Position numbers and translations under genes: made by a program. Shown here piece by piece: positions 1 through 64,000 of a stretch of 64,000 bases of DNA (its first letter is position 1; each line of letters opens with the position of its first letter). This DNA is from Erodium maritimum. Taxonomy: Eukaryota; Streptophyta; Magnoliopsida; Geraniales; Geraniaceae. Where the stretch lies: contig OY997588.1 in assembly GCA_963921825.1 (NCBI GenBank), positions 81,349,043 to 81,413,042 on the forward strand, in the 5' to 3' direction. A model generated the notes under the pieces. The model ran no database searches. It saw only the letters and a list, made by a program, of their open reading frames with translations, and had not been told where the DNA came from.

Positions 1-1333
1 GTGTTGTAGCTTGTCATGTATCCTTAGACCAAGGAGTCTTTGTGATCGCTATGTAGTCAACAACTGAGTTTGACCTGAGCCTAACGTTGTCCGTAACAGG
101 GCTTCCATAACGGCCAGGATTGGCTTGGGGACGGGCTACATGAGTGACACGAAAGACGGCTAAGGGATTTATCCCTCATACTAAGGTATGGGAAAGATAT
201 CGGTTCTCGGCCACTTGATCGAGAGTGACTGGAAGAATAGCATGGCCATGCACATGATACTGGGTATCATATCTTCAGTCATCTCACATATCAAGGAACG
301 GTGATTGAGAATAATAAGGATGACGGCTCTATGCCTTATCTCAATCAGGATATCGGAGATAAAAGGATAATGACAGGGACGACGGAAAGGTTAGAATCGA
401 CAGGGTCGATTCGTTATGTAGTGTCAGGCAATACTAAAGTCTCGTTAGTTGCCACTTAAATAGGATCAAGTAAAATGGGATTTTACGTTGATCTATTGAC
501 ATGCATAAACCTAAGGGTCACACCGGAGGATGAAACTCATTAACACATTTATGGAGAATGGCCAAAAGGGAGTTGTCTCGGGACATGACCAAAACTGGGT
601 TTTGGGTCATGTGCCCGTAAGTGAATATGACTTCACAGATCGAGACAAGGCTTGGAGTCTTGGGATTGATCGCGTCGGATAATGTTGGACATTTCCGGTA
701 TGGAAGGCATGGAGGCGATGATCGAATCACGGGACCTCGTTGGAAATGGCCACGGGCCATGTTCCAAGAGGCCCATGAAAGGCCCATGCAACCAAGGCCC
801 ATGGAACTAATTAATCAAGTCTTGATTAATTAGTACTAAGTAAGCAAGACAAGGATTAAGGTGTTGGTGATTCACCACCTAACCCAATCTTGTCTTGCCA
901 TACTTTGTCCTATTTACACCTTACTTGACACCATACTTGTCCCATGCCTTTAGTTGGACAAGTATGGGTTTTGTTATGTTTAAGTCATCTTTTTTCAACA
1001 TAACAAACACAAGACAAGAATAGGAAACACATTTTCTCTCCCTCTTCCATGGCCATTTCGGGTTTGGCTAGTTTCCACCTCCATGTTTGTGTTCTTGAGT
1101 CCTCAAAGAGAAGAACTACGTGGCTTTGATTCCCATGTGGATACGTAGGCGTCTTGGAGACTCAAGCCAATCATTCGTTAACCGGTGTTCTTGTTTTGGT
1201 AAGAACTAGTGCTGAATTTTTCTCTTGTTAATCCATTCTTTGTTAGTTGTTTCATGGTTTTAATTGTCTCTTGGTTTTCATTGATTTTCCGCTGCGAGTT
1301 GGTTCATCTCCAACCCTACCTCGAGACCCAACA
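1..1333 (+). repeat. 5' LTR of Copia copy 1 (partial)
   Basis: It ends in the family terminus acccaaca, directly before the primer site. Aligned with the LTR at 6413-8100, window base 1 equals LTR position 356. Differences from its own 3' LTR were seen at about 627, 719 and 736, so the LTRs are nearly identical. The segment 807-967 contains consecutive inverted repeats, and 1198-1204 is a strong plant 5' splice-site match (G/GTAAGA). Confidence 0.93.
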
Positions 1334-1334
1334 G

Positions 1335-1346
1335 TGGTATCAGAGC
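1335..1346 (+). promoter_or_regulatory. Primer binding site, tRNA-iMet (copy 1)
   Basis: tggtatcagagc lies 1 nt after the LTR and is the standard plant primer site complementary to the 3' end of initiator tRNA-Met. Confidence 0.92.
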
Positions 1347-2890
1347 CTGGTTACCTTCGGGATTCACAAGACGGTGTTCAGAGTTTCGGTTTTGCTTGAA
1401 AGTTTCGTTTTTTGGCATGTTGTTTTGCTAAATTGTTTGATAACATGTTTTAAATTCTTGTTCATGGATTTAATGCATGTAAAATGAATTTTTGAAAATT
1501 ATATCAAATCTGGAAATTTTGAATTTTTTTTGATTTTTCGGGTCTCGGGAGCGGGACTCTCGGGGAGCCGAAACCGGGACCGAACGGGGCTCCGTTGGAT
1601 GGAGCTAGGCCAAGCATGACCATTGGATGGTTGATATGCCAAGGCTAAACCGTTTTGTTAGTTATGACGAGTTTGGAACCGTCATGACGAACTCGAAGAT
1701 CAAATGTTCAAAAGTTTCATTTTTGAACGGTTTCGATAAACCGAGCATCAAAAATTTTCGAAACTTGACTATTAATTAAAACCGGAAAATCACATGATGT
1801 TTGATAACATTCTTGTTTGATAACACGATGTGTGATGTGATGTTGGCATGGTGCACATAATAGCCCCGAGCTCGATTTAATTATGTACCGCTTTTCACGG
1901 CCTGCGAGCCGTTAGAGTTAGCGTGTAAATATTATTTCAAGGTGTGGTCGTCGAACCACTTGTTTGTAATTTTTATTTATTCCCGACCTGCGAGTCGTGT
2001 ATTAAATTGTAATATTTTACTCAAGACGAAGAAAGGGTGAAAAGGTCATTTGGTGGCTTTTCGGGTGTTGGCATCGGCTTGTAGTCGGTGGAGCTCAAGA
2101 AGCTAGTGGGAGTTAGTTTAGGGGGCTATTATGTGCACATTTATCGCTTTATGCTTGGTTTAGTTTATGCATGATTAATTCTATGTGTTTTAGAATTGCA
2201 TGCTTAACTTTATTTACCGAGCATATCACCTCACATGCAAAGATAAAATTGGAATTTTAATCCTTGTGTGTGAACCCTTAGAACCGTCATTGCATTGGAT
2301 GTAGTTGACGGGTTCAAAAGAAGAATTACATTGGATGTAATTTGAGGCATCATTGCATTTGGAATGTAGTTGATGTGCTCATCGCATCTAGGATGTGCCA
2401 AAGTTTTGAACACAACTGGACAAGTAAAAGCGGGTCATGTCCGATACCTCCCAATCATCAACACCTTACTACCTCCCCGTCCTATGGGTGTCGTGCGCAT
2501 TAGCGGAGCATCCATGGGGAAGCGGGGTAGTAGGTTTGGACGACATATGTGGGTGTCGTGCGCATTAGCGGAGCACCTACATAGTGACGAGCCATAGTTG
2601 AAAATTGGTGGACCCGACTACGATTCTCAGCCTGAGGTTGAGCTAGGGTAACAGATAGGGTAAGTCGTGTACATAAGTACATACCCTAGCCAGGAGTCAC
2701 ATTGGATGTGATTGGATGGAGTCCTACCTACATAGCTCGATTAAGTGGTGAGCATTAGTTCAGCTTAATCGAGTGAATCAAGGATCTTGGTTTCAGATTC
2801 TAAAGGTTTAGAATCGATTGTTGGTGTTTAAGCTTGATCTTCATAAAATTTATTCAGTTTACTGATTGAATTTTATCTGTTGTAGATCAA
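1347..2890 (+). other. Long non-coding leader of Copia copy 1
   Basis: About 1.5 kb separates the primer site from the gag ATG and holds no long reading frame. It is conserved in copies 2 (13178-14720) and 4 (52768-54316). It contains two copies of a roughly 25-bp direct repeat (gtgtcgtgcgcattagcgga core, near 2488 and 2552) flanked by partly complementary segments, and several cattggatgta-type motifs between 2290 and 2720. It ends in a good plant 3' splice-site context (ctgat, T-rich stretch, ttgtag at 2880-2885) six bases before the gag ATG at 2891. Packaging or splicing roles are inference. Confidence 0.7.
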
Positions 2891-5800
2891 ATGGCAAATT
2901 CAGCGAACATTAATAGTTTGTCATTAAAAACCATTCTTGACAGGGTCAAGCTAAATGGGACAAACTATTTGGACTGGTACAGAATTTTGAGGATAGTCCT
3001 CAAGTCTGAACGCAAAGAATATGTCCTTGACAAGGCTGTCTCTAAGACCATATCAGAGTTACATGAAGTGTCATCAGCTGCTGAGAAGAATATCTCAGGG
3101 ATCTGGGATCCAAGGATATTCTGATGGTCAACAAGGGAATTGGAAGTGGCAAGGGCTGGGCCCATGCGCACTTGGCAGGAAAGATGAGACACCTGAGAAT
3201 GTCTGCTTCTACTGCCAACAGCCTGGTCATTGGAACCGGGATTACAGGAAGTTCACGGCTGATCTGAAGAAGGGCAGTGGGACTGCGCCTTCATCAAATA
3301 GCCTGGATGATCTGAAGAAGGGCAGTAGGACTGCGCCTTCATCAGGAAACCTGGATGATCTAAGGAAGGGCGGTGGGATCGTGCCTTCATTCGGTATTAA
3401 CTCTATAGAGCTACATCTCTCTACTTCCAAAGATTCATGGGTATTAGATACCATGACTGAATCTCACACATGCACTAATATATGGTGGCTGAAAGTAGGA
3501 GAGATTTGGAAAGCATGAAATGGACCTCAGAGTTGTGGCAACTGATGTAGCATCCATGAGTCTTGCTTTGCCAAGAGGCCTTGTCTTAATATTGTATAAT
3601 GTATATTGCATACCTACTTTTAGTAGGAATATTATATCTGTATCCGTGTTTGACAAGGAAGGATATAATGTTAATATTGGAAATGGAGTTTTCAATGTTC
3701 TATGCAATGATATGTTTTATACCAGTACTGACATGGTTGGAGGATTGTACATATTAGATATGGGTAACAATACCTCAAGTTCTATATATTCCGTTAATAC
3801 CAAGAGGTCTAAATCCAACGATTTAAACCTAACTCTATTATGGTACTGTCATTTGGGTCGCATAAACAAGAAGCGCCTATCAGCACTTCAGAAGTGCGGG
3901 CTTTCAGGTTCATTCGAATTCCATTCGATCGATAGGTGCAAGGTTTGTTTGATGGGCAAAATGACTAAAGTGCCCTTTATCGATCGCGATGAAAGGGCGG
4001 GTGAATTATTGGGGCTGATACACTCGAATGTGTGTAGACCAATAAGTTCACTTGCCAGGAGGGGTTTTAGCTACTTTATCACATTTACTGATGATTACAG
4101 TAAATATGGTTATGTCTATTCGGTGAGACATAAGTCTGAAGCTTTTGATAAATTCAAAGAGTTTAAGACTATAGTAGAAAACCAGCTCGACAAAGGTATT
4201 AAGGCACTTCGATTGGATCGAGGTGGAAAATACTTGACCACAGAGTTATTAGATCATCTAAAAGAGAATGGGATCCTTTTGGAATGGACTCCTCCTAGGT
4301 CACTGTAGTTGAAAGGTGTAGCCAAACGGAGAAATCGGACATTGTTAGACAATGGTCTGTTCCATGATTAGTTGGACTGATCTCCCAATCTCTTTTAGGG
4401 GTTTTGCTCTAGAGACGACCGCATTCATAGTGAATCGGGCTTCGACGAATGGTGTGGAAGGGACACCATTTTAAAAATGGTACGGGATGATGCCCGCTTT
4501 GTCCTTCCTAAAGATTTGTGGTTGCGAGGCTTATGTGAAACATTTGGTTTCGACTAAGCTCGAACCAAGATCTGAGATATGCACCTTCGTGTGGTATCCC
4601 AAAGCAACAAGGGGATACTATTTCTACAATCCCAGTGAGAACATGGTGTTCGTCGCTTGGGGTGGGGTCTTTATGGAAAAGAAGTTTTTTTTCCAAAGAC
4701 GTCATTGGGAGGACTGTGCATCTCGAAGAAATTCAGGATGGTACATATCTGTCTAAACCAATTGGCAACCCAGTAGAAAGGAGCCAGAGATTGTCGTAGA
4801 GTAAGAACCAATTCCTGTTACAATTCCGGAAGGTCCAAGGCGATTTGAAAGGATCAATCTTCCACCTCCAAGATATGGTATCCGGAGGTGACAATGAAGT
4901 CATGGTGGATCACGATGATCCAGCCACCTTTCAGGAAGTCGTGGATGGGCCCAACTCCGAGTTATGGCTGGGAGCCATGAGGGAGGAAATGCAATCCATG
5001 TCGGACAACCGAGTCTGGGAACCGGTTGATCCCATCAATGGTGTGAGGACCATCGGATGCAAATGGATCTTCAAGGTGAAGATGGACATGGACGGCAAAC
5101 CTCTGACCTACAAAGCTCAACTGGTGGCGAAAGGTTATAGGCATGGATTGACTATGAGGAAACCTTCTCCTTAGTGGCTATGGTCAAAATCGATCCAAAT
5201 TCTTCTTGACATAACTGCGTACCATAATTACGAGATATGGCAAGTGGATGTCAAAACCGCTTTCCTAAATGGAAATTTGACTGAGTACGTTTGTATGTCT
5301 CGGCCCAAAGGTTTTGACGATCCGAAGAATAAAGGAAAGATTTATAAGTTGTTGAAATCCATTTATGGATTGAAACGAACTTCTCGGAGTTGGATCCTTC
5401 GTTTTGATGAAGCTGTAATTGGATTTGGCTTAATCAAGAGCGAGGATGAATCTTGCGTTTATAAGAAGGCTAGTGGGAGCAAGATTACCTTTCTGGTTCT
5501 CATTGAAAACGACATCCCAACCTTGCACGAGACTAAAGCTTGGTTGAGGAAGTGTTTTTCAATAAAGGACTTAGGCGATGCTTCTTATATCTTAAGGATT
5601 AAGATATGTAGAGATCGCACCAAGAGGGTCTTGGATTTAAGTCAGGGAACCTATGTGAACAAGGCATTGAGTAGGTTCTTAATGCTCGATTCAAAGAAAG
5701 GACTCTTACCCACTAGTCATGGCATTCATCTCAGAAAGACTCAGTGTCCTAAGACACCTGATGAGCTGAAAAGGATGATGAGAATCCTATGCGCCTGGGG

Positions 5801-6400
5801 GCAGGATCGATCATATATGCCATGACATGTATGAGACCAGACGTCTCGTAAGCCTTATGTTGTACCAGTAGACATCATTCTAACCCGGGGGAAAGATGAT
5901 GCTGAACTAGTCGTCGAAGGATGAGTAGAAGTTAGTTTTCCAAGACAAATCCAGATGACTTTAGAAGTCAATCAGGATATGTGTTTACGCTGAATGGCAG
6001 AGCTTTAGCTGGGAAAGCGTAAAGCAAGATACCATTGCCGAATCTACGACAGAGGCCAAGTACATGGATGCTGCAGAGGCAGCTTAGGAGGCTATGTGGA
6101 TTTGGAAATTCATGGCAGGGCTGGGTGTAATTAAAAACCCATCCAGTCCGGTGAATCCATTTTGTGACAACACAAGGGCCATTGCGCAAGCTAAAAGCCT
6201 AGATCGCATAACAAATCCAAACATGTACTGCGGCGTATCCACCTCATCAGATAAATACTGAACTGAGGTGAAGTGAAGATAACCGATATTGCAACAGATG
6301 ATAACATAGCCAACCCTTTGACTAAGGCAGTGTCACTGCCTGAACATGTTAGACATGTAAAGTCGATGGGGACATATTGGAGTTTAGATTGGAACTAGGG
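2891..6400 (+). pseudogene. Copia gag-pol remnant, copy 1
   Basis: In order: gag N-terminus (2891-3124, NGTNYLDWYRIL), which jumps directly to the gag C-terminal part and stops; zinc knuckle (about 3204-3245, CX2CX4H with the last Cys changed to Tyr); protease-like WVLDT followed by Met instead of Gly (about 3438); integrase (3520-4308, CKVC pair kept); integrase C-terminal part (4487-4756); reverse transcriptase (4845-5174 and 5244-5825); RNase H (about 5990-6240). Lesions include Asn at the first integrase Asp (4027-4029), a stop at the end of the 3520-4308 frame, Lys at the integrase Glu (4324-4326), and loss of the YVDD box at the 5501/5502 junction. No functional product is expected. Confidence 0.9.
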
Positions 6401-6412
6401 CAAGTGGGAGAT

Positions 6413-8100
6413 TGTTAGTCTTAGTGCCCGTAGTTAAATCCTATATGTCCAAATGTATATGTCATCGTTAGCAATAAAATTAAAGCGGCTTTATATTACT
6501 TATGTGTTGGAGTAATATATCGATGTGTGCTCTGATCTATGCCCACCATGCGAATAGAACCATAGATCGAGATAGATCACACTCGATGGGTCCCTAGTCA
6601 ACAAAGCTTCACTAGAAGCGACTAGTATGAAAGATGGCTCTTTATGGCTTACGTTCTGTTAGTCATTGGAATGGGATTCCGGAGTCTGATCATAGATATC
6701 ATGTGGGACATGATATTGGACGACCCGCCCTGAATATGTGCCATAGATTAAGTCATGAACATATTCAGTGTTGTAGCTTGTCATGTATCCTTAGACCAAG
6801 GAGTCTTTGTGATCGCTATGTAGTCAACAACTGAGTTTGACCTGAGCCTAACGTTGTCCGTAACAGGGCTTCCATAACGGCCAGGATTGGCTTGGGGACG
6901 GGCTACATGAGTGACACGAAAGACGGCTAAGGGATTTATCCCTCATACTAAGGTATGGGAAAGATATCGGTTCTCGGCCACTTGATCGAGAGTGACTGGA
7001 AGAATAGCATGGCCATGCACATGATACTGGGTATCATATCTTCAGTCATCTCACATATCAAGGAACGGTGATTGAGAATAATAAGGATGACGGCTCTATG
7101 CCTTATCTCAATCAGGATATCGGAGATAAAAGGATAATGACAGGGACGACGGAAAGGTTAGAATCGACAGGGTCGATTCGTTATGTAGTGTCAGGCAATA
7201 CTAAAGTCTCGTTAGTTGCCACTTAAATAGGATCAAGTAAAATGGGATTTTACGTTGATCTATTGACATGCATAAACCTAAGGGTCACACCGGAGGATGA
7301 AACTCATTAACACATTTATGGAGAATGGCCAAAAGGGAGTTGTCTCGGGACATGACCAAAACTGGGTTTTGGGTCATGTGCCCGTAAGTGAATAGGACTT
7401 CACAGATCGAGACAAGGCTTGGAGTCTTGGGATTGATCGCGTCGGATAATGTTGGACATTTCCGGTATGGAAGGCATGGAGGCGATGAGCGAATCACGGG
7501 ACCTTGTTGGAAATGGCCACGGGCCATGTTCCAAGAGGCCCATGAAAGGCCCATGCAACCAAGGCCCATGGAACTAATTAATCAAGTCTTGATTAATTAG
7601 TACTAAGTAAGCAAGACAAGGATTAAGGTGTTGGTGATTCACCACCTAACCCAATCTTGTCTTGCCATACTTTGTCCTATTTACACCTTACTTGACACCA
7701 TACTTGTCCCATGCCTTTAGTTGGACAAGTATGGGTTTTGTTATGTTTAAGTCATCTTTTTTCAACATAACAAACACAAGACAAGAATAGGAAACACATT
7801 TTCTCTCCCTCTTCCATGGCCATTTCGGGTTTGGCTAGTTTCCACCTCCATGTTTGTGTTCTTGAGTCCTCAAAGAGAAGAACTACGTGGCTTTGATTCC
7901 CATGTGGATACGTAGGCGTCTTGGAGACTCAAGCCAATCATTCGTTAACCGGTGTTCTTGTTTTGGTAAGAACTAGTGCTGAATTTTTCTCTTGTTAATC
8001 CATTCTTTGTTAGTTGTTTCATGGTTTTAATTGTCTCTTGGTTTTCATTGATTTTCCGCTGCGAGTTGGTTCATCTCCAACCCTACCTCGAGACCCAACA
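6413..8100 (+). repeat. 3' LTR of Copia copy 1
   Basis: This 1688-bp LTR begins tgttagtc and ends acccaaca, the TG...CA termini of the family. The polypurine tract aagtgggag is at 6402-6410, just upstream. From about LTR position 310 onward it matches the 3' LTR of copy 2 more closely than either matches its own 5' LTR. A reading frame starting in this LTR (7976) runs into LINE-A at 8101; I take that as chance. Confidence 0.95.
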
Positions 8101-9930
8101 CAATCATAGAGGTTCTGTAGTCACCAAGAATGAAGTGATACTAAAGCAGGGCCATCTGGCAATAACTCACTTGAACTTAACTGTAGAAGCCATTCAAAGA
8201 GAATTTGCTTTGCAAGGAGTTTATGAGCTACAAATCAAATCTCTAGGAAACAAGGCTGCATTGGTATATTGTCCTGATGAAATTTATGGGGAGGAAATAA
8301 TGAAAGAAGACAAGAATTGGTTGCAAAATTGGTTTACATTTATTCCAAATTTCAATTATCTATGTGATAAGGGAGGAAGCTTCATATGGACTGCTATTCA
8401 TGGAATGCCTTTTCAGGGATGGTGTGATGAATCAATTCAGGCTGCAGTGGTTGATAGAGGAACAATGGTATACTCTCATCCCATTTCCAAAGCAGGTACA
8501 TATATTGATATAGCCTATGTCTTAATTCACTCCTTTAAATTACTTGCTTTCTCGGAGGAATCACAAATTTATTTGGGAAACAAATCCTACAAGCTTTGGA
8601 TCAATTCAATCAAACCAGAAGACCTCCCCTTGTTTCCTATTATCTCTAGAAAGATTGACTCAGATGGCTCAAGCAGTTCTGAATCTCACTCAAAGCATGA
8701 TTCAGATGAGATGTCCTCAGAATTTGGAATTACACTCTAAGATGAACCAGTGGAAGGGGAGAATTTGTCAAAAAGACCATTACTTCTATCCCCAATCATA
8801 GAAGGCAGTCCATTAATGGCAGATGATTCATTAATGGCTTTGGATACACTTACTACAAAGAAGCATTTTTTTCTCTCCGCCTGCAGAAACAAACATTCCT
8901 GTAGAATCATCATTTGACAGTCAAAGAGACCTCAGAATTCACTCTCCCCTGCAATTAATGGCTACACCTAGCTCTCCAAATTCTTTGGAACATGTAGTGG
9001 TTGAAGATACTTTAAAAACACCAGAAAAGGAAGAAGAAGCATTTCCCTCAACCCCATGTGTAGCTCAGTCTCCCTCAGGTTGATACAACAATTTCTACAG
9101 TTCCTTTTCTTAGCATTGAGAATGCAACCAAGGTTCCTCTCTCCATTGTCATTTCATATAGATCCACTTTACAGCTTACTACTACAATAGAGGAGGAGAC
9201 AGAGCCTCCATTGCAACAAAACTCACTGGGCACAGCTTTTACCCAGCAGACAACAATCAACTCAAGCCCTATTATATTAAAACAAGTACGGATGCAGTTG
9301 AAGAATTAAATGTGGGGGTGGCCCAAAACCAAATTTGTTCTGCACAAGATGATACCTTAGCTTTATCATTAAATACCTCTGACTTCCAAAGGGATTACAG
9401 TCACATCCCTTCCCTTTCAAAGGATTTTCTTGGACTGGACTCCCTTGATAGTGGCCCCATTGTTGGTGATCAACTTCTCTCACCTCTGCAGCAGCAACTA
9501 GAAGACAGACAAATACAAGAGGTTGCTGAATCTCTTGGATTAATCAACTCCAAGGTTTATCAAAAAGCCAAACCATCGTCAAAGAAAAAGAAGAAAATCT
9601 GCAGAGACAACACCTCTCATGAATATAGCACAAGATCAAAACTCAAACTTCCAACTCACAAAGATCCCAATCCATCCACACCAAAACCCACACCACTAGA
9701 AGGAAATACATTAGCCATCAAAGCTTAGAATTTTGGAAAATCAATTGGTCTCAAAGAAAAAGTTTCTGATCAGGAGATAGTCAATCGGTTACAAGCAATG
9801 GAGGAACTCAAAAATCATTCAGTTGACTTAGAGGGGGGCTTTGAGGATGACTTCATAGATTTGGAAGAGATTCAGACACTGATCTTCTGTTGGATGCAAA
9901 GAAGTCCAACCAAATTTCCTCTCATTAGTT
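8101..9930 (+). pseudogene. LINE-A ORF1 remnant (DUF4283-like protein)
   Basis: An open stretch from 8101 to 8740 reads as a plant LINE ORF1 protein: a Trp- and Gly-rich middle with FIPNFNYLCDKGGSFIW, then GMPFQGWCDESIQ, typical of the DUF4283 region. A second open stretch (9312-9728) carries a basic Lys/Ser tail near 9580-9680. Stops at 8738-8740 and frame changes between 8800 and 9310 separate them. In intact LINEs this protein binds the element RNA; no CCHC knuckle was found in this copy. Confidence 0.7.
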
Positions 9931-9934
9931 CATT

Positions 9935-11476
9935 ATGAAGTTCCTCTCATGGAATGTGAGAGGAATAGCTTCCTCACAAAAAAAGAGGTGTCTCAGTGAC
10001 TTGCTACACAAGCAAGCCCCTAACTTCATTTTTTACAAGAATCAAAACTTGATATAATGCCCTCCAATTTTTTGAGATCCTGCAATTTAAGGGGGGGGGT
10101 TGGGATTTATGTTATAAGGATGCTATAGATACGAAAGGAGGGATCATCTCTATGTGGGAAACTGGTGATTTTGCTGTCTCAAATTCTTATGAAATCAAAG
10201 GAGCCCTGATTTGGGAAGGAAAGTGGTTACTCACAGGTTCATTATGCTGCTTCATCAACATCTATGCCTCCTCAAATTCTAAAGCTGAAAGAAAGAAGCT
10301 TTTGGAAGAACTGGAAAAATAACTTTAAGCTCTTCCTTCTGAATTCTTGGTATTAATAGGTGGTGACTGTAATGCAATAGTCTCTCCACTAGAAAGAATC
10401 TCATAAAGAACTAGAGGCTCTGATATGATCTGCTCACAAAACTTCATCAACACCAATACCCTCATTGATTTACCACTACAAGGAGGAAAGTATACTTGGT
10501 TTGGCCCTTAGTCCAGAGCCTCAAGGTTAGACAAATTTCTTATATCTCAGGATTTCTTGGCAAAATTCAGTTCACTCTCCCAATTATGTCTGCCAAGAAC
10601 TATATCATATCACATGCCTGTTATATTATATTATGATATGGTGGATTGGGGACCTAGGCCATTCAAATTTTTAAATGTGTGGACAGAAGACATAAGGTTC
10701 TTGAAAGCAGTCAAAGAATTTTGGGACTCATACCAAATATCAGATCAACCCTACTATATCCTGTGGATGAAGCTGAAACTACTAAACAAGGATCTGAAGG
10801 CCTGGAACAAAAATATTTTTGGTCATATAGAGACACAAATTTCTTTATTGGCTAAGGATATTGATTTACTTGATACTTTGGTAGAAGCCAGACCACTATC
10901 CCCCTAGGAATGCACAAAGAGAGGAGCTCTGAAAGCTACATTGATTCTAAAATACAAGCAGCTATCTAAAGTTTGGAGCCAAAAAGAAAGAAAAAAATGG
11001 TTTGATGATGGTGATAAAGGCTCAAAGTATTTCCACAGAATAGCAAACTACAAAGGAGCAAACAACAGGATCACTCATATTTTTTATAATGAAGAGCTCT
11101 TAGACAAGCATGTACAAATAAAGGGAGCTACTGCAGATCATTTTGCAAAGAGATTTACAGCAACAAGGGCCACATATATCACTCTGGGTGTACTCTCTTT
11201 CTCTACATTGATAGAAATGCAAGTCTCTTGGCTAGAAAGGCCCTTTACAGAGGAGAAAACACTACAAGCAGTCATGGCATGTAATGCTGAAAAGGTCAGT
11301 GGACCAGATGGCTACACTTTAAAATTCTTTCAAGTATGCTGGTTAATCATAAAAGATGATCTTCTAAGGTTCTTATGTTGTTTCTTTGAGACTGGACAGT
11401 TGGGGAAAAGGCTAAACTCCTCCTTCTTGGCATTGATACCAAAAAATTCTTCACCTCTCACATTTGATGATTACAA
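9935..11476 (+). pseudogene. LINE-A ORF2 remnant: endonuclease and N-terminal reverse transcriptase
   Basis: ATG at 9935 opens MKFLSWNVRGIASSQKKR, the start of an apurinic-type endonuclease. Further endonuclease blocks in other frames include GGDCNAI (about 10359) and the LDKFLIS block (about 10530). The linker (10557-10907) and the RT entry region (10941-11476) follow, with WFDDGDKGSKYFH and VSGPDGYTLKFF. Stops and frameshifts occur throughout, and a run of nine G (10091-10099) sits at one frame break. The normal product nicks target DNA and reverse transcribes the element RNA; this copy cannot. Confidence 0.87.
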
Positions 11477-13164
11477 TGTTAGTCTTAGTGCCCGTAGTTC
11501 AATCCTAAATGTCCAAATGTATATATCATCGTTAGCAATAAAATTAAAGCGGCTTTATATTACTTATGTGTTGGAGTAATATATCGATGTGTGCTCTGAT
11601 CTATGCCCACCATGCGAATAGAACCATAGATCGAGATAGATCACACTCGATGGGTCCCTAGTCAACAAAGCTTCACTAGAAGCGACTAGTATGAAAGATG
11701 GCTCTTTATGGCTTACGTTCTGTTAGTCATTGGAATGAGATTCCGGAGTCTGATCATAGATATCATGTGGGACATGATATTGGACGACCCGCCCTGAATA
11801 TGTGCCATACATTAAGTCATGAACATATTCAGTGTTGTAGCTTGTCATGTATCCTTAGACCAAGGAGTCTTTGTGATCGCTATGTAGTCAACAACTGAGT
11901 TTGACCTGAGCCTAACGTTGTCCGTAACAGGGCTTCCATAACGGCCAGGATTGGCTTGGGGACGGGCTATATGAGTGACACGAAAGACGGCTAAGGGATT
12001 TATCCCTCATACTAAGGTATGGGAAAGATATCGGTTCTCGGCCACTTGATCGAGAGTGACTGGAAGAATAGCATGGCCATGCACATGATACTGGGTATCA
12101 TATCTTCAGTCATCTCACATATCAAGGAACGGTGATTGAGAATAATAAGGATGACGGCTCTATGCCTTATCTCAATCAGGATATCGGAGATAAAAGGATA
12201 ATGACAGGGACGACAGAAAGGTTAGAATCGACAGGGTCGATTCGTTATGTAGTGTCAGGCAATACTAAAGTCTCGTTAGTTTCCACTTAAATAGGATCAA
12301 GTAAAATGGGATTTTACGTTGATCTATTGACATGCATGAACCTAAGGGTCACACCGGAGGATGAAACTCATTGACACATTTATGGAGAATGGCCAAAAGG
12401 GAGTTGTCTCGGGACATGACCAAAACTGGGTTTTGGGTCATGTGCCCGTAAGTGAATAGGACTTCACAGATCGAGACAAGGCTTGGAGTCCTGGGATTGA
12501 TCGCGTCGGAAAATGTTGGACATTTCCGGTATGGAAGGCATGGAGGCGATGAGCGAATCACGGGACCTCGTTGGAAATGGCCACGGGCCATGTTCCAAGA
12601 GGCCCATGAAAGGCCCATGCAACCAAGGCCCATGGAACTAATTAATCAAGTCTTGATTAAATAGTACTAAGTTAGCAAGACAAGGATTAAGGTGTTGGTG
12701 ATTCACCACCTAACCCAATCTTGTCTTGCCATACTTTGTCCTATTTACACCTTACTTGACATCATACTTGTCCCATGCCTTTAGTTGGACAAGTATGGGT
12801 TTTGTTATGTTTAAGTCATCTTTTTTCAACATAACAAACACAAGACAAGAATAGGAAACACATTTTCTCTCCCTCTTCCATGGCCATTTCGGGTTTGGCT
12901 AGTTTCCACCTCCATGTTTGTGTTCTTGAGTCCTCAAAGAGAAGAACTACGTGGCTTTGATTCCCATGTGGATACGTAGGCGTCTTGGAGACTCAAGCCA
13001 ATCATTCGTTACCCGGTGTTCTTGTTTTGGTAAGAACTAGTGCTGAATTTTTCTCTTGTGAATCCATTCTTTGTTAGTTGTTTCATGGTTTTAATTGTCT
13101 CTTGGTTTTCATTGATTTTCCGCTGCGAGTTGGTTCATCTCCAACCCTACCTCGAGACCCAACA
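11477..13164 (+). repeat. 5' LTR of Copia copy 2
   Basis: TG...CA boundaries and 1688 bp. About fourteen differences from the copy 2 3' LTR were noticed, all in the part after roughly LTR position 325 (for example catacatta versus catagatta, ctatatgag versus ctacatgag, ggaaaatg versus ggataatg). The 27-bp palindrome found in the other copies is interrupted here (attaaatag). Confidence 0.95.
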
Positions 13165-13165
13165 G

Positions 13166-13177
13166 TGGTATCAGAGC
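13166..13177 (+). promoter_or_regulatory. Primer binding site, tRNA-iMet (copy 2)
   Basis: tggtatcagagc one base after the 5' LTR, identical to copies 1 and 4. Confidence 0.92.
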
Positions 13178-14720
13178 CGTGCTACCTTCGGGATTCACAA
13201 GACGGTGTTCAAAGTTTCGGTTTTGCTTGAAAGTTTCGTTTTTGGCATGTTGTTTTGCTAAATTGTTTGATAACATGTTTTAAATTATTGTTTATGGATT
13301 TAATGCATGTAAAATGAATTTTTGGAAATTATTTCAAATCTGGAAATTTTGAAAAAAATTTGATTTTTCGGGTCTCGGGAGCGGGACTCTCGGGGAGCCG
13401 AAACCGGGACCGAAAGGGGCTCCGTTGGACGGAGCTAGGCCAAGCATGACCATTGGATGGTTGATATGCCAAGGCTAAACCGTTTTGTTAGTTATGACGA
13501 GTTTGGAACCGTCATGATGAACTCGAAGATCAAATGTTCAAAAGTTTCATTTTTGAACGGTTTCGATAAACCGAGCATCAAAAAATTTCGAAACTTGGCT
13601 ATTAATTAAAACCGGAAAATCACATGATGTTTGATAACATTCTTGTTTGATAACACGATGTGTGATGTGATGTTGGCATGGTGTACATAATAGCCCCGAG
13701 CTCAATTTAATTATTTATCGCTTTTCACGGCCTGCGAGCCGTTAGAGTTAACGTGTAATTATTCTTTCAAGGTGTGGTCGTCGAACCACTTGTTTTTAAT
13801 ATTTATTTATTCCCGACCTACGAGTCGTGTATTAAATTGTAATATTTTAATCAAGACGAAGAAAGGGCGAAAAGGTCATTTGGTGGCTTTTCGGGTGTTG
13901 GCATCGGCTTGGAGTCGGTGGAGCTCAAGAAGCTAGTGGGAGTTAGTTTAGGGGGCTATTATGTGCACATTTATCGCTTTATGCTTGGTTTAGTTTATGC
14001 ATGATTAATTCTATGTGTTTTAGAATTGCATGCTTAACTTTATTTACCGAGCATATCACCTCACATGCAAAGATAAAATTGGAATTTTAATCCTTGTGTG
14101 TGAACCCTTAGAACCGTCATTGCATTGGATGTAGTTGACGGGTTCAAAGGAAGAATTACATTGGATGTAATTTGAGGCATCATTGCATTTGGAATGTAGT
14201 TGATGTGCTCATCGCATCTAGGATGTGCCAAAGTTTTGAACACAACTGGACAAGTAAAAGCGGGTCATGTCCGATACCTCCCAATCATCAACACCTTACT
14301 ACCTCCCCGTCCTATGGTTGTCGTGCGCATTAGCGGAGCATCCATGGGGAAGCGGGGTAGTAGGTTTGGACGACATATGTGGGTGTCGTGCGCATTAGCG
14401 GAGCACCTACATAGTGACGAGCCATAGTTGAAAATTGGTGGACCCGACTACGATTCTCGGCCTGAGGTTGAGCTAGGGTAACAGATAGGGTAAGTCGTGT
14501 ACATAAGTACATACCCTAGCCAAGAGTCACATTGGATGTGATTGGATGGAGTCCTACCTACATAGCTCGATTAAATGGTGAGCATTAGTTCAGCTTAATC
14601 GAGTGAATCAAGGATCTTGGTTTCAGATTCTAAAGGTTTAGAATTGATTGTTGGTGTTTAAGCTTGACCTTCATAAAATTTATTCAGTTTACTGATTGAA
14701 TTTTATCTGTTGTAGATCAA

Positions 14721-17700
14721 ATGGCAAATTCAGCGAACATTAATAGTTTGTCATTAAAAACCATTCTTGACAGGGTCAAGCTAAATGGGACAAACTATTT
14801 GGACTGGTACAGAATTTTGAGGATAGTCCTCAAGTCTGAACGCAAAGAATATGTCCTTGACAAGGCTGTCTCTAAGACCATATCAGAGTTACATGAAGTG
14901 TCATCGGCTACTGAGAAGAATATCTCAGGGATCTGGGATCCAAGGATATTCTGATGGTCAACAAGGGAATTGGAAGTGGCAAGGGCTGGGCCCATGCGCA
15001 CTTGGCAGGAAAGATGAGACACCTGAGAATGTCTGCTTCTACTGCCAACAGCCTGGTCATTGGAACCGGGATTACAGGAAGTTCACGGCTGATCTGAAGA
15101 AGGGCAGTGGGACTGCGCCTTCATCAAATAGCCTGGATGATCTGAAGAAGGGCAGTAGGACTGCGCCTTCATCAGGAAACCTGGATGATCTAAGGAAGGG
15201 CGGTGGGATCGTGCCTTCATTCGGTATTAACTCTATAGAGCTACATCTCTCTACTTCCAAAGATTCATGGGTATTAGATACCATGACTGAATCTCACACA
15301 TGCACTAATATATGGTGGCTGAAAGTAGGAGAGATTTGGAAAGCACGAAATGGACCTCAGAGTTGTGGCAACTGCTGTAGGATCCATGAGTCTTGCTTTG
15401 CCAAGAGGCCTTGTCTTAGTATTGTATAATGTATATTGCATACCTACTTTTAGTAGGAATATTATATATGTATCCGTGTTTGACAAGGAAGGATATAATG
15501 TTAATATTGGAAATGGAGTTTTCAATGTTTTATGCAATGATATGTTTTATACAAGTACTGACTTGGTTGGAGGATTGTACATATTAGATATGGGTAACAA
15601 TGCCTCAAGTTCTATATATTCCGTTAACACCAAGAGGTCTAAATCCAACGATTTAAACCTAACTCTGTTAAGGCACTGTCATCTAGGTCGCATAAACAAG
15701 AAGCACCTATCAGCACTTCAGAAGTGCGGACTTTCAGGTTCATTCGAATTCCATTCGATCGATAGGTGCAAGGTTTGTTTGATGGGCAAAATGACTAAAG
15801 TGCCCTTTTATCGATCGCGATGAAAGGGCGGGTGAATTATTGGGGATGATACACTCGAATGTGTGTAGATCAATAAGTTCACTTGCCAGGAGGGGTTTGA
15901 GCTACTTTATCAGATTTACTGATGATTACAGTAAATATGGTTATGTCTATTCGCTGAGACATAAGTCTGAAGCTTTTGATAAATTCAAAGAGTTTAAGAC
16001 TAAAGTAGAAAACCAGCTTGACAAAGGTATTAAGGCACTTCGATTGGATCGAGGTGGAAAATACTTGACCACAGAGTTATTAGATCATCTAAAAGAGAAT
16101 GGGATCCTTTTGGAATGGACTCCTCTTGGGACACTGTAGATGAAAGGTGTAGCCAAACGGAGAAATCGGACATTGTTAGACAATGGTCCGTTCCATTATT
16201 AGTTGAACTGATCTCCCAATCTCTTTCTGGGGTTATGCTCTAGAGACGACCGCATTCATAGTGAATCGGGCTTCGACGAAGGGTGTGGAAGGGACACCAT
16301 TTTAAAAATGGTACGGGATGATGCCCGCTTTGTCCTTCCTAAAGATTTGTGGTTGCGAGGCTTATGTGAAACATTTGGTTTCAACTAAGCTCGAACCAAG
16401 ATCTGAGATATGCACCTTCGTGTGGTATCCCAAAGCAACAAGGGGATACTATTTCTACAATCCCAGTGAGAACATGGTGTTCGTCGCTTGGGGTGGGGTC
16501 TTTATGGAAAAGAAGTTTTGTTTCCAAAGACGTCATTGGGAGGACTGTGCATCTCGAAGAAATTCAGGATGGTACAGATCTGTCTAAACCAATTGGCAAC
16601 CCAGTAGAAAGGAGCCAGAGATTGTCGTAGAGTAAGAACCAATTCCTGTTACAATTCTGGAAGGTCCAAGGCGATTTGAAAGGGTCAATCTTCCACCTCC
16701 AAGATATGGTATCCGGAGGTGACAATGAAGTCATGTTGGATCACGATGATCCAGCCACCTTTCAGGAAGTCGTGGATGGGCCCAACTCCGAGTTATGGCT
16801 GGGAGCCATGAGGGAGGAAATGCAATCCATGTCGGACAACCAAGTCTGGGAACCGGTTGATCCCATCAATGGTGTGAGGACCATAGGATGCAAATGGATC
16901 TTCAAGATGAAGATGGACATGGACGGCAACCCTCTGACCTACAAAGCTCAACTGGTGGCGAAAGGTTATAGGCAGATCCAATGGATTAACTATGAGGAAA
17001 CCTTCTCCTTAGTGGCTATGGTCAAAATCAATCCAAATTCTTCTTGACATAACTGTGTATCATAATTACGAGATATGGAAAGTGGATGTCAAAACCGCTT
17101 TCCTAAATGGAAATTTGACTGAGTACGTTTGTATGTCTCGGCCCAAAGGTTTTGACGATCCGAAGAATAAAGGAAAGATTTATAAGTTGTTGAAATCCAT
17201 TTATGGATTGAAACGAACTTCTCGGAGTTGGATCCTTCGTTTTGATGAAGCTGTAATTGGATTTGGCTTAATCAAGAACGAGGATGAATCTTGCGTTTAT
17301 AAGAAGGCTAGTGGGAGCAATATTACCTTTCTAGTTCTCATTGAAAACGACATCCCAACCTTGCACGAGACTAAAGCTTGGTTGAGGAAGTGTTTTTCAA
17401 TAAAGGACTTAGGCGATGCTTCTCATATCTTAAGGATTAAGATATGTAGAGATCGCACCAAGAGGGTCTTGGATTTAAGTCAGGGAACCTATGTGAACAA
17501 GGCATTGAGTAGGTTCTTAATGCTCGATTCAAAGAAAGGACTCTTACCCACTAGTCATGGCATTCATCTCAGCAAGACTCAGTGTCCTAAGACACCTGAT
17601 GAGCTGAAAAGGATGATGAGAATCCTATGCGCCTGGGGGCAGGATCGATCATATATGCCATGACATGTATGAGACCAGACGTCTCGTAAGCCTTATGTTG

Positions 17701-18235
17701 TACCAGTAGACATCATTCTAACCCGGGGGAAAGATGATGCTGAACTAGTCGTCGAAGGATGAGTAGACGCTAGTTTTCCAAGACAAATCCAGATGACTTT
17801 AGAAGTCAATCAGGATATGTGTTTACGCTGAATGGCAGAGCTTTAGCTGGGAAAGCGTAAAGCAAGATACCATTGCCGAATCTACGACAGAGGCCAAGTA
17901 CATGGATGCTGCAGAGGCAGCTAAGGAGGCTATGTGGATTTGGAAATTCATGGCAGGGCTGGGTGTAATTAAAAACCCATCCAGTCCGGTGAATCCATTT
18001 TGCGACAACACAAGGGCCATTGCGCAAGCTAAAAGCCTAGATCGCATAACAAATCCAAACATGTACTGCGGCGTATCCACCTCATCAGATAAATACTGAA
18101 CTGAGGTGAAGTGAAGATAACCGATATTGCAACAGATGATAACATAGCCAACCCGTTGACTAAGGTAGTGTCACTGCCTGAACATGTTAGACATGTAAAG
18201 TCGATGGGGACATATTGGAGTTTAGATTGGAACTG
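14721..18235 (+). pseudogene. Copia gag-pol remnant, copy 2
   Basis: The domain order matches copy 1: gag start 14721-14954, zinc knuckle and protease-like part within 14851-15429, integrase 15350-15823 and 15840-16139, integrase C-terminal part 16318-16587, RT 16676-17047 and 17055-17663, RNase H about 17830-18095, and a tail ending in TDDNIANPLTK about 18135-18165. The shared lesions are Asn in place of the first integrase Asp (15858-15860), Lys in place of the integrase Glu (16155-16157), the YVDD-box deletion (junction 17339/17340) and Lys in the RNase H TEAKY block. An additional frameshift near 15810 is absent from copies 1 and 4 but present in copy 3. Confidence 0.9.
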
Positions 18236-18250
18236 GGGCAAGTGGGAGAT

Positions 18251-19938
18251 TGTTAGTCTTAGTGCCCGTAGTTCAATCCTAAATGTCCAAATGTATATAT
18301 CATCGTTAGCAATAAAATTAAAGCGGCTTTATATTACTTATGTGTTGGAGTAATATATCGATGTGTGCTCTGATCTATGCCCACCATGCGAATAGAACCA
18401 TAGATCGAGATAGATCACACTCGATGGGTCCCTAGTCAACAAAGCTTCACTAGAAGCGACTAGTATGAAAGATGGCTCTTTATGGCTTACGTTCTGTTAG
18501 TTATTGGAATGAGATTCCGGAGTCTGATCATAGATATCATGTGGGACATGATATTGGACGACCCGCCCTGAATATGTGCCATAGATTAAGTCATGAACAT
18601 ATTCAGTGTTGTAGCTTGTCATGTATCCTTAGACCAAGGAGTCTTTGTGATCGCTATGTAGTCAACAACTGAGTTTGACCTGAGCCTAACGTTGTCCGTA
18701 ACAGGGCTTCCATAACGGCCAGGATTGGCTTGGGGACGGGCTACATGAGTGACACGAAAGACGGCTAAGGGATTTATCCCTCATACTAAGGTATGGGAAA
18801 GATATCGGTTCTCGGCCACTTGATCGAGAGTGACTGGAAGAATAGCATGGCCATGCACATGATACTGGGTATCATATCTTCAGTCATCTCACATATCAAG
18901 GAACGGTGATTGAGAATAATAAGGATGACGGCTCTATGCCTTATCTCAATCAGGATATCGGAGATAAAAGGATAATGACAGGGACGACGGAAAGGTTAGA
19001 ATCGACAGGGTCGATTCGTTATGTAGTGTCAGGCAATACTAAAGTCTCGTTAGTTGCCACTTAAATAGGATCAAGTAAAATGGGATTTTACGTTGATCTA
19101 TTGACATGCATAAACCTAAGGGTCACACCGGAGGATGAAACTCATTAACACATTTATGGAGAATGGCCAAAAGGGAGTTGTCTCGGGACATGACCAAAAC
19201 TGGGTTTTGGGTCATGTGCCCGTAAGTGAATAGGACTTCACAGATCGAGACAAGGCTTGGAGTCTTGGGATTGATCGCGTCGGATAATGTTGGACATTTC
19301 CGGTATGGAAGGCATGGAGGCGATGAGCGAATCACGGGACCTTGTTGGAAATGGCCACGGGCCATGTTCCAAGAGGCCCATGAAAGGCCCATGCAACCAA
19401 GGCCCATGGAACTAATTAATCAAGTCTTGATTAATTAGTACTAAGTAAGCAAGACAAGGATTAAGGTGTTGGTGATTCACCACCTAACCCAATCTTGTCT
19501 TGCCATACTTTGTCCTATTTACACCTTACTTGACACCATACTTGTCCCATGCCTTTAGTTGGACAAGTATGGGTTTTGTTATGTTTAAGTCATCTTTTTT
19601 CAACATAACAAACACAAGACAAGAATAGGAAACACATTTTCTCTCCCTCTTCCATGGCCATTTCGGGTTTGGCTAGTTTCCACCTCCATGTTTGTGTTCT
19701 TGAGTCCTCAAAGAGAAGAACTACGTGGCTTTGATTCCCATGTGGATACGTAGGCGTCTTGGAGACTCAAGCCAATCATTCGTTAACCGGTGTTCTTGTT
19801 TTGGTAAGAACTAGTGCTGAATTTTTCTCTTGTTAATCCATTCTTTGTTAGTTGTTTCATGGTTTTAATTGTCTCTTGGTTTTCATTGATTTTCCGCTGC
19901 GAGTTGGTTCATCTCCAACCCTACCTCGAGACCCAACA
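18251..19938 (+). repeat. 3' LTR of Copia copy 2 (chimeric)
   Basis: TG...CA boundaries; polypurine tract aagtgggag at 18240-18248. The first part (to about 18512) carries variants of the copy 2 5' LTR (ttcaatcctaaatg, atgagattcc). From about 18577 to the end I see only the variants of the copy 1 3' LTR (catagatta, cattaacac, ccttgttgg). The switch lies between these two points. Confidence 0.93.
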
Positions 19939-21409
19939 CCTTCAACATAACATATGAAGAGGAAGAGGAGTTGACAGAAATCCTTCAATACTCTATGAGC
20001 AGCCTTCCTACAATATATTTAGGATTCCCACTGGGAGCCAACCCTAAAAAGATCAAAACCTGGGAGCCAATCATCAAGAAATTCAAGACTGTCTAGGCTT
20101 GTGGCAAGCAAAACTTCTATCTCTGGGAGAGAGGATCACACTTATAAAGTCAACCTTAAGTGCTCTGCCTCTTTACTTTTTCTCAATAATTAGAGCTCCT
20201 AAAGGAGTTATCAAAAAAATGTAATCATGGCACAGAAGATTCCTTTGGCATGTAGGTTGGGACAAGGTCTGCAAAACAAAATCTACAAGAGGGTTGGGGA
20301 TAAAGAACTTAGCCAAGATGAATATTGCTCTCTTAGCAAAGTGGTGGTGGAGGTTTGCTCTAGAAAAAAATACACTTTGGAAGAGAGTTATTTGCTCCAA
20401 ATATGGATGGGATTTATCAGAATGGGACTTATCATCTTTTGCTGAAATTGGGAGCTCCAGCTTCATGTCACACATTCTTGCACTAAATGTTGATCCACTC
20501 TTCTCAAACCTCTTTGGAATTCAGAGCCTCTCTTGGAAATTAGGAAATGGGGAGAGGATTCTCTTTTGGAAAGACATATGGTGGGGGGAGATAGCATCCA
20601 AATACCTATTTCCAAGGTTATATCAACTATCATAGTCCAAAAAACTGCTGGTATCAGAGGCAATATCCAATGGACAATGGGACTTAAATTTCAGAAATGT
20701 TCCAAGAGGAAGAGCAGAATCAAATTGGCTAGCTTTACAAGCAATCCTTGCTGGAATCACTCTCACTCAACAACATGACTTATTGGTTTGGACTGGAGAT
20801 CAAAAAGGTTTTACAGTAAAGAAGTTATATACCTTCATAGACAATCAAGCCTCAGCCCCATCAATTAATGCAGGGTGGACAAAAGGTCTATGGAAACCAG
20901 GTTTACCTTCTAAAATTGTAGCCTTTTGTTGGCTGGCTTGCCTAGAAGCAATTCCAACCAAGTGTTTTCTTGATTCAAGAGGGCTGGATTTATCACTCTA
21001 AGGTTTATTATGTCCAATTTTCTGTAATGATCTAGAAGATGCTTCTCACACTTAGCTACATTGTCAAAGAGCTTGGGAGGTTTGGGGGCTTATCTTCAAC
21101 CGGTGGGGTATCACTATGGCAATCCGAAGCTCTTCAAAGTTCCTATTTACTTATTGGTCATTTCTGGTAAGCTCAAAACAGAAGAATTGCTGGGGCAAGA
21201 TTGTTCATATTGGTTGTTGGCAAATTTGGCTGGCAAGAAATGGATTGATTTTTGAGAATATTAAGTTGGAAGCTATTGACATTTTCCAAAAGGTGTTAAA
21301 CCAATATTATGCATGGGAATGGGCACAATTTAAAGCTGGTGGACACTTCTTCTCCTTTAATTCCTGGATCTTAGCCCCAGCAGCCTGCAGTTCAACCTCC
21401 TCTTCCTAA
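19939..21409 (+). pseudogene. LINE-A ORF2 remnant: C-terminal reverse transcriptase and zf-RVT-like region
   Basis: Recognisable blocks are YLGFPLGANPKK (about 20018), GLGIKNLAKMNIALLAKWWW (about 20290-20350), WKLGNGERILFWKDIWW (about 20530-20585), WKPGLPSKIVAFCWLACL (about 20892-20945) and a late IWLARNGLIFENI block (about 21222-21265). These are the C-terminal landmarks of plant L1-type ORF2. No RNase H domain was found in this copy, unlike LINE-D. Many stops and frame changes make it a dead remnant. Confidence 0.85.
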
Positions 21410-22245
21410 GTCTCTCATCTTAAGGTCCTGTCCCTTTTTGGGGTTGGGTTGGGAGTGGGTTGGGGTTGGGATGGGGAATGATGTGAGTTTGGTAAGGCTT
21501 CCTTGTGTTTTCTCTAGTTTTGTTACTGTGTGTGAGGTTCTTTGGTCTTGTCTCCTTTTGAGTGAGGGTAGACTCTTTGTAGGTTGAGTGTTCTCTCTGT
21601 ACAGGTTTCCTCTCTGCAGCTTTCTTCCTCTGTTCCATTTCAAGCTCCAGAGCAGTGGATCAAAAATCATCTTTATTCAAAGTTCAGTGATGATCTCTAA
21701 AGTATCTTGGAAGCTCCTTTGCAGGGCTGAATTTTCACAGTTCTAACAATCAAAACGGACTACTTGCAAGATAAAGATCAAGAGAGAAAGTTTATTTGGA
21801 AGCTCCTTTGCAGTGCTGAGTATTATTTCAGTTCTCATTCAATCAAAGTGGACTGCACAGAAGTTCAAGATCAAGAGACTTTCCTTTCACTACAAATTCA
21901 TTTGGAAGGAATTGCTTTCACTACAATTTTAGTTTGATGGAATTGCATTTCCTTCTTTCTCTACCTATTGAAAGTTCTTACACGATATTGCAATGTTGCA
22001 TCAACAAATCTCAACTGGTTTGGAAAGTTTGATTGAACATGTTAGGATCCCTTAAGGCCTTTTTTTTGCTCTGTGCTGATTTCTGTTGGCTACAAGGTCT
22101 GAGTACTGATATCAAGTCTTAGGCTAGACAAGGTTAGTTTGGAAGTTGGCTACATAGCCTCTTAGTTTGTGCTTTTGTGTATCTACCTCCTCTTTCATCT
22201 TGAAAGAGGTTTTCAATCTAAATTTGCTTTGCCGATAAAAAAAAA
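19939..22245 (+). mobile_element. LINE-A, 3' segment with poly(A) tail
   Basis: Continuation of LINE-A after Copia copy 2: post-active-site reverse transcriptase, zinc-finger-like C-terminal region, a 3' UTR of about 0.8 kb (21410-22236) and a terminal run of nine A (22237-22245) after ttgccgat, a typical plant LINE 3' end. The sequence following the tail (gagtcatgcacgg) should be repeated at the LINE 5' end, which lies outside the window. Confidence 0.87.
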
Positions 22246-23210
22246 GAGTCATGCACGGTGATATGTGGATCCACATTCTCCAAAGACATTCTAGAAGCCG
22301 GTTGATCCATCCACGTGCTTCACCTCCTTGTAAGATCATCCATCACAAGTAACAACAGTGTAGCCGTGTCTTGGGCTTGATTCCCATGAGATTGGATGAT
22401 AATGTCGTGCTCAAGTCGAAAAGCGCGCATGCGTGCGCGGATAAAAATAGGGTGATCATCTCGGGGCGTGACATTTAGCTCCCTTGCTCCGACCGGATCA
22501 AAGTATGTCCCTCCCTCATCTCCTTTGTTTTACTTTGTTTTTGAGTGTTTTCTTTTGGTGCTAGCCGATGAACGGTAGATGGTTTTTAGGGATTTGGTTT
22601 CAGACGTGGTTGTCCTTGGGTTATGGGGTTGGGGCATGCCTCTGTGGTGTCTGTTCTAGCCCGAATTCAAGCCTCTGGGGGTCAATCTGTTCTTCAATCT
22701 CACATCTAAACCTCTCTAGTTGTTTGGTTATCGAAGACAGTTTGTGGGGTTGTTGGGCCTTTGCACTCGGTTTAGGGGAGCTCGGGTACTTAGTCGGAGC
22801 TCTGGTCCTGCCTTGGTGGCAGGACATCCGGACTTGGATATTTATTTTGACGATGGTGTTGTTGCTCGGAAGTCTCTGTTGGTAGCATGGTTTTGGGGGT
22901 GCCTCTTCCATGTGCTGGTCCTTTCGACACCTTAGATATGGTATCATCCTTGGCCTTGTTTCCGATGACCGTTTCTAAATCTTACGTGGGACTACTTTCC
23001 TGTCCTTCTTGGTTCTGGATGTAGCGGGTCTGGTCCATTCCCAATTGATGCATTCCCGCTTCAACTCTTGTCTCTCTGATTCTGGTGTGGTTTCGGCATC
23101 TCGTTTTGGTCTTGTGTGGGACGCGTTTCTCGATCTCTCTGGTTGTAGATCAGAGAGGATCTTCTCAAGCCGTGTCTTCTTATTTATTGCTATGCGTTGG
23201 CTCCAGGTAG
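22246..23210 (+). other. Unassigned sequence between LINE-A and Copia copy 3
   Basis: No gene or classifiable element seen. It is GC-richer and T/G-skewed compared with its neighbours. Short opposing open frames (22568-22885 and 22621-22947 on the minus strand) are low-complexity and match nothing I know. At about 22464-22474 the string ggggcgtgaca resembles the LTR terminus of the Gypsy element found later, but no LTR could be delimited. Confidence 0.4.
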
Positions 23211-24897
23211 TGTTGGGTCTCGAGGTATGGTTGGAGATGAACCAACTCGCAGCGGAAAATCAATGAAAACCAAGAGACGATTAAACCATGAAACAACTAA
23301 CAAAGAATGGATTCACAAGAGAAAAATTCAGCACTATTTCTTACCAAAACAAGAACACCGGTTAACGGATGATTGGCTTGAGTCTCCAAGACGCCTACGT
23401 ATCCACATGGGAATCAAAGCCACGTAGTTCTTCTCTTTGAGGACTCAAGAACACAAAAATGGAGGTGGGAACTTGCCAAACCCGAAATTGCAAGGGAAGG
23501 GGGAGAGAAGTTGTGTTTCCTATTCTTGTCTAGTGTTTGTTATATTGAAAAAAGATGACTTAAACATAACAAAACCCATACTTGTCCAACTAAAGGCATG
23601 GGACAAGTATGGTGTCAAGTAAGGTGTAAATAGGACAAAGTATGGCAAGACAAGATTGGGTTAGGTGGTGAATCACCAACACCTTAATCCTTGTCTTGCT
23701 TACTTAGTACTAATTAATCAAGACTTGATTAATTAGTTCCATGGGCCTTGGTTGCATGGGCCTTTCATGGGCCTCTTGGAACATGGCCCGTGGCCATTTC
23801 CAACGAGGTCCCGTGATTCGCTCATCGCCTCCATGCCTTCCATACCGGAAATGTCCAACATTTTCCGACGCGATCAATCCCAAGACTCCAAGCCTTGTCT
23901 CGATCTGTGAAGTCCTATTCACTTACGGGCACATGACCCAAAACCCAGTTTTGGTCATGTCCCGAGACAACTCCCTTTTGGCCATTCTCCATAAATGTGT
24001 CAATGAGTTTCATCCTCCGGTGTGACCCTTAGGTTTATGCATGTCAATAGATCAACGTAAAATCCCATTTTACTTGATCTTATTTAAGTGGCAACTAACG
24101 AGACTTTAGTATTGCCTGACACTACATAACGAATCGACCCTGTCGATTCTAACCTTTCCGTCGTCCCTGTCATTATCCTTTTATCTCTGATATCTTTATT
24201 AAGATAAGGCATAGAGACGTCATCCTTATTATTCTCAATCATCGTTCCTTGATATGTGAGATGAATGAAGATATGATGCCCAGTATCATGTGCATGGCCA
24301 TGCTATTCTTTCAGTCACTCTCGATCAAGCGGCCGAGAATCGATATCTTTCCCATACCTCAGTATGAGGGATAAATCCCTTAGCCGCCTTTCGTGTCACT
24401 CATGTAGCCCGTCCCCAAGCCAATCTTGGCCGTTATGGAAGCCCTGTTACGGACAACGTTAGGCTCAGGTCAAACTCAGTTGTTGACTACATAGCGATCA
24501 CAAAGACTCCTTGGTCTAAGGATACATGACAAGCTACGACACTGAATATGTTCATGACTTAATCTATGGCACATATTCAGGGCGGGTCGTCCAATATTAT
24601 GTCCCACATGATATCTATGATCAGACTCCGGAATCCTATTCCAATGACTAACAGAACGTAAGCCATAAAGAGCCATCTTTCATACTAGTCGCTTCTAGTG
24701 AAGCTTTGTTGACTAGGGACCCATCGAGTGTGATCTATCTCGATCTATGGTTCTATTCGCATGGTGGGCACAGATCAGAGCACACATCGATATATTACTC
24801 CAACACATAAGTAATATAAAGCCGCTTTAATTTTATTGCTAACGATGATATATACATTTGGACATTTAGGATTGAACTACGGGCACTAAAACTAACA
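23211..24897 (-). repeat. 3' LTR of Copia copy 3
   Basis: On the plus strand it starts tgttgggtctcg and ends aaaactaaca; the minus-strand polypurine tract is at 24899-24908 (tctcccactt as printed). It is 1687 bp and more diverged than the other LTRs (for example near 24187-24215 and 23460-23520), so this is probably the oldest copy. It keeps the segment with the potential splice donor that is deleted in copy 4. Confidence 0.93.
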
Positions 24898-24911
24898 ATC
24901 TCCCACTTGCC

Positions 24912-27900
24912 CTAGTTCCAATCTAAACTCCAATATGTCCCCATCGACTTTACATGTCTAACATGTTCAGGCAGTGACACTGCCTTAGTCAAAGGGTTGG
25001 CTATGTTATCATCTGTTGCAATATCGGTTATCTTTACTTCACCTCAGTTCAGTATTTATCTGATGAGGTGGATACGCCGCAGTACATGTTTGGATTTGTT
25101 ATACGATCTAGGCTTTTAGCTTGCGCAATGGCCCTTGTGTTGTCGCAAGATGGATTCACCGGGCTGGATGGGTTTTTAATTACACCCAGCCCTGCCATGA
25201 ATTTCCAAATCCACATAGCCTCCTTAGCTGCCTCTGCAGCATCCATGTCGTAGATTCGGCAATGATATCTTGCTTTACGCTCTCCAGCTAAAGCTCTAAC
25301 ATTCAGCGTAAACACATATCCTGATTGACTTCTAAAGTCATCTGGATTTGTCTTGGAAAACTAGCGTCTACTTATCCTTTGGCGACTAGTTCAGCATCAT
25401 CTTTCCCACGGGTTAGAATGATGTCTACTGGTACAACATAAGGCTTACGAGACGTCTGGTCTCATACATGTCATGGCATATATGATCGATCCTGCCCCCA
25501 GGCGCATAAGATTTTCATCATCCTTTTCAGCTCATCAGGTGTCTTAGGACACCGAGTCTTGCTGAGATAAATGCCATGACTAGTGGGTAAGAGTACTTTC
25601 TTTGAATCGAGCATTAAGAACCTACTCAATGCCTTGTTCACATAGGTTCCCTGACTTAAATCCAAGACCCTCTTGGTGCGATCTCTACATATCTTAATCC
25701 CTAAGATATAAGAAGCATCGACTAAGTCATTTATTGAAAAACACTTCCTCAACCAAGCTTAAGTCTCGTGCAAGGTTGGGATGTCGTTTTCAATGAGAAC
25801 CAGAAAGGTAATCTTGCTCCCACTAGCCTTCTTATAAACGCAAGATTCATCCTCGTTCTTGATTAAGCCAAATCCAAATACAGCTTCATCAAAACGAAGG
25901 ATCCAACTCCGAGAAGTTCGTTTCAGTCCATAAATGGATTTCAACAACTTATAAATCTTTCCCTTATTCTTCGGATCATCAAAACCTTTGGGCCGAGACA
26001 TACAAACATACTCAGTCAAATTTCCATTTAGGAAAGCGGTTTTGACATCCACTTGCCATATCTCGTAATTATGATACGCAGTTATGTCAAGAAGAATTTG
26101 GATCGATTTTGACCATAGCCACTAGGGAGAAGGTTTCCTCATAGTCAATCCATTGGATCTGCCTATAACCTTTCGCCACCAGTTGAGCTTTGTAGGTCAG
26201 AGGGTTGCCGTCCATGTCCATCTTCACCTTGAAGATCGATTTGCATCCGATGGTCCTCACACCATTGATGGGATCAACCGGTTCCCAGACTCGGTTGTCC
26301 GGCATGGATTGCATTTCCTCCCTCATGGCTCCCAGCCATGACTCGGAGTCGGGCCCATCCACGACTTCTTGAAAGGTGGCTGGATCACCGTGATCCACCA
26401 AGACTTCATTGTCACCTCCGAATACCATATCTTGGAGGTGGAAGATTGACCCTTTCAAATCGCCTTGGACCTTCCGGAATTGTAACAGGAATTGGTTCTC
26501 ACTCTACGACAATCTCTGGCTCCTTTCTACTGGGTTGTCAATTGGTTTAGACAGATCTGTACCATCCTGAATTTCTTCGAGATGCACAATCCTTCCAATG
26601 ACGTCTTTGGAAACAAAACTTCTTTTCCATAAAGACCCCACCCCAAGCGACGAATACCATGTTCTCACTGGGATTGTAGAAATAGTATCCCCTTGTTGCT
26701 TTGGGACACCACACGAAGGTGCATATCTCAGATCTTGGTTCGAGCTTAGTCGAAACCAAATGTTTCACATAAGCCTCGCAACCACAAATCTTTAGGAAGG
26801 ACAAAGCGGGCATCATCCCGTACCATTTTAAAATGGTGTCCCTTCCACACCCTTCGTCGAAGCCCGATTCACTATGAATGCGGTCGTCTCTAGAGCATAA
26901 CCCCAGAAAGAGATTGGGAGATCAGTCCAACTAATAATGGAACGGACCATTGTCTAACAATGTCCGATTTCTCCGTTTGGCTACACCTTTCATCTACAGT
27001 GTCCCAAGAGGAGTCCATTCCAAAAGGATCCCATTCTCTTTTAGATGATATAATAACTCTGTGGTCAAGTATTTTCCACCTCGATCCAATCGAAGTGCCT
27101 TAATACCTTTGTCGAGATGGTTTTCTACTTTAGTCTTAAACTCTTTGAATTTATCAAAAGCTTCAGACTTATGTCTCAGCGAATAGACATAACCATATTT
27201 ACTGTAATCATCAGTAAATCTGATAAAGTAGCTAAAACCCCTCCTGGCAAGTGAACTTATTGATCTACACACATTCGAGTGTATCATCCCCAATAATTCA
27301 CCCGCCCTTTCATCGCGATCGATAAAAGGGCACTTTAGTCATTTTGCCCATCAAACAAACCTTGCACCTATCGATCGAATGGAATTCGAATGAACCTGAA
27401 AGTCCGCACTTCTGAAGTGCTGATAGGTGCTTCTTGTTTATGCGACCTAGATGACAGTGCCTTAACAGAGTTAGGTTTAAATCGTTGGATTTAGACCTCT
27501 TGGTGTTAACGGAATATATAAAACTTGAGGCATTGTTACCCATATCTAATATGTACAATCCTCCAACCAAGTCAGTACTTGTATAAAACATATCATTGCA
27601 TAAAACATTGAAAACTCCATTTCCAATATTAACATTATATCCTTCCTTGTCAAACACGGATACAGATATAATATTCCTACTAAAAGTAGGTATGCAATAT
27701 ACATTATACAATACTAAGACAAGGCCACTTGGCAAAGCAAGACTCATGGATCCTACAGCAGTTGCCACAACTCTGAGGTCCACTTCGTGCTTTCCAAACC
27801 TCTCTTACTTTCAGCCACCATATATAAGTGCATGTGTGAGATTCAGTCCTGGTATCTAATACCCATGAATCTTTGGAAGTAGAGAGATGTAGCTCTATAG

Positions 27901-28350
27901 AGTTAATACCGGATGAAGGCACGGTCCCACCGCCCTTCCTTAGATCATCCAGGTTTCCTGATGAAGGCGCAGTCCTACTGCCCTTCTTCAGATCATCCAC
28001 GCTATTTGATGAAGGCGCAGTCCCACTGCCCTTCTTCAGATCAGCCGTGAACTTCCTGTAATCTCGGTTCCAATGACCAGGCTATTGGCAGCAGAAGCAG
28101 ACATTCTCATGTGTCTCATCTTTCCTGCCAAGTGTGCATGGGCCCGCCCTTGCCACTTCCAATTCCCTTGTTTACCATCAGAATATCCTTGGATCCCAGA
28201 TCCCTGATATATTCTTCTCAGCAATTAATGACACTTCATGTAACTCTGATATGGTCTTAGAGACAGCCTTGTCAAGGACATATTCTTTGCGTTCAGACTT
28301 GAGGACTATCCTCAAAATTCTGTACAAGTCCAAATAGTTTGTCCCATTTA
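24912..28350 (-). pseudogene. Copia gag-pol remnant, copy 3
   Basis: Read right to left: truncated gag (28350-28178), zinc knuckle and protease-like part (28061-27704), integrase (27783-27310 and 27293-26994), integrase C-terminal part (26816-26547), RT (26458-26087, 26052-25759 and 25752-25471), RNase H (25315-25049) and tail. Shared lesions: Asn for integrase Asp (27273-27275), Lys for integrase Glu (26976-26978), YVDD-box deletion (25794/25795). A private stop splits the RT at about 25756-25758. Confidence 0.88.
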
Positions 28351-29487
28351 GGGACCCTTGTGCCAGCCTCCCGGTCAGCAACATCTTAGTGGCTAATTCC
28401 TCATGTCACAAGATTTCCCACATAGGGTAGGCTGGGGATTGAATCTCTAGGCCCGGGGTTGTTCGGGTTCTCCTCCGCTCTCCCAGGTAAGCTAGCTAGG
28501 TGCGCCTCGGTTAACAAAGAAGGCGTCCCTAACTAGGCAAGGTGGTAGGGCTAGGAAGCGCCCGTTGTAGGCCAGGATCAACCAAAGAGGTTCGAGAACC
28601 AGTTACCTCTTCGTTTGGCAACAATGGCAGCAGTTGGCAGATGAAGGGTTCCGATGATCGGTCTTTCTATAGGGCGCGATTAGGACGGAGGACGGGCTTC
28701 TTCCAGATCCTCTTGGTCCGAGTTTGGCGAGGGGGGAGGTTCGGAGGTTCCTTTTTCCTCGGAACCGTTCTAGTTTTAAAAACTCCAAGGTGGGTGTCGG
28801 AGGCGTGGTGGGAGATGAAAGGACAGTGCGGGGGACAGTCTCGAGCCGAGTAGCCACAATTGCCTGGGATTTCATCACGGGGTCGAATTTCTCGATTGAA
28901 AAGACAGACACGAGGGTCGTCGAGGTGGTGGGGGCATCAGTGGAGCCGGGGGGTGATGTGGCAGAAACTGGTTGGATGTTGCCGATGGTGGTTACAACGT
29001 GCAAAGACAAATGAGGGAGGTTGAGGTAGAGAGAACCTTAGAGGAACAAAAAGCTTTTTCCTCCACGTCTACAAAACTTGGTAACATACATTTTATTGGA
29101 GTTTGTTGCATTTTCGTAGTTAGTACTTAAAAAAACTGCCATTTTGATTTAGGACTTGTGCGTGCTTGATTTGACTTGAGTAAGTGACTTGTTCTTGGTT
29201 GGTTGCATTGCAAGGAGCTGAGGTTGAAAACAAGCTGCGTGAAAATAAGTGATTCATTTCATTGTTAATTAATGTGTGTTCTTATTTAGGGGATTGGTGA
29301 TTTTACTGCCCAAGTGAATAATTTGATGTTTTGAAGTCCATCAGCACAGTCATAAACTTGTTGCAAGTGTGTAAAAGGAAGATTTACAGCCTATGACTAC
29401 AGTACACTGCTGAGATAATACCATATTCAGCAAGCTTGCAACATTTTCTTATCAATATTGTACAAAACCTAGTATTACAGATCATCT
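28351..29487 (+). other. Unassigned sequence between Copia copy 3 and the P450 gene
   Basis: No recognised gene. The part 28351-28900 is GC-rich and repeat-like. An antisense open frame at 28603-29010 (135 codons, Pro/Thr/Ser-rich) and a plus frame at 28542-28853 show no domain. From about 29040 the base composition becomes AT-rich, as expected for sequence 3' of a plant gene. Confidence 0.4.
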
Positions 29488-29493
29488 TTTATT
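29488..29493 (-). terminator. Candidate poly(A) signal of the P450 gene
   Basis: Read on the minus strand this is AATAAA, about 36 nt after the P450 stop codon, in an AT-rich context. Plant poly(A) signals are loose, so this is only the best visible candidate. Confidence 0.45.
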
Positions 29494-29528
29494 GTTCATA
29501 TTGTACTAAAACCTTATGTAGTTTCCAC

Positions 29529-32500
29529 CTATGTGGGACAACACATAGTAGGGATTAGTAAGAGTTCTTCTTTTCTCCGGACAGTTAAGCCAAAACCTTC
29601 AGTCATGTCTAGATCTTCCGGTCTCTGTCCATCAGGAACTTTCCAGTCAAAATGATAGAGTAACTTGGCAAGTGGTAGCTCAATATTGGGTTGTGCAAAT
29701 GCTATCCCGGGACAAACCCTTCGTCCGGCGCCAAATGGGATGAACTCATAGTGAGCCCCCTTGAAATCAACCGAACTATCAAGAAACCTCTCGGGGTAAA
29801 ATCTTTCCGGTTCAGTCCAGTACTTGGGATCTCTTGCAATCGCCCATGCATTAACTATGACCTTGGCCTTTGCAGGTATCCCGTATCCACCGATCACGCA
29901 ATTCTCTCGACTTTCTCTTGGCATCAACAGAGGTAGAGAAGGGTGTAGCCTCAGGGTTTCTTTTATCACCGCTTTCAAGAACTTCAGTTTTTCAATACAA
30001 GTTCCATCGAAATTTCCTTCTTCTCCAACAACCTTCCTCACCTCCGCCTGTGCCTCCTTGATCAGCTTTGGGTTCTTCAACATTTCTGATATTGCCCACT
30101 CGATCGCTGTAGATGAAGTCTCTGTTCCACCAATGAAAATGTCCTGCAATGTAATTATAAGGATCATAATCCATTGAAGGATCATGCAATGTGAACAACG
30201 TTACAGAATTTTATAGTATGACAAAGCCTCTCCTCTCGTTCTCTTCTTTTTGGTCAAATCTAGTTTCTTTGTATCAAGAGTATGTCGATATTGAATTGTT
30301 ACTGGCCAATGGTTGTTCCGCGTCCGGTCAAGGGGAGGGTTGTTGTTCGTCCGGCCAAAGGAAAGCTGGTCGATCCAGCCAAGAGTTCCGATCGGAAGCT
30401 GACCAAGTCTGGTGGTGCTGCTCCAGTTGTTGGGGATGTCGTAGCTCCTCTATCCAAAGGAACTCAAGCGAGGCTTTGAAGACACAACAACCTTCAGAAG
30501 AGCCAGTTGCATCTGCTCAGGTGGATCTGATGAAGATTGAGCCATCTTTGAATGTTTTTCAAGAATAAGAAGACGAAGTTTTCATCTACAACCTTCCTTT
30601 CGAATCATCAGAGGCGGGCCCGGAACGTGTTCAGCGTATACTGTAAGGTTGTGTTTGCTACGGTTTACAAACGGCTAAACCGCAAAGGCCTTCTATAGTT
30701 TCGTATGTTTCGAGTCAAAAGACTCTGTTAATCAAGCTATCAAGGGGTTAAATGGGTTCACTTACAATGGTTATACCCTCTTTGTTTCCGTCGCGCGACA
30801 CCAGATTCAAAAGGACACGAACCCAGGTGTTACCGGGAATAGAACATGTGCTATGTTTCTCGTCTCCAGAAACAGAGCTTGTTTTAAGAGGTTTTGTTCG
30901 CGGGGGGACAATCATGGGACTCCGGTGGTGCGTCCCGGCCTTTCTCCGCTGCTTACTGACGTGGTAGCGTTGTCTTCTCGTCATTCCGGTTGTTTCGCCA
31001 CCGAGGATCGCATCGTTGAAAATCCGATTGTGAATTCCGAATCAAATCATGATTTGAAGCCGCAATTCGCGTTGTGTAATTCATCAGGAAATCAGGGATG
31101 TCCTGTCGATCATGCTGCATATTTCCCGGGGTCTGATGATTCGGATGTTGTTACAGGACGTGGTTTTGGCTGGCCCAGTTAAATTTCTCCTCCGGCACAA
31201 GTTGAATTGGTCGACCCTGTTAAAGAACCTATCGTTCCGAACCAAAAGGCTTTGGCTGTCCCTAGGTTTGGTACTAGGCCTGAGCCCAGGTCTCAGACAT
31301 TACCTGTCCAGTCTTTTGGCTCGGCTGTGATGGTATTTGAAGCGGTTTAAGCCTCACAATAGATGGTCGATTTTATTGGGGATCCACAGGGTAGTCCGTG
31401 GAAGGAGGTTCTCCTTAAATCTTCGATTCATACCAATGTTCAACCAAAACGTCGTGGTCGAACAAAGAAGGGACAGTTCAAGAGGATTGTTCCTGCAATT
31501 GTTGTTTATCAAAAAAAGAGCTAAAACTTTTGCTAATAAAGGAGGTAAACCGGGTAGTTTTGTGGTTGACATTGCTACAAAGGATAGCTCGGGGGACCGG
31601 AGCTATTCCAAGAAAATCGGGAAAAAGATCGTTGACCTTGTTTCTCTAGCGCGCGTACAACCCAATTCTCTAGTCGTCCGACAGCATCTTGACGAGGACA
31701 TATAGAATATCAAGGACGAGGATAGGTCTGAACCGAATACAGAAATAGATGCAATCCCTATTTCTGTTTCTAATCGGTTTTGTTGCTTAATTTTGGATAG
31801 GACGCAGATAGGGAGGACGATCGTTTGATCTTGTTGCTTCCTTGTTTGGGTTTATCATGTTATTTTATTTTGGCACTTGTAGCTGCTATGGTCGGAGGGA
31901 AAAAGTTTTGCTTCGAGGATCATTTTCCTGCTTTGTTCTGCGTTCTTGTGAAACATCTGCTTAATAAATTTTCGCTTATCAAAGAAAAAGATCATAGTCT
32001 GTACTAAAAGGAATGAAAAAGAAACATTTATACTGACCAGTATCACTGCTTTGATGTTGTTGTAAGTTAAAGGAGCCTCCGAATCACTATTTTCCTGAAC
32101 ATCTAACATAACATCAACCAGATCTTTCTGGTCAGCTTCATTTCTTGAAGCCTTTCTTTTTTCTTGGTGCTCATTGATGATGTTCTGAAGTATCCTGTCG
32201 CTTTCTTGATGAAATTTCTCGAATTTAGGCCTCAATCCGCTGATGACCTCCATCAGTTTGATCGAAGGGTACGCCTCCGGAAGACTGAAGCCTGCAGCTA
32301 TCTTCAAAGATTCCTCAACAATGGAAATTAATCTATCTTGCTCATTACATTTGTTACCAAATGCAGCCCTTGATGTTATGCAGTATGTCAAGGAGAAAAT
32401 CATCTTGCTAAGATTGATGGTTGATCCCTGGCTCGAAGATATGGTTTCGATGAGGTTCGAGACCTCCTCTTCTCGAATCGACTGGAAAGATTGCACACGG

Positions 32501-32934
32501 CTTGCACTGAAAAGCTCGGTCGAGCTAATCCTTCGAAGCTGCTTCCAATAGCTGCCGTATTGTGAGAAGGCTATGCTGGTGGAGTCGTAGGACATAATCT
32601 TGCCGAAAATGAAAAAGGCCCTGTTGGAGAAGTTGAGGTCATTGAGTTTTAGAACCTCTCTTGCGACCTCTGGCGAAGAGACGACAATGGTGGGAGCTTG
32701 GCCAAGCTGTAGGTACATGAGAGGTCCATGTTTCATGGCCAAGTTTGAGAGGGTGTGATGGACTAGGGAGCCACCAGCAGCAAGCTGGTGCAAGTTGCCT
32801 ATGAGTGGGAGCTTCCATGGACTTGGGGGAAGGTTTGAGGGTTTTGGTCTCTTCACTGTTTTGATGATCACCATGACCAGGAAAAGGAAGAAGGTGATGA
32901 CAGTAGGGAAGAAGGGTTTCTGAGAAGAGTCCAT
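29529..32934 (-). CDS. Cytochrome P450, CYP71 clan (CYP71D-like), two exons
   Basis: Exon 1 is 32934-32038 (299 codons), exon 2 is 30143-29529; the product is 503 aa, a normal length for an ER-bound plant P450 mono-oxygenase. Visible parts: N-terminal membrane anchor (residues about 8-25), Pro-rich hinge (30-39, PKPSNLPPSP), I-helix oxygen-binding motif GGTETSST (304-311), K-helix ETLR (361-364), PERF block (416-419) and haem loop FGAGRRVCPG with Cys443. The phase-0 intron just before the I-helix is the conserved CYP71-clan position, with splice sites CTG/GTCAGT and TTGCAG/GAC. I prefer the ATG at 32934 (G at +4); an in-frame ATG at 32949 adds five residues. The frame is uninterrupted. CYP71D-like enzymes often oxidise terpenoids or other secondary metabolites; the substrate cannot be inferred here. 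Confidence 0.93.
30172..31989 (+). mobile_element. LINE-E: ORF1-only LINE inside the P450 intron
   Basis: It is opposite in direction to the P450. It is flanked by gatcataatc (30162-30171) and gatcatagtc (31990-31999), a 9/10 candidate target duplication, and ends in a typical plant LINE 3' end (aataaatttt, cttatc, then an A-rich tail at 31980-31989). It holds a broken ORF1 with an RNA-recognition-motif-like fold and no ORF2. It makes up about 96% of the 1894-nt intron. Confidence 0.72.
30250..31530 (+). pseudogene. LINE-E ORF1 remnant with an RRM-like domain
   Basis: Frame fragments read as an RNA recognition motif: RNP2-like VFIYNLPFE (about 30578-30604), RNP1-like KAFYSFVCFES (about 30685-30717), then the AIKGLNGFTYNGYTLFVSVA end (about 30727-30795). 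A 95-codon stretch follows, and a Lys/Arg-rich tail (KRRGRTKKGQFKR, about 31447-31485) ends the protein. Stops and frame changes at about 30640 and 30676 break it. RRM-bearing ORF1 proteins are known from a plant L1 subgroup (BNR-type LINEs of beet); that assignment is inference. Confidence 0.6.
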
Positions 32935-32971
32935 GAAGAATGAGCACATATGAGAAAAGGAGAAGGGTTAG

Positions 32972-32982
32972 ATATATATATA
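32972..32982 (-). promoter_or_regulatory. Candidate TATA box of the P450 gene
   Basis: A tatatatata run lies 38-48 bp upstream of the preferred ATG. With usual TATA-to-start spacing transcription would begin near 32945, which would exclude the upstream ATG at 32949 and support the start at 32934. A second TATA-like run at 33001-33010 would allow either start. Confidence 0.45.
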
Positions 32983-34007
32983 CACAAGAAGGCAAGGGGA
33001 AATATATATCTTATTTTAAATTTATCAATTGAAAAGATGCCATGTAATTCTAGTTAAGGATGATCTCATAAAAATATATTGATTTTAACGCTTTTTTTCA
33101 TTTAATAACTATACTATCTTTTACATTTAGTTATACTGAATTTTCAAATTTTCTCGTAGAATACCTCCATTTTCTCCTTTTTCAACTTTAAGCGACTCAT
33201 GTGCTTCTGGTGATGGCCTTTAATTTCAGCGGAAACAAAGAACAGAAAACCAATCAAAAAATGAATTATACATTGAGAAACGGAAATGAAATAAGCGAAT
33301 CGAATCATGAAATTCTACACGAGATTAAGCATTCTTAGTAAATACATAAACAATATCCGAGTGCTGGATCGTGCCCACAGTATCTATGATAATGGTTGTG
33401 CAAGCAATCCCAAAGTCTTCCAAGAAGAACTATAGATGTGTAGACAAAGTGGAGGAGACAGTATATCATTTCTAAAAGAGAAAATGTCGATTCCTAACCC
33501 AGTCAAAAAAGTCATTTGTAATTCCTAATTAAGATCGATCTTTTGTGACAGATCCTAGTACAAAAATGATATCTTTTTTTACAGAAAGTAACATAAATGT
33601 GGTAGTTTGTTACAAAATATAGTATAGAGGTGGTATTTTTTTTACAAGGAACACAACTTTTTTCATACTTATTTTATACGTGAGTGGTACTTTTTGTATA
33701 ATCTTTCCACATAGGTCCGGAATCGATGTTACCCCTTTCTAAAATTACAACAAGAATTACAGATATGTATCTTTCTAAAAATATATAAGATGTGATAATT
33801 TGATTCTTCTACTTATCTTCTTAATTGGATTCATCATAATCCATATCAAGATTACTATAATGATGATTTCCTCTTTGTGCATAACAATAATAACACAACA
33901 CCAATTAGTTAGTTGATTGATGTTTCATACAAATATCACATGTTTTAGAAACCGCACACATTTAACGGATATGAATATATGGTTTCAATAAGAGTTTATG
34001 TAAATTT
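32983..34007 (+). other. AT-rich upstream region of the P450 gene
   Basis: About 1 kb of low-GC sequence with no coding potential or recognised repeat. Upstream control elements of the P450 would lie here; none was identified beyond the TATA candidates. Confidence 0.5.
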
Positions 34008-34414
34008 TGGAATAAAACGGGTCACTTATATCAGATCAATTATCCACAACTAGAAGATCAATCTTATTAATAGAGTATAGCTTCAATCGTTATAAGTAGC
34101 TTTAACTATTATATTTTCCTTATATGAGTTTAATTTCAACACTCCCCCTCACGAATAGGACTGCACATCTACAAGTCGGTCATAACAGGACTGGACATCT
34201 GCATATGGACCGGAAAACACAAGGTGGAGGTGAAAAATGGGTGTGGGCCGAACCAGGCTTTGACACCAAGTTAATTTTTTGTTTAAAACTGGCCACTTAT
34301 ATCAGGTCGGGCTTCCACAACTAAAAGATCAACCTTGTTAGTTGGGAGTGGTCCTTGCCGTTATAAGTAGCTCTTTATTCTAATATTTTCCCGATGTAGG
34401 TTCACACTTCAACA
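34008..34414 (-). mobile_element. TRIM-like miniature LTR retrotransposon
   Basis: Two direct repeats of about 135 bp (34008-34141 and 34280-34414) enclose about 138 bp with no coding capacity. Read on the minus strand each begins tgttgaa and they share ttataagtagct and the ccacaacta-agatcaa block. Next to the right repeat the plus strand shows ggctttgacacca (34256-34268), 11/13 identical to the complement of a tRNA-Met primer site. Next to the left repeat is the complement of a polypurine tract, ctccccctcacg (34142-34153). Size, primer site and tract fit a TRIM. Confidence 0.65.
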
Positions 34415-34498
34415 TTCCCCCTCACGTGTATTACTTGGCGTCTACACGTGGGGCATAACATGATTAGACTAGACATCTGTATATGGGTCGGAGACAAA
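34415..34498 (-). repeat. Partial second TRIM internal region
   Basis: After the right TRIM LTR the sequence again reads ttccccctcacg, followed by a diverged copy of the internal region (acatctgtatatgggtcgga versus acatctgcatatggaccgga). The right LTR therefore borders internal sequence on both sides, as in a tandem array sharing one LTR. No third LTR in the same orientation follows. Confidence 0.5.
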
Positions 34499-34634
34499 TG
34501 TTGAAGTGTGAACCCACATTGGGAAAATATAATAATAAAAAGCTAATTATAAAGGCTAGGGTCACACTCAACTAATAAGGTTGATCTTTTAGTTGTGGAA
34601 GCCCAACCCGATATAACTGGCATGTTTGAAACCA
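34499..34634 (+). repeat. TRIM LTR in opposite orientation
   Basis: It begins tgttgaagtgtgaaccc and is an inverted, roughly 85-90% match to 34280-34414. It is followed by a primer-site-like tggtatcagag at 34644-34654. A weak second start (tgttaaaatatg, 34734) preceded by gatagggag suggests a diverged partner, but a full element could not be closed. Confidence 0.55.
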
Positions 34635-34734
34635 AAATTTATATGGTATCAGAGTTGATTTGGGCTTGTGTGCAAGATCCTCTCTCCTATGTCGTAGAAT
34701 GCAACACCAGCGAGGCTCACACGTGATAGGGAGT

Positions 34735-35801
34735 GTTAAAATATGTGTCCCACATTAAAAGTCTATGGACATATTGACCACTTGACAAACATATTGATGT
34801 CTCCACCTATCAATTTGAGTTTTGATGTCAAATTGGGGTTTAACAGTTTATAAAAGGTTATGGGCTTTGACTTGGACCTCCGTGTGGGTATATGGGCCAG
34901 GTGATAGGCCCATGTGTAGGCACAAGTTCAGCTTCACTTTCTGATTGTGTTATGGGTTCCGATTTAAATGGGATTGTGAGGTCCATTTTGGTTGGGTCGA
35001 GTATTGCGTGTAGCAATTCCGCTTTTGCACATACGAGTCTGGGTGAAACACTGGCAGATGGGGACATTTTGGATACAAGAATCACAAAGCAAAACAGTTT
35101 CACCTCGGCTGGTCAACAGGGTGCAGATGTTGTGGGTAAGGAGGTTCAGTCAAAGTCGGGTGGACCTTAGGAGTCTCCGATTTCCTCCCTTCCACTACTT
35201 TCAGTTTTCGATCAGGAATTTCCTACAATGTCACCTACAACCGCGAAGACGCCTTTAAACGCGAAGAAATTTAAAAAGAAAAAGAAGAAACCCTTGCAGC
35301 CTTTTGTAATGACAACTTGATCTCAAACCCGGACCATCAGTGATCTTGAAGCTCAGCGTTGATATGAGGTGTATAGGCTTTTTGTCATTACAGAGACTTT
35401 ACTGAAGACTGGGACTTATTACACGGTCCTTTCTTAGTGAGGTTTTGGTGTCACTATAGGTTTTTTTTTCTTCTGTTTTGGATTTTGTTCCCGTTAGTTC
35501 GTGTTTTTCTGTTTTCGGGAGATTCACATGCCTTTGTGGTAGGGTTTCTTTGAAGGTCTCTTTGGGATAGCCTTTCGACAGTCCTTCTTTTTTCCCTTCC
35601 TTGGAGCAAAAAGTTTTACTAAAAAATCGCTTGTAAAAAAGCAGTTTATAAAGTGTATTTTTGTCGTTCACTATCAAGAGCAAAGTGGGAAAAAATGAAA
35701 ATTTTGTACAGTTAAGTGAGAGAATTTAAAGATCAATGTAATTAAGTGAGGAAGGTGTTAAAGGCTGAGTGTTTTTATGATATTGTTCCTTATAATTATT
35801 T
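34735..35801 (+). other. Possible decayed LINE ORF1 tail (LINE-F); otherwise unassigned
   Basis: An open stretch at 34892-35170 is followed in another frame by a Thr/Lys-rich end (KKFKKKKKK, about 35263-35290), resembling the basic C-terminus of LINE ORF1 proteins, and then by a T/G-rich stretch ending in gcttgtaaaaaag (about 35628-35641). No domain was recognised and no target duplication found, so this is a weak call. Confidence 0.3.
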
Positions 35802-36292
35802 GTGAAAACTCTGGGTCCTAACCTTCTTGAACGTTTCGTTTTGACGTCCTAACCCAGACCAACGTTTCGTTACAGTTCCATACACGAAAGGTTGGAACTT
35901 TTACAAAACCTGATATGAATCGTTCAAATTAACGATTTCGTTAACATAGGAAGTGTAAAGTCGAAACTACAACTCCATTCACGTTAACCTTTCAGCTCTC
36001 CATGCCCGTTAAACATGCAATTAGCACACTTAGTATACATACCCAACAATTTTTCAACATTGAATTTCAAAATAATGCATTATTTTGGGAAAAAGGAGCT
36101 GAAAGGTTAACGTGAATGGAATTGTAGTTTCGACTTTTCACTTCCTATGTTAACGAAATCGTTAATTTGAACGGTTCATATCAGGTTTTGTAAAAGTTCC
36201 AACCTTTCGTGTATGGAACTGTAACGAAACGTTGGTCTGGGTTAGGATGTCAAAACGAAACGTTGAAAAAGGTTAGGAACCAGAGTCATCCC
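35802..36292. mobile_element. MITE with about 190-bp terminal inverted repeats, Mutator-type
   Basis: The left arm (35802-36000) and right arm (about 36100-36292) are near-perfect inverted copies, sharing for example ggttggaacttttacaaaac and gttaacgaaatcgtta. About 100 bp separates them with no coding capacity. The flanks taattattt (35793-35801) and tagttattt (36293-36301) form a 9-bp duplication with one mismatch. A 9-bp duplication and long TIRs are hallmarks of Mutator-like non-autonomous elements. Confidence 0.75.
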
Positions 36293-36301
36293 TAGTTATT
36301 T

Positions 36302-36742
36302 TAAAAACTTTTTCACATGAGCACAGTCTTTTAAAACTCGTCTGATGTAACCTTATACCATGTGTTAGCGTTTGTAACAATGTTAAACATGTGGTGAAAC
36401 GTGTTGCTACCATGTTCATCGTGATTCTCGTCTTGCCTTGGATGTTTTTGGAGAACATAGAGCTTTTGTAGTCGTTCATCGTGGGTAAAAACTTACGGGA
36501 CTCCTATATTTGGTTTGTTTCGGCGCCTACTTAAATTCCGATGTCAACAATTTCGACAATAATAACAGATTTTTGTACTGGCCTATTTCAATTTCGGTGA
36601 ATATTTATACTAGGCTTTAAGGTTTAGAGCTAAAGAATACTGCTGGGAAACACCTGTTGGATGAAGAAAATAGTTGCAGAAGAAGCTGATTTCTTTTTCT
36701 TTTCTTCTTTAAAAAATATTCTATATTGTATTAAGCATTATT
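36302..36742 (+). other. Unassigned AT-rich spacer
   Basis: No gene or repeat recognised. A short antisense open frame (36273-36479) overlaps the end of the MITE and shows no domain. Confidence 0.5.
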
Positions 36743-37216
36743 AAAAGTTCAATTAATTAAAAATTCTTGAGCCCTCCCCCCGTGTGCTCTCTGTCAAGTC
36801 TTTTCACTTTCCTCCTTCCCGAGGAAAGTGAATAATGACGACAAGTCCTTCCCTTCAATCTTCCTTCTCTCGTCGGAGCTCCCCGGAGCCTTGTTCCCTC
36901 TTCACCTCTTCTTCACCCCCAATCTCTTCTATCCGATATCCTCAACCATGCCCTACCCACTACCTGCTCCGACGGAATTTCGTCCGGTCTTCTCTCTGGC
37001 CTCAACCTCTGTAACGTCGTCTTTAACCTTACCACCGCTGCTGCCGATCTCGAACGCCCCGACAACCCCACCGAGCCTCATCCTCACTCATTCATGCGAC
37101 TTTGGATCCTTCCATCAACATGCAAGGGATCCATGGTGGAGGAAGACCCCAAACCATCAACCTCACAATTCCTTATCCCCAACCAACACAACCACAAAAT
37201 TTTCTCCGACTAGCCT

Positions 37217-40200
37217 TGTCACGCCCCAAATCAGGTTTTGACCGGACTCGAGAGGTGACCTGAGTTAAAATAAATAGAAATCATAAATAATTGATAAAAC
37301 TTTAAAATCTCATAAAAACTTCATCAAAAGGGTAAATATAAACAATAGTTCAAAATTCTCGTGAGTCACAACTCAATGTAAATAGTAAGATAAAGGATGT
37401 TCAATACACAAGACCAACATAACTCTAACAAAAATCCCAAGAAATCCAAAACCTCCCGAGCCTCGAACCCACTAGACATCCGACACGCCTATAAAACAGT
37501 CAGAGACCAAAGGGAGTGAGCTTACGCTCAGTAGGAAAAACCTTAATAACTCAACCCTTAAGGCAATAGTGAACTCCTTACAAAGGTAACTCGGACAACA
37601 ATTTAATACGATTAACAGGGAAATAATAAAGAAACAGGATCAATTACAATAATACCATAGCCTCAAAGTAATCGTAACATAAAGAAGTTCATAAGAATTA
37701 CTTTAACGGATCAATAAGAATAAGATGGGAGCAATCAATATACTGTCAACCAACTGCTTTCTCAAGCCTCCGATCTATGGATAGATTCTGGGATCACCTT
37801 GGTTCCCATATTCCAATCCACCAGAGTATCCATGTCATATCAGATTTTCCCTCGGTCCAGAGGAGGTACATGCATCGGGGCACCGAAAACGATTCGGATA
37901 TGCCTCCAAAGGACCATATATCATAGGGAACCAAGTAGTGCTCCCATAGGACACACCCACTTGGGTGAAACCTCAATAACCATAATCAATATACCGTAGG
38001 ATCTGCCGAGCTCTCTGGCTCCAATAATCAACCAATATCCCGTAGGATGTGCCGAGCCATAGGCTCCTCACATCACTATATATCCCATAGGATGTGCCGA
38101 GCCATAGGCTCCTCACATCACTCAATATCCCGTAGGATCTGCTGAGCCATAGGCTCCTCCCATCACTCAATATCCCGTAGGATCTGCCGAGTCATAAGCT
38201 CCTCACATCACTCAATATCCCGTAGGATCTGCCGAGCCATAACCTCCTCACATCACTCAATATCTCTCTGCATTTATCCATACATTTTTAGAATAAATAT
38301 AGAGGTACAAGCATTATCATTCAATCATCAATCAACACTCATCAAGGCACACGTTCATCACAGCGAGTACACTCAATACCATTCCATACTTACCGTATAC
38401 TTACCTGCCACGAACCATCGGTACATCGATCACCTGATTGTACTCCTTGGCACAACCAGTCATACTCGATCATCCGTTCAATCAACAATTAATCGACACT
38501 CAATCGATCAACGAGCATTCAAGCATTCAAGTAAAACCAAGAACAATCAATCATGCATTCGATCTAGTTCCATTAGACTCTTGAATATCCTAATACTAGC
38601 AACCAAGCATGTGAACCTAGCACACAACTAATCCGAGAGCTCTTCACAGCCTCTCTACTAGTAAATCAATTCCAAAGTATTGAAAGCAAGCTTCATTAAT
38701 TGTCATCATCCTAAGCATGCATACTAGACTCATCCATTTATTAGTTATTGAAAGACGATTATTCTAGTTATTCGCATCCTATAGGCAATTCTAGGTCCTT
38801 TCCATTTTTATTAACTTAACATGCATACTAAGAGTTATTTGATTGAGAAGTTAAGATTTTCCCTACCTTGTGGTCTTCCTCTTAATACTCTGTTTTCACA
38901 AGCGATAGTCACCACACCGTCCTTCACACAGGTACCGGCAAGGTCTTCTTTCTTCAAGGTCTTCGTTCTTCAAGGTCTTGTGGTCTTTGAGCACAAAACA
39001 AACTCTAATTAGACTCCACTTAACAGTAACAAAAGTCCCCAAAACCCTTCCAAAAGTTCAGCTCCAAACTAAGATCAAAACGGTGGAAAAACCTCAAAAA
39101 CCCCTCTGAACTGGTCGGTCACAGACACGGTCACGGAGCAGTGACACCGACCCTCACGGAAGACGTCACGGAGCCGTGACACCGACCCTCACGGCAGACG
39201 TCACGGAGTCGTGACGTGTGCCATCACGGTCTCCCTCACGGAGCCGTGACGTCACCCGTCACGGGATCCGTCACGGATCCGTGAAGCTCCAGGGCAGTTC
39301 CGCCCTTCTTCAACCACCAGCTCCTTTTCTCCGAAAATCCACAACCAAACTCCATTTTTAACCATTTCCAGCTCCCAAAACCATCAAATACCTCCAAAAC
39401 TCCTATACCCATGGTAAGAATCAACAAATAAACAAGTTTCCAATGATTCTCCAAATCACAATCAAATCAAAAGCTCCAAAATGTTCTCCAAAATTACCCA
39501 ACAACCACACCCTCAATGGGTTCATCAAAACTTCAACAAAAGCATCATCCCAACATCCTACTTCACTACTGCTTCTCCAAGAGACAAACACAAGGCTAGT
39601 TCATCAACTTCAAGCCAAAACCCACAAAACCCATGAATTGAGAGTAGATGAAATGAAGATTTGAGAGCATCCATACCTCTAGGATGATGAGGTGAAGAAG
39701 AGGGAAGCAAAATGGAGGCAAAAGGATGAAGAACTAGCTCCAAAATCCAAGCTTTCTTCACTATCTTCTTCCTCAAGAAATGAGCTTCTCTCTTGTGCTC
39801 TCCTTGTGATTTTCGGCTGCAACACTAGAGTGTGAGCTGATTTGTGTGCTCAAGTTGCTTTAAATGACCTATTTGGTCCAAATACCAAAAAGCGCTTAAG
39901 GTCCTATCCCTTTAAAGGTAACTTGGGAGGGTATAAGAGTCAATTTAAGCTCCCTTTCTCATCCTCCAAGCCAAACATGACTAGTGTCATGTGAGGGTCA
40001 TTTATATTTAATAAAATTTCAGCTTCCATGATTTTATCGGAAAAGACCGAAATTAAGCCCACGTTTGACCGAAATTTGACCTACCCAAAATTACAGTCAA
40101 ACTGAAGGAAATGGCCCAACTAAGCTAACCGTGATGACGGCTAAGCTCGTTGGGCCCCGGAAAAGCCCCGAGTGACCTCTTGCGTCCTCGATTGACTTTT

Positions 40201-40269
40201 TCGGTAAAAGTCAAACTTGTCTTTCAAGGTCACTGGTTCGAACGGGATCGGCCGGGAGCGGTTCTTAAA
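37217..40269 (-). repeat. 3' LTR of the Gypsy element
   Basis: It is 3053 bp, printed from tgtcacgcccc to ggttcttaaa (the final CA-equivalent is mutated). Adjacent is the polypurine tract, printed as taccccccttaaaa near 40273-40286. It contains a 45-bp tandem array (about 37980-38265) and a GC-rich set of gtcacggagccgtgac near-palindromes (about 39115-39290). Short open frames inside are not conserved as proteins. Confidence 0.93.
37980..38265 (-). repeat. 45-bp tandem repeats in the Gypsy 3' LTR
   Basis: About six units of 45 bp with the core tcccgtaggatctgccgag and ending cataggctcctca. Units are contiguous with no spacers, so this is a minisatellite and not a CRISPR array. The 5' LTR has about five units at 47150-47380. 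Confidence 0.88.
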
Positions 40270-40329
40270 ATATACCCCCCTTAAAAGAATTTCGTCCTCG
40301 AAATTAAGAGTGAAAGTACCTCAAAGGTC

Positions 40330-43300
40330 AAACAGGTGGGGGTACTTCTCTCGGTTCTCGTCCTCTCGCTCCCAGGTCGAGTTAGCTCCCTGATGCTTCC
40401 ACTACACTCGAACCAAAGGTATAATAGTCTTCCTCAAGACCTTCTCTCCCGTATCCACAATCCTGATGAGCTTATCCTCATAAGAGACATCATATGCTAC
40501 CTCAATATCCGCCCACTCGATAACGTGCGAGGGATCTGCCGTGTACTTCCGCAGTTGGGACACATGGAAAACGTTATGCACGTTCCCAAGCTGCGGTGGC
40601 AAGGCTAAACGATAAGCTACAGCTCGAATCCTCTCTAAGACCTCAAATGGTCCAATGAAACGCGGGGATAGCTTTCCTCCACCGCGGTTGAACCGCAGCA
40701 GGCCCTTCTTCGGTCTCACCCTCAGAAAAACGTGGTCTCCGACCGGAAACTCAAGTGGTCTGCGACGTCTGTCTGCATAGCTCTTCTGACGACTATGTGC
40801 GGTCTTCAGCCGCTCTCTAATCACTGTGACCTTCTCGGTCGTCTCCCTGACCATATCTGGTCCAAGTAAACTCTGATCCCCTACCTCAGCCCAACATACC
40901 GGCGACCTACATGGTCTGCCGTACAAAGCCTCAAATGGTGCCATACCAATGCTGGACTGATAACTGTTGTTGTAAGCGAACTCTGCCAAAGGTAGGTGAT
41001 CCTCCCATGATCCCTGAAAGTCAAGCACACAAGCTCGAAGCATGTCCTCTAAGATCTGAATGGTGCGCTCTGACTGTCCATCTGTCTCAGGATGGTAAGT
41101 TGTACTCAACAGTACCTCAGTCCCCAATGCCTTCTGTAGGCTCTTCCAGAATCTGGATGTGAAACGAGGGTCCCTATCAGATACCACTGATACCGGTACT
41201 CCATGTAGACGAATGATCTCCTTGACATACAACCGGCCCAACATGTCCACCGTGTCAGTCATCCTCATAGCTAGAAAATGTGCCGACTTGGTTAGTCGAT
41301 CAACCACAACCCAAATGGCATCATGCCCCTTAGACGACCTCGGTAGTCCACTCACAAAATCCATAGTCACATGCTCCCACTTCCACTCGGAAACCGGTAA
41401 AGGTTGTAGTAAGCCAGTGGGGTGCTGATGCTCCGCATTCACTTGCTGACAGGTGAGGCATCTCGACACAAAAACTGCGACTACCCTGCGTATCCCCCTC
41501 CACCAGAACTGTCGTCGGATGTCTCTATACATCTTGGTGCCACCGGGGTGCACTGCAAGCCGGGTGTGGTGACACTCTCTCAACACGGTGTCCCTACCTC
41601 CTCGGGGTACAAGCAACCATCCTCTAAACCGAAGTCCCAGATCTGCACTTAACTCCCAGTCATCGATCTTTTCTCCGGCTACCATTCTCTCACGAATCCC
41701 CATCGCTTCAGCATCCTCGGCCTGTGACTCTAGCACCCGAGTAACCGAAGTGGGTTGAGCCACCAATGCACACAAAGCCATACCATCCGTGATCTCCTCA
41801 AGCTCAAGTCTGAAAGAGCTCAACTCTTCTAGCATGTTCCACTCTCGTACTGCCATGATGGCCACGCAATGAGTCGACTTCCTGCTCAAAGCATCCGCGA
41901 CGACATTCGCCTTGCCCGGGTGATAGAGCAGCTCGAAGTCATACTCCTCAATTAACTCCATCCATCGCCGTTGGCGCATGTTCAGGTCGCGCTGAGAGAA
42001 GATATACTTGAGGCTCTTGTGGTCCGAGAATACTCTAAACTGCTCACCATAAAGATAGTGTCTCCAACTCTTCAATGCAAAGACCACTGCTGCTAGTTCG
42101 AGGTCATGGGTCGGGTAGTTGCGTTCGTGAACCTTCAGTTATCTTGAGCCATAAGCAACTACCTTCCCAGACTGCATCAGGACACAACCAAGTCCCTCGC
42201 CTGAGGCGTCACAGTATACGTCATAGCCCCCTCTTCACTCCGGAACAATCAACACCAGAGCGGTGGTCAGACGAGCCTTTAGCTCTGAGAACGAGTGTTC
42301 ACACTCACTAGTCCAAAGGAACTCTGCTCCTTTGCGAGTCAAAGTTGTCATAGGTGCAGCCAAACGTGAGAAGTCCTGAACAAAGCGTCGATAATAATCG
42401 GACAACCCCAGAAAGCTACGGATCTCAAACACGTTCTTGGGCCTTGCCCACTTCGAAACTGCATCGACCTTCGCTGGGTCGACTAAGATACTATCTCGGG
42501 ACACCACATGTCCAAGGAATTTCACCTTTGCGAGCAAGAACTCGCACTTCTCTAGATTCCCATATAGCTGGTGAATGCGTAACAAGGTCAACATTATCCT
42601 CAAGTGCTCCTCGTGTGCCTCTTCACTAGGCGAGTAAATCAAGATGTCATCAACGAAGACTACGACAAACTGATCCAGGTAAGGCCTGAATATGCCATTC
42701 ATCAAATCCATGAAGGCTGCTGGCGTGTTCGTCAACCCGAACGGCATCACTAGAAACTCAAAGTGTCCATAATGCGTCCGGAACGCGGTCTTCTCCACAT
42801 CCTCCTTTCGGACCCTCAACTGGTAGTAGCCTGATCTTAGATCAATCTTGGAGAAGCAGGTTGCTCCTCTCAGTTGATCGAACAGGTCATCGATCCTCGG
42901 CATCGGGTAGCGGTTCTTCACCGTTACCCGGTTCAACTTCCGATAATCGATGTGCATCCTTAAGGCACTACCCTTCTTCTTCACGAAGAGGGCGGGTGCT
43001 CCCCACGGCGAAACACTAGGGCGGATGAAGCCCTTCTCCTGTAGTTCTTCGAGTTGTCGCTTTAACACGACTAACTCAGCTGGTGCGAACCGATAAGGTG
43101 TCATTGAGATCGGTGCGGTGCCGGGGATCAAGTCGATCCGATAACTCCTCCGGAAACACGTCCGGGAACTCACTCACTACTCTCGGTAAGTCTCTGCCAC
43201 TCTGCACCACCTCTGCCTCCACTCCCGTTGTCAAGGCGGATAGAAGGACTCCGCTCTTGCTACCCAAAACACAAGTGATGACTATATCACCAGATCGCAC

Positions 43301-43729
43301 GGTCACCTGTCGTCGAAAGCAATCGATCGTCGCCCGATATCTCGTAAGCTAGTCCATCCCTAAGATCACGTCGAAAGCAGTCATCTCCAGAATGAGCAGG
43401 CCACCCAAGAAGGGGCAATCTGCCACTCAAACCTCACAATCTCGACAAACGGTATCCAATACCACCTCCCCTGTAACTGGGGTCTCAAGACACAAGGGTC
43501 TACTAAGGGGTTCTGTCACCAAACCCAAGGAACGAGCAACCGAAGTAGAGACAAACGAATGGGATGCACCTGTATCGAACAAAAAAGATGCCCACGAATG
43601 AAAAAATAAACACGTACCCTGTATGGCCTCATGGCCGGCATACTGCCTCTCAGCTCCGGCATCTGCGACTGCATACAATCGGCCCTGCCGTGCCGGTGGT
43701 CCTCCTCTCGGTGGTGGTGGTAGTGCCAC
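40330..43729 (-). pseudogene. Gypsy pol remnant: protease, RT, RNase H, integrase, chromodomain
   Basis: Read right to left: aspartic protease FDTGASHSFV (about 43550), reverse transcriptase (43173-42238) with [10 protein letters not shown] and the catalytic FVDDILIYS (about 42640-42670), RNase H (to about 41860), integrase (about 41600-40650) with the HHCC finger ending CLTCQQ and D-D-E residues in [12 protein letters not shown] and TDGQSE, then [20 protein letters not shown] and a chromodomain-like TWE tail to about 40330. Stops at 43427, about 43350, 42235, 42139 and 40402, plus a frameshift with a short deletion near 43140, make it non-functional although catalytic residues remain. Confidence 0.93.
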
Positions 43730-43843
43730 CTGTTGCTGAGGCCTAGCCTGGTGTCTCGGGGCTACCGCTCCCGCCGCCTGACGCGAAGCTCTCTGCTGCT
43801 GTGTCTGTCTTGGTCGGCCGGGAGGTGCCTGACGAGGCTGTGC

Positions 43844-45064
43844 CTACTGAGGCCTCGGTGGAGGTACAGCTCCAACCCGATCGGGACAGGTAAAAGCAAT
43901 GTGCCCCGACCGGCCGCACTGATAACAAGTCCGATGATCGACATGCTGCCTCTCACCATACCCCTGTGGACGGTCCATCTGCCGCTTTGCGGGTCCTCTG
44001 CTCCTCGGGAAGTCCCGGGCCAAATGTCCATGCTGTTTGCATGTAGGGCAGAACTGTGTCAACGGTGCAGGTGCAACTGATGCCATTGCTGCTCCTCTAC
44101 GCATACCACTCTGCTGAAACTGTGGCTGGAAGTGCCCAGAAGTCCTGTGTTGTCTGGCATCACGCCTCTCTGATGGCCTGAGGAACCCACTCGGTCTCGG
44201 CCTGACATCTCGCTCCCTGGCAGTCTCTCGAAAATGCCTCTCTACTACTAAGGCCTGCTCAACCAGAGTAGAGTACACCTCCGTCCTCAAATAAACAATT
44301 CGATCCGCAATAACAGGAAGGAGCCCACGCTCGAACCGCCTACAACGGTTGTCCTCAGTCTGCACCATCTCGGGTGTGAAGCGGGACAAGGATAAGAACC
44401 TCGCCACATACTCAACTACTGTCATCCCCCTCTGCCTCAGATCCATGAACTGCTGAAGTCGATCATCCCGAACCGACCGCGGAAAGTACTGCTCCAGGAA
44501 TAGTCGACTGAAAAGCTCAAAATCCTCACCAACTCTGCTCTGCACGGACTGCCACCAGTAAAAAGCCTCACCCTCAAGCTGGAAGGTGGAGAAAGAGACT
44601 CTCAGACGTCCTTCAGAAATACCAGATGTGTCAAGGTTGCGCGAGATCCGTTCCAACCATAGAACTGCTGCCTCGGAGTCTGTGCTCCCAGAAAATGTCG
44701 GTATACCCAAACGACGGAAATCACGAAGTGTCTAGGTCGTGTAGCTATCCATCTGACCTGGCCTCTCGACCGAGACTGTCTCAGTAGTGGGCACGGGCTC
44801 TGTCGCCGGTGCTGTGGCCTCCTGCTGAGCGCTAAGTGCTGCTAGCACTGCGCGTACCACCTCATCAATAGGGGTAGCCTGTGTCGGCTCTGCGAATGGG
44901 GTATCTCTCACTGGTGACCCTGACGGTCCATCCTCAAAGCTCTGGTGCTCTGTGGGAGCAGCACCCTGGGCACTTGCTGCCCCCGCTAGTCCAACAGCTG
45001 GTGACTGACTCTGCCCCAAAGCTGGGCGACTCCGGGTACCTCTCGGAACATGGATACCGGACAT
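43844..45064 (-). pseudogene. Gypsy gag remnant
   Basis: ATG at 45064; one in-frame stop (44732-44734) separates a 110-codon N-terminal part from the retrotransposon gag domain (IPTFSGSTDSEAAVLWLERI, LEGEAFYWW, FLEQYFP). Two zinc knuckles follow: CPTCKQHGHLARDF with the last Cys replaced by Phe, and an intact CYQCGRSGHIAFTC. The frame ends at 43844-43846 and continues in phase into the protease, so gag and pol were one polyprotein. The product would form the cytoplasmic particle shell. Confidence 0.9.
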
Positions 45065-45067
45065 CAC

Positions 45068-46370
45068 GAAAGAACGCTGCAGTAGTACGTACAGTTCAAA
45101 CTCAGTTCAACACAACCGCACTATCCAAGCAAAAGGGGACGTTATCGTTCGTCTCGACGGATCCTAATTGGATCAAGGGTAAGTAGATAAGTCGTATATA
45201 GTACTTATACACATATACAAACAAGCCCGCACATCGTGCGTCTCACACATCAACCAAGTAAAGCAACCAACTCCCTCAGGAGGCAAAGATCATACACAAA
45301 CAACCCCTCACCAGGGATTCAAAGCATGAAGCATGCAGTTTGAAGATAAGTCCTTAATCCTTTTATCACAGCTTTTCTCTTTCCTCAATTCTCTTAACAA
45401 AGCCTTTAACCTTCTTCGATTCCTCGACTTTAGTCAAAATAAATAAGTTGATCTCGCATCGTTACAACTTGATTCAGGCGTCCCCGAACCTCGTTGTAAC
45501 CATTTGACATCCAACCATCACGTTTGACTACAGTGGCGCCCCTGAGTCAACCCGTGATAGAACAACCAATTCAGTTTTACAGAAAATGCGGCATGACCTA
45601 TTCGTATTTTCCACTAACCCTCCGCTTACGCGGGACAATTACCAATCAATTTCCACAAGTTATTCCAATCAAAGAGTTCTCATGCTCTGCAGTTCAAACC
45701 ACAACCAATTCATAGAATTCTCATGCTTCGCAAGTACATACACAACCAAGAGGGTGTAAGATTACTCAAGTTCGATTACTTTTTAAAAGTTACTCCAATT
45801 GGATCATATTTTCCATCTTGATTCCTTAAATGATTCATAACGTCATAATCGAGTCAACACTCAAACAAAATCAAAACAAGTCAATCCTTCCATAAATCCA
45901 CCATTCGAGGAAATGCCACTCCGACAGTAACACTCCACTGAATCTAATCTACAACCTCATCCACACCTCACTCAGATAACCCTTCAGTTTAAACCACATG
46001 AAACAACCAAACACAGCGGTAATACACTTAACACACAAACACTTTACTCAACAATCAACATATAACGGTTCGATCATTGCTTGTTAACCCAATACCGATC
46101 TCAACCAATCAGTTTCACCGATCACTGCATCTCACAATCAATAAGGTAAGGGTACCGCTCAAGCGATATAACCATTATAATCAAAGGAGTTCAAATTGAA
46201 TCAACAAACAAACAGTAAGAGTCGAGTCGTTCTCACTCTCTGCATCAACTTTTTAACCTTGCATCACTGAGTACACGACTAAGACCTCCTAACTCTACAC
46301 ACCTAATTGACGTTGGTCCGAGGTTTTGAAAACAAGTTCGAAAATTACAACCTGTTTCAAATGAAACCAG
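45068..46370 (-). other. Gypsy 5' leader
   Basis: About 1.3 kb between the gag start and the primer site, AC-rich as printed, with no significant reading frame. It would be the untranslated leader and the likely site of packaging signals. Confidence 0.6.
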
Positions 46371-46382
46371 GCTCTGATACCA
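46371..46382 (-). promoter_or_regulatory. Gypsy primer binding site, tRNA-iMet
   Basis: Printed gctctgatacca, the complement of tggtatcagagc, three bases from the inner end of the 5' LTR. Confidence 0.93.
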
Positions 46383-46385
46383 AAT

Positions 46386-49313
46386 TGTCACGCCCCAAAT
46401 CCGGTTTTGACCGGACTCGAGACGTGACCTGAGTTAAAATAAATAGAAATCATAAATAATTGATAAAACTTTAAAATCTCATAAAAACTCCATCAAAAGG
46501 GTAAAAATAAATAATAGTTCAAAATTCTCGTGAGTCACAGCTCAACGTAAATAGTAAGATAAAGGATGTTCAATACACAAGACCAACATAACTCTAACAA
46601 AAATCCCAAGAAGTCCAAAACCTCCCGAACCTCGAACCCACTAGACATCCGGCACGCCTGTAAAACAGTCAGAAACCAAAGGGAGTGAGCTTACGCTCAG
46701 TAGGAAAAACCTTAATAACTCAACCCTTAGGGCAATAGTGAACTGCTTACAAAGGTAACTCGGACAACAATTTAATACGATTAACAAGGAAATAATAAAG
46801 AAACAGGAACAATTACAATAATACAATAGCCTCAAAGTAATCGTAACATAAGGAAGTTCATAAGAATTACTTTAACGGATCAATAAGAATAAGATGGGAG
46901 CAATCAATATACTGTCAACCAACTGCTTTCTCAAGCCTCCGATCCATGGATAGATTCAGGGATCACCTTGGTTCCCATGTTCCAATCCACCAGAGTATCC
47001 ATGTCATATCAGATTTTCCCTCGGTCCAGAGGAGGTACATGCATCGAGGCACCGAAAACGATTCGGATATGCCTCCAAAGGACCATATATCATAGGGAAC
47101 CAATTAGTGCTCCCGTAGGACACACCCACTTGGGTGAAACCTCAATAACCATAATCAATATACTACAGGATCTGCCGAGCAATCTGGCTCCAATAATCAA
47201 CCATTATCCCGTAGGATCTGCCGAGCCATAGGCTCCTCACATCACTCAATATCTCGTAGGATCTGCCGAGCCATAGGCTCCTCACATCACTCAATATCCC
47301 GTAGGATCTGCCGAGCCATAGGCTCCTCCCATCACTCAATATCCCGTAGGATCTGCCGAGCCATAGGCTCCTCCCATCACTCATCAAGGCACACGTTCAT
47401 CACAGCGAGTACACCCAATACCATTCCACACTTACCGTATACTTACCTGCCACGAACCATCGGTACATCGATCACCTGATTGTACCCCTTGGCACAACCA
47501 GTCATACTTGATCATCCGTTCAATCAACAGTTAATCAACACTCAATCGATCAACGAGCATTCAAGCATTCAAGTAAAACCAAGAACAATCAATCATGCAT
47601 TCGATCTAGTTCCATTAGACTCTTGAATATCCTAATACTAGCAACCAAGCATGTGAACCTAGCACACAACTAATCCGAGAGCTCTTCACAGCCTCTCTAC
47701 CAGTAAATCAATTCCCAAGTATTGAAAGCAAGCTTCATTAATTGTCATCATCCTAAGCATGCATACTAGACTCATCCATTTATTAGTAATTGAAAGACGA
47801 TTATTCTAGTTATTCGCATCCTATAGGCAATTCTAGGACCTTTCCATTTTTATTAACTTAACATGCATACTAAGCGTTATTTAATTGAGAAGTTAAGATT
47901 CTCCCTACCTTGTGGTCTTCCTCTTAATACTCTGTTGTCACAAGCGATAGTCACCACACCGTCCTTCACACGGGTACCAGCAAGGTCTTCTTTCTTCAAG
48001 GTCTTCGTTCTTCAAGGTCTTGTGGTCTTTGAAAACAAAACAAACTCTAATTAGACTCCACTTAACAGTAACAAAAGTCCCCAAAACCCTTCCAAAAGTT
48101 AAGCTCCAAAATAAGATCAAAACGGTGGAAAAACCTCAAAAACCCCTCTGAACTGGTCGGTCACGGACACGGTCACGGAGCCGTGATACCGACCCTCACG
48201 GAAGACATCACGGAGCCGTGACACCGGCCCTCACGGAAGACGTCACGGAGCCGTGACGTGTGCCATCACGGTCTCCCACACGGAGCCGTGAAGTCACCCG
48301 TCACGGGATCCGTCACGGATCCGTGACGCTCCATGGCAGTTCCGCCCTTCTTCAACCTCCAGCTCATTTTCTCTGAAAATCCACAACCAAACTCCATTTT
48401 TAACCATTTCCAGCTCCCAAAACCATCAAATACCTCCAAAACTCCTCTACCCATGGTAGGAATCAACAAATAAACAAGTTTCCAATGATTCTCCAAATCA
48501 CAATCAAATCAAAAGCTCCAAAATGTTCATCCAAAATTAGCCAACAACCACACCCTCAATGGGTTCATCAAAATTTCAACAAAAGCATCATCCCAACATC
48601 CTACTTCACTACTTCTTCTCCAAAAGACAAACACAAGGCTAGTTCATCAACTTCAAGCCAAAACCCACAAAACCCATGAATTGAGAGTAGATGAAATGAA
48701 GAGTTGAGAGCATCCATACCTCTAGGATGATGAGATGAAGAAGAGGGAAGCAAAATGGAGGCAAAAGGATGAAGAACTAGCTCCAAAATCCAAGCTTTCT
48801 TCACTATCTTCTTCCTCAAGAAATGAGCTTCTCTCTTGTGCTCTCCTTGTGATTTTCGGCTGCAACACTAGAGTGTGAGCTGATTTGTGTGCTCAAGTTG
48901 CTTTAAATGACCTATTTGGTCCAAATACCAAAAAGCCCTTAAGGTTATATCCCTTTAAAAGTAACTTGGGAGGGTATAAGAGTCAATTTAAGCTCCCTTT
49001 CTCATCCTCCAAGCCAAACATGACAAGTGTCATGTGAGGGTCATTTTTATTTAATAAAATTTCAGCTTCCAAGATTTTATCGGAAAAGACCGAAATTAAG
49101 CCCACGTTTGAACGAAATTTGACCTACCCAATATTACAGTCAAACTGAAGGAAATGGCCCAACTAAGCTAACCGTGATGACGGCTAAGCTTGTTGGGCCC
49201 CGGAAAAGCCCCGAGTGACCTCCTGCGTCCTCGGTTGACTTTTCCGACAGGAAGTCAAACTTGTCTTTAAAGGTCACCAGTTCGACCGGGATCGGCCGGG
49301 AGCGGTTCTTACA
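46386..49313 (-). repeat. 5' LTR of the Gypsy element
   Basis: It is 2928 bp, printed from tgtcacgcccc to ggttcttaca, with perfect TG...CA termini. Compared with the 3' LTR it lacks one 45-bp tandem unit and about 80 bp following the array (the jump is at catcactca/tcaaggcac near 47383). It carries the same gtcacggagccgtgac cluster at 48160-48330. Confidence 0.94.
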
Positions 49314-49318
49314 AGCAT

Positions 49319-50337
49319 GGAATTTGTCTAAGCAAGACTGAAGAAGGTTTCTGTCACTAAGACCAAACGTGACGCCTTCAATGAAGACGACGAGGTGATA
49401 ATCATCCCAGCCAACATGGTTCCTATTGTGGACGATATCCATTGTACAGAAATTTCCAATGCATGGAAAGTGGAAAATCTAAAAGTTCAACCCCTTTCGG
49501 ATAAGATAATGGCCTTCTACTTCCCTTCTCAAGCCGCTTTGGAGGGAATTAGGGAAAGGGAGCTATGGTCCTTCCAAGGGACAATTCTACACCTTTCCCA
49601 TCCCTACCCGCACTCAACTTAAGCAACTATCCTTCCGGCATATCCATATGACGGTTAGAGTATACGACGCTCCAGTGGAGGCTAGAACTCCACAAATGAG
49701 GGCTTTCATAACCTCAAACTAGGAAGGGAGGTATAGACTAGGAGACCGGAGGACCAAAACACCTTAACCCAACCACGGGAGTGGATCCCTTGATGGTTCG
49801 ATTCGAATACAAAGTTCTCCCGATTTTCTATCAATGTTTTGGTCGCCTCAGCCACGCAAATCGGGCATGCAACGTCACTATCCCTGGTGTAGACCAACTA
49901 ACGATCAAATAAGGGGATTTTATGACGGCCCCTCTGACCACCAAACAGGAAGTGCCGCCCTGTGAGGTTCAGGGTATTGTGTCTCCCTCGGTCTCAAGTA
50001 CGCTAATAGGTATCCATGTGGGATCTTTTTTGTTTTCATCTTTTGCAGGTCCCCCGAGAAGGGCGGCTTGTCACCAGTCCGTAGTGTCCAGTGTTTCGGA
50101 GAGTGGTGCCCCCATGCGGGGGTGGTTTACTGTCTATTCCTCAATCATTCCTAAGTTCAAGGAGTTCGACTGCGTCTATCCGAGGGAAAGGGTAAGAGAG
50201 AGTTTGGGGAAGGGACTGGTTGTACGTCCCCCACCTTTGCATACCACTCCACCTATAATCCCACCTGACTCAAAGAACTTTTTATATACCTTTATCCGAG
50301 AGGACATGAGGGCTAGGGAAAGGATTGAGTCGTAGTA
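49319..50337 (+). pseudogene. LINE-B ORF1 remnant (DUF4283 plus degenerate CCHC knuckle)
   Basis: Fragments in successive frames: NEDDEVIIIPANMVP and KIMAFYFPSQAALEGIRE (about 49378-49560), then HIHMTVRVYDAPVEARTPQM (about 49640-49700), a zinc-knuckle region (about 49800-49875) in which the first Cys is Tyr (FYQCFGRLSHANRAC), and a C-terminal open stretch 49922-50335. It follows the same domain order as LINE-C ORF1, with which it shares the RV-x-PVEARTPQM-like block. Several stops and frame changes; not functional. Confidence 0.7.
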
Positions 50338-51047
50338 CCGACAACCACATCCATCTCAGAAGACCAGCCAACATAGAACCTTCATGAGCCCTGGACAGAG
50401 GAGGAAAAGTCTCCCAACCAGTAGGGAATTCAAACAGGAAGCTCAGGAACCCCGGCCAATCTAAGAAGTAGCAAGGCGGACCATATCCTTGAAATTTTTT
50501 GAAGGAGAAAGCAACAAAAATCTTTCTAGGGATACAGATTAAGGAAGTGGGCGTTTGATAAGGTGGACAACGACTCAACGGAAAAAGACCACCCACAACA
50601 CCGCCACCCCACTTATATCGACGAGAGATGGTAAATAGTCTCGTCGGGAATTATAATAGGCAGTATTGGGGTTGGTGTGTTTTACTCCCCCCCCCCTTCC
50701 AACCGGTATCGGGTCCTATCTGGAAGCACCATGTTCCTTGGGGTGATCATTTGAGTCCCCCTGTGAGCCAACACAACCACCGTAATTGGTATTTAGCTTC
50801 TTGGTTGTGTGTTAGTGTACGCATCTTTGGTCGCCTTACTATTCTACGCTTATTTGTAGAACCTTTATTTTCTCATCTACGTGTGTCAGATCACCTTTTT
50901 AATTTTCAAGTGTAGGATATCGTCCTTTATCTTGGATTGTACCTGATTTCATCTCTAGACTTTGGTATTTTTTCTGTTGCATGCGTTTGACGTTAAGTAA
51001 TTAATCCAATGCATACCTCTTTACTGAGAAAAAAGTTACAATTAATT

Positions 51048-51137
51048 TATTAAATTTTTAGTATAAAAGTATTTTGACCTTTTCTATACACTACATAGTA
51101 TCATGCATAAAACCTCAATCTGATAATTTTAATGGAT
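51048..51137 (+). other. Short host spacer between LINE-B and Copia copy 4
   Basis: AT-rich, no feature. With 59464-59481 it is the only apparently unique DNA between LINE-B and LINE-C. Confidence 0.6.
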
Positions 51138-51142
51138 AGTGA

Positions 51143-52754
51143 TGTTAGTCTTAGTGCTCGTAGTTCAATCCTAAATGTCCAAATGTATATATCATCGTTA
51201 GCAATAAAATTAAAGCGGCTTTATATTACTTATGTGTTGGAGTAATATATCGATGTGTGCTCTGATCTATGCCCACCATGCGAATAGAACCATAGATCGA
51301 GATAGATCACACTCGATGGGTCCCTAGTCAACAAAGCTTCACTAGAAGCGACTAGTATGAAAGATGGCTCTTTATGGCTTACGTTCTGTTAGTCATTGGA
51401 ATGGGATTCCGGAGTCTGATCATAGATATCATGTGGGACATGATATTGGACGACCCGCCCTGAATATGTACCATAGATTAAGTCATGAACATATTCATTG
51501 TCGTAGCTTGTCATGTATCCTTAGACCAAGGAGTCTTTGTGATTGCTATGTAGTCAACAACTGAGTTTGACCTGAGCCTAACGTTGTCCGTAACAGGGCT
51601 TCCATAACGGACAGGATTGGCTTGGGGACGGGCTACATGAGTGACACGAAAGGCGGCTAAGGGATTTATCCTTCATACTGAGGTATGGGAAAGATATCGG
51701 TTCTCGGCCGCTTGATCGAGAGTGACTGAAAGAATAGCATGGCCATGCACATGATACTGGGTATCATATCTTCAGTCATCTCACATATCAAGGAACGGTG
51801 ATTGAGAATAATAAGGATGACGGCTCTATGCCTTATCTCAATCAGGATATCGGAGATAAAAGGATAATGACAGGGACGACGGAAAGGTTAGAATCGACAG
51901 GGTCGATTCGCTATGCAGTGTCAGGCAATACTAAAGTCTCGTTAGTTGCCACTTAAATAGGATCAAGTAAAATGGGATTTTACGTTGATCTATTGACATG
52001 CATAAACCTAAGGGTCACACCGGAGGATGAAACTCATTGACACATTTATGGAGAATGGCCAAAAGGGAGTTGTCTCGGGACATGACCAAAACTGGGTTTT
52101 GGGTCATGTGCCCGTACGTGAATAGGACTTTACGGATCGAGACAAGGCTTGGAGTCTTAGGATTGATCGCGTCGGATAATGTTGGACATTTCCGGTATGG
52201 AAGGCTTGGAGGCGATGAGCGAATCACGGGACCTCGTTAGAAATGGCCACGGGCCATGTTCCAAGAGGCCCATGAAAGGCCCATGCAACCAAGGCCCATA
52301 GAACTAATTAATCAAGTCTTGATTAATTAGTACTAAGTAAGCAAGACAAGGATTAAGGTGTTGGTGATTCACCACCTAACCCAATCTTGTCTTGCCATAC
52401 TTTGTCCTATTTACACCTTACTTGACACCATACTTGTCCCATGCCTTTAGTTGGACAAGTATGGGTTTTGTTATGTTTAAGTCATCTTTTTCCAACATAA
52501 CAAACACAAGACAAGAATAGGAAACACATTTTCTCTCCCTCTTCCATGGCCATTTCGGGTTTGGCTAGTTTCCACCTCCATGTTTGTGTTCTTGAGTCCT
52601 CAAAGAGAAGAACTACGTGGCTTTGATTCCCATGTGGATACGTAGGCGTCTTGGAGACTCAAGCCAATCATTCGTTAACCGGTGTTCTTGTTTTGTTTTC
52701 ATTGATTTTCCGCTGCGAGTTGGTTCATCTCCAACCCTACCTCGAGACCCAACA
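51143..52754 (+). repeat. 5' LTR of Copia copy 4
   Basis: TG...CA boundaries. It is 76 bp shorter than the 1688-bp form because the stretch that starts with gtaagaac in copies 1 and 2 is missing (junction cttgttttg/ttttcattg near 52694). The palindromic segment near 52308-52334 is intact. Confidence 0.96.
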
Positions 52755-52755
52755 G

Positions 52756-52767
52756 TGGTATCAGAGC
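52756..52767 (+). promoter_or_regulatory. Primer binding site, tRNA-iMet (copy 4)
   Basis: tggtatcagagc one base after the 5' LTR. Confidence 0.93.
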
Positions 52768-54316
52768 CGTGCTACCTTCGGGATTCACAAGACGGTGTTC
52801 AAAGTTTCGGTTTTGCTTGAAAGTTTCGTTTTTGGCATGTTGTTTTGCTAAATTGATTGATAACATGTTTTAAATTATTGTTTATGGATTTAATGCATGT
52901 AAAATGAATTTTTGAAAATTATTTCAAATCTGGAAATTTTGAAAAAAGTTTGATTTTTCGGGTCTCGGGAGCGGGACTCTCGGGGAGCCGAAACCGAGAC
53001 CGAACGGGGATCCGTTGGACGGAGCTAGGCCAAGCATGACCATTGGATGGTTGATATGCCAAGGCTAAACCGTTTTGTTAGTTATGACGAGTTTGGAACC
53101 GTCATGACGAACTCGAAGATCAAATGTTCAAAAGTTTCATTTTTGAACGGTTTCGATAAACCGAGCATCAAAAAAAAAAAAATTCGAAACTTGGCTATTA
53201 ATTAAAACCGGAAAATCACATGATGTTTGATAACATGCTTGTTTGATAACACGATGTGTGATGTGATGTTGGCATGGTGTACATAATAGCCCCGAGCTCA
53301 ATTTAATTATTTATCGCTTTTCACGGCCTGCGAGCCGTTAGTGTTAGCGTGTAATTATTCTTTCAAGGTGTGGTCGTCGAACCACTTGTTTGTAATATTT
53401 ATTTATTCCCGACCTGCGAGTCGTGTATTAAATTGTAATATTTTACTCAAGATGAAGAAAGTGCGAAAAGGTCATTTGGTGGCTTTTCGGGTGTTGGCAT
53501 CGGCTTGGAGTCGATGGAGCTCAAGAAGCTAGTGGGAGTTAGTTTAGGGGGCTATTATGTGCATATTTATCGCTTTATGCTTGGTTTAGTTTATGCATGA
53601 TTAATTCTATGTGTTTTAGAATTGCATGCTTAACTTTATTTACCGAGCATATCATCTCACATGCAAAGATAAAATTGGAATTTTAATCCTTGTGTGTGAG
53701 CCCTTAGAATCGTCATTACATTGGATGTAGTTGACGGGTTCGAAGGAAGAATTACATTGGATGTAATTTGAGGCATCATTGCATTTGGAATGTAGTTGAT
53801 GTGCTCATCGCATCTAGGATGTGTCAAAGTTTTAAACACAACCGGACAAGTAAAAACGGGTCATGTCTGATACCTCCCAATTATCAACACCTTACTACCT
53901 CCCCGTCCTATGGGTGTCGTGCGCATTAGCGGAGCATCCATGGGAAAGCGGGGTAGTAGGTTTGGACGACATATGTGGGTGTCGTGCGCATTAGCGGAGC
54001 ACCTACATAGTGACGGGCCATAGTTGAAAATTGGTGGACCCGACTACGATTCTCAGCCTGAGGTTGAGCTAGGGTAACAGATAGGGTAAGCCGTGTACAT
54101 AAGTGCATACCCTAGCCAAGAGTCACATTGGATGTGATTGGATGGAGTCCTACCTACATAGCTCGATTAAGTGGTGAGCATTAGTTCAGCTTAATCGAGT
54201 GAATCAAGGATCTTGGTTTCAGATTCTAAAGGTTTAGAATCGATTGTTGGTGTTTAAGCTTGATCTTCATAAAATTTATTCAGTTTACTGATTGAATTTT
54301 ATCTGTTGTAGATCAA
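52768..54316 (+). other. Long non-coding leader of Copia copy 4
   Basis: Homologous to 1347-2890, with the duplicated gtgtcgtgcgcattagcgga core (near 53914 and 53978) and the ttgtag/atcaaATG gag start context. A run of 12 A (53170-53181) is longer than in the other copies. Confidence 0.7.
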
Positions 54317-54860
54317 ATGGCAAATTCAGCGAACATTAATAGTTTGTCATTAAAAACCATTCTTGACAGGGTCAAGCTAAATGGGACAAACTATTTGGAC
54401 TGGTACAGAATTTTGAGGATAGTCCTCAAGTCTGAACGCAAAGAATATGTCCTTGACAAGGCTGTCTCTAAGACCATATCAGAGTTACATGAAGTGTCAT
54501 CAGCTGCTGAGAAGAATATCTCAGGGATCTGGGATCCAAGGATATTCTGATGGTCAACAAGGGAATTGGAAGTGGCAAGGGCTGGGCCCATGCGCACTTG
54601 GCAGGAAAGATGAGACACCTGAGAATGTCTGCTTCTACTGCCAACAGCCTGGTCATTGGAACCGGGATTACAGGAAGTTCACGGCTGATCTGAAGAAGGG
54701 CAGTGGGACTGCGCCTTCATCAAATAGCGTGGATGATCTGAAGAAGGGCAGTAGGACTGCGCCTTCATCAGGAAACCTGGATGATCTAAGGAAGGGCGGT
54801 GGGACCGTGCCTTCATCCGGTATTAACTCTATAGAGCTACATCTCTCTACTTCCAAAGAT
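54317..54860 (+). pseudogene. Copia copy 4 gag remnant
   Basis: ATG at 54317. The first part (to 54550) reads as the start of a Copia capsid protein (LNGTNYLDWYRIL, YVLDKA), then jumps to ISELHEVSSAAEKNI, a segment that normally lies about 150 residues later, so the middle of the capsid domain is deleted. A stop follows (54548-54550). In another frame (54447-55025) lie the zinc knuckle (CFYCQQPGHWNRDY, last Cys changed to Tyr) and three tandem 16-residue repeats of the type DDLKKGSRTAPSSGNL. The same junctions occur in copies 1-3. Confidence 0.85.
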
Positions 54861-56182
54861 TCATGGGTATTAGATACCAGGACTGAATCTCACACATGCA
54901 CTTATATATGGTGGCTGAAAGTAGGAGAGGTTTGGAAAGCACGAAGTGGACCTCAGAGTTGTGGCAACTGCTGTAGGATCCATGAGTCTTGCTTTGCCAA
55001 GAGGCCTTGTCTTAGTATTGTATAATGTATATTGCATACCTACTTTTAGTAGGAATATTATATCTGTATCCGTGTTTGACAAGGAAGGATATAATGTTAA
55101 TATTGGAAATGGAGTTTTCAATGTTCTATGCAATGATATGTTTTATACCAGTACTGACATGGTTGGAGGATTGTACATATTAGATATGGGTAACAATGCC
55201 TCAAGTTCTATATATTCCGTTAATACCAAGAGGTCTAAATCCAACGATTTAAACCTAACTCTGTTATGGTACTGTCATTTGGGTCGCATAAACAAGAAGC
55301 GCCTATCAGCACTTCAGAAGTGCGGGCTTTCAGGTTCATTCGAATTCCATTCGATCGATAGGTGCAAGGTTTGTTTGATGGGCAAAATGACTAAAGTGCC
55401 CTTTATCGATCGCGATGAAAGGGCGGGTGAATTATTGGGGCTGATACACTCGAATGTGTGTAGACCAATAAGTTCACTTGCCAGGAGGGGTTTTAGCTAC
55501 TTTATCACATTTACTGATGATTACAGTAAATATGGTTATGTCTATTCGGTGAGACATAAGTCTGAAACTTTTGATAAATTCAAAGAGTTTAAGACTATAG
55601 TAGAAAACCAGCTCGACAAAGGTATTAAGGCACTTCGATTGGATCGAGGCGGAAAATACTTGACCACAGAGTTATTAGATCATCTAAAAGAGAATGGGAT
55701 CCTTTTGGAATGGACTCCTCCTAGGTCACTGTAGTTGAAAGGTGTAGCCAAACGGAGAAATCGGACATTGTTAGACAATGGTCTGTTCCATGATTAGTTG
55801 GACTGATCTCCCAATCTCTTTTAGGGGTTTTGCTCTAGAGACGACCGCATTCATAGTGAATCGGGCTTCGACGAATGGTGTGGAAGGGACACCATTTTAA
55901 AAATGGTACGGGATGATGCCCGCTTTGTCCTTCCTAAAGATTTGTGGTTGCGAGGCTTATGTGAAACATTTGGTTTCGACTAAGCTCGAACCAAGATCTG
56001 AGATATGCACCTTCGTGTGGTATCCCAAAGCAACAAGGGGATACTATTTCTACAATCCCAGTGAGAACATGGTGTTCGTCGCTTGGGGTGGGGTCTTTAT
56101 GGAAAAGAAGTTTTGTTTCCAAAGACGTCATTGGGAGGACTGTGCATCTCGAAGAAATTCAGGATGGTACAGATCTGTCTAA
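54835..56182 (+). pseudogene. Copia copy 4 protease and integrase remnant
   Basis: The protease active-site region reads SWVLDTRTESHTC with Arg where Gly is expected. The integrase frame (54946-55734) has CKVCLMGKM, but its His pair is damaged (WYCHLGRI), the first catalytic Asp is Asn (55453-55455), the frame ends at TPPRSL-stop, and the Glu is Lys in VAKRRNRT (55750-55752). The second Asp (LRLDRGGKYL) is kept. A frameshift follows at LLDNG. The C-terminal part resumes at 55913-56182 (GCEAYVKHL, RGYYFYNPSE). Confidence 0.87.
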
Positions 56183-56270
56183 ACCAATTGGCAACCCAGT
56201 AGAAAGGAGCCAGAGATTGTCGTAGAGTAAGAACCAATTCCTGTTACAATTCCGGAAGGTCCAAGGCGAT

Positions 56271-57840
56271 TTGAAAGGATCAATCTTCCACCTCCAAGAT
56301 ATGGTATCCGGAGGTGACAATGAAGTCATGGTGGATCACGATGATCCAGCCACCTTTCAGGAAGTCGTGGATGGGCCCAACTCCGAGTTATGGCTGGGAG
56401 CCATGAGGGAGGAAATGCAATCCATGTCGGACAACCGAGTCTGGGAACCGGGTTATCCCATCAATGGTGTGAGGACCATCGGATGCAAATGGATCTTCAA
56501 GGTGAAGATGGACATGGACGGCAACCCTCTGACCTACAAAGCTCAACTGGTGGGGAAAGGTTATAGGCAGATCCAATGGATTGACTATGAGGAAACCTTC
56601 TCCCCGGTAGCTATGGTCAAAATCGATCCAAATTCTTCTTGACATAACTGCGTATCATAATTACGAGATATGGCAAGTGGATGTCAAAACCGCTTTCCTA
56701 AATGGAAATTTGACTGAGTACGTTTGTATGTCTCGGCCCAAAGGTTTTGACGATCCGAAGAATAAGGGAAAGATTTATAAGTTGTTGAAATCCATTTATG
56801 GATTGAAACGAACTTCTCGGAGTTGGATCCTTCGTTTTGATGAAGCTGTAATTGGATTTGGCTTAATCAAGAACGAGGATGAATCTTGCGTTTATAAGAA
56901 GGCTAGTGGGAGCAAGATTACCTTTCTGGTTCTCATTGAAAACAATATCTCAACCTTGCACGAGACTAAAGCTTGGTTGAGGAAGTGTTTTTCAATAAAG
57001 GACTTAGGCGATGCTTCTTATATCTTATGGATTAAGATATGTAGATATCGCACCAAGAGGGTCTTGGATTTAAGTCAGGGAACCTATGTGAACAAGGCAT
57101 TGAGTAGGTTCTTAATGCTCGATTCAAAGAAAGGACTCTTACCCACTAGTCATGGCATTCATCTCAACAAGACTCAGTGTCCTAAGACACCTGATGAGCT
57201 GAAAAGGATGATGAGAATCCTGTGCGCCTGGGGGCAGGATCAATCATATATGTCATGACATGTATGAGACTGGACGTCTCGTAAGCCTTATGTTGTACCA
57301 GTAGACATCAGTCTAACCCGGTGGAAAGATGATGTTGAACTAGTCGTCGAAGGATGAGTAGACGGTAGTTTTCCAAGACAAATCAAGATGACTTTAGAAG
57401 TCGGTCAGGATATGTGTTTATGCTGAATGGCAGAGCTTTAGCTGGGAGAGCGTAAAGCAAGATACCATTGCCGAATCTACGACATGGGCCAAGTACATGG
57501 ATGCTGCAGAGGCAGCTAAGGAGGCTATGTGGATTTGGAAATTCACGGCAGGGTTGGGTGTAATTAAAAACCCGTCCAGCCCGGTGAATCCATTTTGCGA
57601 CAACACAAGGGCCATTGCGCAAGCTAAAAGCCCAGATCGCATAACAAATCCAAACATGTACTACGGCGTATCCACCTAATCAGAGAAATACTGAACTGAG
57701 GTGAAGTGAAGATAACCTATATTGCAATAGATGATAACATAGACAACCCATTGACTAAGGCAGTGTCGCTGCCTAAACATGTTAGACATGTAAAGTCGAT
57801 GGGGGACATATTGGAGTTTAGATTGGAACTAGGACAAGTG
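56271..57840 (+). pseudogene. Copia copy 4 reverse transcriptase and RNase H remnant
   Basis: The RT starts in 56271-56642 (CKWIFKVKMDMDGNPLTYKAQL), shifts frame at about 56620, and resumes at 56677 with DVKTAFLNGNL, so the first catalytic Asp is present. At 56934/56935 the residues that should carry the YVDD box are absent: LVL is followed directly by IENN. RNase H (about 57440-57679) contains YMDAAEAAKEAMWIWKF and FCDNTRAIAQAK, with Lys where the TEAEY-type Glu is expected. The polypurine tract aagtgggag is at 57836-57844. Confidence 0.87.
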
Positions 57841-57846
57841 GGAGTT

Positions 57847-59458
57847 TGTTAGTCTTAGTGCTCGTAGTTCAATCCTAAATGTCCAAATGTATATATCATC
57901 GTTAGCAATAAAATTAAAGCGGCTTTATATTACTTATGTGTTGGAGTAATATATCGATGTGTGCTCTGATCTATGCCCACCATGCGAATAGAACCATAGA
58001 TCGAGATAGATCACACTCGATGGGTCCCTAGTCAACAAAGCTTCACTAGAAGCGACTAGTATGAAAGATGGCTCTTTATGGCTTACGTTCTGTTAGTCAT
58101 TGGAATGGGATTCCGGAGTCTGATCATAGATATCATGTGGGACATGATATTGGACGACCCGCCCTGAATATGTACCATAGATTAAGTCATGAACATATTC
58201 ATTGTCGTAGCTTGTCATGTATCCTTAGACCAAGGAGTCTTTGTGATTGCTATGTAGTCAACAACTGAGTTTGACCTGAGCCTAACGTTGTCCGTAACAG
58301 GGCTTCCATAACGGACAGGATTGGCTTGGGGACGGGCTACATGAGTGACACGAAAGGCGGCTAAGGGATTTATCCTTCATACTGAGGTATGGGAAAGATA
58401 TCGGTTCTCGGCCGCTTGATCGAGAGTGACTGAAAGAATAGCATGGCCATGCACATGATACTGGGTATCATATCTTCAGTCATCTCACATATCAAGGAAC
58501 GGTGATTGAGAATAATAAGGATGACGGCTCTATGCCTTATCTCAATCAGGATATCGGAGATAAAAGTATAATGACAGGGACGACGGAAAGGTTAGAATCG
58601 ACAGGGTCGATTCGCTATGTAGTGTCAGGCAATACTAAAGTCTCGTTAGTTGCCACTTAAATAGGATCAAGTAAAATGGGATTTTACGTTGATCTATTGA
58701 CATGCATAAACCTAAGGGTCACACCGGAGGATGAAACTCATTGACACATTTATGGAGAATGGCCAAAAGGGAGTTGTCTCGGGACATGACCAAAACTGGG
58801 TTTTGGGTCATGTGCCCGTACGTGAATAGGACTTTACGGATCGAGACAAGGCTTGGAGTCTTAGGATTGATCGCGTCGGATAATGTTGGACATTTCCGGT
58901 ATGGAAGGCTTGGAGGCGATGAGCGAATCACGGGACCTCGTTAGAAATGGCCACGGGCCATGTTCCAAGAGGCCCATGAAAGGCCCATGCAACCAAGGCC
59001 CATAGAACTAATTAATCAAGTCTTGATTAATTAGTACTAAGTAAGCAAGACAAGGATTAAGGTGTTGGTGATTCACCACCTAACCCAATCTTGTCTTGCC
59101 ATACTTTGTCCTATTTACACCTTACTTGACACCATACTTGTCCCATGCCTTTAGTTGGACAAGTATGGGTTTTGTTATGTTTAAGTCATCTTTTTCCAAC
59201 ATAACAAACACAAGACAAGAATAGGAAACACATTTTCTCTCCCTCTTCCATGGCCATTTCGGGTTTGGCTAGTTTCCACCTCCATGTTTGTGTTCTTGAG
59301 TCCTCAAAGAGAAGAACTACGTGGCTTTGATTCCCATGTGGATACGTAGGCGTCTTGGAGACTCAAGCCAATCATTCGTTAACCGGTGTTCTTGTTTTGT
59401 TTTCATTGATTTTCCGCTGCGAGTTGGTTCATCTCCAACCCTACCTCGAGACCCAACA
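57847..59458 (+). repeat. 3' LTR of Copia copy 4
   Basis: 1612 bp, TG...CA, essentially identical to its 5' partner and sharing the 76-bp deletion, so the deletion predates this insertion. Confidence 0.96.
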
Positions 59459-59790
59459 AGTGATGCGTAAGTATGTAATACAAAGTTACCTGAAAAAACG
59501 TGCTTCGTTACTTCTATTGCAGAGGTTCATTTCTTACCTTAGCTAGGGTCTTCTCACCGCTTTCTACCCACGCCCCTACGTCGTTGTCCGAGCTCCAGTT
59601 CCATTGGCCGGCGTCAACCCTCCCTGCACCTCCCTGCGTCTTCTTGTACCATCGTCATCCGGCTCCCGACTTGCGGTCCACGAATCCCAGCGTCCACACG
59701 GTGAGATTCCGGCGACTTCAACGAGTTCTCTCGCCATCCCTGTCATCGTCTTCAACGAATCCGGTCGACTCACGACTGTTTTGCCCGGAA

Positions 59791-61480
59791 ATGGAAGCCA
59801 CCGACCAGATCCGGCCCGCCGCCGAGCCTCAACAGCCACAACCTCCTTCTCTGGCGAGGTTCCTGCCCGAGGTCACGTTCGCGTCGCCTCCCACCAACAC
59901 CCTCCCTAATCATCCACCTGAACACCATCGGTTGGCCAACACTCTCACCTCCTTGAAGGATAAGCCAGGCGGGGAGTCGGACGGAACCTTAGCCCTAGTG
60001 GTTCGCAGCCCCAGTCATGTCAGGGACGGAGTCCGTCCGAGGCGGTGGGAGGCATATGGATCTTCCGTCCCTTCCTCAACCACAGTCGCCGGCGGCCGTG
60101 CCCAAGTACCGTCCTCTGGTAGGCCATGTAGCGGGATCGAGTAATCGGTCGTCAAGTGGCTCCGGGCCTATTGCGTGTTAGGGGGAGGCGAGCTCGGTCC
60201 GTATCTCCCCGGTTCCGGACTGGGAGGATGACTACAACGAGGTGGTGGTTTCGGAGGAAGCAGTCTCGACAATCCACAAGGGAACTTATTAGTTCTCCCT
60301 GGCAGCCCGGGTTGCAGGGGATCAGATTCACAACCAGTCAGCTGTCTGCGCAATGATGCTGCAGAAATGGAAGGTGGATGGAATTCAGGTTGAGTACATG
60401 TCCCCAAAGGTTACGGGATATCAATTCATGTCCGCTGCAACGATGGAGAATATCCGTCATCGGGGACCATGGATCTTCAAGGGATTCCCTGTGCTGTTGG
60501 AACCCCTCAGGCCCTATGTCTTGGCAAATGAGATTGTGTTCAATCACATCGAGCTTGGAGTCCGAGTAATGAACGTCCCGATAGGGGCCAAGACTCCGCA
60601 AGTCTGTGTTCTTATTGCAGACAACATTGGTACTCAGGTAGTGTGGGCCCCAATACCCTATGTTCGACGAGACGACTTGTTCTTATGGTTGCGGGTGCGG
60701 ATGGAGTTAAACCGGCCTCTTCGGAGACGACACCACCTCAGGTTCCCAGGCACCGCCTCCTCTTCGATGATTGAGCTACAATACGAGAGGCTCACGGACC
60801 TCTGTCGCAGGTGTGGGATGATGACACACCAGATTATGGGGTGTACGGCTCACTTGCCGGGTATAGGTTGGGAGGAGGTCCGGTACGACACGACTATCCT
60901 GGTACCGAGGTAGTTGGATGTGGATCGTTTGCTGAAGACGGTTTGGCATACACCCCCTTCCTTGGAACATTCATTTGTTGATGATCTCCTGAATAGGCTA
61001 TCCCTGAACCATGTGATTCGCTCCAGGGAGGTCGTCATGGGGAATGGTTTCTCTGCTTCAGACGTTCCTTCGAAGTCTGACAATCTGGCCAGGATTACCT
61101 CAGGAGGGGTAATCAATGTGATGCAGGATGGAGTGGGCCGAGCCGGTGGAGGGCCACCAGGATTCACAAAGCCTGACAATCTGGCTAACATCCACCCTGC
61201 TGGAAATCCTTCTGCTCATGTCGAGTCCGGAGACACTGTAGGGACTCGGGCAGGGAAGGAGAAAGATCCTCAAGAAGCTTTTAGGAAAGCGGGGCCTATC
61301 CGGGGGAAGGCCAAGAAGTCAACCATGAAGACTAGGAGTGGGTCGCTGTATGATCGACCACGGGGGTCAAAAAAATCGTTGGATCATCCGACCCTCCCAC
61401 CAGACCTCAACCAGCCGGCCAACGCTGAGGGGGACCGAGAGAAGCAGGCGGAGGAAGGGAAGCCTCCTATGCAGGGATGA
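59791..61480 (+). pseudogene. LINE-C ORF1 remnant (DUF4283 plus CCHC knuckle)
   Basis: A plausible start is ATG 59791, followed by an acidic/Pro-rich N-terminus to a stop at 60142-60144. After a frame change the protein reads VPDWEDDYNEVVVS, a DUF4283 domain (about 60292-60740; IRHRGPWIFKGFPVLLEPL), an intact CX2CX4HX4C knuckle (CRRCGMMTHQIMGC, 60803-60844), a stop at 60911-60913, and a Lys/Arg-rich C-terminus to 61480. Only about three lesions break it, so decay is recent. In LINEs this protein coats the element RNA. Confidence 0.8.
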
Positions 61481-61867
61481 ACTGACCCGGCAAGGGTAGG
61501 TGGGGTCGATGTCGGACTATACCTACAGACCCAGGACAACCAGTGCTGGGAGGTCCCGGGCAGCCTGCAACAATAGCTCAGTTCTTTTATCTGCTTTCTT
61601 GTTATTTTCATTATTTCTGGAACAATTTATTTCTTGCGTTGATTAGGACTTTTCATTTCATGTCTCGCTGTTTTGAGACGTTGGTAAGGAGTTGTCTTGA
61701 GTTTTTGCCTACGATTTAAAGTAGGCTATTTTTATGGGTCCATGAGCGATGGGTCTGCTACGGTCGGCCCGGACATACATCTAGAATCCTGGGCGGTCAC
61801 GCCCTGTCTTGTTTGATTACCTTTGGGTATTAATGCAATTCTCCGGTTACCCGTTTCAAAAAAAAAA
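61481..61867 (+). other. LINE-C 3' UTR
   Basis: Non-coding, ending in a conserved-looking LINE terminus (attaatgcaattctccggtt) and poly(A). The expected ORF2 is entirely absent between ORF1 and this UTR. Confidence 0.65.
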
Positions 61868-61937
61868 GTTACCTCATACAAATTTTAAATAATAACAATT
61901 ATATAACAAGGTTTAGAATGATTGTAATTACATAACA

Positions 61938-63530
61938 TTTTTTTTGACTAAAAGCTGCGAAATTTTATTAGATCTCAGAATCAACGAAACATTGTAATGC
62001 GTCAGACAAAGATCTTGACCACTGAAGAACAGACATTGAACGAGCTTCCCGTGCTAGCTAGTGAGAATATCTATTCATAGTTCTTTTTACAAATTGAGGG
62101 GTAATCCCCTCGTTGTCAGAAAGCATAAGACGGATGTCGCTGATGATAGTACCGACTAGAGGGGGGGGGGTCTTCTTGCATTATCATATTAAGAAGGACT
62201 TGAGCATCTGAGCGAATGATGAGAGGACCCATTCCCAGAATAAGCGTATTCCGACTGGTTGTCGCCAGGGCACATGCCTCTACCATAATGGCGGACCAAC
62301 AACCCAAGAGTAGACTATTAGTTGCTAGCCGAACCACTCCATTTGCATCCCGAGCTATCAGACCCCAAGCTGATTGGCTGGTATCCTGAAAAGTTGCGCC
62401 ATCTACATTGATGAACGTGGTCCCTTACGGAGGGCGGGTCCATTTCCCTGGCCATACTGGGGGACGCGTTCGAGTTTGTATAGTAGTAGCATTTGCCTCC
62501 CTCCATGCCGTGAGATAGGCCTTAGCCGTAGATATCACCCTTAGAGTTGCCGGTATTGTGCATCCCCCCATTTTAATTCATTCCGAGCCTTCCATATTTC
62601 CTAAATGACGGATAAGACCCTAGCCACCGTATCCCTCGGTCCTCTCCCCACTATTCAAACCCAACATCGGGGTTATAGAGATGTAACCCACCAAATTGTG
62701 CCCAACATGTCTTCGCAAACCCACATTCCAAGAACAGGTGATCTATAGACGCAAGGGCTTTGCCACATATATCACACGTCGATAGAATAAGAACATACCT
62801 CTTATTTAGATTCGTGTACACCTACAATGTATCCGTAAGGCATCTCCAAAGAAAGATCCGAAGACGTGGTGGCACAGGGATATCCCACAACGTCGCTCAA
62901 GTCACTACCACCGTATTCTGGCGTGTCGCATGGCGTTCTCCTACCAATATAGTGTAGCCAGCTTTCGTGGTGTACAGTCCGGTCCTTTCAGATGCCCAAT
63001 ACCAAGTTTCCTTGGTCCGCAAGGTGCAAAGTGGGATATGGAGGATCTGGTTCCTCTACTCCGCATCAAACAAGCGTGATATTAATGGCGCATCACAGTA
63101 TTGTGTACTAAGAATCATTAATCCTGCGACCGGAGCTCCGTCCAAGGACAGACGTGTACAAGTAATATATGGATTTGGGCCCAAAAGCCATGGTCTTCCT
63201 TTGATCACAGTGTCTCTACCGTCTATGATGGCAATACGTAGGCCCTACCGGATCAGACCTTGAGTGGAGAGGATACTAGCCCACGTGAAACTGGGATTGG
63301 CTCCTATAGTAGCATCGAGGAAGTCGGATGTCGGAAAATACTGTGCTTTTAAGACCCGAGCCATAAGAGATTGGGGCTTATGAATCAGGCTTCACACTTG
63401 CTTCGCAAGGAGGGCCGTCTTAACGTCTTTCAAGTGTCGGAACGCCATTCCCCCTCCTCCTTATGCATCCACAGCTTATCCCAATCTTTCCATATAATCA
63501 GGTGATTCTATTTACCCCTTACAAGAACCC
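61938..63530 (-). mobile_element. LINE-D: 5'-truncated LINE, minus strand
   Basis: The tail is the T-run at 61938-61945 (poly(A) on the minus strand), preceded by a typical taataaaatttcgc LINE 3' end. The body is the C-terminal part of ORF2 and stops at about 63530. No target duplication was identified. LINE-C and LINE-D meet tail to tail with about 60 bp between them. Confidence 0.75.
62110..63520 (-). pseudogene. LINE-D ORF2 C-terminal remnant: RT end, zf-RVT, RNase H
   Basis: Right to left: GGGGMAFRHLKDVKTALLAKQV (about 63460-63395) and MARVLKAQYFPTSDFL (about 63365-63310) of the RT C-terminus; IIDGRDTVIKGRPWLLGPNP (about 63230-63170); VPPRLRIFLWRCLTDTL and the zf-RVT finger CDICGKAL...HLFLEC (about 62875-62720); and an RNase H-like domain (about 62420-62180) with FINVDGATF, LIARDANGVV, MVEACALATT and IRSDAQVLL. 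Frameshifts and stops break it. The terminal RNase H distinguishes it from LINE-A. Confidence 0.83.
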
Positions 63531-64000
63531 GGCTAGCGCCAATGTTGTAAAAATCCCCGCCTGGAGGTGCCTAAGTCCCGCCTAGGCACTGAAATGGGCT
63601 TTGCCGACCCGATTTATTCTCCTAGGGCGCTCCAAGCCGTTTGGGCGGAATATGACCGATTAATCCCCGATTCGGCCGATTAATCAACGCATGGCCGATT
63701 AATTGAGTCGGTCGGTCAGGCGTTGGGTCGGATTCGTAGTTAAAAAGCAGTTTCTAACCTTCTACAAACTAAGTGAAACCATAAAATTATGCTAGTTGAT
63801 TTGGTAGAGCACACTTTGTTCAAGTGTTACATCCCGAGTTTCATTCTCACTATTATTTTTTTTTTATTTAGTATTTTCAAAACATAAAAAACGCACAAGT
63901 TTGTACTAATTGAGTTGATAGAGTCATACTTATTGATATTCTTTAAAAAATTGTATGATACTTTTAGTGTAGTAGAATATTTATGTTTTTTTTTAATATA
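63531..64000 (+). other. Unclassified repeat-like sequence at the window end
   Basis: 63550-63620 is GC-rich with cgcctgg/cgcctaggc blocks, 63650-63710 has three ccgattaat motifs, and 63795-63850 weakly resembles tRNA-derived promoter boxes (ttggtagagca, gagtttcattctc). The rest is AT-rich. None is enough to name an element. Confidence 0.35.

What the first reader, a model, noticed from the sequence alone, without database searches (positions are those of the whole stretch)
51143..59458. A Copia family that moved recently although every copy shares the same dead enzymes
All four copies carry identical inactivating changes: a deletion of about 150 gag residues, the zinc-knuckle Cys changed to Tyr, the protease DTG Gly replaced (Arg or Met), the first integrase Asp changed to Asn (4027, 15858, 27273, 55453), the integrase Glu changed to Lys (4324, 16155, 26976, 55750), and an in-frame loss of the RT YVDD box (junctions 5501, 17339, 25794, 56934). 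Copy 4 still has a perfect 5-bp duplication and about two LTR differences in 1612 bp. Identical lesions in independent insertions mean the master was already dead, so an autonomous relative must supply the proteins. Several lesions are G-to-A, consistent with methyl-C deamination in the master. LTR, primer site, leader and polypurine tract are what remains conserved.
Basis: partly seen in the sequence, partly recalled or inferred. Interest (0 to 1): 0.78.

Follow-up and report, generated by a model that had tools for sequence, protein, structure and literature searches.

The report
Dead Copia family copied by relative
A plant genome holds thousands of copies of a jumping gene whose own enzymes are broken in the same places, yet it kept jumping until very recently, most likely by borrowing the enzymes of a closely related family that is still intact.

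Summary
In detail: all four window copies carry the listed lesions. The RT-box deletion junction occurs 4,082 times exactly, the gag junction 3,391 and the integrase Glu-to-Lys context 3,284, reversed controls 0. Deleted copies sampled form one clade without reading-frame constraint; YVDD-bearing relatives are constrained. Twelve LTR pairs, the closest to copy 4, differ by 0-2 bases; ten have different perfect target duplications. All 16 LTR-chosen loci that read into RT lack the box. So the family was dead and still moving. A young coding-intact relative exists: 39 scored places stop-free, 342 exact copies of its YVDD context, LTR start 96% identical, same primer site. It is the best helper candidate; its action is inferred. 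New: the copies are mosaics, and one basal copy keeps both integrase residues, so decay was probably stepwise. Wheat RLC_Angela pairs (PMC9744471) are a close precedent: a new member of a known kind.

The parts
51138..51142 (.). left target-site duplication AGTGA of copy 4
51143..52754 (+). copy 4, 5' LTR (1612 bp, TG...CA; lacks 76 bp present in the other window LTRs)
52756..52768 (+). primer-binding site (TGGTATCAGAGCC; initiator-Met-tRNA type, a recalled label), same in the intact relative
52755..54316 (+). untranslated leader of copy 4
54317..54550 (+). gag remnant; 411 nt (137 codons) absent after codon 48 against the relative L096 (junction 27-mer at 54449-54475, 3,391 exact copies in the genome)
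   Evidence: (weak, below Pfam cut-off)
54669..54671 (+). zinc-knuckle last Cys replaced by Tyr
54879..54881 (+). protease Gly of DTG replaced (Arg here and in c3; Met in c1 and c2)
54925..55734 (+). integrase remnant (Pfam gag_pre-integrs, rve)
55453..55455 (+). first catalytic Asp replaced by Asn
55732..55734 (+). shared in-frame stop codon (27 of 28 readable deleted copies)
55750..55752 (+). catalytic Glu replaced by Lys (27-mer context: 3,284 exact copies)
55126..56279 (+). mosaic block: 26 successive informative sites group c1 with c4 and c2 with c3, against the grouping on both sides
55901..56182 (+). integrase C-terminal SH3-like piece, other frame
56226..57258 (+). reverse transcriptase remnant in two frames (Pfam RVT_2)
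56932..56937 (+). junction of the in-frame loss of the RT YVDD box (27-mer context: 4,082 exact copies)
57832..57846 (+). polypurine tract (differs at two bases from that of most other copies read)
57847..59458 (+). copy 4, 3' LTR (2 differences from the 5' LTR)
59459..59463 (.). right target-site duplication AGTGA of copy 4
1..8100 (+). copy 1 (5' LTR cut by the window edge; 3' LTR 6413-8100)
11477..19938 (+). copy 2 (LTRs 11477-13164 and 18251-19938; no target duplication)
23211..28351 (-). copy 3 (3' LTR 23211-24897; 5' part missing)

Best explanation
This is a large non-autonomous Copia family. A single ancestor lost its RT catalytic box (with a shared stop codon; gag and protease damage is shared by the four window copies), and its integrase residues probably decayed afterwards. 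It keeps working cis parts: LTR ends, primer site, leader and polypurine tract. Its RNA is most likely packaged, reverse transcribed and integrated by the proteins of a closely related, coding-intact young Copia family in the same genome. Pairs of dead RNAs are probably packaged together and recombine by template switching, which makes the copies mosaics. Shown: lesions in thousands of copies, one clade in the sample, no frame constraint in the piece tested, recent insertions with new target duplications, an intact relative with matching cis parts, recombination. Inferred: transcription from its own LTRs, packaging and mobilisation in trans, and which family supplies the proteins.
For: 4,082, 3,391 and 3,284 exact copies of three lesion contexts, reversed controls 0; 57 of the first 100 listed RT-junction places carry both other 27-mers exactly at the expected offsets; residue census 26/28 and 27/28. 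The 32 deleted rows are one side of a branch, SH-aLRT 100, with many near-zero branches. dN/dS 0.75 in the coding frame against 0.73 and 0.82 in wrong frames for deleted copies, but 0.43 against 0.97 and 0.97 for YVDD relatives (up to 200 sampled pairs a group). 12 LTR pairs (copy 4 included): 5 identical, 5 with one and 2 with two differences; 10 of 12 perfect target duplications, all different; all 16 LTR-chosen loci that read into RT (copy 4 included) lack the box. Intact relative: 39 of 54 scored places stop-free at 92% protein identity to the query, 31 with one identical score; the 40 best of 2,350 LTR-start candidates identical over 666 bp; 342 exact copies of its YVDD context. One member read: LTR start 96.0%, LTR end plus leader 90.4%, integrase and RT 87.2% identical to copy 4, same PBS and LTR ends; its PPT equals that of 25 of the 26 deleted loci read there, copy 4's own differs at two bases. 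Mosaic: 44 informative sites in 3 runs where 22 are expected, P<1e-4; PHI-like test P=0.0002.
Against: No expression, packaging or transposition data. One member of the intact family was read in pieces (L097-L100), and its LTR-pair age was not measured. The intact family is not in the tree. The loci were chosen by their RT state. The 12 LTR pairs come from the 40 best of 1,794 candidates and so lean young. Copy 2 lacks a target duplication, and so does L017/L018. Tandem spacing of about 6.77 kb appears in 7 of 99 neighbouring gaps, so some copies arose by duplication. LTR start and leader are closer to the intact family than coding is, but against fourfold sites the LTR contrast is weak (P 0.004 to 0.08).
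Confidence: 0.85

Rival explanations
1. The copies spread by segmental or tandem DNA duplication of one insertion, not by retrotransposition, so shared lesions are simply inherited.
For: 7 of 99 neighbouring junctions lie 6,768-6,782 bp apart, as in LTR-sharing arrays; L020 is an LTR between two internal regions; copy 2 has no target duplication.
Against: 10 of 12 LTR pairs have perfect target duplications, each of a different sequence, on several chromosomes.
Confidence: 0.04
2. Lesions arose once and were spread among already integrated copies by ectopic gene conversion (concerted evolution), so the family need not have been dead when it inserted.
For: Mosaic blocks exist, and conversion could make them; c2 and c3 lie 3.3 kb apart.
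Against: LTR pairs identical over 1,688 bp next to the RT lesion leave little time; lesion contexts number in the thousands; the basal copy L053 keeps older integrase states.
Confidence: 0.05
3. The family is mobilised in trans, but by another Copia family than the young intact one found here (for example the older YVDD relatives, or an unseen one).
For: PMC9744471 (passages) reports a suggested helper with very little sequence homology; 588 places carry a YVDD box after a similar context, up to 3 mismatches.
Against: The two older relatives dated have LTR differences of about 9/502 (my estimate from bit scores, presumed pair) and 5/377, and LTR starts of YVDD loci have a median identity of 85.9% to the young family's (range 81.6-96.0, 25 of 29 loci); the dead LTR start matches the young family's at 96%.
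Confidence: 0.25
4. Dead members re-enter transposition mainly by recombining with live members during reverse transcription (as reported for ONSEN), rather than as whole dead RNAs.
For: Recombination within the dead clade is strong; dead LTR start and leader are closer to the intact family than coding sites are.
Against: All 32 deleted rows stay on one side of a branch in the SH3-RT piece; 57 of 100 listed places keep all three lesion contexts together.
Confidence: 0.1

Closest known systems
Wheat RLC_Angela non-autonomous sub-families with autonomous partners (PMC9744471; passages and section 2.6)
   Same: Dead copies similar in size to intact ones, degenerate coding sequence, over 85% identical in DNA, monophyletic, paired by LTR similarity and age.
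   Different: Unnamed plant genome here; particular catalytic lesions shared by nearly every copy sampled; mosaics and a basal copy with both integrase residues; 342 counted intact contexts against 4,082 dead junctions (patterns of different length, so a rough ratio).
BARE-2/BARE-1 of barley (seen only as a passage in PMC9744471; otherwise recalled)
   Same: Defective Copia thought to use a relative's protein.
   Different: BARE-2 has only gag broken; here gag, protease, integrase and RT are broken in all four window copies.
ONSEN intra-family recombination in Arabidopsis (PMC5668417; abstract)
   Same: Pairwise recombination between members of one LTR retrotransposon family during bursts.
   Different: Observed experimentally there; inferred here from site patterns, among enzyme-dead copies.
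TARE1 of tomato (PMC3701649; abstract)
   Same: A mutated Copia-like family that amplified recently from a changed source.
   Different: Its defining mutation is in the LTR end; 354 copies.
TRIM and LARD elements (recalled)
   Same: Non-autonomous elements using LTR, PBS and PPT only.
   Different: Those lack coding sequence; this family keeps most of a degenerate gag-pol.

Membership tests
Ty1/Copia LTR retrotransposon | integrase upstream of reverse transcriptase, Copia-type RT (RVT_2) | tested here: met
   Pfam gag_pre-integrs/rve at 54925-55734, RVT_2 within 56226-57258
Ty1/Copia LTR retrotransposon | TG...CA LTRs, PBS, PPT, 5-bp target duplication | tested here: met
   copy 4 and 9 of 11 other LTR pairs; copy 2 fails on the duplication
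non-autonomous LTR retrotransposon family | no member encodes the enzymes | tested here: inconclusive
   16 of 16 loci chosen by LTR alone lack the RT box. The 30 junction loci were selected for the deletion and do not count. Not every genomic copy was read.
non-autonomous LTR retrotransposon family | recent transposition despite that | tested here: met
   5 of 12 LTR pairs identical, 10 of 12 with target duplications
non-autonomous LTR retrotransposon family | coding-intact relative with matching PBS, LTR ends and youth | tested here: met
   one member of the young intact family read: PBS and LTR ends match; youth inferred from the 40 best LTR starts being identical, its LTR pairs were not compared
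non-autonomous LTR retrotransposon family | mobilisation in trans demonstrated | not testable with these tools
   needs expression or particle data
TRIM/LARD | no coding remnants (recalled definition) | tested here: not met
   integrase and RT remnants in Pfam
Angela lineage of plant Copia | phylogenetic placement of RT | not tested
   no reference Copia set was used; the resemblance is recalled

The most novel reading that the evidence does not exclude
The dead family is not merely tolerated: freed from coding, it is a better template than its helper (about 12 dead junctions counted per intact context) and stays compatible by repeatedly exchanging LTR and leader sequence with the helper through co-packaged RNAs, so dead and live families evolve as one recombining cis pool with two coding fates.
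Probability: 0.3. Interest if true: 0.65.

Novelty: new member of a known kind. Interest (0 to 1): 0.45.

Why it matters
It is a clean, countable case of parasitism among retrotransposons: enzyme death of single origin in the sample, catalytic lesions shared by thousands of copies, a likely helper in the same genome, recent movement and mosaic copies. Because deleted and intact relatives differ by clear markers, the system lets one ask how a dead element keeps pace with its helper and what cis sequence is enough for packaging.

Tried and rejected
Looked for relatives in viral contigs and bacterial/archaeal contigs: no Copia relative found; L001 is a chance match in a contig with phage-like genes. 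The PDB search with the RT piece gave one chance match.

First thought that intact-family LTR and coding trees conflict outright (integrase and RT identity: older relatives about 92%, dead 87%; LTR start: dead 96%, older 86%). The third- and fourfold-site control removed most of this: three rows cannot show a topology conflict, at third positions the intact family is slightly closer to the dead one than to L068, and dead:older private changes differ between LTR and fourfold sites only at P 0.004 to 0.08 (third positions P 1e-5 to 6e-4, which relaxed selection could explain). Kept as a suggestion, not a result.

G-to-A bias: not supported, though the changes are not polarised. The near-fixed nonsynonymous share (52 of 72) was not used, because the filter favours conserved codons. 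The window copies alone give pN/pS of 0.59-0.79, which says little without the frame control.
Full report
What is there. Four copies of one LTR element lie in the window. Copy 4 (51143-59458) is complete, with AGTGA on both sides and 2 differences between LTRs of 1612 bp. Copy 1 is cut by the window edge, copy 2 has both LTRs, copy 3 is cut inside gag. Pfam finds gag_pre-integrs, rve, an integrase SH3 piece and RVT_2, in that order, with zinc-knuckle and gag hits below their cut-offs: a Copia order. The frames are broken in several places.

Lesions. The first integrase Asp is Asn and the catalytic Glu is Lys in all four copies, and the RT box is lost in frame in all four. The Ty1 integrase structure 7z0h aligns its Asp to the Asn. 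Against L096, 411 nt of gag are missing after codon 48.

The genome. The window lies on contig C1 of a 763-Mb genome. The RT-deletion junction occurs 4,082 times exactly, control 0; the Glu-to-Lys context 3,284 times; the gag junction 3,391 times. Of the first 100 RT-junction places listed, 67 carry the exact Glu-to-Lys 27-mer at the expected distance, 67 the gag 27-mer, 57 both; the reasons for the misses were not examined. Of 30 loci fetched by the junction, 28 could be read in integrase: Asn 26, Ile 1, Asp 1; Lys 27, Glu 1; the shared stop 27 of 28. Of 30 loci fetched by the YVDD pattern, 29 match this family's RT and 27 could be read in integrase: Asp in 23 of the 24 aligned at that position, Glu in 26 of 27. 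These loci were chosen by RT state and, for the second set, by at most 3 mismatches to a family context, so other types could be missed.

One origin, then neutrality. In a quick tree of the SH3-RT piece (59 rows; L040, L061, L066 and L076 left out as too short) the 32 deleted rows are one side of a branch with support 100. One YVDD row (L079) branches next to them; the young intact family is not in this tree. Many deleted rows have near-zero branches, as after a recent burst. dN/dS among deleted copies (33 rows, L053 dropped) is 0.75 in the coding frame and 0.73 and 0.82 in the two wrong frames. Among YVDD relatives it is 0.43 against 0.97 and 0.97, and among seven relatives with long open frames 0.34 against 1.17 and 0.99 (200 sampled pairs for the two large groups; codons with stops, gaps or three differences skipped). 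The deleted clade shows no coding constraint in this piece; gag was not tested.

Stepwise death. L053 is the earliest branch of the deleted clade. It has the RT deletion and the stop but keeps Asp and Glu in integrase, and its integrase is closer to copy 4 (91.4%) than the intact family is to it (85.8%). So the RT loss probably came before the integrase changes and the lineage kept multiplying in between. This rests on one copy; a recombinant origin is not excluded.

Recent movement. From the 40 best of 1,794 LTR candidates, 30 loci were fetched, giving 12 LTR pairs, copy 4 among them: 5 identical, 5 with one difference, 2 with two; 10 with perfect 5-bp duplications, all different. One exception (L020/L019) involves an LTR shared in a tandem; the other (L017/L018) has identical LTRs but no duplication. 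One solo LTR has its own duplication (L025); L011 looks solo without one. At 1.3e-8 per site per year (a recalled rice rate, uncertain here) these pairs are 0 to 0.05 million years old. The sample leans young. All 16 loci that read inward from an LTR with a polypurine tract lack the RT box (15 with the exact junction, L018 with a variant of it), although chosen by LTR alone; one is copy 4.

Mosaics. Along copies 1-4, 44 informative sites fall into three runs: 7 sites grouping 1+2 and 3+4, then 26 sites (55126-56279) grouping 1+4 and 2+3, then 11 sites grouping 1+2 and 3+4 again, the last run reaching into the 3' LTR. Shuffles average 22 runs, and none of 20,000 reached 3. Over 28 deleted rows (L038, L039, L040, L043, L053, L061 dropped) and 55 sites, 998 of 1,485 site pairs fail the four-gamete test, and incompatibility drops for close neighbours (P=0.0002). 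At 15 diagnostic integrase sites 17 of 28 readable loci carry only copy-4 states, 11 are mixed and none is purely of the other type. Template switching in particles fits; gene conversion between integrated copies is not excluded.

The likely helper. A search with an open piece of one YVDD relative scored 54 of 33,233 candidates: 39 at 92% identity, none of the 39 with stops inside, 31 with one identical score, 34 in an open frame of 1,350 codons; of the other 15 places 4 are stop-free. Pieces of one member of the 92% group (L097-L100) show LTR start 96.0% identical to copy 4, LTR end plus leader 90.4%, integrase and RT 87.2%, the same PBS, LTR ends and following bases, Asp, Glu and YVDD present. 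Its polypurine tract equals that of 25 of 26 deleted loci read (4 of 30 not read by that filter); copy 4's differs at two bases. The 40 best of 2,350 LTR-start candidates are identical over 666 bp. A 33-mer with its YVDD box occurs 342 times, not shown to be exclusive to it. Older YVDD relatives have LTR starts with median 85.9% identity to the young family (range 81.6-96.0, 25 of 29 loci) and, in two cases, older LTR pairs (about 9/502 by my estimate from bit scores; 5/377). The young intact family is therefore the best helper candidate. That it supplies the proteins is inferred.

Against and unclear. Some copies come from tandem duplication: 7 of 99 neighbouring gaps are 6.77-6.78 kb. Copy 2 has no target duplication, more private changes in its 5' LTR than in its 3' LTR, and a 3' LTR nearer to copy 1; a recombination between two insertions is likely but not shown. 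LTR and leader exchange with the intact family is only suggested.

What is known. PMC9744471 (passages; section 2.6) describes wheat RLC_Angela elements that are similar in size to autonomous partners, degenerate, over 85% identical, monophyletic and matched by LTR. This finding is the same kind of system in another genome. Recombination within an LTR retrotransposon family is known from ONSEN (PMC5668417, abstract). PMC1950507 (template switching) and PMC7215508 (tandem arrays) were seen as search listings only. The additions here are the counts, the shared catalytic lesions, the stepwise copy and the mosaics.

Noticed in passing
window 11472-11481 and 19934-19943: Copy 2 lacks a target duplication and its two LTRs differ at 15 of 1688 sites, mostly private to the 5' LTR; a frame that looks LINE-like to me (no Pfam hit) runs up to its left edge and a zf-RVT frame lies on its right, as if two insertions had recombined.
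   Followed up: partly
window 37216-49311: A Gypsy element on the minus strand with long open frames (RVT_1, RNase H, integrase) between terminal repeats of about 3 kb that contain tandem repeats.
   Followed up: no
window 31855-32967: A cytochrome P450 frame (Pfam p450) on the minus strand near copy 3; a further P450-like frame at 29529-30200 was not tested.
   Followed up: no
G000 C1:14735614-14749194 and C1:42503052-42528946: Tandem arrays of the dead element (spacing mostly 6768-6777 bp); the intact family's listing shows similar 7264-bp spacing.
   Followed up: partly
G000 C1:0-43.9 Mb: Among the first 100 listed dead junctions, density is about six times higher at 30-43.9 Mb than at 0-30 Mb of contig C1; the first listed intact-family places are spread along the contig.
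   Followed up: no
L094 1639-3027: A dead-type LTR (98.3% over 1389 bp) lies just after the RT of a YVDD-bearing relative, probably a nested insertion.
   Followed up: no
window 60293-60913: A frame with DUF4283 and zf-CCHC_4, as in LINE elements (recalled), right of copy 4.
   Followed up: no
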